Shown here: piece by piece, positions 1 through 64,000 of the stretch
How the letters are laid out: every line of letters starts with the position of its first letter
How positions within the stretch are numbered: position 1 is the first letter of the stretch
From: Natronobeatus ordinarius
GTDB lineage: Archaea; Halobacteriota; Halobacteria; Halobacteriales; Natrialbaceae
Direction: 5' to 3'
Length of the DNA stretch: 64,000 nucleotides
NCBI RefSeq assembly: GCF_024362485.1
Contig: NZ_CP101456.1
Span: 1,364,001 to 1,428,000 of the forward strand
Translations under genes and position numbers: made by a program
Notes under the pieces: generated by a model
Databases searched by the model: none
What the model saw: the letters and a program-made list of their open reading frames with translations, nothing else
Told to the model about the DNA's origin: nothing

Positions 1-226
1 CGAGGCGGACCTGCTCCTCTTCTTCACGGCGAACGGAGACCGTCCCGTCAGCCGGCGAGACGACGCCGGTGGGCGGTGGCGTCCGCTCGGGATCGCGAAA
101 AAAGAGGAGGACGAACGCTCCGAGGGCGAGTGCGAGGACGCTCGCCGTGACGCTGAAGATGAGGGCGAACGGCGCGGCGAGCAACGGGACGATGGCGTAC
201 CGCCAGGCCCCGGGCGCGAACTTCAT
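1..226 (-). CDS. archaetidylserine/phosphatidylserine decarboxylase, N-terminal part (cut by window edge)
   Basis: The first 75 codons of a minus-strand gene, starting at the ATG whose complement is at 224-226 and running off the left edge. The translation opens MKFAPGAWRYAIVPLLAAP, gives two hydrophobic membrane stretches, then FFRDPERTPP and VVSPADGTVS, the conserved start of the phosphatidylserine decarboxylase family. That family decarboxylates (archaetidyl)serine lipids at the membrane using a self-made pyruvoyl group; the LGST-type cleavage site lies outside the window. In haloarchaea this family includes the enzyme tied to archaeosortase-dependent lipid anchoring of surface proteins. 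The family call is firm; the link to protein sorting is inference from known haloarchaeal biology. Confidence 0.8.
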   Translation of the reverse strand, partial: MKFAPGAWRYAIVPLLAAPFALIFSVTASVLALALGAFVLLFFRDPERTPPPTGVVSPADGTVSVRREEEEQVRL

Positions 227-524
227 GTCGCGAGAGACGTGGGGTGGTCCTTTGGCCGTTTCGGGATAGTTTGCAACCGAGTGCTGGTTGTCGGCGGCTA
301 CACACGGGTCGGACTACGCCGAGCGCCGACCACCGCTTCGGCGCTGGCGACGCTGCTGAATCGTCAGCGGGCCGTTCCCGTCGGAGCCGGCTGTATTCGA
401 GCCGTACAACGAACTCGAGGTGTTGGGCTGCTCTGCCTGTCAAACCGGCTCACTCATCCGACGACTTCGGCTTCGCGACGCTTGTCCGTTGTAAATTTTA
501 ATACAGTATTCTATTACAGAACAA

Positions 525-533
525 CACTATAAC
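525..533 (+). promoter_or_regulatory. TATA element of the GLUG-protein gene
   Basis: CACTATAAC centred about 27 bases before the ATG at 556, inside an AT-rich stretch (490-545) that contrasts with the GC-rich surroundings. The spacing fits a leaderless archaeal transcript. The rest of 227-555 shows no supportable gene and must also hold the promoter of the divergent decarboxylase gene. Confidence 0.6.
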
Positions 534-555
534 TACTTGAATCAATGATGGTCAC

Positions 556-3228
556 ATGAACGAGAGGGTTCGTACAGTCGAATCGAGATCGTCGCGTTCG
601 GTCGGTTTGAATGATCGAACGCCGGATATCACTCGAGCACTGGGGTTCACCGCTGCCATCGTCACCGTACTGGCTCTGGTAGCGGTCGGACTGACGGTCG
701 CCCCGGGAGTCGTCGTGGCCGACGAGGCCGACGGCGCCCCCGATCCGGACGACTACGAGGATATCCTCGAGCACATGGCGGGCGACGGCTCCGCCGACGA
801 TCCGTACGTCGTCACGAACGTCACGGAGTTGCAGGCGGTCGCAGGTGACCTCGAGGCCGACTACGTCCTCGGGGCAGACGTCGACGCGAGCGCGACGGCA
901 ACCTGGAACGGCGGAGACGGCTTCTCCCCGATCGGCGACGAGGACGAACGCTTCGCGGGCACCTTCGACGGCGACGGTCACACCATCGAGGGACTCACCA
1001 TCGACCGAAGCGAGTCGTTCCTCGTCGGTCTGTTCGGGGTCACCGAGGGAACCGTCGAACGCGTCGGCCTCGAGTCGGTATCGATCGAGGGTGACTCACG
1101 CGTTGGTGCACTCGCCGGATACCACGACCACGACGGCGAGGTGCGCGAGTCGTACGCGACCGGCACCGTCACTGGCAACGGAGACCGCGTCGGTGGGCTC
1201 GTCGGAGAGAACTATGCCGACGTGGATCAGTCGTACGCGACTGGCACCGTCACTGGCCAATCGTTTTGGGTCGGCGGGCTTATTGGGCGGAACTTTGGCA
1301 ACGTGGATCAGTCGTACGCGACTGGCACCGTCACCGGCAACGGAACCGAATTCGGGGGGCTTATTGGGGGGAACTTTGGCAACGTGGATCAGTCGTACGC
1401 GACTGGCACCGTCACCGGCAACGGAACCGACTCCGGGGGGCTTATTGGGGGGAACTTTGGCAACGTGGATCAGTCGTACGCGACTGGCACCGTCACCGGC
1501 AACGGAACCGACTTCGGTGGGCTCATTGGGAGACACGAGATTGGCCACGTGACCGATTCCTACTGGGACCGCGAAACGACCGGTCAGCACTCCTCGAGCG
1601 GGGTTCCGGACCGTTACGGACTCACCACCTACGAGATGACCGGTTCGGAGGCGACTGCCAACATGAATCTCTCGTTCCCAGGAACGTGGGACGTCATCGA
1701 TGAGGGCACCGTCGTCTCGTATCCCTTCCTCAGCCAAAACCCACAGGAGCCGGCACCTGGCTACGAGGAGCGCTTCGCCGGCGGCGACGGGAGCGAAGCC
1801 ACTCCCTACGAGATCGAAACCTGGCACCACCTCGAGAACGCTCGATACGAACTCGAGGCGAACTATACGTTGATCGGCGACCTCGATTCGGAAACCGACG
1901 GCTACGACGATATCGCGAGCGAGAACGCAGACGACGGGGCCGGATTCGATCCCATCGGATCGGACGGTTCGACCCCGTTCGAAGGAGCGTTCGACGGGAA
2001 TGGGTACGTGATCGACGGACTGTACATCGATCGAGAGGACGAGTTTAACGTCGGTCTGTTCGGAGCTAACGAGGGGACGATTCGAAACGTCACGATGGAG
2101 GCGGTGACGGTGACCGGTGAGGCGTTCGTGGGAGGCCTCGTCGGCAGGAATGAGGGCACCGTCGAGGCGTCTACAGCCGACGCCACGGTCATCGGAGACG
2201 ACTACGTAGGAGGGGTCACCGGCGTGAACGCAGAAGGAGGTGAGATCCTCGAGTCTACGAGCAGCGGGCTCGTCTTCAGCGAGGTCAAAGTGGCTGGCGG
2301 ACTCGTCGGGCACAACGAGGAATCCACGATCGAAGAGTCGTACACGAGTGCGATCGTTTTCGGAGAGGAGCACGCTGGCGGTCTCGTCGGTTCGAACGTC
2401 GACGGTACCGTGACCCACACCTATGCGACCGGTGACGTCTCCGGAACCGAGTCCGTCGGCGGCGCCGTCGCCGTGAACAACGGGACCATCGAATCCTCGT
2501 ACTCGATCGGGAGCGTCAGTGGTGGCGATCCAGTCGGCGGGTTCGCAGGTGAGAACGATGGCTCACTCGAGGGCGTCTACTGGGACGGTGAGACGGTCGA
2601 CAACCCGTCCCTCGACGGCGTCGGCCTCGGAGACGACGGCGCCACCGAACTCGACACCGCCCAGCTGACGGGCGAGAACGCCACCGACAACGCGGAGGGG
2701 CTCGACTTCAACGCCCCATCGACCTGGGCGACGATCCCCGACGACTACCCGACACTGGCGTGGGAGGTCGACATCATCGGCGTCACGTCCCTCGATCCCG
2801 AGGAGACGACGGTCGACGCTGGTGACGCCGTGCCCGTCACCGCAACGGTGGAGAATCCGGAACCCCTCGAGATCACCAGCACGGTCGAACTCCGCCTCGA
2901 GGACGACTCCGTGGCGACGACCGAGGTCGAACTCGGGTTGATCGAGAACGAGACGATCACGTTCGACGGAGAGGACGCCATCGACACCGACGGACTCGAG
3001 GGCGAGTACACCTATACCGTCGCCACGGACACCGACCAGGCCAGCGGGACGCTGACCGTCGGACCTGGTTCCGGCGAGCCGCAACTTGGTGAGTATACGA
3101 ACGACGACGACGTCGTCGAAACCGACGGCCTTCGGGACGCCATCGACGACTGGCGTAGCGGCGTGATCGACACCGACCTGCTGCGAGACGTGATCGACGC
3201 CTGGCGAAGCGGCGACCCAGTCGACTGA
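556..3228 (+). CDS. secreted GLUG-repeat surface protein with dockerin-like C-terminus
   Basis: An 890-residue acidic protein with an N-terminal hydrophobic segment at about 31-57 that should act as a signal peptide or anchor. Two copies of a module follow (about 75-240 and 400-600), each opening GDGSxxxPY, passing through FxGxFDGxGxxIxGL and leading into GLUG motifs (VGGLVGxN/GGLIGGN) that normally build a beta-helix. The first block holds four near-identical 27-residue copies. After about residue 740 comes an Ig/CARDB-like domain. The last ~40 residues hold two similar segments (GLRDAIDDWRSG and LLRDVIDAWRSG) typical of haloarchaeal dockerin-like tails. There is no lipobox and no PGF-CTERM anchor. 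An adhesin or cell-surface role is inference. Confidence 0.75.
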   Translation: MNERVRTVESRSSRSVGLNDRTPDITRALGFTAAIVTVLALVAVGLTVAPGVVVADEADGAPDPDDYEDILEHMAGDGSADDPYVVTNVTELQAVAGDLEADYVLGADVDASATATWNGGDGFSPIGDEDERFAGTFDGDGHTIEGLTIDRSESFLVGLFGVTEGTVERVGLESVSIEGDSRVGALAGYHDHDGEVRESYATGTVTGNGDRVGGLVGENYADVDQSYATGTVTGQSFWVGGLIGRNFGNVDQSYATGTVTGNGTEFGGLIGGNFGNVDQSYATGTVTGNGTDSGGLIGGNFGNVDQSYATGTVTGNGTDFGGLIGRHEIGHVTDSYWDRETTGQHSSSGVPDRYGLTTYEMTGSEATANMNLSFPGTWDVIDEGTVVSYPFLSQNPQEPAPGYEERFAGGDGSEATPYEIETWHHLENARYELEANYTLIGDLDSETDGYDDIASENADDGAGFDPIGSDGSTPFEGAFDGNGYVIDGLYIDREDEFNVGLFGANEGTIRNVTMEAVTVTGEAFVGGLVGRNEGTVEASTADATVIGDDYVGGVTGVNAEGGEILESTSSGLVFSEVKVAGGLVGHNEESTIEESYTSAIVFGEEHAGGLVGSNVDGTVTHTYATGDVSGTESVGGAVAVNNGTIESSYSIGSVSGGDPVGGFAGENDGSLEGVYWDGETVDNPSLDGVGLGDDGATELDTAQLTGENATDNAEGLDFNAPSTWATIPDDYPTLAWEVDIIGVTSLDPEETTVDAGDAVPVTATVENPEPLEITSTVELRLEDDSVATTEVELGLIENETITFDGEDAIDTDGLEGEYTYTVATDTDQASGTLTVGPGSGEPQLGEYTNDDDVVETDGLRDAIDDWRSGVIDTDLLRDVIDAWRSGDPVD
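1210..1533 (+). repeat. four tandem 81-bp repeats inside the GLUG gene
   Basis: Units begin at 1210, 1291, 1372 and 1453, exactly 81 bases apart. The last three are almost identical and the first is diverged. Each encodes 27 residues of the pattern NFGNVDQSYATGTVTGNGT followed by GGLIGG. Near-identity at DNA level points to recent tandem duplication or slippage rather than old domain repetition. Confidence 0.95.
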
Positions 3229-3341
3229 TCGACCGGCGTCTCACCACAGTGAGACGGTCCCGGTTGGCTGCTGCACCGGGCCCCATCGGCACCGACCCAC
3301 GAGGCGAAATCACGATCTGCGCGGGTGTTACCCGGGAGGAC

Positions 3342-3358
3342 CATTCGTCTTTAGCTAA
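3342..3358 (+). repeat. left arm of a 17-bp inverted repeat flanking the ISH11-like element
   Basis: CATTCGTCTTTAGCTAA here is matched, with one mismatch, by the reverse complement of 4623-4639. The arms lie outside the insertion sequence. Without the IS they would bound a segment of about 220 bases, the size of a miniature element. The right arm covers the last codons of the truncated serpin frame. Confidence 0.6.
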
Positions 3359-3361
3359 GAC

Positions 3362-4430
3362 GAGGGTGTCATAGAATACGTCGCACACGAAAGGGCAGGG
3401 TTGAGAAGCCGTGTCCAGCAGCACTCAAACCCTGCAAGATGAGCCTTGGATAGACGAGTTCTTTAATCTCGTGGCTGTCGAGACACTTCCGCTCTTTGAG
3501 TACCTCGACTTTGACTTTCTCAGCGAGTATGACGTGTTCGCCCCCGCTCGTCGGGGGCGAACACGAGATCATCACCCGCCAGAACTGTTCAAAGGCTTTC
3601 TTCACTGCTACTACAAGGGAATCTACGGGCCTCGTCCTGTCACCCGAGAACTCCAAAACACGGCCGTCTGGCTCAGCTGTGGGTTCGATCGACCGCCGTC
3701 GAGAGACGCGGTCGATCGCTTCCTCACTGACCTCGGACTGGTCGTTGACGACGTGTTCAGTCGCCTCGTCGAGCAGGCCGCTACCTGCGGCCTGCTCGAC
3801 TCTACCTTCCGGATCGATTCAACCGATCTCGAAGCCCTTGCGTGGAACGATGACGCGTCGTGGAACTACGATCCAACGGCCGAAGCCTACTACTACGGGT
3901 TCGGTCTCACGATTGTTTCGGCAGGGCCAAAGATTCCGATTGCAGCGGAGTTTACGCAGGCGAAACAGGCCTCGAAGGAGACGGCGATGCGCGTCACACG
4001 TGACGCGCTCGCCGTCAAACAGCCGATCTGGATGCTTGGAGACAGTGGCTACGACATCCTCGATTGGCACGACTTCCTGCTGGAAGCAGGAGTCGTGCCG
4101 ATCGCCCCGTACAACCCACGAAACACCAGCGAACCGCTCGATATCGAATACCGCGTCGAAAACCGAATCAGCGAATTCACCGAGGATGTGACGCTCAAGC
4201 GTTCGATCCTCGCTGAGACATACAAGCGACGAACGCAAGTTGAGCGAACGTTTGGAGCGTGTTCAGACTGCGGCCTCGGGACGCTGCGCGCCCGAGGCCG
4301 CGTCCATGCGCGAGTACAAGCGTTCCTTGGATTGTGTCTCCGAGTGATCGTCGCAATCACGAACTACGAACAGGGCGAAAATCCGGGCCGAACCAAGCTC
4401 GTGGTATGAGATGAATTGTATGACACCCTC
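3362..4430 (+). mobile_element. complete insertion sequence, ISH11-like
   Basis: The ends are inverted repeats: GAGGGTGTCATAGAAT at 3362-3377 against the complement of 4415-4430, 15 of 16 matching. TAAGAC is duplicated at 3356-3361 and 4431-4436. If the C at 4430 is counted in the duplication, it becomes the 7-mer CTAAGAC and the element is 1068 bp. That size, a short terminal repeat, a 7-bp duplication and a ~330-residue transposase are what I recall for ISH11. The perfect duplication and intact transposase indicate a fairly recent insertion. Confidence 0.88.
3411..4409 (+). CDS. DDE transposase of the ISH11-like element
   Basis: A 332-residue DDE transposase filling the IS between its terminal repeats, with a GTG start 34 bases inside the left repeat. 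The acidic triad is visible: Asp136 or Asp139 in RIDSTD, Asp211 in LGDSGYD and Glu278 in TQVERTFG. The spacing and the R-x(3)-VE-x-F context around the last residue fit IS4/IS5-type enzymes. The C-terminal LRARGRVHARVQ segment is basic, as expected for DNA binding. There is no frameshift or internal stop, so it may be active. Its codons are less GC-biased than those of nearby chromosomal genes. Confidence 0.9.
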   Translation: MSSSTQTLQDEPWIDEFFNLVAVETLPLFEYLDFDFLSEYDVFAPARRGRTRDHHPPELFKGFLHCYYKGIYGPRPVTRELQNTAVWLSCGFDRPPSRDAVDRFLTDLGLVVDDVFSRLVEQAATCGLLDSTFRIDSTDLEALAWNDDASWNYDPTAEAYYYGFGLTIVSAGPKIPIAAEFTQAKQASKETAMRVTRDALAVKQPIWMLGDSGYDILDWHDFLLEAGVVPIAPYNPRNTSEPLDIEYRVENRISEFTEDVTLKRSILAETYKRRTQVERTFGACSDCGLGTLRARGRVHARVQAFLGLCLRVIVAITNYEQGENPGRTKLVV

Positions 4431-4626
4431 TAAGACTGCTGGTTATACTCTGTGGCGGAATTATGCTTAATGGTATTAGTCGAACGAATCTAGCGGCTGA
4501 ACCGCTGATGCGGCTGAGAGTCAACAGTACAGATAATGCAGAGACTGCTTTTTCGCCCCGCAGCGGTCGTATACTGACGAAACCCACCTCCAAAACGGTG
4601 TTATTCGGTATTACTCTGAGTATTAG

Positions 4627-4848
4627 CTAAAGACGGATGATGTCGAACGCGAACTCGGTGTTCCCCGCAACGAGCGTGTCCATGGTATTGGCATCGACAT
4701 CTGGATCATCTCGGTGTTCAGACGAAGCGGGGTTTGATTCCTTCTCATTCCCGTTCTCTAAACCAGGTGGGAAATCCGCGAGACAACCTGACAGGCTGGC
4801 AAGTACTGCACCCGAGAGCGCCAAGAGCTTGCGCCGATTCGCGGCCAT
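4627..4848 (-). pseudogene. truncated serpin-like lipoprotein, N-terminal fragment
   Basis: A 73-residue frame with a clear lipoprotein signal (MAANRRKLLALSGAVLASLSGC, lipobox Cys22), an acidic linker, and then VAGNTEFAFDIIRL before a stop. The last stretch resembles the start of the serpin fold (xNxxFAxDLxR), which in a whole serpin is followed by ~350 more residues; these are absent. A TATA-like CTTTTATGG complement at 4871-4879 sits about 27 bases before the ATG. The stop codon falls inside the 17-bp inverted repeat at 4623-4639, so a mobile element probably cut the gene. The lipoprotein signal is clear; serpin origin is likely but rests on about 14 residues. Confidence 0.5.
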
Positions 4849-4959
4849 ACGCTATGTTCATGAAATCAACCCATAAAAGTGGCTCAAACTGAAAAGCTTC
4901 TTTGAGCTATTCACATTAGCGAACGACGTGCGAGCGAGTGAGTGCAAAGTGAGCCATCT

Positions 4960-5373
4960 TTACTGATTGTGGAGGTAGTCGTAGAACACTCGGGGCGTGA
5001 CGATCTCGATACCGCGAAAAGAGCCGAAGTCAAGTAAGTGTTGGTCACCGGAAACGAGGTAATCAACGTTCCCAGCTACCGCTGCCTCCAGAAATTTATC
5101 ATCATCTGGGTCTTCTTCAACCGCTCTGATGTCTTTTTCGGGCTCTACGAACTCGGCAAAATAGCGGATAGTCTCGACTTCCTTTTGAACGTCTTCCTCA
5201 TCCATATGAAACCGATCAGGATATTTGAGTAGTGTCTCTCGAAACTCCGTGAGCGTAGCCACGGAAACGACGATCTGATACTCGCCCTCAAACCCCGCCA
5301 CGACTACGTTGTGAGGAGTGCCTTTCGAGATTACCGAGGAGATAAGGACGTTCGTGTCTAGAACTGCCTTCAT
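4960..5373 (-). CDS. PIN-domain ribonuclease toxin
   Basis: A 137-residue PIN-domain protein, probably the toxin of a type II pair. The nuclease acids are visible: Asp6 in VLDTNVLIS, a glutamate in TLTEFRETL, then DPDDDKFLEAA and LVSGDQHLL. Family members cut RNA with bound magnesium. It overlaps the upstream AbrB-type gene by four bases (ATGA), so the two are translated together. The pair lies between two complete insertion sequences, a common setting for toxin-antitoxin genes. The length matches the PIN_3/TIGR00305-like group. The RNA target cannot be inferred. Confidence 0.85.
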   Translation of the reverse strand: MKAVLDTNVLISSVISKGTPHNVVVAGFEGEYQIVVSVATLTEFRETLLKYPDRFHMDEEDVQKEVETIRYFAEFVEPEKDIRAVEEDPDDDKFLEAAVAGNVDYLVSGDQHLLDFGSFRGIEIVTPRVFYDYLHNQ

Positions 5374-5633
5374 TCATCAGCGCCCCGCGCTTCGTGGACC
5401 AACTGATCGACGTCCTCCATCGAAAGTTCGACCGTTCCAGCACGTTGTTCGACTCGTTTCTGGAATTCTTCGACCGACGGAAGATCGATCTTTTTCAGGA
5501 CGAGTCCGTAGTCGGTCGGTACGACCATCAACTTCGTTCCCTTTTCGAGGCCGAACTGCTTACGAAGACGGCTTGGGATCGTGATCTGGCCCTTCGAGGT
5601 AACCGTCGTAACTTCGGGATCATCCGTGCTCAT
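5370..5633 (-). CDS. AbrB/SpoVT-type antitoxin and autorepressor
   Basis: An 87-residue protein if started at the ATG at 5633 (MSTDDPEVTTVTSKGQITIP). The swapped-hairpin AbrB signature TVTSKGQITIPSRLRKQFGL is at the N-terminus, and an acidic helical tail should bind the toxin. A longer frame from GTG at 5657 is open, but its first codons run through the palindrome at 5638-5654, so the inner ATG is preferred. The stop overlaps the PIN gene start by 4 bases. The protein should neutralise the PIN toxin and repress the operon; this is family knowledge. Confidence 0.85.
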   Translation of the reverse strand: MSTDDPEVTTVTSKGQITIPSRLRKQFGLEKGTKLMVVPTDYGLVLKKIDLPSVEEFQKRVEQRAGTVELSMEDVDQLVHEARGADE

Positions 5634-5637
5634 ACCA

Positions 5638-5654
5638 CGTAAGAATTCCTTACG
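5638..5654. promoter_or_regulatory. palindrome before the antitoxin gene, candidate operator
   Basis: CGTAAGAATTCCTTACG has arms CGTAAG/CTTACG around an AATTC centre and ends 4 bases before the preferred ATG. AbrB-type antitoxins commonly bind such palindromes in their own promoters. No strong TATA element is visible upstream, so the site could cover the transcription start. Confidence 0.45.
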
Positions 5655-5755
5655 CACAGTCTTGAATCCATCGGTGGATATGCTGCTCTACCGGTCCCCA
5701 GAACAGCTTTCTTTGATGAGGTCGGTTTGTTGTCTCCATTCTGGGCAATAAATAG

Positions 5756-7199
5756 GTCGTGTCCCAAACTCGTCTAGAGTCGTAACTGACTCCTGTGGAA
5801 ACAGGGTCACCTCTGGTATCCAGCCCGAAGTGACCCATGCACGCCACAATCGACGCGCAAGTCACGGTTAGCATCGACTTAGACAAAACGCTACCGCTTG
5901 CCACTCTCGCTGAATCTTTCACAGAGCTTCACCTCGAGGCGACGATCCTCGAGGAGCTTGTCAAAAGCCTCGACGAGCGCCTCGTCGAGGCGTACTGTGG
6001 GGAGAAGCACGCGCGCGGAAACGGCGATCGCCGTTTCCAGCGCGCCGGAACCACAACACGAACAGCTGTGACAACCGCAGGAGAGCACGAATTTTCCCTT
6101 CATCACGTCAAAGACACCGCTGCCACCGGTGACGATCCTACCTACTTCCGCCCTCTCGAAGATCTCATCGAATTCGACGGGCAGCGCATCTATCAAGAGG
6201 ATATTTCGCTCCAGAGTACCGAACTCGCTACGTCGCTCAGCTTTCGTGATGCCGTCGCCCACGGCGACGGCTTCACTCCGATGCCTTCGAGAACGACGAT
6301 CAACCGCCGAGTCCGTGAGTACGGCAGCAAACTCGGTGACTTCGTTCGTGATCGGCTTCCTGGGACGAACGCAGACACTGTCGTTCCTGACGGAACGAAG
6401 TGTCATAGCCAGCAGGACCACTGCACGCACCACGACGTCAACGTCACCCTCGGACAGATCACCGAGGGTGACGACACGGAAACCACGCTCTTAGACGTCA
6501 ATGTGGACGAACCGTGGGCTGAGACAGCAGAAGATCTCAAGGAAAAGGAAGCGGTCACTGACGACGCTGCGGTCGTCAGTGACAGCGAAAACTCCCTCGT
6601 TGATGCGTTCGAAGCCAGTTATCGATCTCACCAGCTCGATCTTGTTCACGTTGGTCGAACGCTCAAGTACAAGCTGTGGAAGGACGGTACTTTCCCACTT
6701 GAAAAGCGGAAAGAGATCGCCTCAGACGTCACTAACGACCTGTTTCATCTGAAGAACTCAGTTGCGCTTCACGCACCGAAGAATGAGCGTTTGGCGATCC
6801 GCGAGCGGATCGACCAAACGCTCGAAAACCTCACGAAGGAGGCGTGGCGCTTAGAGCAACAGGACTCTCCAAAAGCAGCGGCGTACCTCCGAAAATGGGC
6901 ACAAGCAACCGTGACATTCGCCGAACTCGCGCTCGAGGGACAAGAGATACCGTGGACATCGAACGTGGTTGAACGAGCCATGGGAGAAATCTCGAAACGG
7001 TGTAAAAACCAGTGGATGCGATGGACAGAATCCGGCCTAGAATCGCTCCTCTGGCTTAATCTCGTGAGATATGCCGATCCTGAGCAGTTCGCGGCGTTCG
7101 CCGACGAACTGCTCGAGCGATCAGCCAAAACAGCCATCACAATGGAGGTGTCAGTTGACGCTACCAGAGGCGAACTCTAGACGAGTTTGTGACGGGACC
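5756..7199 (+). mobile_element. complete ISH6-type insertion sequence
   Basis: The terminal inverted repeats begin GGTCGTGTCCCAAACTCGTC on the left and, complemented from 7199, GGTCCCGTCACAAACTCGTC; 23 of the first 26 positions match. The 8-bp target AATAAATA is duplicated exactly at 5748-5755 and 7200-7207. The element is 1444 bp with a single transposase gene, matching the known ISH6 pattern (about 1.45 kb, long repeats, 8-bp duplication). The target was AT-rich intergenic DNA; no interrupted gene can be recognised in the flanks. Confidence 0.92.
5837..7180 (+). CDS. ISH6-family transposase
   Basis: A 447-residue transposase with the layout of ISH6/Mutator-like (IS256-type) enzymes. The likely catalytic acids are Asp185 in VVPDGTKCHS, Asp249 in VVSDSENSLVDAF and Glu379 in SNVVERAMGEISKRCKNQW, with the RW characteristic of this superfamily just after. 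A paired-cysteine/histidine patch (HCTHHDVNV) precedes the core. The gene is intact and in frame. It cuts and pastes the surrounding element using its 26-bp end repeats. Confidence 0.93.
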   Translation: MHATIDAQVTVSIDLDKTLPLATLAESFTELHLEATILEELVKSLDERLVEAYCGEKHARGNGDRRFQRAGTTTRTAVTTAGEHEFSLHHVKDTAATGDDPTYFRPLEDLIEFDGQRIYQEDISLQSTELATSLSFRDAVAHGDGFTPMPSRTTINRRVREYGSKLGDFVRDRLPGTNADTVVPDGTKCHSQQDHCTHHDVNVTLGQITEGDDTETTLLDVNVDEPWAETAEDLKEKEAVTDDAAVVSDSENSLVDAFEASYRSHQLDLVHVGRTLKYKLWKDGTFPLEKRKEIASDVTNDLFHLKNSVALHAPKNERLAIRERIDQTLENLTKEAWRLEQQDSPKAAAYLRKWAQATVTFAELALEGQEIPWTSNVVERAMGEISKRCKNQWMRWTESGLESLLWLNLVRYADPEQFAAFADELLERSAKTAITMEVSVDATRGEL

Positions 7200-7416
7200 A
7201 ATAAATACGGTTCACGATCCTACGACAGCTACTCACGGATCTGATTCAAGATCATGTTAGCAAACTAGTGATTTGTAGAACGCTAAACAGTCAAGTTAGG
7301 GACCACAGGTCACCAAGTTCTATATCGCAGAATAGGATTTATGAATTCGGCGGGGGCGCGTGAGCGCCAAACGAATGCCACTCGAGTGAAACCGAGCCTG
7401 CCGGCCGTCAGGACCC

Positions 7417-7421
7417 TTATA
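7417..7421 (+). promoter_or_regulatory. TATA element of the RIO kinase gene
   Basis: CCTTATACG, with TTATA at 7417-7421, lies 25-29 bases before the ATG at 7446, as for a leaderless haloarchaeal transcript. It supports the downstream start codon. Between the ISH6 element and this point (7208-7416) I see no gene. Confidence 0.55.
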
Positions 7422-7445
7422 CGTGCACGGCGGTTACGGCTCGCC

Positions 7446-8342
7446 ATGGTGCGGAACGTCGCCGGCATGCTGCCGGAACTCGAGACGGAGGACTTCTACC
7501 TGCTTTCGGGCGTCGAACAGGGGATGCGCTTCTCGGAGTGGGTCCAGCGGGAGAAGCTCCCGAAATTCACGGGACTCACGCCCGAGGAGGTGGCGTACCG
7601 CCTCGAGCGCTGTCTCAAGCGGGGGCTGATCGAGAAGAAGACGATCCAGTACGAGGGCTACACCCTCCAGTTCGAGGGCTACGATGCTCTCGCCCTGCGC
7701 GCACTCGTCGAGCGGGATACGATCGCCGAGTTCGGTTCGCCACTGGGCGTCGGCAAGGAGAGCGACGTCTACGAGGTTCGCTCGTACAAACCGCTGGCGC
7801 TGAAGTACCACCGCGAGGGCTATACGAACTTCCGCGAGGTACACAAAGAACGGGATTACACCTCGGAGAAGCGCCACGTCTCCTGGATGTACACCGCGCG
7901 CAAGGCCGCCGAGCGCGAGCACGAGATCCTCGAGGCGCTGTACCCCGACGTGGCCGTCCCTCAGCCGATCGACCAGAATCGCCACGCCATCGTCATGGAG
8001 AAGATGGACGGCGTCGAGCTCTCGCGGACGAAACTCGAGGACGAACAGATCGTCGGCGTTCTCGAGTTACTCTTGCGAGAACTCACGCGTGCGTACGAGG
8101 AGGGGTACGTCCACGCCGACATGAGCGAGTACAACGTCTTCGTGAGCGAGGCGGGCATCACGATCTTCGACTGGCCCCAGGCGGTCCCGACCGATCACGA
8201 GAACGCTGTGGAGTTCCTGCGACGCGACGTGACCAACCTCGTCGGCTACTTCCGGCGAAAGTACCCTCGCGACGTCCCCGACCTCGACGTCGAGCAGGTG
8301 GCGACGGCGATCGAGGACGGCTCGTTCGACTCCCTCGAGTAA
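7446..8342 (+). CDS. RIO2-type serine/threonine protein kinase
   Basis: A 298-residue RIO kinase. An N-terminal winged-helix domain (MLPELETEDFYLLSGVEQGM through about residue 90) is typical of RIO2, not RIO1. The kinase core has the nucleotide loop GVGKESDVYEV, catalytic Asp225 in YVHADMSEYNV and metal-binding Asp242 in IFDWPQA. RIO2 acts in late maturation of the small ribosomal subunit. The start at 7446 (MVRNVAG) is chosen over an upstream in-frame ATG because it aligns with the domain and has TTATA at 7417-7421, about 27 bases upstream. Confidence 0.92.
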   Translation: MVRNVAGMLPELETEDFYLLSGVEQGMRFSEWVQREKLPKFTGLTPEEVAYRLERCLKRGLIEKKTIQYEGYTLQFEGYDALALRALVERDTIAEFGSPLGVGKESDVYEVRSYKPLALKYHREGYTNFREVHKERDYTSEKRHVSWMYTARKAAEREHEILEALYPDVAVPQPIDQNRHAIVMEKMDGVELSRTKLEDEQIVGVLELLLRELTRAYEEGYVHADMSEYNVFVSEAGITIFDWPQAVPTDHENAVEFLRRDVTNLVGYFRRKYPRDVPDLDVEQVATAIEDGSFDSLE

Positions 8343-8697
8343 GCCGCCGCCAACGGTCCGAAAACGGCGCGATCCGGCGAGTGAGCCGACTTGTTCCCCA
8401 CGTCGTGCACGCGAGCAGCGGTGGTGTGTCGCACACGGAATAAATCGCATGGCGGTATACGGAATCTGTGTTCGTCGGCGACGGCCGTCCCGTCCGTAGC
8501 GGCCGCTTGCCCCCTCGAGCGACGGCTGGGGGGTTGTCGAGCCGGCCACTGCGTGAGACGTGTGGTGTCGATCGATCGTCGGGAACGCGACGTGGTGAAC
8601 CGCGGTCTGCGGCAATAGTTGAGAATAATACTCGGCCCCGGTGATTATTACCGGTGCATGGAAAGTTATTACTCCCTATCGACCCTCGCCCCCAGAC
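8343..8697 (+). promoter_or_regulatory. intergenic region with two inverted repeats before the transsulfuration gene
   Basis: No gene is supported in these 355 bases. Near the downstream gene are GAGAATAATACTC (8621-8633; arms GAG/CTC), CCGGT-GATTATT-ACCGG (8638-8654) and then the TATA-like TTATTA at 8666-8671, about 27 bases before the ATG at 8698. All share an ATTATT-type core. The two repeats upstream of the TATA box are candidate regulator sites, possibly for sulfur or methionine control; that is inference. Confidence 0.4.
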
Positions 8698-9936
8698 ATG
8701 GAGCGCGATCACGATCGCACACTCGAGACGCTCGCGGTGACCGAGGGCGAGACCCCCTTCCGACGGGGGAGCGAGGCGGGCGACGTCACCTCGCCGATCC
8801 ACCTGGCATCGACGTTCGCCCTGCCGGGGCTCGATGCCGACATGAGCTTAGAGGACATCGACCCGGACGCGGGCGAGTTCGTCTACTCGCGGCTGTCGAA
8901 CCCGACGCGTCACGCCCTCGAGAAGCGCCTCGCGGCGCTCGAGGGCGGTGCGCACGGAATGGCCTTCTCATCGGGGACAGCAGCCATCTTCACGACGCTG
9001 CTCTCGAGCGTCGAACCCGGCGATCACGTCGTGGCGTTCGACGACCTCTACGCTGGGACCAAGCGAATGCTCGATGGCGTCTTCGCGGCGCGACTCGGCG
9101 TCGAGGTGTCCTACGTCGACGCCACCGACACCGCCAACGTCGAGGCGGCGACGACCGACGAGACGGCGGTCGTCTGGATGGAGTCGCCGACGAACCCCAA
9201 ACTCGACCTCTGTGACATCGAAGCGATCGCCGAGATCGCCGACGCCCACGACGCGACGTTCGGCGTCGACAACACCTTCGCGAGCCCGTACTTCCAGCAG
9301 CCACTCGAGCTGGGCGCGGACGTCGTCGCCCACAGTGCGACGAAGTACCTCAACGGGCACTCCGACGCGGTCTGTGGCGCGGTCGTCACCGACGACGACG
9401 AGCTCGCAGAGGAGATCTGCTTCCAGCAGCAGGTCGGTACCGGCGACATGCTCTCGCCGTTCGACAGCTACCTCACCCTCCGCGGGCTGAAGACCCTCCC
9501 CATGCGGATGCGCCAGCACGAGGCGAACGCGATGGCGATCGCCGAGTTCCTCGAGACCCGCGAGGAAGTCGCTGCCGTCTACTACCCCGGCCTCGAGAGT
9601 CACCCGGATCACGACCTCGCCTGTGAGCAGATGGACGGCTTCGGCGGCATCCTCTCGTTCGAACTCGAGGGCGAGCTCGAGGACGCAACGCGGTTCGTCG
9701 AGGCGCTCGAGGAGTTCACCCTGGCCGTCTCGGTCGGCGGCGTCGAGAGCCTCATCGAGCTGCCGGCGAAGATGACCCACGAGCCCCTGCCCCGCGAGGA
9801 GCGCGAGGAGCTGGGGATCACCGACACGCTCTTTCGGGTCTCCGTCGGCGTCGAGGGAGTCGAGGATCTGTTGGCCGATCTGGAGCGCGGGTTCGAGGCG
9901 CTGGACCGGCAGACGGTCGTTGCAGACGACGACTGA
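8698..9936 (+). CDS. cystathionine gamma-synthase-like PLP enzyme (transsulfuration family)
   Basis: A 412-residue PLP enzyme of the Cys/Met metabolism family. The early motif YSRLSNPTRHALEKRLAALE, the phosphate-binding AFSSGTAAI and the lysine that binds PLP (Lys216 in SATKYLNGHSD) are all present, as is the late SLIELPAKMTH segment that binds substrate carboxylates. It should make or break C-S bonds between homoserine/cysteine derivatives in methionine or cysteine metabolism. Synthase, lyase and sulfhydrylase members cannot be told apart by eye. The start at 8698 has a TATA-like element at -27; an upstream in-frame extension is rejected. Confidence 0.88.
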   Translation: MERDHDRTLETLAVTEGETPFRRGSEAGDVTSPIHLASTFALPGLDADMSLEDIDPDAGEFVYSRLSNPTRHALEKRLAALEGGAHGMAFSSGTAAIFTTLLSSVEPGDHVVAFDDLYAGTKRMLDGVFAARLGVEVSYVDATDTANVEAATTDETAVVWMESPTNPKLDLCDIEAIAEIADAHDATFGVDNTFASPYFQQPLELGADVVAHSATKYLNGHSDAVCGAVVTDDDELAEEICFQQQVGTGDMLSPFDSYLTLRGLKTLPMRMRQHEANAMAIAEFLETREEVAAVYYPGLESHPDHDLACEQMDGFGGILSFELEGELEDATRFVEALEEFTLAVSVGGVESLIELPAKMTHEPLPREEREELGITDTLFRVSVGVEGVEDLLADLERGFEALDRQTVVADDD

Positions 9937-9959
9937 TCCAGTCTGCTGAGAGACTGCCG

Positions 9960-10997
9960 TTACGATTCTAGACTCGCCGCCAGCTCCCGGAGCCGCGCGA
10001 TCCGTTCGTCAGTCGGGGGATGTGAGCGCGTCTCGACGTGAAACCCATCGTCGGCGACGACTCCGTCGTCGAAGCCGTGAGGGAGCAGACACATCCCGTC
10101 GAGCCCGCGGTATCGAACCCGGGCGTCCTCGCTCGGGGGCGTGGCGACCTCGTCGAGCGTTGCCAGCGCGCTCGCGAGCGCGGCAGGATCACCGGCGAGC
10201 CGGGCGCCGTCGCGGTCGGCGACGAACTCGCGCTGGCGCGAGAGCCCCCGACTGAGGAAGACGACGGGGGTAGCGAGCAGCCCAAGCGCGACGCCGCCGA
10301 GCAGGACGGTTACGGCCACCGCGATTCCGAACTGGGCCAGTCCCTCGAGGCTGGCGATCGGCACCCCGAGTGCTGTCGCGGCGAGGACGTAACAGCCGAC
10401 CGCGAGCGCGCCCCAGAACAGCGGCTTCGTGCCGTCGGGGAGTGCCTCCTCGAGCGGCGAGTACTCGTCCGCCACGAGCGCGGGGAGAAACGACGCGAGG
10501 GTCATCACGACCGCGTCGCGGTTGGCGAGGTGGACGAGTTCGTGGGCGAGGACGGCGTCGAGTTCGTCGTCAGTGAGCGTCTCGAGCAACCCCTCGCTGA
10601 CGACGACGGTGCCCGACCGCAGGCCGCCGACGGCGAAGCTGTTGGGGACGTCGGTGTCGGCGACGGCGACCGTCGGGACGCGCAGGTCGGCGAGCGTCGA
10701 GAGGCGGGTGACGCGGGCGTGGAGGTCGGGGTGGCTCTCGGCCGTGATCGGTTCGGCGTCGGCCTCCGCGAGCAGCTCCTGTCGGGTGTACCGGAGCTGG
10801 ACCCAGACGAGTCCAGTGAGGACCAGAGCGATCAGCAGGGCGTACCGACCGAGCGTCGAGCCGATACCGAGGGCAGCGAGGAGGGGGGCGAGCCACGGCT
10901 CGAGCAGGGCGACCAGCACGAGGGCGAACGCGAGGTCGATCGCGAGCACGAGTGCCAGCGTGGCGCCCATGCGAGCCGTGAGATCGTCTCCTGCCAT
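9960..10997 (-). CDS. M48 (HtpX-like) membrane zinc metalloprotease
   Basis: A 345-residue protein from ATG at 10997 (a TTG five codons upstream is possible). Two N-terminal membrane helices precede a Ste24/HtpX-type domain whose zinc-binding HELVH is at about residues 150-154 within DAVLAHELVHLANRDAV. A further pair of membrane segments and the conserved RQREFVADRDGARLAGDP region, which supplies the third zinc ligand, follow. Such proteases degrade misfolded membrane proteins at the cytoplasmic face. It is convergent with the transsulfuration gene and divergent from the DUF4129 operon. Confidence 0.9.
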   Translation of the reverse strand: MAGDDLTARMGATLALVLAIDLAFALVLVALLEPWLAPLLAALGIGSTLGRYALLIALVLTGLVWVQLRYTRQELLAEADAEPITAESHPDLHARVTRLSTLADLRVPTVAVADTDVPNSFAVGGLRSGTVVVSEGLLETLTDDELDAVLAHELVHLANRDAVVMTLASFLPALVADEYSPLEEALPDGTKPLFWGALAVGCYVLAATALGVPIASLEGLAQFGIAVAVTVLLGGVALGLLATPVVFLSRGLSRQREFVADRDGARLAGDPAALASALATLDEVATPPSEDARVRYRGLDGMCLLPHGFDDGVVADDGFHVETRSHPPTDERIARLRELAASLES

Positions 10998-11114
10998 CTG
11001 CGGTAGATACAAAGTGTAACCACAAGTGAGTTTCGCTGCGCCCCATCCCGTCAGTTCGATCGAGATCCTGACTCAAGAGTAACACATTTATTCTAACGAA
11101 TACTGTACCGGAAC

Positions 11115-12227
11115 GTGGGATACGACCTTCGCAATGCCGCCCTGATCGGCTGTTGTGTCCTCGCGATCGTCGTCGCGGCTGCGTTCTTCCCCGCTGCAGG
11201 CTACGGCGACGCGCCCGACCGAGACGCCGTCGGCAGTGACCACTACGGCGACGCGCTCGACCGAGACGCCGGGGACGGGTCGTCAGGCGATGACGCTCCC
11301 CTCGAGCGCGGGCTCGACGGAGTGGTCGACGCGGTAAGTGGGGAGGGGTGGTCGGACGACCCAGCAGAGGAGCCGGCCGACGACGAGCCCGAAGCGGCGT
11401 CTGACTCCTCGTCTCCAGATCGAGACGCCAGCGACGAACCTGCCTCGAGTTCGTCGGGCCAGTTCAATCACCTCCTCGGATCACTGCTGACGCTCGGCGT
11501 TCTGGGCATTGGCGTCGTCGTCGGCGTTCTGGGCGCCGTCTCCGTCTGGCGAGCCACCGAGCCAGCCCGGCTCGGCGTCCCCGAGAGCGAGATACCGAGC
11601 GGTGCTCTCCCCCGGCTTTGGTTCCGACTGGGACTCATCCCGCAGGCGACGATGGTGGTGGCGATCGGCGCCTCGAGGACGCTCCCTTCGTTCCTCGACG
11701 CCGTCGCCGGCGGCTCCCGCGTCGTCGGAACGAGTCTCAGTCTCGTTGCGTCCGGCGTGGGTCGTGGCCTCGGTGCAACGCTGGCCGGGCTCCCCTCGCT
11801 GCTGACGGTCAGCTGGCCCAGGATCGGTCTCTCGAGTTCGGTCTCCGGCCTCCACTCGGTGTTGTCGGGGATCGGCCCCCGGTCGTCCCGATCGGACGCG
11901 AACGCCTCCCGGACACGTCGATCCCGTGCGTCTACCGGCGACGACGCCGTCGATGCGCCCGATACGGGCCCACCAACCGTCGAGGAAGCGTGGGCCGAGA
12001 TGATCGACCTCGTCCCCGTCCGTCGCCGTCGCGGTCGGACGCCTGGCGAGTACGCGCGGGCGGCGATCGACGCTGGACTCCCCGTCGACCCCGTCTCGCG
12101 GCTCACCGAGGTCTTTCGTGAGGTCAGATACGGCGGCTATCCACCGTCGGCCGACCGAACCCGGCGAGCTCGGGACGCCCTCGAGCGGATCGAACGCGAA
12201 CGCGACGACGGGGGTGACGGGGAGTGA
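11115..12227 (+). CDS. DUF4129 domain membrane protein
   Basis: A 370-residue protein opening with a membrane segment (about 9-29), then a long Asp/Ser-rich linker on the outside, a second membrane helix (about 120-146), and a C-terminal cytoplasmic DUF4129 domain (about 285-360: RTPGEYARAAIDAGLP, VSRLTEVFREVRYGG). It is the first gene of a four-gene operon. The start is GTG at 11115, with TTTATT at about 11087-11092 at leaderless spacing. DUF4129 proteins are found with DUF58 and MoxR ATPases in poorly understood envelope or chaperone systems. The function is unknown. Confidence 0.8.
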   Translation: MGYDLRNAALIGCCVLAIVVAAAFFPAAGYGDAPDRDAVGSDHYGDALDRDAGDGSSGDDAPLERGLDGVVDAVSGEGWSDDPAEEPADDEPEAASDSSSPDRDASDEPASSSSGQFNHLLGSLLTLGVLGIGVVVGVLGAVSVWRATEPARLGVPESEIPSGALPRLWFRLGLIPQATMVVAIGASRTLPSFLDAVAGGSRVVGTSLSLVASGVGRGLGATLAGLPSLLTVSWPRIGLSSSVSGLHSVLSGIGPRSSRSDANASRTRRSRASTGDDAVDAPDTGPPTVEEAWAEMIDLVPVRRRRGRTPGEYARAAIDAGLPVDPVSRLTEVFREVRYGGYPPSADRTRRARDALERIERERDDGGDGE

Positions 12228-12934
12228 GACGCCTCCTCGCCGCGCTCGTCGGCGTGCTCGCACTCGGGTTCGCCGTCGCCGTCCCGGCGTTCGATCCCTC
12301 GCTGCCGACGCTCACGGTCGTCGGCCGCGATACCGTCGTCTATGGGCTGGCCGCCGTCGCGACGCTCGTCGGGGTGGCCGAACTCGTTCGGGCCGCCCAA
12401 CGGGGGCCGAACGACGGCCTGCCGTCACCGGGGACTCGCTCGAGGCGGGATCACGAGACGGTGGCCGAGTCGATCGACCGGACGCTCGAGCGATCGGCCG
12501 TCCTCGAACCGACGTCGACCGATCGACGTCGATCGTACCACCAGTATCGGGCCAGGCGGCGCGTTCGCGAGATCGTGATCGCCGTGCTCGCCGATCGTCA
12601 GGGACTCACGAGAGAGGAGGCCGCCGACCGAACCCGCGACGGCTCCTGGACCGACGATCCGAGAGCGGCGGCCTATCTCGCTGGACACCTCGAGCCTCCA
12701 CTTCGGATTCGACTTCGTGACTGGGCACACGGCGACTGGACGAGTCGCAGTCTCGAGGCGACTATCGCCGAACTCGAGCGACTCGCAGCCGGTGGGCCCG
12801 ACTCTGGAGGTTCCGTAGACGGCGATCGGTCCACCGATTCGGTAGCCGACGATCACGGGAACGGGACTGCCCGACGGCCCGACCTCGATCCGGGAGACGG
12901 AGGCGACGTCCTCGAGCGGGAGGTGGCGCGATGA
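12224..12934 (+). CDS. DUF7269-type membrane protein of the DUF58 operon
   Basis: A 236-residue protein with two N-terminal hydrophobic helices (about 2-20 and 28-52) and a basic and acidic cytoplasmic remainder including VLADRQGLTREEAADRTRDGSW and a C-terminal disordered tail. The GTG start overlaps the stop of the DUF4129 gene (GTGA), and its own stop overlaps the DUF58 gene, showing translational coupling. I recognise the position and shape as the haloarchaeal DUF7269 family. No enzymatic motif is visible. Confidence 0.7.
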   Translation: MRRLLAALVGVLALGFAVAVPAFDPSLPTLTVVGRDTVVYGLAAVATLVGVAELVRAAQRGPNDGLPSPGTRSRRDHETVAESIDRTLERSAVLEPTSTDRRRSYHQYRARRRVREIVIAVLADRQGLTREEAADRTRDGSWTDDPRAAAYLAGHLEPPLRIRLRDWAHGDWTSRSLEATIAELERLAAGGPDSGGSVDGDRSTDSVADDHGNGTARRPDLDPGDGGDVLEREVAR

Positions 12935-14184
12935 CGGCGACCGGGCGCTGGCAGGTCGGTCTCGCCGTCGCGCTGGTCGCGGTCGGAGTCGGCGTTCTCG
13001 CCGGAAACACGGCGATCTTTCTCTCGTCACTCGTCGGCCTGATGTACGCCGGCTACGGCCACGTCACCCGGCCGCCCGCCGTCGACCTCTCGGTCGAGCG
13101 GGTTCTCGAGCCCGCGTTGCCGTCGCCGGGCGACGACGTCGACGTCGTCGTCCTGGTCACGAACGAGGGGGACGAACCGCTCCCCGACGTTCGCGTCGCC
13201 GACGAACCGCCCGCCGAACTCGCGGTCGTCGCGGACGAGCCGCGTGGCGCAGTCAGCCTCGGCCCCGGTGAGACGGCGTCCGTCGCGTACACCGTCCGTG
13301 CACGCCGCGGCGAACACGCCTTTGGCGACGTCACGGTCGTGGCGCGAAACGTCAGCGGAAGCGAGACGGGTCGCGAACGGTTCTCGGTGGCCGACGAGAT
13401 CGAGCCGGCCGAGGGGCTCGAGGGAGTGCCACTGGCCGGGCAGACGATCCAGTACAGCGGTCGCGTCGAGTCAGAGACGGGCGGCGAGGGAGTCGAGTTC
13501 TACTCGGTACGATCCTACCAGCCAACTGATTCGAAGAATCGCGTCGACTGGAATCGGCTGGCGAAGACCGGCGAGCTGACGACCGTCGAGTTCCGCGAGG
13601 AACGGGCGGCGACCGTCGTCGTCGTCGTCGACGTTCGCCACGTCAACGCGGTGGTCCGCGATCCGGCGGAGGCCGACGGCGTCGAGCTCTCGAAACACGC
13701 CGGTCGACGGCTCGTCGCCGCGCTACTTCGCGAGAACAATCGCGTCGGAGTCGCCCTCTACGGCAGACCCGGGCACTACCTGCTTCCGCGGACCGGCCGG
13801 GATCACGCCGCCAGAGCCGATCGACTGCTCGAGGGCGAGTGGTGTGACTCGTTCGTCCGGGAGGGATGGCTCGCGGCGGGTGACGGTCACGTGGGGCGAT
13901 TCTGTCGACAGCTCGGTGACGAGAAACAGCTCGTCGTCGTCTCGCCGCTACTCGACGACGAGCCGGTTCGCTCGATCCGCCGATTCCGCGCCTACGGCCA
14001 CGAGGTGACCCTGCTCTGTCCGACCGTCGCCGACGCCGACTCGCCGGGGAGCACCGTCGAGCGGATCGCCACCGAACGGCGGCTCTCGACGCTCAGGGCC
14101 GCCGGCGTCAGGGTGCTCGAGTGGGCGCCGGACGAACCGTTGCAGGTCGCAGCCGAACGGGGGTCACACGGGTGGTCACGATGA
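12931..14184 (+). CDS. DUF58 domain protein
   Basis: A 417-residue protein with two N-terminal membrane helices, an Ig-like segment (VLVTNEGDEPLPDVRV), and then the DUF58 signature YQPTDSKNRVDWNRLAKTGE at about 190-210 with TVEFREERAATVVVVVDVR. The last part is a von Willebrand A-like fold whose first strand carries VVVDVRH where a MIDAS motif would normally sit as DxSxS, so metal binding may be altered. It is coupled to its neighbours by 4-base overlaps on both sides. DUF58 proteins usually work with MoxR AAA ATPases; none is present here. Confidence 0.88.
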   Translation: MTATGRWQVGLAVALVAVGVGVLAGNTAIFLSSLVGLMYAGYGHVTRPPAVDLSVERVLEPALPSPGDDVDVVVLVTNEGDEPLPDVRVADEPPAELAVVADEPRGAVSLGPGETASVAYTVRARRGEHAFGDVTVVARNVSGSETGRERFSVADEIEPAEGLEGVPLAGQTIQYSGRVESETGGEGVEFYSVRSYQPTDSKNRVDWNRLAKTGELTTVEFREERAATVVVVVDVRHVNAVVRDPAEADGVELSKHAGRRLVAALLRENNRVGVALYGRPGHYLLPRTGRDHAARADRLLEGEWCDSFVREGWLAAGDGHVGRFCRQLGDEKQLVVVSPLLDDEPVRSIRRFRAYGHEVTLLCPTVADADSPGSTVERIATERRLSTLRAAGVRVLEWAPDEPLQVAAERGSHGWSR

Positions 14185-15887
14185 CCGGCTCGAGCGTCGA
14201 CCCGACGAGCGACGGACGGGGCGATCTCGGCCCCATCGTCGTCCTCGTGGCCGTCGTGGCGGCGCTGGCGATCGGCGTCGGAACGGGTCGGGTCGTCCCG
14301 ACGATCGTCGCGGCGCTTTCCGGCGTCGTCGCCGCCGCGAGCGTCCGGGCGGTCACCTCGCCAGTACTCCGGCGACGGGCGGCCGGGAGCTGTGGACTCG
14401 TCGGCGCGCTCGCCGCCGGGCTCTGGGCGGTCGCCGTCGGCAACGGGCTCGCCGGGGCGTCGGCCGGTGGCCCGGTAACCGTCACCGTCGTCCTCGGAAG
14501 TGCGCTCGCCGCTCTCACGTTCCTCGCTGTCGGCGCGACCGCAGTCGCCCTCGAGCCGGGTTCGAGGTACGCCTCAGCGGTGGTCCGGACGGCGCGCGAC
14601 TCTGCAATCACGGCGGCGTTCGTCGTCGTCGTGCTGTTTCTCGTGTTGTACGGCGAGGTCGAAGCAGTGGCGTTCGTCGGTCGTGAACTGTTCACGCTCG
14701 CGACGGCGACGCCCGCAGTGGCGTTCGTCTCGCTGCAGCTGCTGGTGCTTCTTGCCGTGTTCCTGTTCGGGGTCGCGGCGTTCCTCCTCGAGCCGTACAC
14801 CTCCGAAGGTGACGACCTGCCGACGCTCGAGACGATCCTCGAGCGCGTGAAAGCCCTTCCGGAGGCCGTCACGATCGCGTACGTGTTCCAGGTCGTGCTG
14901 TGGTTCGTACCGGGAACGGGAGGGTTGTTCAACGCGGCGCTGGGCGTACTGGGACCGATCGGCGAGGCGATCGCGCTCGCGCTGACGTCCGGGGTGGGAC
15001 ACGCATTAGTGGCGTTCATCGCGTTCGGGCTGGCGCTGGTCTCTGTCGGCCGGATCGTCGGTCCCGTCGTTCGGCCCTGGCTCGGGCGGTATCCGCTCCA
15101 GACGCTCGCGTTCGGCGCCGGCGGGGCGGTCGTACCGCTCGTCATCGCCAGCGTCGGTGTCGTCCGCCCGTCGGCCGAACCGACCCTCGTGATCCCGACG
15201 TTGGTCGGCGTGCTCGGGGCGACGTTCGTCGGCCTCACCGTCCTCACCCACAGATGGGTGCTCGAGTCGAGGCCGTCGCTCGAGTCGGGCTGGCGACGGT
15301 GGTCGCTCGGCCTCGGTGGCGCGGCGCTGTTCACCGCGACGATCGTCGGGGCCCTGTCTGGTCTCGCCCCACTTCTCGTCTTCGCCGGCGTCGCCGCGGC
15401 CATCGTCGTCTGGGACGTCGGTGAGAACGCGCTCACCCTCCGTCGGCAACTCGGGGCGGGCGTCGACACGCGCGAGGTCGAGACGATCCACGCGACCGGG
15501 AGCGTTGTGACCGGCGTCGCCGGCGTCGCCGTCGCGGCCGCCGCGCTCTACGGACTGGGTACCGTCTCGCCGCCGGACGAACGCTGGCAGGCCGTCGCGC
15601 CGGTCGCCCTCACGCTCGTCGCCGTCGTCACCTTCGCGCTGGCTCTGACTCGAGGGGTCGACTGGCGCCGGCTCCTGCCGCTCGAGTGGCTCTTCGAGCG
15701 GCTTCGGTCGACGGCCGAGCATCCGGCCCTCCTGGTGGCGATCGCCGTCTCCGCAGGGGCGGCCGCGTTCTACGGCCCCGCCGTGCTCGTGGTGGTGGGC
15801 CCGCTCGCGTTCGTCGCCATCCTGGTGTGGTACGAACTCGGCGCCGACCGTCGAGGGATGCCTCGACTCCCGCCGGGGAGTCCGTGA
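14181..15887 (+). CDS. DUF7519-type polytopic membrane protein
   Basis: A 568-residue protein made almost wholly of hydrophobic helices (about a dozen), beginning MTGSSVDPTSDGRG before the first helix. The ATG at 14181 overlaps the DUF58 stop (ATGA), which fixes the start. No transporter or enzyme motif is seen. It ends the operon DUF4129-DUF7269-DUF58-DUF7519, an arrangement seen in haloarchaea as part of a MoxR-type system. Its likely role is as the membrane platform of that complex, by context only. Confidence 0.7.
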   Translation: MTGSSVDPTSDGRGDLGPIVVLVAVVAALAIGVGTGRVVPTIVAALSGVVAAASVRAVTSPVLRRRAAGSCGLVGALAAGLWAVAVGNGLAGASAGGPVTVTVVLGSALAALTFLAVGATAVALEPGSRYASAVVRTARDSAITAAFVVVVLFLVLYGEVEAVAFVGRELFTLATATPAVAFVSLQLLVLLAVFLFGVAAFLLEPYTSEGDDLPTLETILERVKALPEAVTIAYVFQVVLWFVPGTGGLFNAALGVLGPIGEAIALALTSGVGHALVAFIAFGLALVSVGRIVGPVVRPWLGRYPLQTLAFGAGGAVVPLVIASVGVVRPSAEPTLVIPTLVGVLGATFVGLTVLTHRWVLESRPSLESGWRRWSLGLGGAALFTATIVGALSGLAPLLVFAGVAAAIVVWDVGENALTLRRQLGAGVDTREVETIHATGSVVTGVAGVAVAAAALYGLGTVSPPDERWQAVAPVALTLVAVVTFALALTRGVDWRRLLPLEWLFERLRSTAEHPALLVAIAVSAGAAAFYGPAVLVVVGPLAFVAILVWYELGADRRGMPRLPPGSP

Positions 15888-15954
15888 TCGACACGAGTGG
15901 GGTCACCACGACTCGGTCTCTCGGCCGGCTGCGCTCGGCTCCGGTTCGAAGTCC

Positions 15955-16088
15955 TTATACTCGAGAGTTGGGTAGACTCGAGTAACTCGCTGGACGGCGG
16001 GCACCAGCGGGCACCTGTTCGGCAATCGCCACAGGCAGGGATGTGATCTACGCATCGTAGATTGAACCGGAAACGCCCGCGGACAACT
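15955..16088 (+). promoter_or_regulatory. promoter and structured 5' leader of the L15e gene
   Basis: TTATA at 15955-15959 predicts a start near 15983, leaving a ~105-base leader, unusual where leaderless genes dominate. Three hairpins follow: 15986-16011 (CTCGCTGG/CCAGCGGG), 16014-16035 (CCTGT/ACAGG) and 16046-16062 (ATCTACG-CAT-CGTAGAT). This could be an autoregulatory ribosomal-protein leader or a small RNA. The rest of 15888-15954 shows no gene. Confidence 0.45.
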
Positions 16089-16679
16089 ATGGCACGAAGC
16101 TTCTACTCCCACATCAAGGAGGCATGGAAGACCCCCGGCGACGGTAAGCTCGGGGAGTTGCAGTGGCAACGAAAACAGAAGTGGCGCAAACAGGGCGCAA
16201 TCGAGCGCATCGAGCGCCCGACCCGACTGGACAAGGCTCGCGAGCTGGGCTACAAGGCCAAGCAGGGCATCGTCCTCGCTCGCGTCGCCGTCCGCAAGGG
16301 GACCGCGCGCAAGCAGCGACACAAGGCAGGTCGCCGGACGAAGCGCCAGGGCGTCAACCGCATCGGCCGCCGGAAGAACATCCAGCGCATCGCCGAGGAG
16401 CGCGCCTCGCGCAAACATCCCAACCTGCGGGTGCTCAACAGCTACTGGGTCGGCGAGGACGGCAGCCAGAAGTGGTTCGAAGTGATCCTCGTGGATCCGA
16501 ACCACCCTGCCATCCAGAACGACGACGACCTCAACTGGATCTGTGAGGATACGCAGACGAACCGCGCCTTCCGCGGACTCACCAGCGCGGGCAAGCAAAA
16601 CCGCGGCCTCGACAACCGCGGCAAGGGTGCCGAGAAGGTCCGCCCGAGCAACACGGGCGGGCAGGGCCGCGCGAAGTAA
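16089..16679 (+). CDS. rpl15e: 50S ribosomal protein L15e
   Basis: A 196-residue basic protein, standing out against its acidic neighbours. It starts MARSFYSHIKEAWKTPGDG and contains TRLDKARELGYKAKQGIV, GRRTKRQGVNRIGRRKNIQ and HPNLRVLNSYWVGEDG, which are hallmarks of archaeal and eukaryal L15e. It is a structural protein of the large ribosomal subunit. The ATG at 16089 is chosen because the family starts MARSxYSHI; a longer frame from 16062 runs through the leader hairpin. It is expressed as a single gene. Confidence 0.97.
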   Translation: MARSFYSHIKEAWKTPGDGKLGELQWQRKQKWRKQGAIERIERPTRLDKARELGYKAKQGIVLARVAVRKGTARKQRHKAGRRTKRQGVNRIGRRKNIQRIAEERASRKHPNLRVLNSYWVGEDGSQKWFEVILVDPNHPAIQNDDDLNWICEDTQTNRAFRGLTSAGKQNRGLDNRGKGAEKVRPSNTGGQGRAK

Positions 16680-16809
16680 CACTCCCCTCCGTTTTCCATC
16701 AGCCCTGCTCGCGTCGCAGAGCGAGCCGCTCTCCCTGCCGCGGCGCTAGAGTAGCCGCTGAAAGACATTGCACACCTGCCGCTTGATGACGAGCAGTGTG
16801 TAACCCGTT

Positions 16810-17817
16810 TCAGTTGTTACTATACCTCGTTCCAGCCGAACGGCTCTCGGTCGCGGTTGGATCGGCGACGTACTGGACGAAGGCGTCCTCCAACGTAGGT
16901 TCTGACTCGACAACGGCGTCGACGCCGACGTCAAGCGACGCCAGCCGCGACTCGACTGCTTCGCGGGCGTCCACGGACCGAGCCCGGACCGAGAGGCGGC
17001 GGTCGGAGCCGGTAACGTCGACGCCGTCGAGCCGCGAGAGGGCGCGGACGGTCGCGTTCGTCACAGGCACCTCGAAAGTAACCTCGAGGACCGCCTCGAT
17101 CGGGCACCGCTCTAACACTCGTTCGGGGGTTCCTTCCACCAGCATCCGCCCGTTGGTGACGATGCCGATTCGGTCGCACAACCGGTTGACGCGCGCCACA
17201 TCGTGGCTCGAGAGGAGAACGGTCGTCCCTTCGCGACGCCGCTCGTGAACGACGTCGAAGACCCGACGGACGCCGACGGGATCGAGTCCGCTGAAGGGCT
17301 CGTCCAGCAAGAGCACGTCAGGCGAGCCGGCGAGAGCCATCGCGAGGACGAGTCGCTGTCGCATCCCTTTCGAGAAGGATCCTGCGGGATTCGACCCGAC
17401 CGAACCGAGCCCGACGCGTTCAAGAAGGGCGTACGGATCTCCGTCGGTGCGTCTGGCGTCGAGCGCGTAGCGAACGTGGTCGGCGGCGGAGAGCCGGTCG
17501 TAAACGCCGTACTGGTCAGGGAGGATTCCGACACGGCGATGGATGTCTGCGGCGTCCGCGATCGGATCGCCGCCGCACAGCCGAATCGAACCGGCGTCCG
17601 CTCGAACCGATCCTGCGAGCACGTTCAGCACGGTCGATTTCCCCGCACCGTTCGGCCCGAGCAGACCGTAGATCTCGTTCTCGCGGACCTCGAGGTCGAG
17701 CCCCGAGACGGCAGTTATCTCGCCGTAGCGCTTCTCGAGCCTGTTGATGACGATCGGGCTCTCCGTCGAGTTGGTCCGGGGTTCCCGGTTCTGAGTTTGA
17801 GTTCGTGATTGTGTCAT
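16810..17817 (-). CDS. ABC transporter ATP-binding protein (ABC-2 exporter type)
   Basis: A 335-residue ATPase. Walker A is GLLGPNGAGKST, the signature SFSKGMRQRLVLAMAL replaces the usual LSGGQ in the manner of ABC-2/NatA-type exporters, and Walker B is VLLLDEPFSGLDP. A switch histidine is in LLSSHDVARV. A C-terminal domain of about 90 residues follows. It lies 4 bases after the permease gene, and the two form a simple export or drug/peptide efflux system. The cargo is unknown. Confidence 0.9.
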   Translation of the reverse strand: MTQSRTQTQNREPRTNSTESPIVINRLEKRYGEITAVSGLDLEVRENEIYGLLGPNGAGKSTVLNVLAGSVRADAGSIRLCGGDPIADAADIHRRVGILPDQYGVYDRLSAADHVRYALDARRTDGDPYALLERVGLGSVGSNPAGSFSKGMRQRLVLAMALAGSPDVLLLDEPFSGLDPVGVRRVFDVVHERRREGTTVLLSSHDVARVNRLCDRIGIVTNGRMLVEGTPERVLERCPIEAVLEVTFEVPVTNATVRALSRLDGVDVTGSDRRLSVRARSVDAREAVESRLASLDVGVDAVVESEPTLEDAFVQYVADPTATESRSAGTRYSNN

Positions 17818-17821
17818 GGGA

Positions 17822-18697
17822 TTAGGCCAGGTCGGTCGTTCTCACGCGCAGTATCGCGACCGTCAGCGGGACGATCGCCCACAGCCCAAGGACGAGCAGC
17901 GAGAGCCACTCCGAGAGGTATACCGGGGCAGACCCGCTCGCATCGACGACGAAGACGCCAATGACGTCCACGTCCGTCTCCCGCTGAGTGAGCATCGGCA
18001 GGAAGACGTCGTCACCGTTTCCGACGCCCAGGATCCAGTTCGTGACGACGTGGTATGCCTCTCGCGGCGCGAGCCGGCGGGCGAAGAGGTAGTGTCCCGA
18101 GATCGACCCGGTCGAGCCGAACCACCCATACGCGATCCAGGAGACCGAACCCCACTGAAGAGCGAACAGGGCGGTTCCGACGGTACCGACGAGCGCCTCG
18201 GTACTGCTCCGGGCGAGCGTCGAGATGGCGATTCCGATCGCGACCCAGCACAGCGCGTACCAGCCAGTCACTGCGACCACGGCGAGGAGCTGCAGGAACG
18301 AAACCGAGCTGTAGAGCAGGAGCTCGCCAGCGATCGCACAGCCGACAGCGATCGCAATTCCGACTCCAATGACGGCCGCCCGCCCGGCGAGTTTGCCGAT
18401 GACGATGTCTTGGCGAGTGTGGGGCATGCCGGCGACGACGGTCATCGTTCCGGATTCGCGGTCCCCGACGATCGCTCCGAAGCCTGCGACGAGGCCGCCG
18501 AGCATCACGAGCACGCCGAGGGACGCCTGGAGGCTCCCGACCGCGACGCTCGATCCGATCGCGTCGATCGATTCAGTCTCGCTCCGCGGTTCGAGGAGCC
18601 AGACGACGGTGTACGCTGCACAGAGGCCGATATACAGCCACGTTCCTCGGGCGTGGCGAAATCGACGGAATTCGTGCGTTGCCAGGGCAGTCCACAT
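17822..18697 (-). CDS. ABC-2 type permease (NosY-like)
   Basis: A 291-residue integral membrane protein with six hydrophobic helices and the ABC-2 pattern: the short amphipathic start MWTALATHEFRRFRHARGTW, and the conserved GAIVGDRESGTM followed by a helix-connecting segment PHTRQDIVIGKLAGR, typical of NosY/copper-processing-type permeases. It is the partner of the ATPase directly downstream. A small degenerate-looking gene lies upstream on the same strand. Confidence 0.88.
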   Translation of the reverse strand: MWTALATHEFRRFRHARGTWLYIGLCAAYTVVWLLEPRSETESIDAIGSSVAVGSLQASLGVLVMLGGLVAGFGAIVGDRESGTMTVVAGMPHTRQDIVIGKLAGRAAVIGVGIAIAVGCAIAGELLLYSSVSFLQLLAVVAVTGWYALCWVAIGIAISTLARSSTEALVGTVGTALFALQWGSVSWIAYGWFGSTGSISGHYLFARRLAPREAYHVVTNWILGVGNGDDVFLPMLTQRETDVDVIGVFVVDASGSAPVYLSEWLSLLVLGLWAIVPLTVAILRVRTTDLA

Positions 18698-18787
18698 TGG
18701 TGTTAATTATATCTATCACTAATACAACAGCACTCAATAAAAATCTAACGCTCGACACTCTCGTAGCCGGGTCTTGCCGGTGGCGAA

Positions 18788-19059
18788 TCAACAGCCACCG
18801 AGGCTGCTGTCTTCGACCGACCAGTTTCCGCTCGCCGTGCTCAGGAGCTCGGTGTGTGGCGTACACGTGAGCCCGTAGATGTCCGAGGAGAACCCGTCTT
18901 GCCTCCAGGAGGTGAAGTCAGCGTCGTCTTCGACGACGCTTGAGTCGAGTTCTGGGTGGCGAGCAGGCGGTGCGGGGGTAGGTGGACGGCGGTGCACCGC
19001 ACGACCGCGAGGCCGCCGCCCGGTTCGAATTCAGCGCACGCCCGGATTCGAGCCGTCAT
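18788..19059 (-). pseudogene. small cysteine-containing ORF upstream of the ABC exporter, probably frameshifted
   Basis: Two overlapping minus-strand frames look coding by base use. From the ATG at 19059, one reads MTARIRACAEFEPGGGL and stays GC3-rich to about 18950. The other is acidic and GC3-rich from about 18953 to the stop at 18788, including DDADFTSWRQDGFSSDIYGL and ending SSLGGC. Joining them needs one frame change near 18950. The product would be about 90 residues with several cysteines. I recognise no family. Its place before an exporter operon suggests a peptide substrate or immunity protein, but this is speculative. The rest of 18698-19164 holds promoters only. Confidence 0.3.
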
Positions 19060-19164
19060 CGGTGATAACCGATCGGTACAAAATCACACTTGAGCTGGAA
19101 GAGGCGGTCGTCCTGGGAACCCTTCGGGGTGGAGACTTATTTCGTGGGCCTGCGAAAGAACGGT

Positions 19165-19599
19165 ATGGCAACCCACGTACTGGTGCCGATCGACGACTCA
19201 GACCAGGCGACGAAAGCACTCGAGTTCGCACTCGAGGAACACGCCGACGCCCAGATCACGGCGCTGAACGTCATCGATCCCAGTGACTTCTACGCGGCGA
19301 CGGGAATCGAGGGTGGCGCGATGGCAAACTACGAGCAGATCCGCGAGAACCACGAGAACCGGGCGAAGAACCTGCTCGAGGAGGCCAGCAAACGCGCCGC
19401 GGACGCAGGCGTCGAGATCGAGACGGACCACGTCCTCGGGGGCGTCTCGCGGACGATCATCGAGTACGCCGACGAACACGACGTCGACCACGTCGTCATC
19501 GGCAGCCACGGCCGGACGGGTGCGAGTCGGATTCTCCTGGGGAGTGTCGCCGAGCGGGTCGCCCGTCGGTCGCCGGTTCCGGTAACGATCGTTCGGTGA
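19165..19599 (+). CDS. universal stress protein (UspA family)
   Basis: A 144-residue single-domain UspA protein. It begins MATHVLVPIDDSDQATKALE and carries the ATP-binding pattern G-2x-G-9x-G[ST] as GSHGRTGASRILLGSVAERV near the C-terminus, so it should bind ATP. The start at 19165 is supported by the TATA-like ACTTATTT at about 19134-19141, 27 bases upstream; an upstream open extension lacks family similarity. Its physiological role is general stress protection, not defined further. Confidence 0.92.
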   Translation: MATHVLVPIDDSDQATKALEFALEEHADAQITALNVIDPSDFYAATGIEGGAMANYEQIRENHENRAKNLLEEASKRAADAGVEIETDHVLGGVSRTIIEYADEHDVDHVVIGSHGRTGASRILLGSVAERVARRSPVPVTIVR

Positions 19600-19685
19600 G
19601 CGAGGACGGGTCGTTCACCCGCGTTTCGAGGACTGGATTCGACGAAGCGTATACCACCGTTCGGCGAGAACGTCCCGAACGGGTG

Positions 19686-19895
19686 ATGTCAGATTCCACG
19701 AGCGGAGCGATCACGTCGGTGCAACGGAAGTGGTACCGCCTCGGGGTCGCAATCGCGTTTCTCTGGGCTGCGTTCGTCGTCGTCCTCCTGTTTCTCCTGC
19801 GAATCGACCAGACGATCGGCCTCGCGTTCGCGGTCGTCGCCAGCGTCCTCGGCGGCGTGGCCCTGACGCTTTTCGTGCTCTACGTCTACCGGTGA
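19686..19895 (+). CDS. small two-helix membrane protein
   Basis: A 69-residue protein from the ATG at 19686 (MSDSTSGAITSVQRKWYRLG) with two membrane segments at about 20-39 and 44-66. GC3 is high throughout, which supports coding. No family is recognised with confidence; it resembles many short haloarchaeal membrane proteins. It follows the UspA gene by 86 bases and could share its transcript, though TATA-like GTATACC lies at about 19648. Confidence 0.6.
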   Translation: MSDSTSGAITSVQRKWYRLGVAIAFLWAAFVVVLLFLLRIDQTIGLAFAVVASVLGGVALTLFVLYVYR

Positions 19896-19947
19896 GTCGC
19901 TGTCAGGGCACCGACGTGCCGGTCCCCAAGTCTTCACCTCGAGCCGT

Positions 19948-21129
19948 TCACGCGCCGACGAGTGTCTCGAGTGCTCGCTCGAGGGCGTCGAGTTCGATCC
20001 GTCGACTTTCGGAGTCGGCCTCGAATCGCTCCTTGTATCCCGAGCCCGTCAAGATGGCGACGACGTCCTCGTCGGCGTCGAGTTCGCCGTCGCGTGCGAG
20101 ACGCCGGAGGCCCGCGACGGCGACGGCGCTCGAGGGTTCGACCGACAGGCCGGCGGTCGTCGAGAGCCGCCACATCGCGTCTCGAATCTCGTCGTCGGGA
20201 ACGGAGACGACCGCACCGCCGGTTTCGCGGGCGGCCGTTAGCGCACGCGTACCGCTCGGCGGGTCGGCGTTGGCGATCGAGACGGCGATCGTCTCGTTGC
20301 CGTCGACCGATGTCACTGTCGACGTTCCGTTCCGGAAGGCCGTCGCGATGGGGTCGCATGCAGCCGCCTGGACGAGGTACAGCCGCGGAACGTCGTCGAT
20401 CAGGCCCGCCGCCTCGAGTTCGAGCAAGGCCTTCCAGACGCCGCTCGCCTGGCCGCCGCTGCTGACCGGGAGGGCGATCGCGTCCGGAACCGACGGCGCG
20501 AACGCCTCGAGAATCTCGTAGGCGACCGTCTTCTGGCCGGCGACGCGAAGCGGCGTGTCGGAGTTGACGAACTCGACGGCGGACTCGAGCGCGAGTGTCT
20601 CCTGATAGAGCCGCCCGTAGTCCCCGACGACCTGCAGGAGGTGTGGATCGTGGCGGGCGATCAACTCGAGTCGCTCCTCGGGGGTGTCCTCGGGAACGAA
20701 CACGGCACACTCGAGGCTGGCGCTCGCGGCGTGGGCGGCCACGCTCAGCGCCATGTTGCCGTGCGAGACGGTGCCGATCCACTCCCGGCCGACGTCGACC
20801 GCGTAGCTGACGCCGACTGCGCTGCCGCGGTCTTTGAAGCTGCCGGTGGGGTTCTGTCCCTCGAGTTTCAGGTGGAGCCTGCAGCCGGCGTAGCCGTCCA
20901 GCCGTGGCGAGCGAACCAGCGGCGTCGCGCCGGCGGCTTCCGAGATTCCCACGGAGTCGGCCACTGGCAGCACGTCCGCGTACCGCCAGACGCCGGCGGT
21001 TCCGTCGGTGGGCCACTCGAACCCGCTCGCGTCGACGTCGAACCAGAGAGGTTCGCCGCAGGTGCAGCGTTTTCGCGCCTCGAGTTCGAACGTCGACTCA
21101 CAGTCGTAACAGCGTACCCGTCGAGTCAC
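19948..21129 (-). CDS. thrC: threonine synthase
   Basis: A 393-residue fold-type II PLP enzyme with a GTG start. An N-terminal zinc-ribbon CYDC...CTCG, typical of archaeal threonine synthases, is followed by GATPLVRSPRL, the PLP-binding Lys99 in NPTGSFKDRG, the substrate loop SHGNMALSVAAHA and the phosphate-binding SSGGQASG. It converts O-phosphohomoserine to threonine and phosphate. Related PLP enzymes (cysteine synthase-like, threonine deaminase) are less likely because of the zinc-ribbon and NPTGSFKDRG. Confidence 0.85.
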   Translation of the reverse strand: MTRRVRCYDCESTFELEARKRCTCGEPLWFDVDASGFEWPTDGTAGVWRYADVLPVADSVGISEAAGATPLVRSPRLDGYAGCRLHLKLEGQNPTGSFKDRGSAVGVSYAVDVGREWIGTVSHGNMALSVAAHAASASLECAVFVPEDTPEERLELIARHDPHLLQVVGDYGRLYQETLALESAVEFVNSDTPLRVAGQKTVAYEILEAFAPSVPDAIALPVSSGGQASGVWKALLELEAAGLIDDVPRLYLVQAAACDPIATAFRNGTSTVTSVDGNETIAVSIANADPPSGTRALTAARETGGAVVSVPDDEIRDAMWRLSTTAGLSVEPSSAVAVAGLRRLARDGELDADEDVVAILTGSGYKERFEADSESRRIELDALERALETLVGA

Positions 21130-21174
21130 GGCTGCTCGATCTCGCCGCGGCGAGGTAAGCCCTGTGGAGCGTCG

Positions 21175-22599
21175 TCACAGGAGGAAGAACGCGCCGATAC
21201 CGACCAGGCCGCCGCCGAGGATGAGTGAGGCGGCGTGGACGCCGCGGACGAACAGCCAGTAGGTGACGACGGCGAGCGCAACGGTGAAGAGGTCGACGAC
21301 CGTCTCGCCCACGGCGAGTGGAATACCCGGCTCCTCGACGACGAACGACTCCGTCGCCAGGACGACCGTCGCACCGAGGATCGCGCCGACGACGGCGGCG
21401 TTGACGCCCACGAGCGCCGACTGGACGAGTTCGTTCTCCCGGACCTGCGCGAAAAAGGGGAAGAAGGCGACGATGAAGACGAACGATGGCCCGAACGCGC
21501 CGACCGTCGCCACGAACGCGCCGAGGACGGCGATCCAGAGGATCCCGCCGGAGACCTCGAGCATGAGCGCGTAACCGACGAACGCCGTCGTCATCACGAC
21601 GGGGCCGGGAGAGAGCTGGCCGATGGCGATCCCGTCGACGAACTCTCTGCCGGTGAGCCAGCCGAACTCCCGGACGACGTAGAGTTCGATGAAGGGGATG
21701 AGCACGAGTCCGCCGCCGTAGATGAACGACCCGGTGTAGATCATAAAGAAGAAGAGTTTGACCCACTCGTTCGCCCACAGCGCGAGCGCGTACCCCCAGA
21801 TCGGACTGGCCTCGAGCGCTTCCCTCGCGGCGGGTCCGAGCAGGTCGAGGAACCGATCCCGGAGCGAAAAGAGCACGCCGGCGACGACGCCCGCGATCGC
21901 CCACAGCGTGGCTTTCCGCGCGTTTGCACGCACCCAGTCGGAACGGTAGACCGCGACAGCGATCACGCCCGCGGCGACGAACGCGACCACAGGGTTCGGG
22001 TTGAGGAGCGCGACGACGAGCGTCGCGACGACGAGCACGGCGAGGAGGAAGTAATCGACGGACCACGTGTCGGAACCGAGTTCGAACTCGTAGTCCGACC
22101 GCCCCTCGGCGAACGCGCTGTGGGCCATCGAGTAACACGCCCCGACGATGAGTCCGATCACAACGGGATTGACGCCGTAAAAAACCGCCTCGACGGCGGG
22201 GAGCGCCTGGTAGGCGAAGTAGAGCCACGAGAAGAAGACGACGATGACGAACGTCGGGAGCATAAAGAAGACGCCAGCGACGACCGCCCCCAGAGTGCCG
22301 GCGTAGATCCAGCCCATGAAGATCCCCAGCTGGGTCGAGGCCGGCCCCGGGAGCGTGTTACAGATCGCCAGCCCCTCCATGAACGTCGACTGGTCGGTCC
22401 AGCCCTTGCGCTCCTCGCCCACCAGGTCGTCTTCCATCATCGCGATGTGAACGAGCGGCCCGCCGAAGCCGACGATGCCGATGAAGAGGAAGTACCGGGC
22501 GATCTCGAGCAGTTTCTCCGGCGTGGCTTCGCCGCGATAGCTCGCGGCCGCGGCAGCGTCGGCGGCGTCGCCAGCGTCGGCGTCTCCTCCGTCAGTCAC
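21175..22599 (-). CDS. chromate transporter (CHR family), two-domain
   Basis: A 474-residue membrane protein of the CHR superfamily with both homologous halves. The first half has the motif FGFGGP-type FIGIVGFGGPLVHIAMM and NTLPGPASTQLGIFMGW. The second has FIYGGGLVLIPFIE and IGQLSPGPVVMTTAFVGY. About ten to twelve helices are visible, with a charged loop in the middle. Long-form CHR proteins export chromate by anion or proton coupling, though many homologues have untested substrates. The GTG start at 22599 follows a short Ala/Asp-rich N-terminus. It is 45 bases downstream of the threonine synthase start, in the same direction. Confidence 0.87.
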   Translation of the reverse strand: MTDGGDADAGDAADAAAAASYRGEATPEKLLEIARYFLFIGIVGFGGPLVHIAMMEDDLVGEERKGWTDQSTFMEGLAICNTLPGPASTQLGIFMGWIYAGTLGAVVAGVFFMLPTFVIVVFFSWLYFAYQALPAVEAVFYGVNPVVIGLIVGACYSMAHSAFAEGRSDYEFELGSDTWSVDYFLLAVLVVATLVVALLNPNPVVAFVAAGVIAVAVYRSDWVRANARKATLWAIAGVVAGVLFSLRDRFLDLLGPAAREALEASPIWGYALALWANEWVKLFFFMIYTGSFIYGGGLVLIPFIELYVVREFGWLTGREFVDGIAIGQLSPGPVVMTTAFVGYALMLEVSGGILWIAVLGAFVATVGAFGPSFVFIVAFFPFFAQVRENELVQSALVGVNAAVVGAILGATVVLATESFVVEEPGIPLAVGETVVDLFTVALAVVTYWLFVRGVHAASLILGGGLVGIGAFFLL

Positions 22600-22713
22600 T
22601 GCTCACGGGGTCCTCGGGCAGGAAGTAAACGTTACTGCAATGAAACCGACACTGCGACCTCGAGCGCCCGTGGCCGGCAGATTGGAACGTGGGGAGAGCG
22701 TATCGGTTCCCGC

Positions 22714-23424
22714 TCAGACCTGCGTGAGCGCGCCGACCGGCGCGTCCGTCCGATCTCGAGCGCGCTCGATGCCGTCGTCCCCGGCGGCGATGAGTGCGAA
22801 GACGCCGGCGACCTCGGCGCCGGCGGACTCGACGATGTCGAGCAACAGTTCCTGGGTTTCGCCCGATCGGATGAGGTCGTCGACCACCAGCACCGACTCG
22901 CCCGGATCGATCGCCGACGCCGGCAGGTAGTAGGTGAGTTCGATCCCCGACTCGAGTCGTTCCCGGGCCTCGATGAACTCCTCGACGGCAGTCTCCTTGC
23001 GCTTTTTCGCGTACGCACAGCGGACGCCGTAGTAGCTCGCGAGCGAGGCGGCCAGCGTGATGCCGTCGGTCGCAGCCGTCAGGACGACGTCCGGCCGGCC
23101 GAAGTCGAAGGCGTCGGCGGCGACCGGCGCGACGAGGTCGAGAAACGGCTGGTCGAACACCGCTCCCGAGGTGTCGACGTAGCCCTCGTCGTCGAGGCGA
23201 ATCCGCGCGTCGAGCTCCTCTGCGAGCGCGCCGTGGCCGATATCCTCGACGACCGCCCGGGCGCGGTCGGCGCTCGGGAGGACGTGTCCGTTGACGTAGC
23301 GGTTGAGGTCACCCGGCGGGAGCCCGGTTCGGTCGGCCAGCTCGTCGTACGTGCGGGTCTCCTTGAGCATCCGCAACACGTCGACGGCGCGTAGCTGCAA
23401 GGCAGCCTTCTCGGCTCTGTTCAT
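22714..23424 (-). CDS. gfcR: PRTase-type transcriptional regulator GfcR
   Basis: A 236-residue protein joining an N-terminal helix-turn-helix (TYDELADRTGLPPGDLNRYVNGH, about 20-45) to a type I phosphoribosyltransferase fold whose PRPP loop is VLVVDDLIRSGET. The order is that of the haloarchaeal GfcR regulator, which controls sugar catabolic genes in Haloferax. The ATG at 23424 is supported by AAATAT-like sequence about 27 bases upstream (complement of 23451-23458). The fold was once confused with orotate PRTase; the DNA-binding domain argues for a regulator. Confidence 0.82.
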   Translation of the reverse strand: MNRAEKAALQLRAVDVLRMLKETRTYDELADRTGLPPGDLNRYVNGHVLPSADRARAVVEDIGHGALAEELDARIRLDDEGYVDTSGAVFDQPFLDLVAPVAADAFDFGRPDVVLTAATDGITLAASLASYYGVRCAYAKKRKETAVEEFIEARERLESGIELTYYLPASAIDPGESVLVVDDLIRSGETQELLLDIVESAGAEVAGVFALIAAGDDGIERARDRTDAPVGALTQV

Positions 23425-23516
23425 ACTGGTATGCACGATTCTGCAACTATGGATATTTCGGTCCGCTCTGCGGGGCTGAAAGCACACGAACGTGGATCGC
23501 TCGCACGCCCGATCGG

Positions 23517-25460
23517 TCACTCAGCCAGGAAGTCCGGCTCGCTCCGCTTCTCGTCGCGTTCGCTCTCGAGGTGGGCTCTGAAGTCCTCGAGCTCGACGTC
23601 GTACTCCTGTGCTTCGAAGCGGTCACGCACGGAGATGGTGCCGGCTTCCTCCTCGTTGTCGCCGACGATGATCTGGTAGGGGACGCGGTCGTCGTGGGCC
23701 GCGCGGATCTTGCGCTCGAGCGTGGCGTCGCGGTCGTCGACCTCGATGCGGAAGCCGTCGAACTCGTTGGCGACCCGGTGGGCGTAGCCGAGGTTGGCGT
23801 CCGAGATGGGGAGGACGCGCACCTGTTCGGGGGCGAGCCAGAGCGGGAAGTTCCCCTCGTAGTGCTCGATGAGCATCATGAAGAAGCGCTCGTAGGAGCC
23901 ATAGAGCGCCCGGTGGATCATCACCGGCTGGTGTTCCTCGTTGTCCTCGCCGACGTAGCTCATCTCGAAGCGTTCGGGCATGTTGAAGTCGAGCTGGACC
24001 GTCGGCCCGTCCCAGCTCCGACCGATGGCGTCTTCGAACGAGTAGTCGATCTTCGGGCCGTAAAAGGCGCCGTCTCCCGGCTCGAGGTCGTAGTCGACGT
24101 TTCGCTTCTCGAGGACCGCCTCGAGCTGTGACTCGGCCTTTTCCCAGATCTCATCGCTGCCGACGCTCTTCTCGGGCCGGGTCGCGAGCGCGACGTCGTA
24201 CTCGAGGTCGAACGTCGAGAGCACTTCGTCGATGGCGTCCATGATCCCCTCGACTTCGCGTTCGATCTGGTCGGGGCGGATGAACAGGTGGCCGTCGTCG
24301 ATCGTAAACGCCCAGACGCGCGAGAGTCCCGAGAGCTCGCCGCGCTGTTCTTTCCGGTACACCTTCCCGTTTTCCGCGTAGCGAATCGGCAGGTCGCGGT
24401 AGCTCCAGGAGTGATCCTGGAAGATGGCGGCGTGGCCGGGGCAGTTCATCGGCTTCAGCGCGAACTCGTCGTCGTTCACGTCGAAGATGAACATGTCCTC
24501 GGCGTAGTTCTCGTAGTGACCCGAGCGGTGCCACAGCTCCGTTTTGAACACGTGGGGCGTCTCGACGTAGTCGTAGCCCGACGCCTCGTTGACCGACTCG
24601 ACGAAGCGCTCGAGTTCGCGCAGGATCGTCTTCCCGGCGGGGTGATACAGCGGCAGCCCGGGGCCCGTCACGTCCTGGATCGAGAAGAGGTCCATCTCGT
24701 TGCCGATCTTTCGGTGGTCGCGCTCTTTGGCCTCCTCGCGGCGCTCTAAGAACGTCTCGAGGCCGCCCTCGTCCTCGAAGGCCGTACCGTAGATGCGCGT
24801 CTGCATCGGATTTTCCTCGTCGCCACGCCAGTAGGCGCCGGCGATCTCGAGTAGTTTCACCGCGCCGATCTCACCCGTCGAGTCGACGTGCGGGCCGGCA
24901 CAGAGGTCCTCCCACTCGCCCTGGCTGTAGAAGGTTACCTGCTCGCCGTCTTCGGCGAGTTCCTCGAGTAACTCGAGTTTGTACGGTTCGTCCGCGAGCC
25001 GTTCTTTGGCTTCCTCGACCGAGACCTCCTCGCGTTCGATCTCGTAGTCGGCCTCGACGATCTCCTCGATCTCTCCTTCGAGCGTCTCGAGGTCGGCTTC
25101 GTCGACCTCGAGGTCGTCGAAGTCATAATAAAAGCCCTCGTCCGTCGGCGGCCCGATGGCGAGTTTGACGTCGTCGAAGTGGCGCTCGACGGCCTGGGCG
25201 AGACAGTGCGCCGCCGAGTGGCGCATCACCTCGAGGTACTCGTCTGACTGGTCCGTAACGATCTCGAGGGCCGCCCCGTCGTACACCGGCTCCTCTTTGG
25301 CGACGAGTTCGCCGTCGAGCTTGCCGGCGATCGTGTCCCGCCCGAGACCGGGGCCGATCTCGTAGGCGCAGTCTTCGACCGTCGCGTCGGCGTCGACCTC
25401 GAGTTCCGATCCGTCGGGCAGTACGACCGCTATCTGTCCCTGTGATGCTGGTTCTGACAT
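23517..25460 (-). CDS. thrS: threonyl-tRNA synthetase
   Basis: A 647-residue class II synthetase. The order is a TGS domain (about 5-65), the bacterial-type editing domain with its zinc-binding HSAAH near residue 80, the catalytic core with motif 2 ([24 protein letters not shown]) and the zinc-binding MNCPGH, and the C-terminal anticodon-binding domain ([14 protein letters not shown]). The bacterial-like editing domain, instead of the archaeal D-aminoacyl deacylase-like one, is a known haloarchaeal feature and suggests old lateral transfer. It charges tRNA-Thr. A spacer of 92 bases separates it from gfcR. Confidence 0.97.
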
Positions 25461-25702
25461 GGCTGTGGTAAAACGTTCGGTGGCGCGTCCGCGGCGAGGG
25501 GCTCAGATACCGTCCGCTGGTCGTTCGGGATCGACACAGCGAACGGTAGGTGTGAGTCAAAATCGGGCGAGCGGCCCTGTAAAGCGGACACCTACCATCG
25601 TATCCCCGAGTAATCTCGAGCGGGATAAAAACGTTGTGATGGTGTGGTCGTCCCCGCACGACGCGAGCCAGTCGTCGGTCGGCCCTCGCGACGGCGATCT
25701 GC

Positions 25703-26230
25703 TTACTCGCGGTCGGCGAGGAGTTCCGAGGCCGTCACGAGCGCCTCGAGTTCCACGCCCGCCTCCTCGACGTTCTCGCGGCCACCCTCCTCGCGGTCGA
25801 CGACGACGAGTGCGCGCTCGACGGTCGCACCCGCCTCGCGCAGCGCCTCGATCGCGTCGACGAGGCTCGTCCCCGTCGTGACGATGTCTTCGAGCACGAC
25901 GACCTCCTCGCCCTCCTCGAGTCGGCCCTCGATCAGGTTCGCCGTGCCGTACTCCTTGCGCTGCTTGCGCGCGATGACGTACGGGACGCCGGCGACGACG
26001 CTCGTTGCCGCGGCGAGCGGGACGGCCCCGAGGGCCACGCCCGCGAGTTTGGTGTCGTCGTCGATCCGGTCGGCGAACGCCTCGGCGACCGTCTCGAGAC
26101 AGCGCGGATCGGTCTCGAAGCGATACTTGTCGACGTAGTACTCGCTCGTGCCGCCGTGGGCGAGTTCGAACTCGCCGAACTGGACAGCGTCGGCGTCTCG
26201 CAGGGCATCGATGAGCTCCTGGTTCGTCAT
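25703..26230 (-). CDS. pyrE: orotate phosphoribosyltransferase
   Basis: A 175-residue PyrE with [21 protein letters not shown] at the start, the substrate-binding [16 protein letters not shown], the flexible [11 protein letters not shown] region and the PRPP-binding [13 protein letters not shown]. It transfers phosphoribose to orotate in UMP synthesis. Its length fits archaeal PyrE. It is the second PRTase fold in this neighbourhood, but unlike GfcR it has no DNA-binding domain. The space up to thrS (25461-25702) shows no gene. Confidence 0.95.
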
Positions 26231-26322
26231 TGTCGGAGAGGCGCGACCGAGCGAGATAAACGGTGTGGAATCGCGTGGTCGTCACTGCTCGAGCGGGTCG
26301 GTCGGAGAACTGCGCGGGTTCG

Positions 26323-28365
26323 TTACGCGAGCGTTTCGGCGAGCGCGTCGAGGGCGGCCTCACGAACCGAGTCGCGTTCGCCGACGAGGAACTCGACGTG
26401 ACCGTCGCGCCCGCCGACGACGCGGACGCCAGCGTCGGGGACGGCGTCGGCGACCGTCTCGCCGAGTTCGCGGACGTCGACGGGAGTAGTCGTCCGGACG
26501 TGGAGTTCGTCCTCGCCGAGGCCGAGCGTGACGAACGGCCCGTCGTCGCGTTCGCGCCGGTGGAGTTCGTCGAGCAGGAGGTTCGCCGACGGGAAGTCAA
26601 AGCGGTGGGTGAACGCCGCCGTGTCGAGCGTCGCGACGGTCACGCCGTCGATCGACGTCGTCTCGAGGTTCTCGCGGGCCGTCTCGAGTTCGGCCTCGAG
26701 TTTGTCCCGGAACTGCTCGGAGACGTGGGCGGCGAGGTCGCGCTCGTCACCGAACAGCAGGTCGGCGACGAGTTCGCGCTTGTCCTTGTACGACTGGTAG
26801 TACGCCTCGAGCGCGACCGCCTCCCGCTGTTCGGTCACGGCCGTCTCGTCGTAGCCGGCCTCGGTCGCGAGGTCGACGTACGCCGCCGGTGGCTCCTCCC
26901 AGTAGCTCACGGCAGGGAGGTGTTCGAGGTCGTCGCGGACGGCTTCGTTGACGTGGGCGGCGACGTTGGCTGCGAGCGCCGTCGAGGTCACGGCACCGCC
27001 GTTCGCTTCGGCGAGCGTCGGGTTGACGGCTACCGACACCGCGTCGACGACCGCTTCGTCGGCGTGGCTGTCGTCGATCACGAGCCGGTCGACGTCGTAG
27101 ACCTCGAGGAGGTCGTAGCCGTCGGTCGACTCGACCGTCGAGCCGGCGTCGACGAGGACGACCAGCGGAAGCTGCTCGCCGTGGCGGTCGCGGGCCTCGA
27201 GCATCGACGTGACGTCGCCGGTCGCGGCGTCCATGTCGTACACCGTGCCCTCGAGCGGTCGGCGCTCGAAGTAGTGATACTCGGCGTCGTCGCGGGTGTG
27301 CTGGTCGCGGACCAGCGGCAGGACGGCGCGTTCGATCGCCGCACCGGCGACGTAGCCGTCGGCGGTCGCGCTGTGTCTGACGACGACCGGTCGGGCCTCG
27401 ACGACGGCCTTGCGGATCGTCGTCGCGGCGTCGACGAGTTCGTTCTCGAGCGCGGCGACTGCCTCGTCGTCGGCGAGGGGCTCGACCGTCTCCGGTCGGG
27501 CCTGCTGCTCGATCGCCTCCTCGAGCCTGGTCGCGACCGTCTCGCGTTCGTCGTCGGCGAGGACCTCGAGCGTCTCCGTCTCGACCTGAAGGTCGCCGTA
27601 GCGCCGTTCGACCTCGCCCTCGAGGGCGACGACGTCCTCGACCTCGACCGAGGGGTAGGCGCGCACGCCGGCTTCTTCGAATGCAGCGCACTCGACGGTG
27701 CCGGTCTCGTCGCGCAGTTCGAACACCGTCGGGCCGCCGGTCTGGCGGACGCCGGTGATCTCGCCCTCGAGGCGAACGATCGAGCCGACCTGGTCGTCGA
27801 GCGCGTCGACGGTCGTCCGCTTGAGCGGCGCGTCGGGCTCTTCGATCTCCATGGTCGGCGTGGCCGCCGGTTCGGCCGGTTCGGCCGGCTCGTCCGGGGT
27901 CGCGTCCCCACCGTTGGTGGAGGGCCCCGCATCGGCCGTCGTCGAGTCGTCGTCCGCGGACGACGACTCGTCCTCGGCGTCGCGCTCGCCCGGACGGTAC
28001 TCGCCGTCGGGCGCGTCGATCAGCGAGCCACGGAACTCACGGTCGGCCTGCCGGATCGACCAGCCGAGGTCGACGTTGCCGTTGTCTCTGACGTCCAGTA
28101 CCTGTACGTAGACGGTGTCGCCGGGCTCCCAGTCGAGACTCTCGAGCCGGCGGTCGAGTTCGCTTCGGTGCAGCAGACCCGTCACGTGATCGCCCACGTC
28201 GACGAAGACGCCGAAATCGGCGTAGCCATCGACGGTGCCCCGGTAGTACCGACCGGGAGTGAGCTGGGAGGGGGAGGTGCCTTCGAACTCGAAGACGACG
28301 TCCTCCTCGTGGAACTCACAGATCAGCCCGTCGACGGGCTTGCCACAGATGATACACTTACCCAT
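26323..28365 (-). CDS. zinc finger-S1-OB-DHH phosphoesterase (RecJ-like)
   Basis: A 680-residue haloarchaeal protein. The N-terminus is a small zinc finger (CIICGKPVDGLICEFH), then an S1 RNA-binding domain (about 35-105), an acidic disordered linker, an OB fold (about 195-285, IVRLEGEITGVRQ), and a DHH-type domain from about 310. DHH motif I appears as SATADGYVAG, and the usual DHH triad reads DDSHAD, a divergence from the canonical D-H-H, so catalysis is uncertain. It resembles the archaeal RecJ-like/DHH family of DNA and RNA exonucleases. A DnaG or GINS partner is not encoded nearby. Confidence 0.82.
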   Translation of the reverse strand: MGKCIICGKPVDGLICEFHEEDVVFEFEGTSPSQLTPGRYYRGTVDGYADFGVFVDVGDHVTGLLHRSELDRRLESLDWEPGDTVYVQVLDVRDNGNVDLGWSIRQADREFRGSLIDAPDGEYRPGERDAEDESSSADDDSTTADAGPSTNGGDATPDEPAEPAEPAATPTMEIEEPDAPLKRTTVDALDDQVGSIVRLEGEITGVRQTGGPTVFELRDETGTVECAAFEEAGVRAYPSVEVEDVVALEGEVERRYGDLQVETETLEVLADDERETVATRLEEAIEQQARPETVEPLADDEAVAALENELVDAATTIRKAVVEARPVVVRHSATADGYVAGAAIERAVLPLVRDQHTRDDAEYHYFERRPLEGTVYDMDAATGDVTSMLEARDRHGEQLPLVVLVDAGSTVESTDGYDLLEVYDVDRLVIDDSHADEAVVDAVSVAVNPTLAEANGGAVTSTALAANVAAHVNEAVRDDLEHLPAVSYWEEPPAAYVDLATEAGYDETAVTEQREAVALEAYYQSYKDKRELVADLLFGDERDLAAHVSEQFRDKLEAELETARENLETTSIDGVTVATLDTAAFTHRFDFPSANLLLDELHRRERDDGPFVTLGLGEDELHVRTTTPVDVRELGETVADAVPDAGVRVVGGRDGHVEFLVGERDSVREAALDALAETLA

Positions 28366-28478
28366 CTACTGGTGACAAACAGTTTCGCCCTAAAACGGTT
28401 GTCGAAATACGTCCGCGACGATCGCCGCCGTCCGATCACCCCGTAACCGGCTCACGGCTGGCGATTTCCGCCGATCAG

Positions 28479-28742
28479 TCACTCGAAGACGGGTGAATCG
28501 TCCTCGAGCGCCTCGACGTCGCGGACGACCTTCCGGACGTCCTCGGGGAACAGCGCTACCTGCAGTTCGTTCCCCTCGCCATCTTCGAAGACGAGTTTGA
28601 CCCGCTTGTCGCCGAACTCCCGGGCCTCGGCGTGTTCGACGTCGAACAGCTTCGCCGTCGCAGCCTTGTTCGTCGGCCCGACGTTCGCGATCGCTCCCTC
28701 TTTCAGTTCGATCATGAACTCCTCGAGTTCCAGTGCGAGCAT
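28479..28742 (-). CDS. conserved small acidic protein
   Basis: An 87-residue protein from the ATG at 28742 (MLALELEEFMIELKEGAIAN); a shorter start at its internal Met10 is possible. Predicted beta-strands with charged turns include KRVKLVFEDGEGNELQVALFPEDV, ending in an acidic tail. There are no membrane segments or known catalytic motifs. The composition and frame are typical of haloarchaeal core hypothetical proteins. It is transcribed in the same direction as the DHH gene, 113 bases away. Confidence 0.7.
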   Translation of the reverse strand: MLALELEEFMIELKEGAIANVGPTNKAATAKLFDVEHAEAREFGDKRVKLVFEDGEGNELQVALFPEDVRKVVRDVEALEDDSPVFE

Positions 28743-29823
28743 GCTCGCCCTACGACACCCATGCAAAAAACGACACGGTCATGCCGTGTCCCCTGTTTCC
28801 CTCGGTCGCGGTCGCGACCGACTGGCCGCGTGATGTGTCATCGGTCTTGCGGCCTGTCACCGTTTCGGGCCTCGATATATAAATGTGGGTGTCCGTACAC
28901 GTTCGTTTCTGCCGGTAGCTGTGGCGCTGGCGCGACTCAGAACGGGGCTCCGGTCGGGTCTCGACGGGGCTCCGGCCGGATCTCGACCGGCCTCCGGACA
29001 AGACTCGAGCGCCGAGCAGTCGCCTCGAGCGTCCAGGTGCCCGAACAGCGGGTGCCATTCTCGGTCACTGGTGGTGGACGTCGGGACGGTGTGCCTCGTC
29101 GGGCCGACTGGCGGACGCCAGATCAGATGTTTGAAAGCTGAGTGTATCCCAAAGTGGTCATCTAGATTGGATTAAGAGGTGGTGGCTACCCATCCGAGTC
29201 GAGAACGTCACTGAAGTCGGCTCGACGCGAGTAGGAGCCGTTACTCCTCGAGTTTCTGCCGTCTGGGGGTGATGGTGCCGGCCGACCGTCGGCGACCCGT
29301 TTCGACCGGTACCGATCGACGGGTTCCCGTACGTTCGTGATCGAATCAGGTTTAACTCCTGTCTGGGCGGATTTCTGACGTGGAACGCGTCGAACTGGGT
29401 TGCAGCAAGAACGGGCGGCCGAATCAACTATGGGCATATTCTATATATGTGTGTCTAAATTAGAACTCTGCGACGTTCACCGCCAGCCGGTCATCCCGTG
29501 TCGAGCCGGACGAGGGGGACGTCGGCGGCGGACGCGTCGAAGGTATTATCACGTCGCCACGGCGAGTGTCGACAATTGGAAGACGTGGATCGAATTCGAA
29601 CCCAGACGCATGTCGAGTCAGTACGCCCTCAGATCGGAACTGCACGACGGACGCCGGCCGCCTCGAGCAGCCTGTCCGACCACCCCGGAGCCTCGGGGTT
29701 CATGGGCGTGTACGATTCGTCACAGCGGCCTTCGGCACTGGTCGAATTCGTCAGCGGTGTGTCGACGGGCGTCGGAGAGCGCGCGCCCAAACCCTGCTGT
29801 GACACCGAGCGACGCGTGAGACG
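28743..29823. other. 1.08-kb stretch without a supported gene
   Basis: Open frames here have neither the acidic composition nor the codon pattern of the neighbours. A strong TATA-like GATATATAAATG at 28874-28885 points right. A 22-base unit is repeated in tandem at 28944-28987, and a GC hairpin GGCCGG-atctcga-CCGGCC lies at 28974-28992, so a small RNA from about 28905 is possible. A second AT-rich patch with CTATATATG is at about 29440-29450. The UbiD promoter must lie at the right end. Confidence 0.4.
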
Positions 29824-31326
29824 ATGACCGCCGAGACGTTCCGTGAGTTCCTGGCCCTGCTCGAGGACGCCGGGCAGCTGAACCGGATCGCCGACCGCGT
29901 CTCGTGGGACCTCGAAGCGAGCGCGATCACGGCGCTGGCCAACCAGACCGACGAGCGAATTCCCGCCTTCGAGCGGGTCGACGCCGGCATCGATGGCACC
30001 TGGCTCGTGGGCGACCCGTACCGAGGGCCGTGTCGCCGCCCTTGGGCACACCTCGCTCGCGCGTTCGAACTGCCGTCGGCGCTCCCGGGGCCAGCCTACT
30101 ACGAGGCGGTCGTCGAGCGGCTCCGCGAACCGTGCGAGCCGACCGTCGTCGACCCGGCGACGGCGCCGTGTAAGGAGGTCGTCCGGACGGGGGCGGACGC
30201 CAGCCTGCTCGAGTTCCCGTGGCCGTACGTTCACCAGGGTGACGGCGGCCGCTACGCCACGCTGAACACGCTCGTCGCACCGGACGCCGACAGCGAATGG
30301 GGCCGATGGTCGCGCCACCGCGCGATGATCCACGACGCCACGGGGGCGAGCCTGCTCTTTCTCGCCGGCGAGCAGGTCCCCAACCTCTACTACTACGAGT
30401 ACGAACGTCGCGACGAGCCGATGCCCGTCGCGCTCGTCCTCGGTGCGGGGCCGGCCGTCGAGTGCGCCGCGGAGATGTGGATTCCAGTCGGCAAGAGCGA
30501 GGCGGCGTTCGCGGGCGGCCTCCAGGAGTCGCCGGTCGACCTCGTCGCCTGCGAGACGAACGACCTCTACGTCCCGGCCTCGGCCGAGGTGGTGATCGAG
30601 GGTCGAGTCCGTCCCGGCGAACGGCTCGACGAAGGTCCCTACGGCGACTATTTCGGCTACGTGAACGGTCCCCGTCGCTCGATGCCAGCGCTCGAGGTCG
30701 ATGCGATCACCCACCGCCGGGCGCCGAGACTCCCCTTCTGCGTCGAGGGGACCGGCGTCGGCTACGGCCACAACTCCACGAGCACGCTCGAGGTCGCCGC
30801 CGGGGGCCCCGACGCCACCCTGGGCCTCCGGGCTGCCGGCTACGAGGTCGCGATGGCCGCGCCCTGGCCGTTCTCCTCGCGGACGGCCTGGACGATCGCC
30901 ACCGACCGGCCCTACCCCGGCTACCTCCACGAACTCGCGAACTTCGTATTCACGACGTGGGGAATGCTCCACATCGACTTCCTGATCTTCGTCGACGCGG
31001 ACGTGAACCCGCTCGATCCCCGGGCCGTCTTCGAGGCGATCGCGCTCCAGGCCGACCCGGCGACTGACTTCCACCAGTTCGGCGTCGAGCGAATGCCGAA
31101 GGTGCCGCTGAACATCTACCAGACGCCCGATGAGAAGGGGAGCGCCGACGTCGGCACGTCGAAGGCGAAGACGGCGAAAGCGCACGTCGACGCGCTGTCA
31201 GACGGTGACCGGCCGACGCAGACGATCGGCAGCCGCGCCTCGCGCGAGCGTGCCCGTAACCTCCTCGTCGAGGCGGGGATCACACCGGCGTTCGCTCGCG
31301 ACGACTCACCGGCGGTGGATCGATGA
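29824..31326 (+). CDS. UbiD-family prenylated-FMN decarboxylase
   Basis: A 500-residue UbiD-family enzyme. The key catalytic stretch is present as EGPYGDYFGY, giving Glu270 and, five positions on, Asp275 where fungal Fdc1 has Glu277 and Glu282. The segment GRWSRHRAMIHDATG provides the conserved arginine region. The C-terminal SKAKTAKAHVDALSDGDRP and Ala-rich helices match the oligomerisation part. Such enzymes reversibly (de)carboxylate aromatic or unsaturated acids with prenyl-FMN made by UbiX; no ubiX gene is in the window. It overlaps the next gene by 4 bases (ATGA). Confidence 0.9.
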   Translation: MTAETFREFLALLEDAGQLNRIADRVSWDLEASAITALANQTDERIPAFERVDAGIDGTWLVGDPYRGPCRRPWAHLARAFELPSALPGPAYYEAVVERLREPCEPTVVDPATAPCKEVVRTGADASLLEFPWPYVHQGDGGRYATLNTLVAPDADSEWGRWSRHRAMIHDATGASLLFLAGEQVPNLYYYEYERRDEPMPVALVLGAGPAVECAAEMWIPVGKSEAAFAGGLQESPVDLVACETNDLYVPASAEVVIEGRVRPGERLDEGPYGDYFGYVNGPRRSMPALEVDAITHRRAPRLPFCVEGTGVGYGHNSTSTLEVAAGGPDATLGLRAAGYEVAMAAPWPFSSRTAWTIATDRPYPGYLHELANFVFTTWGMLHIDFLIFVDADVNPLDPRAVFEAIALQADPATDFHQFGVERMPKVPLNIYQTPDEKGSADVGTSKAKTAKAHVDALSDGDRPTQTIGSRASRERARNLLVEAGITPAFARDDSPAVDR

Positions 31327-32711
31327 CCGCGTTTCGCACCCACCTCGAGTTTCTCCACCGAACCGACGACTGCCAGCGGCTCGAGCGGCCCGACTCGCCG
31401 TCGCCGCAGGTCGTCGCCGCCGAAGCGATGCGAGCCAACGGACCGGCGCTCGAGTTCACGCCGGCCGGCGGCGGGGTTGGCCTCGCGAGCGGCGTCTACG
31501 GCGGCGTCGACCAACTGGAACGCCGGAATCGGTATCCGTGGACGCGGCTGGGAATCGGGCTCGGCGTAGACCGCGATCCGGCTTACGTCGACGTCCTCGA
31601 GGAACTGATCGAACTCGGCGGGCGAGTCGACGACCGCGACGTTACGTACGTCCCGCGTGCCGCGTCGGCGACCGACCGCGGCCTCCGCGACCTCGAGTTA
31701 CCGACGCCGCCGGACGAGGCCTGGCCCCGTTTTACGCTGGGGCTCTGCTCGATCGGGAGCGACGACGGCTCGTACTGGGGGCCGATCCACGGCACCGTCC
31801 TCGACGGGGACACCGTTCGAGCCCGCGTCCCCGAAGCGCTCTCCGGGCAGCTGCGCAGGGGCGACGCGGTGACGATCGCACTCGGCGTCCCCGCGGCGGC
31901 GCTCGCGACCACGCACCTGCTCGCCGTCACCGACCGGCTCTCGACGCCGATCGAAGCCCGCGGCGTCGGCTCGACGGTCCCCGTCGTCCCGACCGCCGGC
32001 GGGGTCGTCCCCGGCTCCTCGGAGGTCGTCCTCGAGACGACCGTCGCGGCGCGCCAGCCCGAGACGCGCTCGGAGAAACGGGAGTTCTGGGAGCGCCTCG
32101 TCGACGCCACGACGCTCACGCTCGACGTCCGACACGTGTTCACTCGCGAGGATCCCGTCGTTCCGTTCACGCCCCTGGGAACGCCGCTGTCGGACGACCT
32201 CGGCCTCACGGCGCTGGCGATCGCGGCGCGACTCTACGAACGTGTGAACGGTTACTGGGGCGTCTCACCGGTCGAGTGGGTGTTGCTCCCTGCCGAGGGA
32301 CGGCTCGGGATCTGCCTCGTCGCGACCGAAGTGCTGTACCCCGGCTTCGAGTGGCAACTGGCGAACCTCCTCTTTTCGCTCTCTCGCTGTTTCGACACGG
32401 TCGTCGTCGTCGACGCCGAGGCGAGCCCGCGAGCGCTCGGCCGAGTCCTCGGCGACCTCTGGGTCAAAGCCCACCCCTCGCGAGACTGGCTGTTCAGTGA
32501 ACCCAACGCGCCAGCAGCCCGCATGCCGACGTACAGCCGAGACGACACCGGCGCTCGCCTCTACGTCGACGCGACGTGGGATCCTCGCTGGAAACCCGAG
32601 TTCGTCGCCCCTCGCGTCTCGGTTACAGACTCCTTCCCGCCCGAGATCCGCGACGCCGTCCTCGAGTCGTGGACCGACCTCGGGTTCGAGGACGAGCCGG
32701 ACGTCGCGTGA
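31323..32711 (+). CDS. divergent UbiD-like protein, catalytic motif lost
   Basis: A 462-residue UbiD-fold relative, coupled by an ATGA overlap to the true UbiD. Shared family features include the N-terminal FRTHLEFLHRTDDCQRL, the central EVVLET strand, and the late GFEWQLANLLFSLSRCFDTVVVVDAEA, which parallels the first protein's LANFVFTTWGMLHIDFLIFVDAD. Where the catalytic EGPYGD should lie, the sequence reads RQPETRSEKREFW, with no EGPxGE-like box. It is therefore probably not a decarboxylase by itself and may be a partner subunit. No exact characterised homologue is known to me. Confidence 0.72.
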   Translation: MTAFRTHLEFLHRTDDCQRLERPDSPSPQVVAAEAMRANGPALEFTPAGGGVGLASGVYGGVDQLERRNRYPWTRLGIGLGVDRDPAYVDVLEELIELGGRVDDRDVTYVPRAASATDRGLRDLELPTPPDEAWPRFTLGLCSIGSDDGSYWGPIHGTVLDGDTVRARVPEALSGQLRRGDAVTIALGVPAAALATTHLLAVTDRLSTPIEARGVGSTVPVVPTAGGVVPGSSEVVLETTVAARQPETRSEKREFWERLVDATTLTLDVRHVFTREDPVVPFTPLGTPLSDDLGLTALAIAARLYERVNGYWGVSPVEWVLLPAEGRLGICLVATEVLYPGFEWQLANLLFSLSRCFDTVVVVDAEASPRALGRVLGDLWVKAHPSRDWLFSEPNAPAARMPTYSRDDTGARLYVDATWDPRWKPEFVAPRVSVTDSFPPEIRDAVLESWTDLGFEDEPDVA

Positions 32712-33017
32712 GCGAGCCGGCCCCAGCGCTGCTCGACGCCGGAGCCGTGCTCATCGCGATCGGCCATGCTCGCCGATCGGCCGCCGTTCTGACGTTTACA
32801 ACACTGTTTACGCAAGACTGCGTCGGGGTGGGGTCAGATCCGGGGACGGGCGGTGGTTAATTCCCGGACGAATGCGGCGAAATTCACCGAAGTAGTTAAT
32901 ACTCGAGGGAGAACGTCCACGGATGTACGCTCTCGGCCCGGAGCACTGGGTGTCCCGGGAACAGGAGGTCGGCCCGGGGCACGGTCTGGCGGCCGAGACG
33001 ACGCAGAGCACACAGCC
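32712..33017 (+). promoter_or_regulatory. intergenic region and promoter of the acyl-CoA operon
   Basis: No gene is seen. GTTTAC occurs twice 13 bases apart in ACGTTTACAACACTGTTTAC (about 32793-32812), an AT-rich direct repeat that could be a regulator site. AGTTAATACTC at about 32893-32903 is a TATA-like element that would give a leader of about 90 bases before the ATG at 33018. Confidence 0.35.
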
Positions 33018-34184
33018 ATGAATTTCGAACCCTCACAGGAACGAGCGTTGATTCGATCGACGGCCGAAGAGGTGGCCGCCGAGTACGGACCGGAGCACTG
33101 GCGCGAGAAAGAACGGAAGGGGGAGTTCTCAGAGGCGTTCTGGGACGAACTCGCCGAGGCCGGCTTCCACGGCCTGCTGATCCCCGAGGAGTACGGCGGG
33201 GCGGGGATGGGCATGCAGGAGATGGGGCTGGCGATGGAGACCCTCTGTGCGGAAGGGTGTGGGATGGCCGGCACCTGGTACCTCGTGCTGACCGCGGGGA
33301 TGGCGGCCGTCGGCATCCGCGAGCACGGGACCGAGGAACAGAAAGAGACCTACCTGCCGGACATCGCCGACGGGAAGCGCAACTTCTCGATCGGGATCAC
33401 CGAACCCGACGCCGGGACGAACACGCTCAACGCGGCGACACGGGCCGAGAAGGACGGCGACGAGTACGTCATCAACGGACAGAAGGCGTGGATCACCTAC
33501 TCGGATCGCGCGGACAACATGGTCCTCGTGACGCGGACGACCCCGCGCGAGGACGTCAATCGGGGCACCGACGGGATCAGCCTGTTCATCATCGACATGG
33601 ACAGCCCCGGCATCGACGTCTCGCCGATCCCGAAACACGGCATCAACTACTCGAAGTCGTGTGAAGTGTTCTTCGAGGACGTCCGCGTCCCGAAGGAGAA
33701 CCTGCTCGGCACCGAGGACGACGGCTGGTGGGCGCTCGTCGACACGCTCAACCCCGAACGGATCGGCTTCGCCGCCGCCGGCACCGGCATCGGCAAGCTC
33801 GCGGCGAACACGGCGATCCAGTACGCCAACGACCGCGAGGTGTTCGACGCGCCGATCGGCTCCCACCAGGCCGTCTCGTTCCCCATCACGAAGGCGTACG
33901 CCCGGATGGAGGCGGCGGCGCTGATGCGCGAGAAGGCTGCCTGGCTCTACGACCGCGGCGAGGAGTGTGGCTACGAGACGAACGTCGCGAAGGCCACGGC
34001 CGTCGAGGCCGGCATCGAGGCCGTCAAGCAGTCGATGCAGGCCTTCGGCGGCTGGGGCTACGCCGAGGAGTACGACGTCGAGCGCTGGTGGCGTGAGATC
34101 AACCTCACCCGCCTCGCCCCCGTCTCCCAGCAGATGGCATACAACCACATCGCCCAGCAACTCGGCTTCCCGAAGTCTTACTGA
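33018..34184 (+). CDS. acyl-CoA dehydrogenase
   Basis: A 388-residue FAD-dependent acyl-CoA dehydrogenase. The start at 33018 ([20 protein letters not shown]) fits the family. The middle domain carries FAD-binding [12 protein letters not shown] and the strand [23 protein letters not shown]. The C-terminal helical domain holds [21 protein letters not shown], whose glutamates include the likely catalytic base. It makes a 2,3-double bond in an acyl-CoA; isovaleryl- or cyclic-type substrates are possible. It is the first gene of a four-gene operon with a carboxylase. Confidence 0.92.
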
Positions 34185-34186
34185 CC

Positions 34187-35974
<1,788 letters not shown>

Positions 35975-35978
35975 TCCC

Positions 35979-37727
35979 ATGGAACTGAGAGTGACCGAAT
36001 CCACGACGGACGAGGAGGCACAGGCGATCGCGGAGGCGCTTGCGTCGCACTTCGACGACGACGTCGAGCTCTACGCGGGTGACGGCGACGAGCCGGTCGC
36101 GAGCGCGTCGGCACCCGCGAGCGCGGGCGTGGCGTCCGCTAGCAACGGCGCCGGCAGCCGACCGAGCCCCGCCGACGACGACCTCGGGCCGACCGAACGC
36201 GAGGAGCTGCTGTGGACGGAGATCGAGGAGATCCTCGAGGGCGGCCCCGAGAAGTACAAAGCGCGCCTAGGCGAGCAGGGCAAGCTGTTCGTCCGCGACC
36301 GGCTCGATCTCTGGTTCGGCGAAGAGGGGCTCAAATTCGAAGACGGGAAGTTCGCTCACTTCGACGCCGAGGATCGGCTGCCTGCGGACGGCCTTCTGAC
36401 CGGTGCTGCGGAGTTCGAGGGCCGGGACGTCCACTTCATGGCCAACGACTTCTCCGTGAAGGCGGGGTCGATGGCCAAGCGCGGGGTCGAAAAATTCCTG
36501 CGGATGCAACAGCGGGCGCTCAAAACGGGCAAGCCCGTGCTGTACCTGATGGACTCCTCGGGCGGGCGGATCGACCAGCAGACGGGCTTCTTCGCCAACC
36601 GCGAGGGCATCGGGAAGTACTACTACAACCACTCGATGCTCTCGGGTCGCGTCCCCCAGATCTGCGTCCTCTACGGGCCGTGTATCGCCGGGGCCGCCTA
36701 CACGCCCGTCTTCGCCGACTTCACGATCATGGTCCGGGACATGTCCGCGATGGCGATCGCCAGCCCGCGGATGGTCCAGATGGTCACCGGCGAGGACATC
36801 TCGATGGACGACCTCGGCGGCCCCGACGTGCACGCCCAGCATTCGGGCAGCGCGGACCTCGTCGCCGAGGACGAAGAACACGCCCGCGAACTGGTCGCGA
36901 AGCTCATCGGCTATCTGCCCGACAACTGCGACGAGAAGCCCCCACGGACAGAGGGACGCGCCCCGCGGCTCTCCCCCGAGGGCATCGACGGCGTCATCCC
37001 CCAGGAGCCCAATCGCGGCTACGACATGTTCGACGTGATCGAGCGCGTCGTCGACGCCGACTCGGTGCTCGAGCTCCGTCCCGAGTACGGGAAAGAGATC
37101 GTCACGGCCTTCGCTCGCATCGACGGCCGACCGATCGGCATCGTCGCCAACCAGCCCAACCACCGGGCGGGCGCGATCTTCCCCGACGCCGCCGAGAAGG
37201 CCGCCCAGTTCATCTGGACCTGTGACGCCTACGGGATCCCCCTGCTCTACCTCTGTGACACGCCCGGCTTCATGGCCGGCTCGCAGGTCGAGAAAGACGG
37301 GATCCTAGAGCAGGGCAAGAAGATGATCTACGCGACCTCGAGCGCGACGGTCCCGAAACAGTCCGTCGTCGTGCGCAAGGCCTACGGCGCGGGCATCTAC
37401 GCCATGTCGGGGCCGGCGTACGATCCCGAGAGCATCATCGGGCTTCCGTCGGGAGAGATCGCCATCATGGGCCCCGAGGCGGCGATCAACGCCGTCTACG
37501 CGAACAAGCTGGCGGCGATCGAGGACGACGACGAGCGCGCGCAGATGGAACAGGAGTTACGCGAGGAGTACCGCGAGGACATCGACGTCCACCGGATGGC
37601 CAGCGAGGTCGTCATCGACGAGATCGTTCCCCCGAGCACCCTGCGCGAGGAGCTCGAGGCCCGCTTTGCGTTCTACGAGACCGTCGAGAAACAGCTGCCG
37701 AACAAGAAACACGGCACGATCCTCTGA
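35979..37727 (+). CDS. acyl-CoA carboxylase carboxyltransferase subunit with extra N-terminal domain
   Basis: A 582-residue carboxyltransferase of the crotonase-like beta family. The body (from about residue 75) has MDSSGGRIDQQTGFFANREG for the first oxyanion hole, YGPCIAGAAYTPVFADF, and the second CoA-binding half with DTPGFMAGSQVEKDG and RKAYGAGIYAMSG. The first ~38 residues (MELRVTESTTDEEAQAIAEA) form a separate short domain joined by an Ala/Ser linker, similar to the small epsilon/PccX helper subunits of actinobacterial and haloarchaeal acyl-CoA carboxylases. It lies 4 bases after the biotin subunit gene. Its acyl-CoA substrate is not determined. Confidence 0.9.
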   Translation: MELRVTESTTDEEAQAIAEALASHFDDDVELYAGDGDEPVASASAPASAGVASASNGAGSRPSPADDDLGPTEREELLWTEIEEILEGGPEKYKARLGEQGKLFVRDRLDLWFGEEGLKFEDGKFAHFDAEDRLPADGLLTGAAEFEGRDVHFMANDFSVKAGSMAKRGVEKFLRMQQRALKTGKPVLYLMDSSGGRIDQQTGFFANREGIGKYYYNHSMLSGRVPQICVLYGPCIAGAAYTPVFADFTIMVRDMSAMAIASPRMVQMVTGEDISMDDLGGPDVHAQHSGSADLVAEDEEHARELVAKLIGYLPDNCDEKPPRTEGRAPRLSPEGIDGVIPQEPNRGYDMFDVIERVVDADSVLELRPEYGKEIVTAFARIDGRPIGIVANQPNHRAGAIFPDAAEKAAQFIWTCDAYGIPLLYLCDTPGFMAGSQVEKDGILEQGKKMIYATSSATVPKQSVVVRKAYGAGIYAMSGPAYDPESIIGLPSGEIAIMGPEAAINAVYANKLAAIEDDDERAQMEQELREEYREDIDVHRMASEVVIDEIVPPSTLREELEARFAFYETVEKQLPNKKHGTIL

Positions 37728-37729
37728 CC

Positions 37730-38194
37730 ATGCCGGGGCTGTACTACGAAGAGTTTACGGTCGGCGAAACGATCGAGCACGAGCGCCGTCGCACGATCTC
37801 GGAGAGCGACAACCAGCGCTTCTGTGATATGACGATGAACCAGCAGCCGCTGCACTTAGACGCCGAGTTTGCGGCCGAGACGCCCTTCGGCGAGCGGCTG
37901 GTCAACGGCATCTACACGATGGCGCTGGCCGTCGGCATCACCATCCCGGAGACGACCGACGGCACCATCGTCGCCAACCTCTCGTACGACAACGTCGAGC
38001 ACCCCGAGCCGGTCTTCCACGGCGACACCATCCGCGTCCAGTCGACCGTGACTGACAAACGCGAGACGAGCGACGGCGAGCGCGGCGTCGTCACGATGCG
38101 CGTCGAGGTGTTCAAGATGAACGAGCCGGACGAACCGCTCGTCTGTTCGTTCGAGCGGACCGTCCTCTCGCTGAAGCGGCCGAACGGGGACTGA
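37730..38194 (+). CDS. MaoC-family acyl-CoA hydratase
   Basis: A 154-residue single hot-dog MaoC-like protein. The hydratase motif region reads ISESDNQRFCDMTMNQQPLHLDAEFA, with the Asp and His of the usual D-x(4)-H pattern visible as NQQPLHLD (the Asp is replaced by Gln-Gln), and GERLVNGIYTMAL follows. It starts 2 bases after the carboxyltransferase stop. In the operon it would hydrate the enoyl-CoA made after carboxylation, as in methylglutaconyl-CoA hydration, or act in another CoA pathway. The active-site change deserves checking. Confidence 0.85.
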   Translation: MPGLYYEEFTVGETIEHERRRTISESDNQRFCDMTMNQQPLHLDAEFAAETPFGERLVNGIYTMALAVGITIPETTDGTIVANLSYDNVEHPEPVFHGDTIRVQSTVTDKRETSDGERGVVTMRVEVFKMNEPDEPLVCSFERTVLSLKRPNGD

Positions 38195-38233
38195 GCGCGG
38201 TCGCGTCGGCGGTTCGGTTCGTTTTTCCGACTC

Positions 38234-38953
38234 TCACGCCTGGCGTCCGATCAGCCACCGCCAGCGCTGCTCGAGCGGCCCTTCGACGTCGGCGAGCAGC
38301 GCGCGCGCCTCTTGGACGCGTTCGTCCGGCGGGAGGGTCGGGTAGAGCCGGGCGGCGACCGCGGGAATCGAGTGAAATCGACGCAGTCGCTCGGCGGAGA
38401 CCTCGTCCGTCCAGGCGCCGGTCTCGAGGGTGAATCGACCGGCGAGTGCGGATTCGACCTCGGCTGCGGCGCTTGGCGAGCGCGAGTCGCGAGAGAGGTC
38501 CGCGAAGGCGTCCCGGCCGTCGGCGGTGGTCCAGCCCTGGGGGGCGACGGCGGCGACGACGCCGCCGGCGCGGAGGACGCGCGCGGCCTCGCTCGCGGCG
38601 CGGTCGGGGTCGGGGGTGAGAAACAGCGAGGCGGTGAAGACGACCGCGTCGAAGCTCCCGTTCCCAAAGGGCAGGTGGTCGAAGTCGGCCTGGACGCGCC
38701 GACCCGCGGGGTTTTCCCGAAGCATCGGCCAACTGATGTCGAGGGCGACGACCGCCTCAGCGAGCCCCTCGAGCCGTCGCGTGCTCGCGCCCGTGCCGGC
38801 CCCGGCGTCGAGGAGCGACTCGAGGTCGCCCGTGGCGTCGTCGACGACGGTCGCGAGCCGCTCGGCGAGTTCCGCGAACTGTCCCGTCTCGGACTCGAAC
38901 GCCTCGTAGCTGCCGACGCTCACGTCGAAGTTGCGGCGGATGGCGTCTTTCAT
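38234..38953 (-). CDS. class I SAM-dependent methyltransferase
   Basis: A 239-residue Rossmann-fold methyltransferase of BioC-like shape. It starts MKDAIRRNFDVSVGSYEAFE; the SAM motif I is LLDAGAGTGASTRRL, motif II is VVALDISWPML, and FDAVVFTASLFL is motif post-II. A GTG three codons upstream is an alternative start. It is convergent with the MaoC gene and divergent from the PaaK-like gene. The substrate is not predictable. Confidence 0.85.
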   Translation of the reverse strand: MKDAIRRNFDVSVGSYEAFESETGQFAELAERLATVVDDATGDLESLLDAGAGTGASTRRLEGLAEAVVALDISWPMLRENPAGRRVQADFDHLPFGNGSFDAVVFTASLFLTPDPDRAASEAARVLRAGGVVAAVAPQGWTTADGRDAFADLSRDSRSPSAAAEVESALAGRFTLETGAWTDEVSAERLRRFHSIPAVAARLYPTLPPDERVQEARALLADVEGPLEQRWRWLIGRQA

Positions 38954-39066
38954 CGTCCCCACACTCCCACGGAATCACGATAGTACTGCCGGCCCGGGGG
39001 CGGCGGCCGACCGTCGTACCAGGGAAACGACTGGTTTTATGTGAACGTTAGGCATAGTTTGTCGTG

Positions 39067-40230
39067 ATGTACGATAGCGAAGTGCTCGCCGATCTGCGCG
39101 ACCAGCTGGAACGCGTCTCGGCGTCCGAGCTGTACCGACAGACGTTCGAGGAGGCTGGGATCGAGCCGTCGGCGATCGAAACCTGGGAGGACTTTCAGGC
39201 CGTTCCGTTCACGACCGCCGACGACCTGAAAGCCGACCTCGAGGCGAACCCGCCCGAAGGATCGCTCTCGCCGCGAGGAGCCATGCTCTCGTTTTCCCCG
39301 CTGGGCGACGACCTCGCGCCGATGTTCGATACGAAAGCCGACCTCGAGTACGAGGCCGAAGCCAACGCCGCGGTCTTCGAGCGGATGGGAATCGAAGAGG
39401 GCGACCGCGTGCTCAACACCTTCGGCTACGAGCTGTTCGGCACCGGCTACCTGATCCAGCGGGGACTCGAGGAGCTCGGCGCCGAGGTGATCCCCGCGGG
39501 GCCGGGAGAATCAGCGCAGGCGGCGGAGACGATCTCGACGTACGGCGTCGACGCGCTGATCGGCAACCCGAGTTTCGCGCTGAAGGTCGCGGAAGCCGGC
39601 GGGGAGGTCGACGTCTTCGTCGGCGCCGGCGAGCCGTTCACGTCGATTCCGGGCTACCGCGAGGAGGTCAAAGCGGCGCTGAGCTGTGAGACGGCGGTCG
39701 ACTACTTCGGCACCCGACACGTGTTACCGATCGCCGCCGAAACGAGCGAGGAAGACGGGCTTCACGTGGTGGACGAGTACGCCATCGTCGAACTCGTCGA
39801 CCCGGACACCGGCGAGTCCCTGCCGCCGGGCGAGCGCGGCGAGGTGGTCGTCACTCACCGCCGGAAGGAGGGCTTCCCGCTCGTGCGCTACCGGACCGGT
39901 GACCTGGCCGAACTCGAGGCACGCGACGGCGAACTCGTGTTACCCGACGGCGTCATCGGGCGGACCGACGAGCGCCTGAAGGTCAAAGGCGTCAAGCTCT
40001 ACCCCGAGTCGATCCCGGCGGTCCTCGCGGCGTTCGACGGGCTCACGGGCGAGTTCCGCCTCGAAGTGTCCAGACCCGAGTCGACCGACTACCTGAAAGT
40101 CGTCTGCGAGGGCGAGGCCGACGAGGACGAACTCGCCGCCGCGCTCGCGGACCGAATCCTGATCTCGCCGAACGAACTCGCGTTCGTCGACGAACTCGAG
40201 GAGACGGGCGTCGTCGACGAGCGGTACTGA
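39067..40230 (+). CDS. PaaK-like adenylate-forming ligase lacking the standard P-loop
   Basis: A 387-residue protein of the phenylacetate-CoA ligase group. The later core motifs are present: YFGTRHVLPIA (A5), VRYRTGDLAEL (A7), and GRTDERLKVKGVKLYPESIP (A8 with start of the C-domain). But where the Ser/Thr/Gly-rich P-loop SSGTTGxP should sit, at about residue 75-90, the sequence reads MLSFSPLGDDLAPMFDTKAD, with no Gly-Thr-Thr-Gly. ATP use may be altered or lost. A TATA-like TTTTATGT at 39033-39040, 27 bases before the ATG, supports the start. It probably belongs to the surrounding acyl-CoA island. Confidence 0.75.
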   Translation: MYDSEVLADLRDQLERVSASELYRQTFEEAGIEPSAIETWEDFQAVPFTTADDLKADLEANPPEGSLSPRGAMLSFSPLGDDLAPMFDTKADLEYEAEANAAVFERMGIEEGDRVLNTFGYELFGTGYLIQRGLEELGAEVIPAGPGESAQAAETISTYGVDALIGNPSFALKVAEAGGEVDVFVGAGEPFTSIPGYREEVKAALSCETAVDYFGTRHVLPIAAETSEEDGLHVVDEYAIVELVDPDTGESLPPGERGEVVVTHRRKEGFPLVRYRTGDLAELEARDGELVLPDGVIGRTDERLKVKGVKLYPESIPAVLAAFDGLTGEFRLEVSRPESTDYLKVVCEGEADEDELAAALADRILISPNELAFVDELEETGVVDERY

Positions 40231-40252
40231 CAGCCCCGGATCGAGTACGGCC

Positions 40253-41137
40253 TCAGGCGTCGAGACCCAGGTAGTCGGCTGCCGTCCGGTAGAAGAGATC
40301 CCGAAACGTCTCCTCGGGGAGGTCGCGCTCGAGTAAGCCGACCCGTTCTTCGCGGTACGGATACGGAACGTTCGGGAAGTCAGAGCCGTACATGATCGAC
40401 TCCGAGAGCTCGACGAACGTCTCGTCGGGAATCGACGTCGGATCGAACCCCATGGTCTCCACGGCCTGCGTCGACATCGCGAACGTCGTGTCGAGGTAGA
40501 CGTTCTCGTGGTCGCGGGCGAGCTCGAGGAAGCGATCGACCTCGTAGGTACCCATGTGCGCACAGCAGACGCGCAGCTCGGGGTAGGAGTCGATCAGCGC
40601 CTCGAAGGCCTCGGCGCCGACGTACGGGCTGTCCTCGAACATCGGGGCGGTCCCACCGTGGAGCGTCACCGGATACTCGAACTCGGCGACGACCTCGAGG
40701 GCGGGTTCGATCCGCGGATCGGCGGGGGCACACTCCTGGACGGGGCAGTGGATCTTCAGGCCCCGGGCGCCGGCCTCGAACGCCTCGCGGACGATCGCCC
40801 CGACTGCCTCGTCGTCGGGGTGGACGGTCGCGAACGGGAGCAGTCGCTCGGAGGCGTCGGCCTGCTCGAGCAGCCAGTCGTTCAGGTCGATCGCGAGTCC
40901 CGGCTCGTGCACGTACGGCAGGGCGACGTACGCGTCGACGCCCGCTGCCGTCAGAACGGCCTCGATTTCCTCGCGACCCGACGGGTGCACGAACGTCCAG
41001 CCGGTCTCGTCGGTGAGCGCCCGGCGAATCGCGCCGGTGAGCCGGGCTGGAAAGAGGTGCGTGTGTGCGTCGATGGCGGGTCGGAACCGCTCGCCACGAG
41101 CCGTCGATCGCTCGTCCGATGGCATCTCGCGGTTCAC
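40253..41137 (-). CDS. amidohydrolase-2 family protein (PF04909-type)
   Basis: A 294-residue TIM-barrel metal hydrolase. Zinc ligands and active-site residues are in place: His25 and His27 in IDAHTHLFP, a histidine in VTLHGGTAP, a histidine in CCAHMG, and the aspartate of MYGSDFPNVPY. The family includes hydrolases and non-oxidative decarboxylases of aromatic or cyclic acids. The GTG start at 41137 overlaps the stop of the UspA gene by 4 bases, showing coupling; ATG at 41125 is an alternative. Its place between acyl-CoA genes suggests ring or carboxylate chemistry in the same pathway. Confidence 0.85.
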   Translation of the reverse strand: MNREMPSDERSTARGERFRPAIDAHTHLFPARLTGAIRRALTDETGWTFVHPSGREEIEAVLTAAGVDAYVALPYVHEPGLAIDLNDWLLEQADASERLLPFATVHPDDEAVGAIVREAFEAGARGLKIHCPVQECAPADPRIEPALEVVAEFEYPVTLHGGTAPMFEDSPYVGAEAFEALIDSYPELRVCCAHMGTYEVDRFLELARDHENVYLDTTFAMSTQAVETMGFDPTSIPDETFVELSESIMYGSDFPNVPYPYREERVGLLERDLPEETFRDLFYRTAADYLGLDA

Positions 41138-41526
41138 TCGGAGGTGCCACAGACGAGGACCGGACGGTCGGTGCTGAGGATGACGTCCTGGGTGACGCTC
41201 CCGAAGACGGCTTTGCCGGTGGGCGAACGCTTCCGACCGGCGACGGCGATCAGCTCCGCGTCGTGTTTATCGGCTGCGTCGAGCAGTCCCGTGGCGGTGT
41301 CGCCGCTCGACTCGTCGAGCGTCACGTCGATGTTGTGTTCCTCGAGGATCTCCCGTGCCCGTCGAACTGAGCCGACCTGATCGACGGACGCTCCCTCGGG
41401 GTTCTCGTCGAACGAGTGGACGAGAACGACGTCGGTCCCGTCGGCTCCGGGAAGCGTGACGATACCGTTTGCAAGCGCTCTAGCGCGGTCGGCGTCGGTG
41501 TCGATCCCTGCGACGATCGTTGACAT
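41134..41526 (-). CDS. universal stress protein, coupled to amidohydrolase
   Basis: A 130-residue UspA-fold protein starting MSTIVAGIDTDADRARALAN. The ATP-loop region reads AGRKRSPTGKAVFGSV, where the second glycine of G-2x-G is replaced by arginine, so ATP binding may be weaker. A longer open extension up to 41622 has no UspA similarity. It comes before the amidohydrolase with overlapping start and stop. This is an unusual pairing for a stress protein and may point to a specific chaperone-like role. Confidence 0.85.
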   Translation of the reverse strand: MSTIVAGIDTDADRARALANGIVTLPGADGTDVVLVHSFDENPEGASVDQVGSVRRAREILEEHNIDVTLDESSGDTATGLLDAADKHDAELIAVAGRKRSPTGKAVFGSVTQDVILSTDRPVLVCGTSE

Positions 41527-41656
41527 ACACGTTTGGCATCGCAGGCCTGATAAATAGGTGTGTCGGCAGTGACCCTGGTGCACTCGGGCCGAACGCATCC
41601 GTGGCTCACTCACGAATCGCACGTCAGGAGTGTGACGTAGACGTCAGAAAACCGGT

Positions 41657-41678
41657 GCCTACTGTATCTTCAGTAGGC
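41657..41678 (-). terminator. hairpin terminator at the end of the liv operon
   Basis: GCCTACTG-TATCTT-CAGTAGGC is a perfect 8-bp stem with a 6-base loop. It covers the last two codons and the stop of the permease gene, and on the minus strand a TTTT run follows at about 41650. The layout fits a Rho-independent-like archaeal stop for the long operon. Confidence 0.5.
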
Positions 41679-42707
41679 GTACGGCCATTTTCTGAAATAG
41701 TCTTTTATCTGCCCTAACGCCGCGAGGAGCCCCTTCGGCTCGACGGCGAGCACGATGATGATGACGACGCCGAAGAACACCGCGTCGATCGCCGCCGCGT
41801 CGGCCGCGTAGGCAGCGATGAAGTCACGGACGCCGCGCTCGAGCAGCGAGATGACGCTGACCCCGGTGATCACGCCCCAGACGCGGCCGATGCCGCCGAG
41901 CAGTAACATCACGTAGTGCTCGAGGGTCATGTCGATCGTGTAGTGGGTCGGATCGACGAAGCCGATGTAGTAGGCAAAGAGCGCCCCGGAGACGCCGATC
42001 ATGAAGCCGCCGATGGCGTACGCGAGCAGCTTGTTCCGGAAGACGTCGATGCCGAGGACGGCCGACGAGAGGTCGTTCTCGTGGATGCCGCGGAAGGTTC
42101 GGGCGATCCCCGTCCGGCTGAGGTTCAGCGTCAGGATGGCGAAGATCGCCATCACGAAGAACGCGAGGAAGTACTGTTCGGTGCGGGAGGCGATGGTGAG
42201 CGAGTCACCGATCAGCCCGATCTCGCGGGGCATCGACTGCTGGGTGCCGCCGTGGATCACCTCGTACCGGCCTCCCATCTCGAAGAACCACTCGGCGATG
42301 AACTGCAGCGCGAGCGTCGAGATGGCGATGTAAAAGCCCTTGACGCGCCAGGAGGGCAGTCCGAAGATCACGGCGACCATGGCGGTCAGCAGGCCGCCGA
42401 GGATCATCGCGGGGATCATCCCCGCGCCGAGTTCGGTTACCACCCTGACGGCGGTGTAGGCCCCGATCGCCATGAACGCTCCCTGGGCGAGGACGATCTC
42501 GCCCGCGTACCCCAGGATGACGTGCAGTCCCAGGACGGCGATGATCATGATGTAGATCCGCGTGATCGTCGACAGCATCCCGCCACTCACCACGAACGGG
42601 ATGAGAAACGGAATAGGGAGCGCGAGCACGAACGCGATACGTTCGATCCGCCAGCGGACGAGCCCCATCCGATCCTCGTAGGAGGTGAAGTACTCACCGC
42701 AGGGCAT
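41670..42707 (-). CDS. livM: branched-chain-type ABC permease LivM
   Basis: A 345-residue LivM-family permease with eight or more helices. GYAGEIVLAQGAFMAIGAY is the characteristic GxxGxxSLGHxAF region, and SRTGIARTFRGIHENDLSSAVLGID is the conserved cytoplasmic coupling loop. A shorter start at MGLVRW (42668) is possible. It pairs with LivH to form the membrane pore of the importer. It is the last gene of the operon. LivM family members take up branched amino acids, amides, urea or carboxylic acids. Confidence 0.9.
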   Translation of the reverse strand: MPCGEYFTSYEDRMGLVRWRIERIAFVLALPIPFLIPFVVSGGMLSTITRIYIMIIAVLGLHVILGYAGEIVLAQGAFMAIGAYTAVRVVTELGAGMIPAMILGGLLTAMVAVIFGLPSWRVKGFYIAISTLALQFIAEWFFEMGGRYEVIHGGTQQSMPREIGLIGDSLTIASRTEQYFLAFFVMAIFAILTLNLSRTGIARTFRGIHENDLSSAVLGIDVFRNKLLAYAIGGFMIGVSGALFAYYIGFVDPTHYTIDMTLEHYVMLLLGGIGRVWGVITGVSVISLLERGVRDFIAAYAADAAAIDAVFFGVVIIIVLAVEPKGLLAALGQIKDYFRKWPYAY

Positions 42708-42809
42708 CGGTCACCCCTCCGTCGGTCCGATCGGTACTGGTACTCGAGGTCGGTGCCTCGGTCGCGGGTCGTGCGGTCGTGTGTAAGGTCGTGGCTCTGT
42801 TTCTCATAG

Positions 42810-43724
42810 TTACAGTCGCTCGATACGTTCGGTTCCGAATAGGCCGTACGGCATGACGAGGATGACGACGACGAGCAGTAGCATCGGCAAGACTTCACCG
42901 AAGCCGGCGCCGACGACCGGTGCGACGTAGTAGTCGCCGACCTCCTGGAGGAGGCCGACGACGATCGCGCCGATGAACGCCCCGGGGATGCTGTCGAGCC
43001 CGCCGAAGACGACGGCCGCGAAGATGAGGATGCCGACGCCGTAGATCCCGAACGACGTCCCGCCCTGGGACATCGCGAGCAGGATCCCACCCACGGAGGT
43101 GATGGCGATCGAGATCGCCCACGAGAGGACGATCGTTCGCTCGATGGAGACGCCGAGCACCATCGCCGCCTGCTGGTCGCTCGAGCACGCCCGGAGGATC
43201 GATCCCATCACGGTGTACCGGAAGAAGGCCATCAGCGCGAGGACGACCACGAGCGAGAGGGCGACGCCCAGCGCGAACGAGGCGTTGAGGTCGACGCCGA
43301 ACAGCAGCGGCACGCTCCAGTCGAACTGGAGCGTCGCCGGGTACGCCCGGCTGTCACGACCGAAGAAGAACTGGATACCGCCGGTGATGATGCCACCGAG
43401 GGCGAGCGTGACGATGATCACCGACAGCACCGGTTCGCCGATGAAGTGTCTGAAGATCACCCGCTCGAGCACGACGCCGAGCAGCAGCCCGACGACGATC
43501 GTGACGACCACTGCGAGCGCGGCTGGCAGCTCGAGGAAGATGAGCGCCGGCGGCGCCAGGATGGCGACCAGGTACGCCCCGAGCAGGGCGAACTGTCCCT
43601 GGGCGAAGTTGAGCACGCCCGTCACCTTGTAAATGAGGACGAACCCCATCGCGACCAGTGAGTAGATCGCTCCGAGACCGAGTCCCCTGACGAAGACCTC
43701 GAAGAAGGTCGCGATGTTACTCAT
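42810..43724 (-). CDS. livH: branched-chain-type ABC permease LivH
   Basis: A 304-residue LivH-family permease. The N-terminal LGLGAIYSLVAMGFVLIYKVTGVLNFAQG motif region is present in order, as is GSILRACSSDQQAAMVLGVS and FGGLDSIPGAFIGAIVVGLLQ. The ATG at 43724 overlaps the end of the acyl-CoA synthetase gene by 8 bases; a GTG at 43733 is possible. Between it and livM, 42708-42809 shows no gene. It forms the second half of the membrane channel. Confidence 0.9.
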   Translation of the reverse strand: MSNIATFFEVFVRGLGLGAIYSLVAMGFVLIYKVTGVLNFAQGQFALLGAYLVAILAPPALIFLELPAALAVVVTIVVGLLLGVVLERVIFRHFIGEPVLSVIIVTLALGGIITGGIQFFFGRDSRAYPATLQFDWSVPLLFGVDLNASFALGVALSLVVVLALMAFFRYTVMGSILRACSSDQQAAMVLGVSIERTIVLSWAISIAITSVGGILLAMSQGGTSFGIYGVGILIFAAVVFGGLDSIPGAFIGAIVVGLLQEVGDYYVAPVVGAGFGEVLPMLLLVVVILVMPYGLFGTERIERL

Positions 43725-45768
43725 GGATCTCACCCTCGATGAGCTGCTCGAGCGATTCCCCGTCGTCGACGTCGATAACGCGCATCTCGCCGCGTTCGCG
43801 GGACTCCCTGCCGTCCTGATACGTGATGGTTACGTCCATTTCGATCGTCTCCTCGTCGCCGTAGATGCCGTCGATCAGCTCCTCGTACCGCTCGTTGACG
43901 ACCTCGCGACGGATCTTTCCGGTCCGCGTGAGTTCGCCGTCGTCGGCGTCGAACTCCTTGAAGAGGACGACGAAGCGCTCGAGCGGGTGCTCTAAGCGCT
44001 CGTTCGTCTCCTCGACGACGCCTCTGATGAGTTCCAGCACCTCGGGTTGCTGTGAGAGGTCCTGGTAGCCGGCGTACTGGATGTCTCGCTGGTCGGCCCA
44101 CTCGGCGACGTTCTCGTAGCGGATGTTGAGCACTGCTGTGAGGAACTCACGTCCTTCGCCGACGACGAGCGCCTCCTTGAGGTACGGGTTGAACTTCAGG
44201 CTCGTCTCGACGCTGATCGGGGCGACGGCCGTTCCGTCGGCGAGCTCTAACACGTCGTCCATCCGGTCGAACACCTTGACGTGGCCGTCCTCGGTGATCG
44301 CGCCGAAGTCGTCGGTGTGGAGCCACTCGCCGTCGAGCGCCTCCGCGGTCTTCTCGGGCTGGTTGTAGTAGCCCGAGGTGACGACTGGACCCCGGACGAC
44401 CAGCTCGCCTTCGGGCGTGATACCGACCTCGACGTTGGGGAACACCTCGCCGACGGTGTCGGCCTGGATATCCTCGTTGCGGTGCATCGTCACGAAGCCA
44501 CAGACCTCCGACTGCCCCCAGATCTGCTTGAGCGGAATCCCCAGGGCGTGGTAGTACTGGAAGTGTTCTTCGCCGAGGGGACCACCGCCGGTGTAGACGT
44601 TCTTCGCGCGCTTGAGGCCGATCTTGTCGAGGATCGGCCGGTAGGCGGCCCAGTAGGCGAGCCAGTGTTTGAAGCGCAGCGACGCCGGCGGCTCCTGGCC
44701 GCGCTTGTCGCCGCTGACGTACTCGGCGTACTCGTTGCCGATCGCCATCGCCTTCTCGTACACCCAGCGTTTGAGTCGCGTCGTGTTCTCGATCTTCGCT
44801 TTGATGTTTGCGACCCAGCCCTCGTAGCCGTTCGGCGAGGAGAAGATGATCTCCGGGCCGATCTCGCGCATGTCTTCGCTCTCGGTTTCGGGCTGTTCGG
44901 CGAAGTTCGCCGTCCAGCCACCGACGAACGCCGCGGCGATGAGGATCATCTGCTCGCCCACCCACGCCATTGGGAGGTACGAGAAGTAATCCGACCCCTT
45001 CGGGAGCGGATCGATCTCGATCGCGGCGTTCGCCAGGTTGAGGAAGTTGAAGTGGGTCAGCTGGACGCGCTTTGGCATCCCCGTCGTTCCCGACGTCGGC
45101 GACAGCATCGCCGGCGTGTTCGGGTCGACGTCCCGTACTCGCGCTTCGAAGTCGGCGTCGGTCACCTCGCCACCCGTCGAGCGCTCGCGACCGCGTTGCT
45201 CGAGTTCCTCGTAACTCACGACCGGCACGACGGTGTCGTCGTAGCGGAACATCCCCTTCGGGTCGCGGTAGACGATCGCCTCGAGCGACGGCGCCTGGTC
45301 GGCCACTGACAGCAGCTTGTCGACCATCTCCTGGTCCTCGGCGTAGGCGACTTTCGGCGAGAGGAGCTCGAGCTGGTTGCCGATCGCCTCCGGGAGCATG
45401 TCCTCGTAGTTCGGTGCCGCCATCCCACCCAGGGACTGGGCGGCCATCCACGACCACAGCTGATGAGGGCGGTTGTAGCCGATGGTAAAGAGAACGTCCT
45501 CCTCACCGAACTCGAGCGTCTCGAGGCCGAGTGCGAAGTGTTTCACCCGTTCGTAGTACTCCGTCCAGGTGAACTCCTGCCAGACGCCGTAGCGCTTCCA
45601 GCGGAGGGCGACCTCGTCGGGGTGTTCCTGAACGTGGTTCAACAGGATCTCCGGGAGGGCCTTGTCGTCGACGATCTCGACGTCGCCTTCCGGCGCCGAG
45701 GCGATCCGTTCGATCGTGAGCGTCCCGTCCAGTTCGACGTCGGGAACCTGCTCGTCCACCTCCGACAT
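43717..45768 (-). CDS. long-chain-type acyl-CoA synthetase (AMP-forming) within the liv operon
   Basis: A 683-residue adenylate-forming ligase. The P-loop is SPTSGTTGMPKRVQLTH, A5 is IWGQSEVCGF, A7 is WLHTDDFGAITEDG and A8 is DRMDDVLELADGTAVAP, with the C-terminal lysine in LTRTGKIRREVV. It is of the long-form acyl-CoA/aryl-CoA synthetase type. Its place between LivG and LivH genes is a known arrangement in bacterial importers of aromatic or fatty acids, so imported acid is probably activated to its CoA ester at the membrane. Substrate cannot be read from sequence. Confidence 0.9.
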   Translation of the reverse strand: MSEVDEQVPDVELDGTLTIERIASAPEGDVEIVDDKALPEILLNHVQEHPDEVALRWKRYGVWQEFTWTEYYERVKHFALGLETLEFGEEDVLFTIGYNRPHQLWSWMAAQSLGGMAAPNYEDMLPEAIGNQLELLSPKVAYAEDQEMVDKLLSVADQAPSLEAIVYRDPKGMFRYDDTVVPVVSYEELEQRGRERSTGGEVTDADFEARVRDVDPNTPAMLSPTSGTTGMPKRVQLTHFNFLNLANAAIEIDPLPKGSDYFSYLPMAWVGEQMILIAAAFVGGWTANFAEQPETESEDMREIGPEIIFSSPNGYEGWVANIKAKIENTTRLKRWVYEKAMAIGNEYAEYVSGDKRGQEPPASLRFKHWLAYWAAYRPILDKIGLKRAKNVYTGGGPLGEEHFQYYHALGIPLKQIWGQSEVCGFVTMHRNEDIQADTVGEVFPNVEVGITPEGELVVRGPVVTSGYYNQPEKTAEALDGEWLHTDDFGAITEDGHVKVFDRMDDVLELADGTAVAPISVETSLKFNPYLKEALVVGEGREFLTAVLNIRYENVAEWADQRDIQYAGYQDLSQQPEVLELIRGVVEETNERLEHPLERFVVLFKEFDADDGELTRTGKIRREVVNERYEELIDGIYGDEETIEMDVTITYQDGRESRERGEMRVIDVDDGESLEQLIEGEIHE

Positions 45769-46593
45769 TCAGTCCACCCCCGTGTAGATGTTCTGGACCT
45801 CCGGGTCGTCCGTCACCGCTTCGGGTTCACCTCGAGCGATGACGCCGCCTTTGTGCAGGACGATCATCCGCTCGGAGACGTCGGTGACGACCTCGAGGTC
45901 GTGTTCGATCATCACGAGCGTCAGCCCTTCGTCCTCGTGAAGGTCAGCGAGCAGCCGCACCATGTCGTACTTCTCGTCGAAGGTCAGGCCGCTCATCGCC
46001 TCGTCGAGTAACAAGACGTCGGGATCGAGCGCGAGCGAGCGCGCGAGGTCGACCCGCCGACGGATGCCAAGCGGCATGCTCGAGATCGGGCTGTGACGGT
46101 ACTCCCACAGCTCGAGGTAGTCGATGATCTCTTCGGCGCGACGCATGTTCTCCGCCTCGAGTCGGCGGGCCGGACCCAGGTACGTCAGCGCCTGCCACAG
46201 GGTCGGCCGCTCTTTGATCGAGAGGACGGTCATGATGTTCTCGACGGCGTCTTCCTCCTCGAACAGCTCGAGTCCCTGGAAGGTTCGTCCCAGGCCCTTT
46301 CGTGCTCGCCTGTACGCGGGATCGGGCGTGACGTCCTCGGCGTTGAAAAACACCTGGCCTCCCGGGTCCGGATCGTAGAAGCCGTTGAGGACGTTCAACA
46401 GCGTGGTTTTGCCGGCGCCGTTGGGCCCGACGATCGAAATCCACTCGCCTCGCTCGATGCCGATCGAGACGTCGTCGACGGCGGTGATCGCGCCGAACGT
46501 CTTCGTGACGTCTCGGCAGCCGAGGATCGCGTCCTCCGGATTCACGTAGGGCCCGGATCGCAGTTCGGGGTTCGGTGACTCTGATAAACTCAT
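45769..46593 (-). CDS. livG: branched-chain-type ABC ATPase LivG
   Basis: A 274-residue ATPase with Walker A VGPNGAGKTTLLN, the LivG-specific insert FNAEDVTPDPAYRRARKGLGRTFQ, and Walker B DVLLLDEAMSG. The ABC signature is SSMPLGIRRRVDLARSL, not LSGGQ, a variant seen in importers that have an acyl-CoA ligase in the operon. It ends directly before the acyl-CoA synthetase gene (0-base gap). It powers import together with LivF. Confidence 0.9.
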   Translation of the reverse strand: MSLSESPNPELRSGPYVNPEDAILGCRDVTKTFGAITAVDDVSIGIERGEWISIVGPNGAGKTTLLNVLNGFYDPDPGGQVFFNAEDVTPDPAYRRARKGLGRTFQGLELFEEEDAVENIMTVLSIKERPTLWQALTYLGPARRLEAENMRRAEEIIDYLELWEYRHSPISSMPLGIRRRVDLARSLALDPDVLLLDEAMSGLTFDEKYDMVRLLADLHEDEGLTLVMIEHDLEVVTDVSERMIVLHKGGVIARGEPEAVTDDPEVQNIYTGVD

Positions 46594-46606
46594 GAATACT
46601 GTCGTG

Positions 46607-47431
46607 TTACGTCCACCGCTTGCGGATCTTGTAGTGTCGAATGTCCGAATACCTGCTCTCCTCGCTGCTCGTTCCCAGGTAGAACTCCTTGATCTCCTCG
46701 CGCTGGGTGAGTACGTCCGCGGGGTCGTGGAGCTCGATCTGGCCGTTCTCCAGCACGTAGCCGTAGTCGGCGATCTCGAGCGTCCGTTTTGCGTTCTGGT
46801 CGGCGATGATCATCGTGATGTCCTGCTCGCGGTTGATCTCTCTGAGCGTCTCGAAGATGTCCTGGACCAGCTTCGGGGCGAGCCCCAGCGACGGCTCGTC
46901 GAGCAACAGCAGCTTCGGCTTGTGGATCAGCGCCCGGGCGATGACGAGCATCTGCTGTTCCCCGCCGCTGGTGTAGCCCGCCTGCACGTCGAGGAGGTCC
47001 TCGAGCTGGGGGAAGTACTCGAAGGCGAGTTCGTAGTCCGACTTGTCGTAACGCACCCGTCGCCCGCCACGGTACAGTCCACACCGCAGGTTCTCCTCGA
47101 CGGTCAGGTCGGGGAAGGTCCGTCGTCCCTCGAGGATGTGGGTGACGCCTCTGTCGACCATCTCGTTGGTGCTGGCGTTCGTCACGTCGTCGCCCTCGAA
47201 GTAGACCGAGCCGCGGCTGACCTCGCCGCGTTCGGTGAGCCCGATGCCGGAGATCATCTTCAGGATCGTCGACTTCCCGGCGCCGTTCGGGCCGAGGAGT
47301 GCGACGATGTCGCCACGCTCGGCTTCCATCGAGACGCCCTGCACCGCCAGGAAGTGGCGATCGTAGACGATCTCTGCGTTGTCGAGTTCGACGACCGGGA
47401 CGTCAGCGAGGGACTCCTGTTCTGCGCTCAT
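46607..47431 (-). CDS. livF: branched-chain-type ABC ATPase LivF
   Basis: A 274-residue ATPase with Walker A LLGPNGAGKSTILK, signature TSGGEQQMLVIARAL, and Walker B LLLLDEPSLGLAP. The ATG at 47431 sits one base after the binding-protein stop; an upstream in-frame ATG at 47452 would overlap that gene by 20 bases and is less likely. It lies 13 bases before livG. It forms the heterodimeric motor with LivG. Confidence 0.9.
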   Translation of the reverse strand: MSAEQESLADVPVVELDNAEIVYDRHFLAVQGVSMEAERGDIVALLGPNGAGKSTILKMISGIGLTERGEVSRGSVYFEGDDVTNASTNEMVDRGVTHILEGRRTFPDLTVEENLRCGLYRGGRRVRYDKSDYELAFEYFPQLEDLLDVQAGYTSGGEQQMLVIARALIHKPKLLLLDEPSLGLAPKLVQDIFETLREINREQDITMIIADQNAKRTLEIADYGYVLENGQIELHDPADVLTQREEIKEFYLGTSSEESRYSDIRHYKIRKRWT

Positions 47432-47432
47432 A

Positions 47433-48692
47433 TTATTCGGGGAGCCAGTCATCCCGGCGCTCGAGTTCGACTGCGCCGTCGTGGACCAGTTCGCCGTTCT
47501 GGACCTCGAACATCTGGCCGGTCATCGTCGCCCGGCGGTCGTCTTCTTCGAAGTTCAGCGGTTGGGGGAGCAGCCCCTCGCCGTCGAAGCCCTCGAGTTC
47601 GAAGAACGCCTCGCGCACGTCCGCACCGGAGTGGGGGTCGTTGCCCATCTCCTGGGCCAGCTTGATCCCCTCGATGGCCAGCGCCGCGTGGGTGACGCCG
47701 CGGACGTAGTTGAGGTTCGCGTCCTCCGGATCATCCATGTCGCGACCCTCGCGTTCGAACGACTCCTCGATGATCTGGGCACCGCGGGCGTCCAACGCCA
47801 GCGCCTCGTCCCACGTGACGTTCGCGTTCACGTACCTGGCGCCCTCGAACAGCTCCGGGAACTCCGCAACGCGGAACTCGTCGACCGTCCAGGTGAGCCC
47901 CATCACGGTGATATCGGCCCCACGCTGGTCGATCGCCTGGAGGAGCACCCGCATCGGATCGGCGGTGTTCTGGTGGATGAGGTAGTCGACGCCGTTATTC
48001 TCGGCGCGTTGCACCTGCGTTCCCGCATCACCTTCGTCGAGCTCGAGGGTGATGTTGTCCTCGAGGTCGAGGCCGAGCTCCTCGGCGTACGCCTCGCCGC
48101 CAGGGATCGGTGATTCACCGAAGGCAGTCGTGTTGTGGATGAACGCGACCGTCGCGTCGGGGTCGTTGTCGGCGATCCATTGCAGGTGCGCACGCGCCTG
48201 ACTGGTGTAGTCGAGGTTGGTGTAGAAGTTGTACTGGGTTTCCGAGCCCAGCAGTGCGTCGCTGTAGGACGCCGAGATGTAGACCACCTCGTCGAAGTGG
48301 GCGTCGTTGGCGAGCGCCTCGGTGTCGGCCGTCCCCCAGCCGATGATGACGGGCGGGAAGTCGTCGGCCGTGTGTCCGGAGTACTGCTGCTGGGCCTCGT
48401 CGACCTCGTAGGCGTAGTCCTGCCAGTCGTGAATAATCTCTTCGTCGAGTTCGTCGTTCTCGTTGTACCACGCGATCGCGTCACGGGAACCGAGGCCCGT
48501 GGGCCGGCCGACGTCGGCCGTCCCGCCACTCAGGTCGTAGATGCCGGGGACCCGGATCCCCTCTTCGTCGTCGCCACCCATGCAACCCGCGAGTGCCATT
48601 CCGGCCGTCGCGGCGGCGACCCCGCCGGTGCTGCGCAGGAATCGGCGGCGGCTGTGCGTTACCCTTTCATAGCTGTTGTCAGCATCCCTCAT
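47433..48692 (-). CDS. ABC transporter substrate-binding lipoprotein (Liv-type)
   Basis: A 419-residue periplasm-facing binding protein. The N-terminus has a Tat motif (SRRRFLRSTGG, arginines 15-17) followed by the lipobox LAGC with Cys37, so it is exported folded and lipid-anchored, as is usual in haloarchaea. The mature part has the two-lobed Liv fold (VPGIYDLSGGTADVGRPTGLG, ISASYSDALLGSE, NYVRGVTHAALAIEG). It gives the system its specificity. It is the first gene of the six-gene operon. Confidence 0.92.
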   Translation of the reverse strand: MRDADNSYERVTHSRRRFLRSTGGVAAATAGMALAGCMGGDDEEGIRVPGIYDLSGGTADVGRPTGLGSRDAIAWYNENDELDEEIIHDWQDYAYEVDEAQQQYSGHTADDFPPVIIGWGTADTEALANDAHFDEVVYISASYSDALLGSETQYNFYTNLDYTSQARAHLQWIADNDPDATVAFIHNTTAFGESPIPGGEAYAEELGLDLEDNITLELDEGDAGTQVQRAENNGVDYLIHQNTADPMRVLLQAIDQRGADITVMGLTWTVDEFRVAEFPELFEGARYVNANVTWDEALALDARGAQIIEESFEREGRDMDDPEDANLNYVRGVTHAALAIEGIKLAQEMGNDPHSGADVREAFFELEGFDGEGLLPQPLNFEEDDRRATMTGQMFEVQNGELVHDGAVELERRDDWLPE

Positions 48693-48718
48693 GCTAGTAC
48701 ACCCCTCACAAATACCCC

Positions 48719-48732
48719 AATATTATTTAAAT
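48719..48732 (-). promoter_or_regulatory. AT-rich promoter element of the liv operon
   Basis: ATTTAAATAATATT on the minus strand (complement of 48719-48732) lies 27 to 40 bases before the ATG at 48692, a clear TATA-type element for leaderless transcription. The IclR gene ends 119 bases upstream; an IclR site would be expected in 48733-48851, but I see no convincing palindrome. Confidence 0.55.
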
Positions 48733-48851
48733 CATTTGGTCGACTTGAGGGGAACGGGGAGGAGACAGTAGCTCCTTAATGATCGTCGTACCGTCACAGC
48801 GTGTGTACTGTCGGACACGAGTAGCAGCCCCAGGTGAGTATGGCGGCCCCG

Positions 48852-49610
48852 TCAGGAGTAATCGAGGTTCACCTGAACGACGTTCGCCGACCGCTGCACC
48901 GCCCTGGCGACCTCCTCGAGACTCTCCTCGTCGTCGATCCGGTACGATGGGCTACAGACGCAGACCGATGCACGAACCTCGTCGTTCATGTCGAGTACCG
49001 GCGCGGCGATACAGGTCATCCCCGACATTCGTTCGCCGTCGTCGATGGCGTACCCTCGTTCGCGGGTCCGCTCGAGTTCTTCGTACAGTTCGTCCCGGTC
49101 GGTGATCGTGTTCTTCGTCATCCGCTCGAGCCCGTGCTGGTCGAGAATCGCGTCGACGCGTGCGTGTGGCAACTCTGCCAGAATGGCCTTCCCCGGCGCG
49201 ACGGTGTGCAGCGGCATGCGCACGCCCCGGAACGCGTCGATGTTGATCGCCTCCTCGCCCTCGTCGAGGCTGATCAACACGCCGAGCCCGTTCTCCTCGA
49301 TCATGAGGCTGATGTGTTCGCCCGTCGTCGCCGCGAGCTTCGGGAGTTCGGACTCGGCGGCTCGCACGACGGCCATCCGCTGGCGCCGCCGCTCGCCGAT
49401 CTCGAGGAACTTCGTACTCGGGCGGTACTCGAGGTCGTCACGAACGACGAATCCGGTCTGGGTGAGTGAATTGAGGTAGTTGTGTGCGGTACTGACGGGC
49501 AGATCGAGCTCGGTAGCCAGATCGGACGCCGTTAGCCCGCCGTGTCTCGACAACGACTCGACGATCTCGAACGCCTTGACCACGGATTTGATGGTCCCAT
49601 CGTCGTCCAT
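48852..49610 (-). CDS. IclR-family transcriptional regulator
   Basis: A 252-residue regulator. The N-terminal winged HTH reads IKSVVKAFEIVESLSRHGGLTASDLATELDLPVSTAHNYLNSL in order (residues about 5-47), and the C-terminal IclR effector domain includes VAPGKAILAELPHA and GMTCIAAPVLDMNDEVRASVCV. The start at 49610 (MDDDGTIKSVV) fits the family; the longer open frame upstream does not. It lies directly upstream of the liv operon on the same strand, so it probably controls it in response to a carboxylic acid. Confidence 0.88.
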   Translation of the reverse strand: MDDDGTIKSVVKAFEIVESLSRHGGLTASDLATELDLPVSTAHNYLNSLTQTGFVVRDDLEYRPSTKFLEIGERRRQRMAVVRAAESELPKLAATTGEHISLMIEENGLGVLISLDEGEEAINIDAFRGVRMPLHTVAPGKAILAELPHARVDAILDQHGLERMTKNTITDRDELYEELERTRERGYAIDDGERMSGMTCIAAPVLDMNDEVRASVCVCSPSYRIDDEESLEEVARAVQRSANVVQVNLDYS

Positions 49611-50691
49611 GGCACACCTTGTGAACGCGACCCACATGATACTTTCGGCTATACTGAATTTTGAACGGTCCCTCATTCGGCCACGGGGTGTGAAGATCGG
49701 TCGAGAACGACGCCACAGAGCTGACTGCTGGCGGCCACACCGCAGCACTCCGGCGGTTTCACCGGGAAGCCGCGACTGACGTCCCTGAACACGTTCTCGA
49801 TAGCCGGTCCCACGATGCTGAAACCAAATACCATGAATGTTCGTGGCAAATTCACTAACCCTGGAATCAAATTTCTTCGAATCGGCGCATACGAAGCTAT
49901 CACCTACTTTGCTCTTGAGTATGCGCTCCAGTAATTAGAAAACGGGTCGGGAGTTTATGCCAACCCGAATCCGACAATGCTGAAACAGGGGTCAATTACA
50001 GCCGTATGGCTGTAACGTAGCGTTCCGGCAGGGCTACTGTCAGAGCTGTTGAGACGCCGGGATATCGTCGCTACTGCGACCGGATATCTGCTACCGACTG
50101 GGCGGCGAAACTGACCGCAAGCGAGGTTGTGTCCCCGAATCGAACGCCGATCTGGACGACGCCACAGCGCTGGTGTACGAGGGACCGACTCCCCCGCAGA
50201 CATTCACTCAAAATTACGAGTGGTTGCTAATCCTATCATTTCTTATACTATATTTGAATCGCATAGAAATTCGAGTTCCGACGGTACTCGCTTGCCACCA
50301 GCAGGCTACCTGCGCGTGCGATCTCGTCCGACTACCTCGATCCCGTCCGACTTCAACACTACCCCCCGATTCCGGCCGAGAAGCCGCGGTAGCGGTCGAT
50401 AATCTCCGTATTCTGCACCTCTTCCCGTTCGTGGACATCCACCCGTTCGAGCCCACTGGGCTCTCGCTTGCTGTCGCTCAATTCCAGTGGTGAGAAGGAG
50501 GGTTTGAGTAGTGTTGCATCTATTTTCCGCACCAAACCATAATCTTTAGTAGCTGTCTTCCTATCGGGTAGTTCTTCTAGCCGGTCAGGATCCAAACGGT
50601 GACGATCACTTGGAAACGACCCAGGAACGGACGGCTACACCCGCGATCGGTTACAAATTATAAGTGAGCAACGCGCGAAGGTGGCGGTGCT
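49611..50691. other. 1.08-kb low-GC intergenic region with remnants
   Basis: No conventional gene is supported. The DNA is visibly more AT-rich than its surroundings. A 78-codon minus-strand frame at 50359-50595 (MDPDRLEELPDRKTATKDYG) has non-haloarchaeal codon use and no recognised family; at best it is a foreign remnant. A perfect palindromic hairpin lies at 49996-50015. TATA-like sequence at 50655-50663 belongs to the next gene. The region looks like decayed accessory DNA. Confidence 0.4.
49996..50015. repeat. hairpin resembling an IS200/IS605-type end
   Basis: TTACAGCC-GTAT-GGCTGTAA is a perfect 8-bp stem with a 4-base loop in the degenerate intergenic DNA. Sub-terminal hairpins of this type mark IS200/IS605 ends and the palindrome-associated elements known in haloarchaea. 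No transposase is nearby. Its identity is not proven. Confidence 0.35.
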
Positions 50692-51426
50692 ATGCAACTC
50701 ACCTGGCACGGCCACTCGACGTGGCACGTCACCGTCGGCGATACGGACCTGCTGATCGACCCGTTTTTCGACAACCCGAAGACCGACCTCGAGCCGGCGG
50801 ACCTCGAGACGCCGGACTACGTGCTGTTGACCCACGGCCACGCCGATCACATCGCCCACGCCGGCGAGTTCGCAGAGGCGACGCTAGTCGCGACGCCGGA
50901 ACTCGTCTCCTACGCCACCGAGGAGTTCGGCTTCGAGGACGCCGTCGGGGGGATGGGGATGAACCTCGGCGGCACCGTCGAGTGCGGCGACGCCTACGTG
51001 ACGATGCATCGCGCGGATCACACCAACGGCATCATGACCGAGTACGACGTCGACGCTGGAATGCCCGCCGGCTTCGTCATCTCGAACACGAAACCGACCC
51101 AGACCGCCGACGAAGAGAGCACGACGTTCTACCACGCCGGCGACACCGGCCTGATGACCGAGATGCGTGACGTCATCGCCCCCTTCTTAGAGCCCGACGC
51201 CGCCGCCGTCCCCATCGGCGACCACTTCACGATGGGGCCCTGGCAGGCGGCCGTCGCCGTCGACTGGCTCGACGTCGACTACGCCTTCCCGATGCACTAC
51301 GACACCTTCCCGCCGATCGAGCAGGACCCCGCAGACTTCGAGCGCGAAGTGCGGGCAACCGGTAGCGACGCCGAGGTCGTCGCTCTCGAGGCCGACGAGC
51401 CGTTCGACCTGGACGGACACCTGTAG
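50692..51426 (+). CDS. metallo-beta-lactamase-fold hydrolase (UPF0173)
   Basis: A 244-residue metal-dependent hydrolase. It starts [13 protein letters not shown] and has the zinc-binding [12 protein letters not shown], a second ligand in HRADHTNG, and [12 protein letters not shown] with [10 protein letters not shown]. This is the UPF0173 layout, a conserved family of unknown substrate. AAATTATAAG at 50655-50663 lies about 30 bases before the ATG, supporting the start. Confidence 0.9.
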
Positions 51427-51507
51427 AGACGGTCGCACTCGTTTTTCCGGACGGATTCACCGGGGAGACCAACGTTTACACCGTCGGTCGTCGTGCGTTT
51501 GCTTGCA

Positions 51508-51903
51508 ATGGCGAAAGAAGTCACCACCACCTCCGAGGAGGGGTTCAGCGCGACGAACGACATCCGCGAGTTCGAGACCGAGATCGACGCCACGGGTGAG
51601 GATGCGCCCGACACGCTCGAGGCCGTACTCGCCGCCTACGGCTCCTGTTACGTCCCCGCGCTACGCGTCGGCGGCCAGCAGCGCGACGTCGACGAGCTCG
51701 GCCGAATCGAGATCGGCGTCACCGGCGAACTCAACGACGACGACAAACTCGAGTCGATCGACTTCGACATCCGCGTCGAGGCGGACGTCGACGACGAGAA
51801 GGGGGAGGCGATCGTCGAGCGTGCATTCGAGCTCTGCAAGGTCCACGACGCGTTGAAAGAGAGTCTCCACGCGGAGGCGAGCTTCGAAGGGAACGCGTTC
51901 TAG
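51508..51903 (+). CDS. OsmC-family peroxide-detoxifying protein
   Basis: A 131-residue OsmC-like protein. The two redox cysteines expected of this family are present: Cys47 in AAYGSCYVPAL and Cys110 in AFELCKVHDAL. They would reduce organic hydroperoxides at the dimer interface. The ATG at 51508 is chosen because MAKEVTTTSEEGF fits the family start. It stands alone, 81 bases after the UPF0173 gene, with TTTACA-like promoter sequence at about 51473. Confidence 0.85.
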   Translation: MAKEVTTTSEEGFSATNDIREFETEIDATGEDAPDTLEAVLAAYGSCYVPALRVGGQQRDVDELGRIEIGVTGELNDDDKLESIDFDIRVEADVDDEKGEAIVERAFELCKVHDALKESLHAEASFEGNAF

Positions 51904-51963
51904 TCTCTCCTGGGCGGATAGGCGGGGGAAACCCTGATACCACCGTCCCACCAAGCACCCGGC

Positions 51964-52428
51964 ATGACAGCGAATAGCTGGACGGACCAGATCGTCGGCG
52001 AGCGGATGACCGTCGACCAGGAGTTCTCCCCGAAGATCGCGAGTTCTCGCTTTTCGAGTCAGGAGTGGAGCCTCATCATGACCGCGACGGAGTTCGAGAT
52101 CGAACGTCCCGACGATCCCGAGGAGGCGCGACTCGTCGCGAACACGGAGCGGGTCGACCAGATCCTGCCGGAACTCGAGAACATCCGGTCGCAGATGGGG
52201 GCGATGGGCGGCGTTCCCGGCGAGAGCGGTGGCGCAGGCGGCGGAGGCGGCGGATTCCTCGATTCGATCAAAGGCGCACTCGGGATGGGTGGCGGAACCG
52301 GCGGCGACTACGAGGCTGAGCGCGAGGCGGCTGAGGAGCTTACCCAGGCGTACGCCGACCAGCTGCAGGCTCACCTCGAGTCGAAAGGACGCTGGGACGC
52401 CATCCGCGAGCAGGCAGCCGACGAGTGA
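51964..52428 (+). CDS. DUF5799-type haloarchaeal protein
   Basis: A 154-residue protein. The first ~75 residues (MTANSWTDQIVGERMTVDQE, FSSQEWSLIMTATEFEIERP) match the haloarchaeal DUF5799 pattern as I remember it. A Gly-rich linker (GGAGGGGGGFLDSIKGALGM) and a charged helical tail follow. No catalytic motif or membrane helix is seen. Its function is unknown. Confidence 0.72.
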   Translation: MTANSWTDQIVGERMTVDQEFSPKIASSRFSSQEWSLIMTATEFEIERPDDPEEARLVANTERVDQILPELENIRSQMGAMGGVPGESGGAGGGGGGFLDSIKGALGMGGGTGGDYEAEREAAEELTQAYADQLQAHLESKGRWDAIREQAADE

Positions 52429-52449
52429 TCGGTCGCCCCCAGGGGGCGG

Positions 52450-52593
52450 TCAGTCACCCGCGTGGAACATCGTGTACTCGCTCGCTTCGTAGATGTTGAT
52501 CAGTTCGGTGACGAGCTCGTCGTAGGACTCGTCGTCGACGCGCAGCGCGTCGAGTCGTTCGATCGTCTCCTCCTCGAGTTCGATCGGTGGCAT
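52450..52593 (-). CDS. 47-residue DUF7557-type small protein
   Basis: A very short acidic protein, MPPIELEEETIERLDALRVD and on to FHAGD, with a ribbon-helix-helix-like beginning (a short strand followed by helices). It is conserved in size and pattern with haloarchaeal DUF7557 members that resemble VapB/CopG-type antitoxins. No toxin gene is adjacent. The ATG at 52593 is the only start that preserves this pattern. Confidence 0.6.
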   Translation of the reverse strand: MPPIELEEETIERLDALRVDDESYDELVTELINIYEASEYTMFHAGD

Positions 52594-52776
52594 GCGAGAA
52601 CCCAACGGGCCGAATCGTGATAAAAACTGTCGAGGTATCGAGCGAAACACTCTTTCACGGTACTTTCGTATTCGCCTGACAATGAGAGACTCGCGGTGCT
52701 CGCCGAGAGTGAGTCCCTCGGTTCCGCTCTCGAACGGTAGTAACACCGACGCCGCTGGGTGGACCACGTGACGTCC

Positions 52777-54801
52777 ATGATCAAGGCAGCGGGTTCCAGA
52801 GGCTCGGTCGAGACGCCGCTCCTCGCTCACGGCTGGGGCTGGGAGTTTACGCCTTTCACGCCGGTGTTAATCGCGACCGCACTCGTCACGGCAGCAATCG
52901 GGTTCTACGCGTGGCGCAACCGCGACGCGACGGGAGCGACCGCCTTCGTCGTCGTGATGGCGTCAGTCTCGCTGTGGTCGTTCGCCTACGGGCTTCACCT
53001 GGCCGGAACGACCGAACCGACGATGCGCTTCTGGTCGAACGTCGTCCACGTCGGCGTCGCGACCCTCCCGGTCGCCTGGCTCTGTTTTACGCTCCAGTTC
53101 GCCGGGCACGACCACCTGGTCACCCGATGGACGGTCGCCGGACTCTCCCTCGTCCCTGCCGTCTACCTCGGGTTCGTCTGGACGAACCAGTACCACCACC
53201 TCGTCCGGGAACCACACGGCGTCGAACTCGTCGAGAGCGGATCGCTGCACGTTTACGTCCACTCGCTCGGCCCCGTCTTCGACGCACACGCACTGTACGG
53301 TCACCTGCTGCTGTTCTCGGGAGTGGTAGTCCTCGTTCACCTGCTGTTCTGGTCGTCGGCCGTCTACCGTCGCCAGGTCGGCCTGCTGATCCTGGCTGCG
53401 TTCACCGTCGGCCTCGCCAACACCGTGAACCTCGTGGGTCGAAACCCGATCCCGAACGTGGACCCGACGCCGTTCAGCTTCCCGATCGCCGGGGCGCTCA
53501 TCCTGGTCTCGATCTACCACTACCGGCTGTTCGACCTCACCCCGGTCGCCCGAGCGTTCGTCGTCGATAACATCCAGGAGGGGGTGCTCTTTCTCGACAC
53601 CAGCGACCGCGTCGTGGATCTGAACGAGTCGGCCGAGCGGTTGCTCGAGGTGGACCGCGACGACGTCGTCGGTCGGCCGTTCGAGTCGGTCCTCCCGTTC
53701 GACCTCGAGCCAACGGATCGGACACGTCACGAGGCGGATTCGGGCCGGTCGAGAGGCGCCTGGTCCGGGGACCGGGACCCCGACGTGGCGACCGGTCGAC
53801 CCATGACGAACGGCGGGGAGCCGATGGTAGCGACGGATGAGCACCCGCATCCGCTCGTCCGAGCCGACGCCGGAGCCGACGTGGTCACCGACGCTGAGGT
53901 CGTCGTCGACAGTGGCGACGGCCCGCGCTTTCTCCACTTCCGATCGACGCCCGTCGCGGACGTCAGCGGCGACCCCCTCGGCCGGTCGATCGTCGTCCGT
54001 GACGTCACCGAAACCCGGGAGCTTCAGGCCGACCTCGAGGCGACCCTCGAGCGGCTCCGCCGGTCGAACGCCGAACTCGAGTCGTTCGCGGGCGTCGTCT
54101 CCCACGACCTCCGGGAGCCCCTCCGAACGACCGTCAACTACCTCTCGATGGCCGAACGTCGGCTGGAGGGGACGGTGGACGACGACGACGCCGAACTCCT
54201 CGCGGTCGCCCGGGAGAACGCCCAGCGAGGGCAGGCGATGGTCGACGACCTGCTCCGGTACTCCCGCGTCGGGCCCGCCGACGACGAGTTCGAACCGGTC
54301 GACTGCAACCGGGTGGTGGCCGACGTGCTAGACGCACTGCGCTACGAGGTAGAGGACCGCGACGCAACGATCGAGGTGGACGAGTTACCGACCGTCGTCG
54401 GCGTCGAGCACCTGCTCTGCCGGCTCTTCCAGAACCTGCTCGCGAACGCGCTCGAGCACTCGGGCGACGAGCCACCGACGATCGACGTGACCGCGACGCG
54501 ACGCGACGGGGCGTGGGCGTTCGCCGTCAGTGACGACGGCGTTGGAATCGAGCCCGACCGCCTTGAGTACGTCTTCGAGCTGTTTACCCACGCGAACCGG
54601 ACGACTGACGACGGCGGGATCGGGGACGGCGACGGGACCGGGATGGGGCTGGCGATCTGTGAGAAGATCGTCGAGGAACACGGCGGGCAGATCGCGATCG
54701 ATTCGACCCCAGGCGAAGGGACGACGGTCGGGTTTACGATCCCCGCGGCGTCGACGGTCGGTCGCGTTTCGCCCGTGGGAGCCGACTCGACGGGCGAGTG
54801 A
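52777..54801 (+). CDS. 7TM-PAS sensor histidine kinase
   Basis: A 674-residue membrane histidine kinase. Seven hydrophobic helices (about 20-255) form the HisKA_7TM sensor; a PAS domain follows (VVDNIQEGVLFLDTSDRVVDL) and contains a long variable acidic insertion. The HisKA domain has the phosphorylated His443 in VVSHDLREPLRT. The HATPase part shows NLLANALEH (N box), SDDGVGIEP (G1) and GTGMGLAICEKIV (G2). No response regulator lies alongside. Start: ATG 52777, or GTG 52759. Its signal is unknown. Confidence 0.88.
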   Translation: MIKAAGSRGSVETPLLAHGWGWEFTPFTPVLIATALVTAAIGFYAWRNRDATGATAFVVVMASVSLWSFAYGLHLAGTTEPTMRFWSNVVHVGVATLPVAWLCFTLQFAGHDHLVTRWTVAGLSLVPAVYLGFVWTNQYHHLVREPHGVELVESGSLHVYVHSLGPVFDAHALYGHLLLFSGVVVLVHLLFWSSAVYRRQVGLLILAAFTVGLANTVNLVGRNPIPNVDPTPFSFPIAGALILVSIYHYRLFDLTPVARAFVVDNIQEGVLFLDTSDRVVDLNESAERLLEVDRDDVVGRPFESVLPFDLEPTDRTRHEADSGRSRGAWSGDRDPDVATGRPMTNGGEPMVATDEHPHPLVRADAGADVVTDAEVVVDSGDGPRFLHFRSTPVADVSGDPLGRSIVVRDVTETRELQADLEATLERLRRSNAELESFAGVVSHDLREPLRTTVNYLSMAERRLEGTVDDDDAELLAVARENAQRGQAMVDDLLRYSRVGPADDEFEPVDCNRVVADVLDALRYEVEDRDATIEVDELPTVVGVEHLLCRLFQNLLANALEHSGDEPPTIDVTATRRDGAWAFAVSDDGVGIEPDRLEYVFELFTHANRTTDDGGIGDGDGTGMGLAICEKIVEEHGGQIAIDSTPGEGTTVGFTIPAASTVGRVSPVGADSTGE

Positions 54802-54871
54802 TGGACCGACCGGTCACCCGGTGCTTCGTCGGGTCGCCACAGCTTTACGTTCGCCGGCCCTCGGTGGGGGC

Positions 54872-55162
54872 ATGGCAGACGACGTCGAAACCACCACGTT
54901 TACCATCGAATCCGAATCTGGCGACGAAGACGAAGTGACGCTTCCAGCGGGGCTCGTCGACCTCGTGGCCGACGGTGACCAGTCGCCGGCCGAGACCGTC
55001 GGCGACGTCGCGCTCCTCTCGTTCGCGAGCCGTGCCCACCACGTCGTCCACCACGGCCAGGGTGCGGACGAGGACCTGGAGGCCCAGGAAGCCCGCGCGA
55101 TGGAACTGTTCGAGGAGCGCTTCGGCGTGACGTTCGCCGAGGCAACCGGCCACCACCACTGA
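54872..55162 (+). CDS. DUF7545-type small protein
   Basis: A 96-residue acidic soluble protein starting MADDVETTTFTIESESGDED, with strand-rich N-terminus (EVTLPAGLVDLVADGD) and a helical, histidine-rich C-terminus ending ATGHHH. A cluster of histidines (HHVVHHG) at about 56-61 could bind metal, which is inference. It is conserved in haloarchaea as DUF7545, function unknown. TTTACG at about 54844 may be its promoter. Confidence 0.68.
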   Translation: MADDVETTTFTIESESGDEDEVTLPAGLVDLVADGDQSPAETVGDVALLSFASRAHHVVHHGQGADEDLEAQEARAMELFEERFGVTFAEATGHHH

Positions 55163-55227
55163 GCCCGATCGCCGGTTCGGCTCCCGCTGCACAGCGACCA
55201 ATCGGGCGCTCACCGTCGGTCTGATCG

Positions 55228-58200
55228 TCAGCCGACGGCGGCTTCTTCGGGTGGCTCTGGTTCCTCGGGCGGTTCTGGCTCCGGTTCCTCGAGTGGCTCT
55301 GGCTCCGGCTCTTCTGGCGGCTCTGGCTCCGGTTCTTCGGGCGGCTCAGGCTCCGGCTCTTCTGGCGGCTCTGGCTCCGGTTCTTCGGGCGGCTCAGGCT
55401 CCGGCTCTTCTGGCGGCTCTGGCTCCGGTTCCTCGGGCGGTTCTGGCTCCGGTTCCTCGGGTGGCTCTGGCTCCGGCTCTTCTGGCGGTTCTGGCTCCGG
55501 TTCCTCGGGTGGCTCTGGCTCCGGCTCTTCTGGCGGCTCTGGCTCCGGCTCTTCTGGCGGCCCAGGCTCCGGTTCCTCGGCTTCCTCGACAGTGATCGTG
55601 CGCTCGTCGCTGTCGTCCTCGCTGGCGACTTCGACGACGTACTCGCCAGCCTCGTCGATCGTCGTCGAGAACGTCACCGTCGTCGTCTCACCACTCTCGA
55701 GTGACACCGACTCGCTCTCGACGGGTTCGCCGTCGAGCGAGAAGACCAGGTCCTGAGTCGCCGCCTCGCCGCCGACGTTCTCGACGGCCGCCGACACCTC
55801 GAGTTCGTCGCCTTCCTCGATCGGTGCGTTTGTCTCGGTGAGCGAAACGGCGAACGCGGCCGGCTCGAGGTACTCGCTCGCGGGCTCGGTCGCTGCGGTG
55901 AGCGGCTCGTCGTACCCGAACGCCTCCAGGTCGACCTCCCAGACGAGTCGCTCGTCGTCGGATTCTGGCGTCCACTCGACGGTGAACGTCTCCGCGCCGG
56001 GCTCGAGCGTCGTCGGGGGCTCGTCGTCGGTCGTCCCCTCGACGAACGTACTCCCGACCTGGAGTTCGTCGTCGTTCGGGTTCTCGTAGCCGAAGGTCAC
56101 CTCGAGAACGTCCCCGTCCTCGTCCGGGTTCACCGACTCGACGTCGATCTCGGGCGCGTCGGGACGGGCCTCCTCGAGACAGGCGCTCGCCTCGGGGTTC
56201 GAGATCGCCTCGCCGTCGAAGACGTCGGAACCGGGCGCCGGTTCGAGGATGCCAATCGTCGCGCTGTCGAACGCTCCCACGGCGGGAATCTCGATTAGAA
56301 CCTCGTCGTCCGTCTCCTCGAGGACCGCGTACTCCTCGCCGAGTTCGACGATCACCGTGCCGGTGAACGGTGCGTCGACGTTCACGAGTGCTTCGTCGAC
56401 GCCGAAGCTCACCGAGTAGTCGCTACTGGTGCCGATTCCGGACGGGTAGTACGCTACCTGGCCGACGATGAACTCGTCGCCCTCTTCGAACGTCCCGGTG
56501 AGTTCGGCGCGCGTACACTCGAACGCGACCTCGACGTCGTCGGGGACTTCCTCGAGCGCGTACTCGATCGACTCGTTCGTCAGGACCTCGTCGGCGGCGT
56601 CGCGGACGGCCACCTCGAGCGTCGCGTCGTCCTCGAGGGGCGGCTCGATCTCGAGTTCGACGTCCTCGGCCACCTCGTCGGCGCCGAAGGGGTCGCTCTC
56701 GGCGAGTCGCTCGTCCTCCGCGTCCGTGACCGTCAACACGTACTCGACCGGTGCGCTCGCCTCGTCGACGACGAGCGTCTCGCCGTCGCTTTCCTGGTCG
56801 GCGACGGTAAGCGTCGCCTCGGGAACGTCGACCGCGATAGGCTCCTCGAGGAGGAGTTCACTCTCGGCGTCGAAGATGCGGACGGTGTCGCCGGTCTCGT
56901 TCCAGACCTGTCGGTCGACGCCCCAGTACAGGGTGTCGTCGGTGTCCTCGCCGCTGCCGGTGACGAGCGTCACTTCCGCGTCGGGCCCGAGCGTGAAGCC
57001 GTCGGGGAACGCGTAGGGGGTGAGCGTCTCCTCGGCGACCAGCCCGTCGTCCTCGCGGTCTGTGACGGTCCAGCCACTCATCTCGAGTGTCTCGTTCGCC
57101 ACGTTCTGGAGCGTGACGAACTCCGCGTCGGGATCGTCGTCGACGATCTCGTAGTCGGTGACCTCGAGTGCGCCCACAGCCTCGGGTGCCGAATCGATCA
57201 CGTCGGGTTCGTCGACCGGCTCCTCCTCGAGGGTCACGAACGCGTCGTCGACGACTGGGGCGCCCGCCTGGCCGACGTACGGGACGTCTTCGTCGCCGTC
57301 GGTCTCGACGTACGCGAACGTTTCGTCCCCCGTGGTGTCGAGGTGGGGAACCGCGGTCAGCGTCCGGTTCTCCTCGAGCGGTTCGTCGAGTTCGACCATC
57401 ACGTCCTCGTGTTCGCCTGGTTCAAGGTAGTCGGAGACACCCCGGACGCTCTCGACGGGTTCGCCTTCGTAGAACACCTCGTCGTGGATCGCGACGAAGC
57501 CGCCCTCGGAGAGGTCGACGCGGTCGACGACGACCGTTTCGCCGTCTCCGTCCTGGTCGGAGAACGTGATCGTCGCCTCCCCTTCGACCTCCTCGATCTC
57601 CTCGGCGCTTTCGGTCGCGTCGCCCGCGGCGAACTCGAGGAGCTCCTCGAGGTCGTCGACGCCGACGTCGGCCGCGTAGGCCGTCGTGTCGGCCGCCGTC
57701 GACTCGACGAGGACCTGGAGCTGGGTCACGCTCACGCGCTGGTACTGGATCGCGACCGCGGTCGCCTCGCAGGCGCTCTGGGCGGCGACCTGGAGCTGCT
57801 CGACCGTCGCGACCTGCGCCTGCGAGAGCGCTCCCGCAGACGCCCCTTCGGCCAGCACCTGAATCTGCGTGACGTCGACGACCTGCTTCTGGATCACGGC
57901 CCCTGTCCCGGCGCCGAAGGCGGCCGCCTGGATCTGTTCGACCTCGACGACCTGGTGCTGGACCGCCGAGACGACGGCTCCCTTCGAGGCCCCGAAGGCG
58001 GCCGTTTGCGTTTGCGCGACGGTGACCTCCTGTTGCTGGACGAGCACGCCGCCAGCACCACCCACCGCTGCGGCCTGGATCTGTTCGATCGTCGCCTCCT
58101 GACTCTGGTAGATCGCACCCTTCGCCGCCCCGAACGAGGCTTCCTGGATCTGCGTGATTTCGACCCGCTGGACCTGCTCGATCCGCACCTGCTGGAGCTG

Positions 58201-59187
58201 CTCGAGCGCACCCTTACCGGCGCCGAAGGCGGCCGCCTGCGTCTGCTCGACCGTCACCTCCTGTTTCTGCACGAGCGCGCCCTTCGCGGCACCCTTCGCT
58301 GCCTTTTGCACCTGCTTGATCGTCACTTCCTGGTACTGTTCGACCTCGACGATCTGTTCCTGCTCGAGTTCGAGGAACGTCGCTCCCTCGAGGGCGCCCG
58401 ACGCCGCCCCGGCCGCCGCGTACTGGACGTGCTCGAGGGTGGCCCGCTGGCGCTGCTCGACGGTGATCCGCTGGTACTGTTCGATCACGCCGTAGGCGGC
58501 CCCCTGGGCGGCTTCCTGGATCTTCCCCGCACGGTCGACGTCCTTCTCGCCGGCCTCGGCCGCGGCACCGGCAGCCGCACCGAACGTCGCCACCTGGAGC
58601 TGTTCGACGGTCACGACCTGCTTCTGGGCGATCGCTCCGTGGGCCGCCCCCCACGTCGCGTGCTGCATCTGCGTGGCCGTCACCGTCTGGGACTGGGCGA
58701 GCGCGCCGCCCGTCGACCCGCCGACGGCGGCCTGCACCTGTTCGACCTCGACGCGCTGGTCCTGTACTAACGTCCCGTGGACCGCGCCCGCCGTCGCCCG
58801 CTGGACTTGCTCGACGTCGGCCTCCTGGTACTGGGCGGCCGACTCGAGTGCGCCCTCGAGCGCCGCGGCGCGTTGCTCCTGGCTCACCTCGACGCCCTGG
58901 GCCTGGACGAGTTCGATCCCCTCGTCGACGCCGGCCTCGACGGCGTCTTCTTGCTCCTGTGTGAGCGCCGCCACGTCGGCGTCGGCCGTCGCGGGCTCGA
59001 GCTGAACGGCCGTCAGTTCGCCCGGTGGCGGTCCCGGGTTCGCCGCCGGCACGCCGTCGCCTTCGGCACCGCCCTCGAACTCGTCGGCCACCGCGAGCCC
59101 CCCGCCCCCGAGCATCGGGAACGCAACGGCGCTCGTGACCATCCCGAGTGCGACGAGCACGGTCACCGCGATTGCGACGGCTCTCAT
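55228..59187 (-). CDS. giant secreted protein: Gln-rich repeats, DUF7282, lamin-tail and CARDB-like domains
   Basis: A 1319-residue acidic protein with a signal peptide (MRAVAIAVTVLVALGMVTS). Residues about 100-490 are fourteen or so copies of a ~23-residue repeat, roughly QxQxVTVEQxQxAAFGAxKGAL. Then come a DUF7282-like domain (about 540-660, ITFSDQDGDGETVVVDRVDL), a lamin-tail domain (about 674-784, SGWTVTDREDDG), a second DUF7282-like part (about 789-895), beta domains, a CARDB-like domain (about 1112-1195) and a Pro/Glu stalk of PEEPEPEP repeats to the end (EEAAVG). No C-terminal membrane anchor or sorting signal is seen. It is probably an extracellular matrix or surface protein; the repeat is not one I recognise. 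Confidence 0.78.
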   Translation of the reverse strand: MRAVAIAVTVLVALGMVTSAVAFPMLGGGGLAVADEFEGGAEGDGVPAANPGPPPGELTAVQLEPATADADVAALTQEQEDAVEAGVDEGIELVQAQGVEVSQEQRAAALEGALESAAQYQEADVEQVQRATAGAVHGTLVQDQRVEVEQVQAAVGGSTGGALAQSQTVTATQMQHATWGAAHGAIAQKQVVTVEQLQVATFGAAAGAAAEAGEKDVDRAGKIQEAAQGAAYGVIEQYQRITVEQRQRATLEHVQYAAAGAASGALEGATFLELEQEQIVEVEQYQEVTIKQVQKAAKGAAKGALVQKQEVTVEQTQAAAFGAGKGALEQLQQVRIEQVQRVEITQIQEASFGAAKGAIYQSQEATIEQIQAAAVGGAGGVLVQQQEVTVAQTQTAAFGASKGAVVSAVQHQVVEVEQIQAAAFGAGTGAVIQKQVVDVTQIQVLAEGASAGALSQAQVATVEQLQVAAQSACEATAVAIQYQRVSVTQLQVLVESTAADTTAYAADVGVDDLEELLEFAAGDATESAEEIEEVEGEATITFSDQDGDGETVVVDRVDLSEGGFVAIHDEVFYEGEPVESVRGVSDYLEPGEHEDVMVELDEPLEENRTLTAVPHLDTTGDETFAYVETDGDEDVPYVGQAGAPVVDDAFVTLEEEPVDEPDVIDSAPEAVGALEVTDYEIVDDDPDAEFVTLQNVANETLEMSGWTVTDREDDGLVAEETLTPYAFPDGFTLGPDAEVTLVTGSGEDTDDTLYWGVDRQVWNETGDTVRIFDAESELLLEEPIAVDVPEATLTVADQESDGETLVVDEASAPVEYVLTVTDAEDERLAESDPFGADEVAEDVELEIEPPLEDDATLEVAVRDAADEVLTNESIEYALEEVPDDVEVAFECTRAELTGTFEEGDEFIVGQVAYYPSGIGTSSDYSVSFGVDEALVNVDAPFTGTVIVELGEEYAVLEETDDEVLIEIPAVGAFDSATIGILEPAPGSDVFDGEAISNPEASACLEEARPDAPEIDVESVNPDEDGDVLEVTFGYENPNDDELQVGSTFVEGTTDDEPPTTLEPGAETFTVEWTPESDDERLVWEVDLEAFGYDEPLTAATEPASEYLEPAAFAVSLTETNAPIEEGDELEVSAAVENVGGEAATQDLVFSLDGEPVESESVSLESGETTTVTFSTTIDEAGEYVVEVASEDDSDERTITVEEAEEPEPGPPEEPEPEPPEEPEPEPPEEPEPEPPEEPEPEPPEEPEPEPPEEPEPEPPEEPEPEPPEEPEPEPPEEPEPEPPEEPEPEPPEEPEPEPLEEPEPEPPEEPEPPEEAAVG
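55240..55580 (-). repeat. 24-bp tandem repeats encoding a Pro/Glu stalk
   Basis: About thirteen tandem units of 24 bases (plus-strand form GGCTCTGGCTCCGGCTCTTC and 4 more bases), differing only at a few third positions, encode PEEPEPEP repeats. Such arrays easily change copy number, so the stalk length may vary between strains, and assembly across it can be unreliable. Confidence 0.9.
57715..58890 (-). repeat. array of ~69-bp repeats encoding the Gln-rich module
   Basis: About fourteen copies of a ~23-codon unit, seen on the plus strand as recurring (T/A)(C/G)CTGGA(T/G)CTG-TTCGAC blocks about 60-75 bases apart. The protein pattern is Q-x-Q-x-V-x-V-E-Q-x-Q-x-A-A-x-G-A-x-x-G-A. Copies have diverged at DNA level, unlike the Pro/Glu array, so the array is old. 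Confidence 0.8.
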
Positions 59188-59549
59188 CCGAACCGTCGCC
59201 TCCGATCGACGCTACTGCGTTCCAATCGCCCCGTTCGACCCCTGTAGCTCCGCCTATCGAGTCGCATACGATTCGGAACAGGCGAAGCAGGTGCCGAAGA
59301 AACGCCCCGTCCGTTTCGTCCACCTGGCGGACACAACAGTCGATTGCACGGCGCTCGGATCGGGGGCTCGCGTGGCATCCGGGCCGAACTGGAGACGTTC
59401 GTCCGTTCAGATAATTTCCCCAGGTCGACGAACGCAGTCGACGCCCCGTGGGCCGGTAAAAAGACGTTGCGGGGTCACTCGGCCGGTCGACACGGTCGGC
59501 CGGCTTCGTAAACCGACGTATTGATTATGGTTTACGAGAGTTGACCGAT
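59188..59549. other. divergent intergenic region between the giant protein and bioY
   Basis: No gene is seen in these 362 bases. The right end carries the biotin operator and promoter (separate entry). The left part must hold the promoter of the giant secreted protein; no strong TATA element is evident there. Confidence 0.4.
59507..59536 (+). promoter_or_regulatory. BirA-type biotin operator over the bioY promoter
   Basis: CGTAAACC at 59507-59514 and GGTTTACG at 59529-59536 form a perfect 8-bp inverted repeat spaced by 14 bases. This closely matches the known BirA operator form GTAAACC-N14/15-GGTTTAC. The spacer contains the TATA-like TTGATTATGG about 27 bases before the bioY ATG at 59550, so repressor binding would block TBP access. 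Confidence 0.75.
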
Positions 59550-60131
59550 ATGGCAACACAGGATCGTTCGGTCGAACTCGTCGACGCGGACGTCATCAGA
59601 TCGTTCGCGCGCGCGGCACTGCTCGCGGCGCTGACGGGCGCGCTCGCGTACGTCTCCATCCCGATTCCGTTTTCGTTGGCGCCGATCTCGTTAGGGATCG
59701 TCGGCATCTTCCTCGCCGGGCTCTATCTCGGCCCCCGGTGGGGTACCGTCTCGATACTGCTGTACCTCGCGGCCGGCGCGGCCGGCGCACCGATCTTCGC
59801 CAACGGCAACGCCGGCCTCGGAATCCTGTTCGGGCGGACGGGTGGCTACCTCTGGTCGTACCCGATCGCCGCGTTCGTCATCGGGGCGACCGTCCACGGC
59901 TTCGGCGACCTTCGAAACCCGGCCGACGCGTCGATTCCCGTGCTGACAGGGGGGCTCGTGGCTGGAACGCTCGTCATCTACACCGGCGGCGTCCTCTGGT
60001 TCATGTGGCTCCTCGAGATCGGCCTCCGCGAGGCGATCGCGATCGGCGCGGCTCCGTTCGTCGTCGGTGAGGTCCTGAAGATCGCCGCAACGGTCGCGAT
60101 CGCCAAGAGCGACGTGGTCGACCCGACGTGA
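59550..60131 (+). CDS. bioY: biotin transporter substrate-binding subunit BioY
   Basis: A 193-residue membrane protein of the BioY (ECF S-component) family. Six helices and the family features PIPFSLAPISLGIVGIFLAG, LYLGPRWGTVSILLYLAAGAAGAPIFANG and GRTGGYLWSYPIAAF are visible. It binds and carries biotin. The ATG at 59550 is placed 13 bases after the operator. It heads a three-gene ECF transporter cluster with the ATPase and the T-component. Confidence 0.95.
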   Translation: MATQDRSVELVDADVIRSFARAALLAALTGALAYVSIPIPFSLAPISLGIVGIFLAGLYLGPRWGTVSILLYLAAGAAGAPIFANGNAGLGILFGRTGGYLWSYPIAAFVIGATVHGFGDLRNPADASIPVLTGGLVAGTLVIYTGGVLWFMWLLEIGLREAIAIGAAPFVVGEVLKIAATVAIAKSDVVDPT

Positions 60132-60153
60132 TCGCCGCCCGACTCCGACGCCC

Positions 60154-60858
60154 ATGATCGAGTTTCGCGCGGTCTCCTTCGGCTTCGACGAGGTGGCCGT
60201 CCTCGAGGAACTCTCGCTGACGATCGACGACGGCGAATTCGTCCTGCTCGCGGGTGCCAACGGCAGCGGCAAGACGACGCTCATCCGCCACTGCAACGGA
60301 CTGCTTTCGCCCGACGAGGGCGAGGTGCTGGTCGACGGGACCGACGTCGCCGAGGATCCGGTCGCCGCCCGCACGACCGTCGGGATGGTGTTCCAGCACC
60401 CCCGCGACCAGTTCGTCTCGGCGACCGTCGGCACCGACGTTGCCTTCGGCCCCGAGAACCTCGGCCTCTCCCGCGAAGAGATCGATCGGCGCGTCGCGGC
60501 CGCCCTCGAGGCGGTGAACCTGACCGGCCGCGAGGACGAGCGGATCGACGCGCTCTCGGGCGGCGAGCAGTCCCGCGTCGCCATCGCGGGCGCGCTCGCG
60601 ATGGAACCCGCTCACCTCGTGCTCGACGAGCCGTTCACCGGGCTGGACGAGCCCGCCCGCCGGTCGGTGCTCAGCCATCTCGAGTCGCTCTCGGCCGACG
60701 GCACCGGCGTGATCGTCGCGACCCACGACCTCCGCGACGTCCACGCGCTCGCCGATCGCGTGATCGTCATGCGCGACGGCCGAGTCGCCGTCGACGAACC
60801 GCCCGAACGCGCCCTCGAGTCGCTCGAGGGACTCGACGTTCGCGCCCCCCGATGCTGA
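60154..60858 (+). CDS. bioM: ECF transporter ATPase (BioM-type)
   Basis: A 234-residue ABC ATPase. Walker A is LAGANGSGKTTLIR, the Q loop is MVFQHPRDQFVSATVGTDVAFG (typical of EcfA), the signature is ALSGGEQSRVAIAGAL, and Walker B is HLVLDEPFTGLDEP. It energises biotin uptake by BioY. It lies 22 bases after bioY and overlaps the next gene by 7 bases. Confidence 0.92.
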   Translation: MIEFRAVSFGFDEVAVLEELSLTIDDGEFVLLAGANGSGKTTLIRHCNGLLSPDEGEVLVDGTDVAEDPVAARTTVGMVFQHPRDQFVSATVGTDVAFGPENLGLSREEIDRRVAAALEAVNLTGREDERIDALSGGEQSRVAIAGALAMEPAHLVLDEPFTGLDEPARRSVLSHLESLSADGTGVIVATHDLRDVHALADRVIVMRDGRVAVDEPPERALESLEGLDVRAPRC

Positions 60859-61556
60859 CCTACGAACCCGACGAGACGCTCGCCCACCGGCTCGACCCGC
60901 GGTCGAAGCTCGCCTTCCAGGTCGGCTTCGCGATCGCCGCGATCGCGCGCATCACGCCGCGGGCGCTCGTCGTTCTGACCGTCGTCGCCCTGCTCGCCCT
61001 GGCGGCCGCCCGCGTCCCGCTCCGTCGGGCGCTGTACGCCTACCGGTTCGCGCTGGTCGCCCTCGCCGCCGCGCCGCTCGTCTCGGCGCTCACCCTCGGA
61101 CGGCCGTGGCTCGACCTCGAGGCGGCCATCGTTCCGGCGCTGGCGAGCTACCGCGTGCTGTTGATCCTGCTCGTCAGCGCCGCCTACGTCCGGTCGACGG
61201 CGGTTCGAGACTCCCGGGCGGCGATCCAGCGGACGATCCCGGGGAAAGCCGGTCAGCTGCTCGGGGTCGGCGTCGGCCTCGTCTTTCGCTTCCTGCCCGT
61301 GCTCTTTGCCGACCTGCGGACGATCCGCGAGGCGTCGGCCGCCCGACTCGGCGACCAGCGAGGGCCGATCGACCGTGCGGCGAGAGTCGGAACCCTCGGC
61401 CTCTCTCGAGCGTTCGCCCGCGCTGACCGACTCTCGCTCGCGCTCCAGGCGCGGTGTTTCTCGTGGAACCCCACGCTCCCGGCACTGTCGTTCTCGCGAC
61501 TCGACGTGCCGGTGCTCGCGCTCACACTCGTGCTCGTGGTCTCGCCGTTGTTCTAG
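60852..61556 (+). CDS. bioN: ECF transporter transmembrane T-component (BioN-type)
   Basis: A 234-residue EcfT-family protein with four or five membrane helices. The start MLTYEPDETLAHRLDPRSKLAFQ carries the conserved HRLDPRxKL box, and the coupling helices with Ala-Arg-Ser/Gly-type motifs appear as REASAARLGDQRG and LALQARCFSWNP. It overlaps the ATPase gene by 7 bases. It connects the ATPase to BioY. Confidence 0.9.
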   Translation: MLTYEPDETLAHRLDPRSKLAFQVGFAIAAIARITPRALVVLTVVALLALAAARVPLRRALYAYRFALVALAAAPLVSALTLGRPWLDLEAAIVPALASYRVLLILLVSAAYVRSTAVRDSRAAIQRTIPGKAGQLLGVGVGLVFRFLPVLFADLRTIREASAARLGDQRGPIDRAARVGTLGLSRAFARADRLSLALQARCFSWNPTLPALSFSRLDVPVLALTLVLVVSPLF

Positions 61557-61575
61557 CGTTGCTCCACGTGAACCG

Positions 61576-61596
61576 CCTCGGGGTCAAGCCCCGAGG
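61576..61596. repeat. GC hairpin after the biotin operon
   Basis: CCTCGGGG-TCAAG-CCCCGAGG forms a perfect 8-bp stem 20 bases after the bioN stop. It could be the operon terminator, though no T-run follows. It also resembles, from memory, the conserved right-end hairpin of haloarchaeal IS200/IS605 (tnpB) elements; no transposase frame is present. Confidence 0.4.
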
Positions 61597-61714
61597 AACT
61601 CGCCTTGCTCATCTGTAGATCCCCGAGCCGAGATTCGAAGCGATAGTAGGGGCCAGTCGCGAGCCACGGGCGAGGATTCTTCACCCGTCGGCGAGTACGC
61701 ACCGCGAACGACCG

Positions 61715-62374
61715 ATGAGTCTCATCGCCGAGTTCGAGCTGTCGAACCCGATCCTCCGGGAGACGCGCCGGGCCGTCCCCGACGTGGTCGTCGAGGTCGA
61801 GGACGAACAGCTCGCCGCCGACGAGCCGCCGCGGCTGGTGCTCTGGACGATCGGCGACGCCGCCGACCTCGAGCGGTTCGAAGCCGCGCTCCCGGACGAC
61901 CCGTCGATCGAGGCGTTCGAACGACTCGCCGAGGTCGACGGACGCCGACTGTATCGGATCGCCCTTTCGGAGACCGGCGTCGTCGGGATGACCTACACCG
62001 ACGCGGTCGAGCTCGGCATCACGTTCCTCGAGATTCGTGGTCGGGGAAACGGCGTTCGTTACCGCGCGCAGATCCCCTCTCGAGAGGCGCTGCTCGCCTA
62101 TCGTGAGGCCTGTCGCGACCGCGAGCTGTCGTTCCGGCTCGACGGGCTCTACCAGGGTGGACTCGACGAGCAGGCGGGCTCCGAACTCACTCACCGACAG
62201 CGTGAGGTGCTCCGGACGGCACTCGAGCGCGGCTACTTCGAGGTGCCGCGTCGGGTGACGCTCGAGGAGCTGGCCAACGAACTCGAGATTTCGGACCAGG
62301 CGCTGTCCGCGCTCGTTCGTCGCGGGCTGGCAAACCACCTGCGCCACACGCTTCCCGAGGACGACGATACTTAA
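61715..62374 (+). CDS. HTH-10 (Bat-like) transcriptional regulator
   Basis: A 219-residue protein: an N-terminal sensor-like domain (MSLIAEFELSNPILRETRRA, about 1-155) as in haloarchaeal bacterioopsin-activator relatives, then the HTH-10 domain (LTHRQREVLRTALERGYFEVPR, TLEELANELEISDQALS). The ATG at 61715 is the family start. It should act as a DNA-binding regulator; the target is not known. It stands alone between the biotin operon and a HalOD1 gene. Confidence 0.88.
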   Translation: MSLIAEFELSNPILRETRRAVPDVVVEVEDEQLAADEPPRLVLWTIGDAADLERFEAALPDDPSIEAFERLAEVDGRRLYRIALSETGVVGMTYTDAVELGITFLEIRGRGNGVRYRAQIPSREALLAYREACRDRELSFRLDGLYQGGLDEQAGSELTHRQREVLRTALERGYFEVPRRVTLEELANELEISDQALSALVRRGLANHLRHTLPEDDDT

Positions 62375-62437
62375 ACAGGTTGAGTGACCAACTACAGTCT
62401 ATTGTCTCGAGCCGGCCTCTCTCGAGGTAGAGACTCC

Positions 62438-62752
62438 ATGTCGATCAACTGCCCTCCGAACCAGGAAGCGATGGGTGAACCGGCCGTCCGCCGACGGCTC
62501 GAACCAGGTGAATCAGTAAGCGTCGCCGTCGTCGAGGCCGTCGCCACGGCGTCGGGACGAAGCCCGGTGCCCGACGGGAGCGGCGCCGATCCGCTCCCGC
62601 CGCTGTACGACGCGGTCGAGCCGGACGCGATCGACGCCCTCTTCGGCGCCGACAGCCAGTTCGACGGCTGTCTCAGGTTCACGTACGGTGGCTACCGAGT
62701 GGTGCTCGAGGGCGACGGCACGATCACGGTCGCCGCTCGAGGGGTGCGATAA
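62438..62752 (+). CDS. HalOD1 output-domain protein
   Basis: A 104-residue protein. The HalOD1 pattern is visible: SVSVAVVEAVATASGRSPVPDG, PPLYDAVEPDAIDALFGAD, and FTYGGYRVVLEGDGTITVA. In other haloarchaeal proteins this domain follows receiver domains as an output module. As a free-standing protein its role is unknown. The ATG at 62438 gives the compact domain; the longer frame from 62384 has no support. Confidence 0.82.
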   Translation: MSINCPPNQEAMGEPAVRRRLEPGESVSVAVVEAVATASGRSPVPDGSGADPLPPLYDAVEPDAIDALFGADSQFDGCLRFTYGGYRVVLEGDGTITVAARGVR

Positions 62753-62755
62753 CGG

Positions 62756-63220
62756 TCACTCCATAATGTCGAGGTCGCGGTAGTAGGTGACCGGACAGGG
62801 AGCGGCGAGCATAATTTCTTTCGAGACCGAACTGAGGACGGCCCGCTGTGCGGGCGAGCCTCGCTGGCCGGCGAGGATCAGCCGGTCGGCGTCTACCTCG
62901 TGGGCGAGGTCGACGACGCCGGTGTCGACGCCGTCGAGGATCCCTCGAATCTCGACGTCGACGCCCGCGTCTTCGATGATCGACCGCAGTTCCCCGACCG
63001 GCGGACGCTTCGCGGCGACGGCGTCGGGATCGACGTCCTCGACGCGCGCCTCGAAGCCGAGTCGCTCGCGGAACTCCTCGTACTCCGCAGCCGAGAAGGC
63101 GTGGCCGACCACCACGGTCGACTCGAGCGGCTCGGCGAGCTCGAGGGTCGTCTCAGCGAGTTCTTCCGCGCGCACCGCGTCCATCGGGCCGACCGCGAGC
63201 AGGATCGTCTCGATCGCCAT
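62756..63220 (-). CDS. universal stress protein (UspA fold), divergent ATP loop
   Basis: A 154-residue UspA-fold protein starting MAIETILLAVGPMDAVRAEE. The loop is LAGQRGSPAQRAVLSSVSKEI, where the G[ST] that closes the nucleotide loop is Ser-Ser, so nucleotide binding may differ from the copy at 19.2 kb. It ends 3 bases from the HalOD1 stop on the opposite strand (convergent). This is the third UspA-type gene in the window. Confidence 0.87.
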   Translation of the reverse strand: MAIETILLAVGPMDAVRAEELAETTLELAEPLESTVVVGHAFSAAEYEEFRERLGFEARVEDVDPDAVAAKRPPVGELRSIIEDAGVDVEIRGILDGVDTGVVDLAHEVDADRLILAGQRGSPAQRAVLSSVSKEIMLAAPCPVTYYRDLDIME

Positions 63221-63285
63221 ACGTGACGTGCCGAGCCCACCCGCTTAAGTATTCTCTCGCCGACGAATCTCGCCTCGGGGTCGCG

Positions 63286-63627
63286 TCACCCACCTCCCTC
63301 GAAGTACAGGTGCGCGTGGTCGACACAGCCGGGGTTGAAGGGCGTGTCACAGTGCGGACACTCGTGTTCGTCGAGCTCGAGGTACGTTTCGGCGGTCAAC
63401 TCAGTGCCACAGACGCCACAGAGAACTGCTGGTTCGTCGAACCGACTTTGAGGCCAGGGCTCGCGTTCGTGATCGGCGACGGCGTCGTGGCAGCGAAAAC
63501 AGGGGAAGTACGTCTCACAGCAGCCGAACCTGAGCGCGACGACGTCCCGGTCGCCGCGATAGTGGGCACATCGGGTTTCGGGATCGACGTCGACGCCGGA
63601 GACGGGAACGCCGTGGACGAATCTCAC
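63286..63627 (-). CDS. CHY-type zinc-finger protein
   Basis: A 113-residue protein rich in paired Cys/His: RCAHYRGDRDVVALRFGCC, YFPCFRCHD, LCGVCGTELT and ECPHCDTPFNPGC, with late HAHLYFE. This is the CHY zinc-finger pattern of small bacterial and archaeal members that bind three zinc ions. Eukaryotic relatives are ubiquitin ligases, but no such function can be assumed here. Start at ATG 63627. Confidence 0.9.
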   Translation of the reverse strand: MRFVHGVPVSGVDVDPETRCAHYRGDRDVVALRFGCCETYFPCFRCHDAVADHEREPWPQSRFDEPAVLCGVCGTELTAETYLELDEHECPHCDTPFNPGCVDHAHLYFEGGG

Positions 63628-63678
63628 GGCTCGAGAGAGGAGCGGCGGGGCCTTCGTCGTTACGGCCTGGCACCGACC

Positions 63679-64000
63679 TCAGTCGAACGCGTGGGTATCC
63701 CCGCGCCGGTACCGGTCGATGCGGCGGTAGCCCTCGACGACGCCGTCCTCGTCGAGTTCGATCTCGTACCGGCCGAGGATGTCCTGGGTGTCGGGAACCG
63801 CCCGACGTTCGATCACGTCGACGGTCGCCCGCCAGCCGTCCTCGGTGGCGGTGATCTCGCTGACGCTGTTGAACTCGTAGCCGACGAGGTCGGTCGCCGT
63901 CAGCTGGACCGTCTCGCGGACCGCCATCAGGCCCTCGATCCGATCGTCGTCGACCTCGACGTCGACTTCCTCGATCTCGACGTCACCGGGGTCGGTCGTC
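63679..64000 (-). CDS. gas vesicle protein GvpO-like, partial at right edge
   Basis: The C-terminal 107 codons of a minus-strand gene, open up to the window edge, so the start is missing; the ATG at 63927 is internal. The acidic N-terminal part (EIEEVDVEVDDDRIEGLMAV) leads into the GvpO core: WRATVDVIERRAVPDTQDIL, RYEIELDEDGVVEGYRRIDR and a final YRRGDTHAFD. GvpO is an accessory, probably regulatory, gas-vesicle protein. No other gvp gene lies in the window. Confidence 0.8.
   Translation of the reverse strand, partial: TTDPGDVEIEEVDVEVDDDRIEGLMAVRETVQLTATDLVGYEFNSVSEITATEDGWRATVDVIERRAVPDTQDILGRYEIELDEDGVVEGYRRIDRYRRGDTHAFD

Follow-up and report, generated by a model that had tools for sequence, protein, structure and literature searches.

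A UbiD-family gene coupled to a homologue without the catalytic motif in haloarchaea, nearly all of which lack a detectable UbiX

UbiD enzymes are described as prFMN enzymes fed by UbiX, which is thought to make their prenylated FMN cofactor. HudA/PA0254 and Fdc1, prFMN enzymes and the solved structures closest to the proteins described here, are dimers of one kind of subunit (PMC8379154). However, UbiD enzymes with more than one kind of subunit are known. The phenylphosphate carboxylase PpcA/PpcB of Thauera aromatica and the phenylphosphoamidate carboxylase of Desulfatiglans anilini each need two UbiD-like subunits, and for the second the authors state that FMN suffices and that the UbiX-like protein is found only in phenol-grown cells (PMC7500099). 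The naphthalene carboxylase of culture N47, which acts in anaerobic hydrocarbon carboxylation, has four UbiD-like genes in the cluster of a ~750 kDa complex (PMC12016498). The vanillate decarboxylase VdcCD is a UbiD that needs a second subunit for activity, VdcD, a small zinc-ribbon protein with four Cys that does not have a UbiD fold (PMC8379154). As an analogy only, since the enzyme is unrelated, the AdoMet decarboxylase of trypanosomes forms a complex with its dead paralogue, prozyme, which activates it (PMC5201418).

Here we analyzed a 64,000-nucleotide stretch of Natronobeatus ordinarius (contig NZ_CP101456.1, positions 1,364,001 to 1,428,000; hereafter the window). An earlier note had pointed to a UbiD decarboxylase gene joined by a 4-base overlap to the gene of a UbiD-like partner without the catalytic box, and had proposed a heteromeric enzyme with one inactive or regulatory subunit. 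The paired genes, the overlap and the missing motif are all confirmed. The interpretation is supported only in part: a non-catalytic partner is the simplest reading, but that the two proteins form a complex remains an inference, and the note overstated how unusual a heteromeric UbiD would be. It also missed a third gene, a second pair in the same genome and the absence of UbiX.

An obligate pair with one motif-less member

The features of the locus, in window coordinates, are the following; the four genes after p2 were identified by Pfam.

29824..31326 (+): p1, catalytic UbiD-family protein, 500 aa, with the R166-E270-D275 triad
31323..32711 (+): p2, UbiD-fold protein (fold inferred from a profile and a predicted model) without the catalytic motif, 462 aa
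31323..31326 (+): ATGA overlap of the stop of p1 and the start of p2
30631..30648 (+): codons of EGPYGD in p1 (E270-D275)
32046..32093 (+): codons around ARQPETRSEKREFWE in p2, the place of the lost acid-base pair
29400..29823 (+): place where the third gene, orf0, stands in 66 of 66 other loci; no orf0 detectable here
32946..34184 (+): acyl-CoA dehydrogenase
34187..35974 (+): biotin carboxylase with biotin carrier domain
35979..37727 (+): acyl-CoA carboxyltransferase
37730..38194 (+): MaoC-type enoyl-CoA hydratase

p1 matches Pfam UbiD_N, UbiD (PF01977, 202.3 bits against a cut-off of 23.3) and UbiD_C, while p2 matches only UbiD_C. Aligned with HudA and Fdc1, p1 has the catalytic Arg-Glu-Asp (R166, E270, D275), fitting the RXnEX4(E/D) motif (PMC5818171), whereas p2 has ARQPETRSEKREFW at the place of EGPYGD and also lacks part of the segment that carries HudA His188. 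We extended this comparison to 68 pairs: all 68 first proteins keep R166, E226, E270 and D275, and none of the 68 second proteins has the motif, nor any E[GST]PxG[DE] that could represent an active UbiD with a shifted motif. In an alignment of 28 p2 sequences, W256-E257 is invariant at the old catalytic place.

To test whether p2 is still a UbiD by fold, we built a profile from 28 relatives of p2. It matched HudA over positions 3-459 of 468 at E 2e-18, and among the 28 members UbiD_C was found in 28, UbiD_N in 16 and UbiD in 4. The AlphaFold model of p2 (mean pLDDT 74, weak after about residue 280) aligned with HudA at Z 29.0 over 302 residues with an rmsd of 3.1, in agreement with the claim of the note that p2 has the fold features; the p1 model (pLDDT 66) was too poor to be searched. 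Of the 50 residues invariant in the 68 p2 sequences, 40 lie after residue 290, in the C-terminal domain, which forms the dimer in HudA (PMC3650080). In 11 chosen locus pairs dN/dS was 0.07-0.26 for p2 and 0.05-0.32 for p1. Hence p2 is under purifying selection and, although it has lost the motif and much of the cofactor pocket, the possibility that it is a decaying duplicate without function is refuted by the selection test. p2 is annotated as a UbiD family decarboxylase in public records, which is probably wrong.

The genome carries a second pair at C1:1207149-1210045 (contig C1, minus strand; L008:9150-12046 in our set of extracted loci) with the same 4-base overlap, beside a Liv-type transporter, a CoA ligase and a thiolase, all three named by eye. 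Next we searched 100 relatives. p2 occurred in 27 genomes and a close p1 (58% identity or more) in the same 27; all 27 testable pairs overlapped by exactly 4 bases, the 28th being broken by contig ends. A scan of 84,980 species, whose two seed patterns favour close relatives, found 66 named loci, all haloarchaeal by their titles, the nearest p2 homologue being that of Natribaculum breve (78% identical). All 66, and the own second pair, have p1 directly upstream. Of these 67, 57 have the 4-base overlap, 5 overlap by 1 base, and 5 gave other or no start distances with our crude start calling. The arrangement is far more than chance. Thus two outcomes that the note had set beforehand as refuting, intact catalytic residues in p2 or p2 occurring alone in many genomes, were both looked for and not found.

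In a sample of 392 genomes of the phylum, 21 haloarchaea and two others matched p2. One of the two, a genome of another archaeal family (G324), holds a tandem UbiD pair (L147:5462-8667), and served as outgroup pair in a tree from which one locus, L153, taken as the same gene as L065, and a fragment, L157, were left out. p1 and p2 each formed one clade, p2 on a long branch; the first member of the outgroup pair joins p1 (support 95/91) and the second lies on the p2 side of a 100/99 branch. This second member has lost only part of the triad, keeping the first Glu but having Gly for the second acid (EGPFTG), an intermediate. The pair is therefore probably older than haloarchaea.

We next asked whether the pair could be a haloarchaeal enzyme of the PpcA/PpcB kind, since p1 and p2 have weak hits to both models. 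p1 scored 143 bits against a cut-off of 565 for the alpha model and p2 18.7 bits against 469 for beta (TIGR02723 / TIGR02724), and p2 is no closer to beta (18.7) than to alpha (22.6) or VdcC (35.0). We therefore rejected this identity as very unlikely.

A third gene, orf0

A gene of about 165 aa, orf0, stands directly upstream of p1 in 66 of 66 named loci; counting the own second pair, it overlaps p1 by 4 bases in 30 of 67. In the 100 relatives it is in exactly the 27 genomes of the pair, and in the phylum sample in exactly the same 21 haloarchaea. It matched no Pfam or NCBIfam family convincingly (the best, Imm33-like, at E 0.0017 in 2 of 26 members), its profile found nothing among PDB sequences, and it is annotated 'hypothetical protein' in Haloterrigena turkmenica (HTUR_RS20415) and Haloarcula sinaiiensis (KDQ40_RS16770). 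In contrast to VdcD, 26 orf0 sequences show no conserved Cys. No ribbon-helix-helix family appeared among 25 of the 29 Pfam families for these 26 members; however, positions about 105-154 of the profile weakly matched (E 2e-4 to 1e-3) ORFs of mostly 58-59 aa in 9 genomes of one family in the phylum sample, and the two of these ORFs that were scanned are RHH_1 proteins, so the C-terminus of orf0 may be ribbon-helix-helix-like.

In the genome under study neither pair is linked to an intact orf0. The window's pair has none beside it, the second pair has a decayed one (44 bits, C-terminus missing), and the only intact copy lies unlinked at C1:470486-470971 (L146:9475-9981). That it persists unlinked suggests that it acts in trans.

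Absence of UbiX and a model for the pair

Next we searched for UbiX as the expected partner of p1. TIGR00421 found UbiX over cut-off in 13 of the 100 relatives, none of them among the 27 pair genomes; these 13 are exactly the genomes that held a UbiD other than the pair. Fisher's test gave 8e-11 by genome and 9e-7 by genus, not corrected for kinship. The only PF02441 protein of the window's genome is CoaBC-like. We then took 50 of the 66 named loci, leaving out 13 as apparently from relatives already tested and 3 others (L124, L125, L130); one of the 50 (L084) dropped out, so that 49 further pair genomes were searched. In 47 the only PF02441 match lies in a frame of 385-541 aa, of CoaBC length. 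The other two, Natrinema gelatinilyticum (L163) and Halobellus rufus (L162), have a second match of 188-195 aa that reads as UbiX (named by eye, since only PF02441 was scanned), and they are the only ones of the 49 with extra, ordinary UbiDs, 2-7 kb away. UbiX is thus missing from 74 of 76 pair genomes, taking the 27 and the 49 as different genomes, which is itself inferred. UbiX goes with other UbiDs and not with this pair, although these profile searches used assemblies that may be incomplete, an unrelated flavin prenyltransferase would not be seen by them, and the outgroup genome G324 has UbiX besides its tandem pair and another UbiD.

We first considered that loss of metal ligands in p1 argued for a different cofactor. 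Of the metal and cofactor-phosphate site of HudA (S165, H188, E229; PMC3650080), E229 is kept as E226 in 68 of 68 p1, H188 is Q184 in 68 of 68, and the S165/Asn place (R161) is D30 R18 S9 T5 H4 N1 Q1. However, the site also varies between HudA and E. coli UbiD (PMC3650080), and a p1-like protein of the UbiX-bearing outgroup has Gln at the same place, which makes this argument weak.

We propose, as the reading we consider more likely than not, that p1 and p2 are the catalytic and the non-catalytic subunit of one heteromeric UbiD-type (de)carboxylase, made together by translational coupling and independent of canonical UbiX. In this view p1 would bind the flavin and carry the triad; p2 would keep the UbiD fold, above all the C-terminal domain that forms UbiD dimers, but, having lost the acid-base pair and part of the cofactor pocket, would probably act as a structural or activating subunit; and orf0 would belong to the system and could act in trans, as regulator or accessory protein. 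The enzyme would serve CoA-linked acid catabolism. What our analysis shows is the obligate pairing, the loss of the motif, the selection on p2, the co-occurrence and the absence of detectable UbiX, whereas the complex, the roles of p2 and orf0, the cofactor and the substrate class are inferred. Obligate adjacency also fits two enzymes of one pathway, and heteromeric UbiDs need not have a dead subunit. Indeed, p2 could be a separate enzyme, or a substrate- or cofactor-binding protein, co-translated with p1 but not part of one complex. Its own invariant set, including W256-E257 and many Trp/Tyr residues in the C-terminal domain, is more than a mere scaffold may need, and the long p2 branch points the same way. 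We consider this unlikely, because the nearly constant 1-4 base overlap and the lack of any p2 without p1 are typical of subunits, and because the UbiD dimer domain is what is best kept.

Two readings of the missing UbiX, neither of which we favour beyond a tentative level, can be put forward. In a variant of the model, the enzyme uses ordinary prFMN made by a flavin prenyltransferase unrelated to UbiX, or too divergent to be seen, and p2 and orf0 have no cofactor role. The complete triad and the metal ligand E226 in 68 of 68 p1 speak for this possibility, while the PF02441 results speak against it, and no candidate enzyme is known. Alternatively, this may be a UbiD-type (de)carboxylase that works without prenylated FMN, p1 using plain FMN or another cofactor and p2, perhaps with orf0, supplying what the prenyl group or the second acid supplies elsewhere. 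It would be a UbiX-independent branch of the UbiD family, so far seen in haloarchaea. Among open-licence PMC papers we found nothing on haloarchaeal UbiD pairs, and nothing on a UbiD working without UbiX other than the D. anilini study (PMC7500099). While enzymes with two UbiD-like subunits are already known, the homologue without the motif, the scores far below cut-off with the models of both Ppc subunits and an orf0 that matches no curated family set this pair apart from PpcA/PpcB and the D. anilini enzyme. A widespread lineage that keeps the UbiD triad but lacks UbiX in 74 of 76 genomes, the more surprising part of our results, raises the testable question of whether a UbiD can work without prFMN or whether there is a second flavin prenyltransferase, and the obligate dead homologue is a natural test of what the second UbiD-like subunit does in multi-subunit carboxylases.

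Gene neighbourhoods

To see which pathways the pair may serve, we compared 68 neighbourhoods, with genes called by a crude rule, so that the counts are lower bounds. Clade A (37, including the window) has biotin carboxylase in 36, carboxyltransferase in 35, acyl-CoA ligase in 31, acyl-CoA dehydrogenase in 29 and MaoC in 25. Clade B (31), to which the second pair of this genome belongs, has PaaA/PaaC-type genes in 29 and a PaaD-like gene in 25, neither of which appears in clade A; H. turkmenica shows these phenylacetate degradation genes by name. Catabolism of CoA-activated aromatic or unsaturated acids is the natural class, as inferred from the neighbours alone.

Elsewhere in the window, positions 41670-49748 hold branched-chain-amino-acid-type ABC transporter genes (named by eye) with a ligase and an IclR regulator whose closest NCBIfam models are BhcR and PcaR, likely for uptake of an organic acid. 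Positions 55228-59187 (-) encode a 1319-aa protein with a long Gln/Ala repeat region and a C-terminal EPEPPEE repeat, and the ORFs at 3411-4409 and 5837-7180 look by eye like transposases of insertion elements.

Follow-up and report, generated by a model that had tools for sequence, protein, structure and literature searches.

A glutamine-rich 23-residue repeat array, predicted to form a helical solenoid, in putatively exported proteins of haloarchaea

Leucine-rich repeat (LRR) solenoids, including the FNIP/FGxxFN type and Crov588 (PMC9525666), are built from units of about 22–23 residues, each of which forms one helix-containing coil. Two-helix alpha solenoids, represented by TALE and the designed helical repeats (DHR), are all-helical and consist of helix-turn-helix units of 34–50 residues. 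Gly-zipper sequences (PF13441 and kin) combine GxxxG spacing with Ala residues on one and the same face of the helix. Haloarchaeal surface proteins with DUF7282, LTD and CARDB domains are the fourth system of relevance. Such domains form the C-terminal half of the protein described here. They leave its repeat array unexplained, and several homologs have the array without them. The window, which is the whole stretch of 64,000 nucleotides analysed, is from Natronobeatus ordinarius (contig NZ_CP101456.1, positions 1,364,001 to 1,428,000). The features of the gene and its neighbour are as follows, in window coordinates.

55228..59187, minus strand: whole repeat-protein gene, 1319 codons, encoding a putatively exported protein of 1319 residues
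59122..59187, minus strand: probable Sec-type signal peptide MRAVAIAVTVLVALGMVTSAVA, residues 1–22, a hydrophobic segment with a cleavage site guessed by eye
57589..58959, minus strand: predicted helical solenoid with capping helices, residues 77–533, 18 helices in the AlphaFold model
57673..58893, minus strand: core array of 23-residue repeats, residues 99–505, about 14 regular units
57232..57576, minus strand: DUF7282 domain, residues 538–652 (Pfam, E 1.2e-43, two stretches in the protein)
56854..57150, minus strand: lamin tail domain (LTD), residues 680–778 (Pfam, E 1.7e-13)
55612..55848, minus strand: CARDB domain, residues 1114–1192 (Pfam, E 2.9e-8)
55246..55572, minus strand: C-terminal Pro/Glu tail of PEPEPPEE units, residues about 1206–1314
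59541–61556, plus strand: BioY-EcfA-EcfT genes for biotin transport, oriented divergently to the repeat gene

The first-pass annotation had described an exported 1319-residue protein with DUF7282-like, lamin-tail and CARDB-like domains and a Pro/Glu stalk. This layout was confirmed, and the gene was placed on the minus strand, which had gone unmentioned. The three domains were recovered by Pfam; PF23951 (DUF7282) scores 148 bits against a cut-off of 27, at residues 538–652 only. The Pro/Glu stalk is the C-terminal end of the protein; its coding DNA is a 24-bp tandem array at 55252–55580. Export is suggested by the N-terminal hydrophobic signal. The claim that a membrane anchor is missing is also true of this protein, in which a search for a C-terminal hydrophobic segment found none. 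However, several Halorussus-clade relatives end in a hydrophobic segment with basic residues. Therefore, some relatives are probably membrane-anchored, unlike the window protein. Elsewhere in the window, the stretch 4000–7500 has a G+C content of 50–59%, against 61–71% in the rest, and is possibly mobile or recently acquired. PADLOC was consulted for a defence system, and only a sub-threshold LTD match was returned.

The regular Gln-rich repeats proposed in the first-pass annotation were found at the expected period and number. The lag-23 self-identity of residues 99–505 is 0.305, while shuffled sequences (n = 2000) gave 0.116 ± 0.016 with a maximum of 0.177. An HMM made from nine units detected 14 units in the window protein (E 4.6e-88) and 13–18 in most homologs. 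The core array of the window protein has a few inserts, 3 and 8 residues long. The unit consensus is (V/A)x(V/I)xQ(V/I)QxAAxGAAxGALxQxQx. Gln occupies unit positions 6, 8, 21 and 23 in 95–100% of cases, so that each unit has four near-invariant glutamines, and Gly occupies positions 13 and 17 in 98–100%. Mean Asp+Glu is 7.7% in the array, whereas the C-terminal parts of these proteins reach 26%. The low value in the array contrasts with the acidic charge typical of halophiles.

The distribution of charge within the unit is sharply divided. Among 669 units, which were selected by the HMM and hence with a bias against atypical ones, charged residues make up 14–60% at positions 1, 3, 5, 9, 12, 16, 20 and 22 and 0–0.8% at the remaining 15 of the 23. 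The low overall charge of the array follows from these 15 positions; the exposed positions still contain 18% acidic and 14% basic residues. The four Gln positions belong to the uncharged class, and the near-invariant glutamines are presumably buried. Positions 5, 9, 12, 16 and 20 fit one 80-degree arc of a helical wheel, as do only 0.0018 of all 5-subsets of positions 5–20, and positions 20, 22, 1, 3 and 5 alternate (fraction 0.008). Thus, the pattern is what a helix spanning about positions 4–20, with the chain returning in extended form, would produce. Position 7 is Ile, Val or Leu and is charged in 0.8% of units, which fits a helix starting by position 4–5 rather than a strand running to position 9. 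Taken by itself, the helical periodicity of entropy at 100 degrees is weak (p = 0.07).

Structure prediction was carried out with AlphaFold on residues 41–534 of the window protein with 40 homologs supplied. The model has a pLDDT of 83.4, a pTM of 0.76, 18 helices and zero strands; of the five models, two scored poorly (67 and 51). Each regular unit consists of a single helix, about 16 residues long (unit positions 4–19), and a 7-residue linker. A second, independent run was done on a minimal homolog (L096, listed below), which is about 43% identical to the other rows of the alignment. It gave a pLDDT of 86.3, a pTM of 0.78, five consistent models (79–86) and unchanged helix spacing. DSSP assigned no strand in either model, although AlphaFold may prefer helix for Ala-rich repeats. 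The first-pass annotation had suggested a beta-hairpin/helix or coiled solenoid of alternating residues followed by a helix. The regular solenoid and the alternation, now assigned to an extended linker, are supported; the beta-hairpin is not, given the helix-only models and the charge at position 7. Since the strand-free models and the charge pattern agree, the array is predicted, with good confidence, to be a helical solenoid rather than a stack of beta-hairpins. Sixteen helical residues span about 24 Å and 7–8 extended residues about 24–26 Å. These spans are equal, so a unit could close into a single coil, with the helices parallel. Charge coupling between neighbouring units was compared for parallel and antiparallel stacking; the clades disagree and no consistent topology emerged.

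The array was compared with known families and structures. The repeat of the window protein has zero matches in Pfam, NCBIfam, PHROGs and PDB sequences. A profile search of PDB sequences returned a chance-level match alone (E 0.85). A scan of 40 homologous arrays gave zero matches in NCBIfam and scattered weak matches in Pfam, none above the cut-off. The commonest weak match was Gly-zipper, in 3 of the 40 homologs (best E 0.0038); the window protein lacks it. Pfam LRR matched neither the window protein nor any of the 40 arrays, and the invariant residues of the repeat are Q, G and A, unlike those of the LRR motif LxxLxLxxN. Foldseek against solved structures gave nothing comparable; the best TM-score was 0.22 for the long model and 0.35 for the short one, and the top matches were TALE and DHR. 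Nothing was obtained among viral structure models at E ≤ 0.001. The open-licence papers searched gave nothing on DUF7282, the repeat, or the Natrialba magadii locus tags beside its bioY genes.

Homologs of the array were found in 103 of 125 Natrialbaceae genomes and 26 of 29 genera, with the family identified from named relatives. It was not found in some genera of the family, and genomes that have it nearly always carry a single full-length copy. An order-level scan matched 88 of 293 genomes, and in a phylum sample of 295 genomes the matches were confined to the order. Named matching records are all from Halobacteria and include Natrialba, Natrinema, Natronorubrum, Haloterrigena, Halopiger, Haladaptatus, Halorussus, Halosimplex, Haloarcula, Halorientalis and others. 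No relative was found outside Halobacteria, where the bacterial side was covered by one pattern-based scan that distant relatives could escape. Plasmid matches are haloarchaeal 'hypothetical proteins' only. A viral origin was rejected, with zero relatives among viral contigs and phage records. The first-pass annotation had recognised no family for the repeat. This holds for named families, but the array appears to belong to a large haloarchaeal repeat family, so far without a name, and is not an orphan.

Conservation of the array is high and specific to each unit. Measured on 23 family homologs, its mean identity between genera is 72%, whereas the C-terminal domains reach 46%. Between species, units that occupy equivalent positions share 72% identity, compared with 36% among units within one protein. 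At the exposed positions these values are 54% and 18%, respectively. In a set of 40 diverse homologs that covers several families, all 40 have E225 and K291, 39 have H183, 35 have H137 and 33 have Y232, which goes beyond what the unit consensus requires. Therefore, the array is old, does not freely expand or contract, and has its own surface for each unit. Judged from these alignments, the conserved unit-specific residues suggest either a surface for specific binding or a particular contact within an assembly.

The array stays constant while the accessory domains vary. The C-terminal parts of the homologs contain one to four DUF7282, CARDB, NosD/beta-helix or carboxypeptidase-regulatory domains, or none, and some shorter homologs have twin-arginine signals. 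In Haladaptatus, a sister version of the repeat places Asn at the exposed positions of the linker (for example NQNVNINVILNAALGAAQGAV). The homologs referred to are listed in the coordinates of their own loci.

L096, 9485–10165, minus strand: minimal homolog of 226 residues, a twin-arginine-like signal followed by repeats only
L076, 5335–10992, minus strand: homolog of 1885 residues, 21 detected units and several DUF7282-like repeats, with a region resembling a right-handed helix and a hydrophobic anchor at the C-terminus
L091, 8929–10794, plus strand: Haladaptatus sister-repeat gene, protein with twin-arginine signal
L092, 8652–10907, plus strand: Haladaptatus sister-repeat gene
L093, 8528–10861, minus strand: Haladaptatus sister-repeat gene
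L094, 8799–10631, plus strand: Haladaptatus sister-repeat gene, protein with twin-arginine signal

A related protein from a plasmid is annotated as 'procyclic acidic repetitive family protein', a name that its Pro/Glu tail probably explains.

From these results, we consider it probable that the gene product is exported to the cell surface, has an alpha-helical solenoid of 23-residue units as its functional core and offers a specific binding surface. In each unit, the helix at positions 4–19 would be followed by the 7-residue extended linker. Neighbouring helices would pack closely through the conserved Ala and Gly on their flanks, and glutamines 6, 8, 21 and 23 would probably hydrogen-bond across adjacent units as amide ladders. 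Such packing may produce a rigid body that is independent of surface charge. One helix face would remain exposed. Because this face varies by unit and yet is kept between species, the solenoid would most likely show a binding surface to another envelope component. The DUF7282, LTD and CARDB domains and the Pro/Glu tail may be exchangeable modules that position or tether the solenoid. The glutamine ladders, the surface location and the binding role have at best an even chance of being correct. The extracellular scaffold suggested in the first-pass annotation was a reasonable guess. The rod-like conserved array, the missing database match and the occurrence across haloarchaea indicate that the array is probably an uncharacterised building block of the haloarchaeal cell surface.

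The main rival, which we regard as rather unlikely, is a beta-alpha solenoid like LRR, with QxQxVxV as the strand, AAxGAxxGAL as a short helix, and Gln ladders along parallel strands. Conserved and variable positions alternate strictly over the 13 residues from position 20 to 32 (p = 0.0004), which taken alone would equally fit a long strand, and the VTVEQ segment has high strand propensity. In-register parallel coils would also account for the invariant ladder residues. However, both AlphaFold models are strand-free, and position 7 is never exposed-like. The Asn-rich paralog of Haladaptatus, with units such as QNVNINVILNAALGAAQGAV, resembles a strand followed by a helix and weakly matches the LRR protein Crov588. 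That match belongs to the paralog, its aligned residues are distributed over N, Q and V, and it was judged largely compositional; the Q-type array itself matches no PDB sequence.

Two further readings differ from the binding solenoid in what the array would do. It is improbable that the array belongs to a Gln-rich matrix protein, amyloid-like or phase-separating, with repeats that fold on assembly only. The 17% Gln and the low acidic content of the array are unusual for an extracellular domain of a halophile and speak for it. On the other hand, the near-constant unit number, the conserved unit-specific residues and an identity above that of the folded C-terminal domains indicate a defined fold, and the AlphaFold models are confident. 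A partnership with BioY-EcfA-EcfT, for instance as an extracellular capture scaffold for biotin or a biotinyl-protein, is more improbable still. In Natrialbaceae the repeat gene sits between a small conserved gene and the divergent transporter genes, which flank it in 24 of 26 main-locus neighbourhoods, the window included. But the orientation is divergent and the small downstream gene is equally conserved there. The gene has different neighbours, without BioY, in the Natrialbaceae loci L061 and L062 and throughout the other families. A functional link through the neighbourhood was rejected because the context holds in Natrialbaceae only.

The binding solenoid remains our preferred reading. 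What appears to be an unnamed repeat family is near-universal in Natrialbaceae and is also present in several other haloarchaeal families, and its predicted fold has no counterpart among solved structures in Foldseek. If true, the buried-glutamine packing would be a way to keep an extracellular protein stable in saturating salt even though it lacks the acidic charge that halophile proteins usually carry. The natural version of 226 residues is a good and easy target for structure determination and for testing the repeat fold.

The comparison with the known systems places the array near several of them. With the LRR solenoids it shares the unit length, one helix-containing coil per unit, a position-specific display surface and possibly amide ladders. 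LRR units have an LxxLxL strand motif, whereas the Q-type array is without it and in the models shows one 16-residue helix and no strand. An all-helical repeat architecture is shared with the two-helix alpha solenoids (TPR, TALE, HEAT-like), but the period of 23 with a single helix per unit sets the array apart from their longer units, in line with TM-scores of at most 0.35. It has the GxxxG spacing and the Ala on the same helix face in common with Gly-zippers, a family not among the Pfam matches of the window protein, and differs in carrying the Gln framework in addition. In the libraries and open-licence papers searched, no description of the family or of its predicted fold was found. Tentatively, and with less than even expectation, we propose a new solenoid class with one helix per 23-residue turn and four stacked ladders of buried Gln, serving as a haloarchaea-wide rigid extracellular scaffold, with the Asn-rich repeat of Haladaptatus as a sister class. 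Solenoid surface proteins are already known as a broad kind, and the array falls within it.
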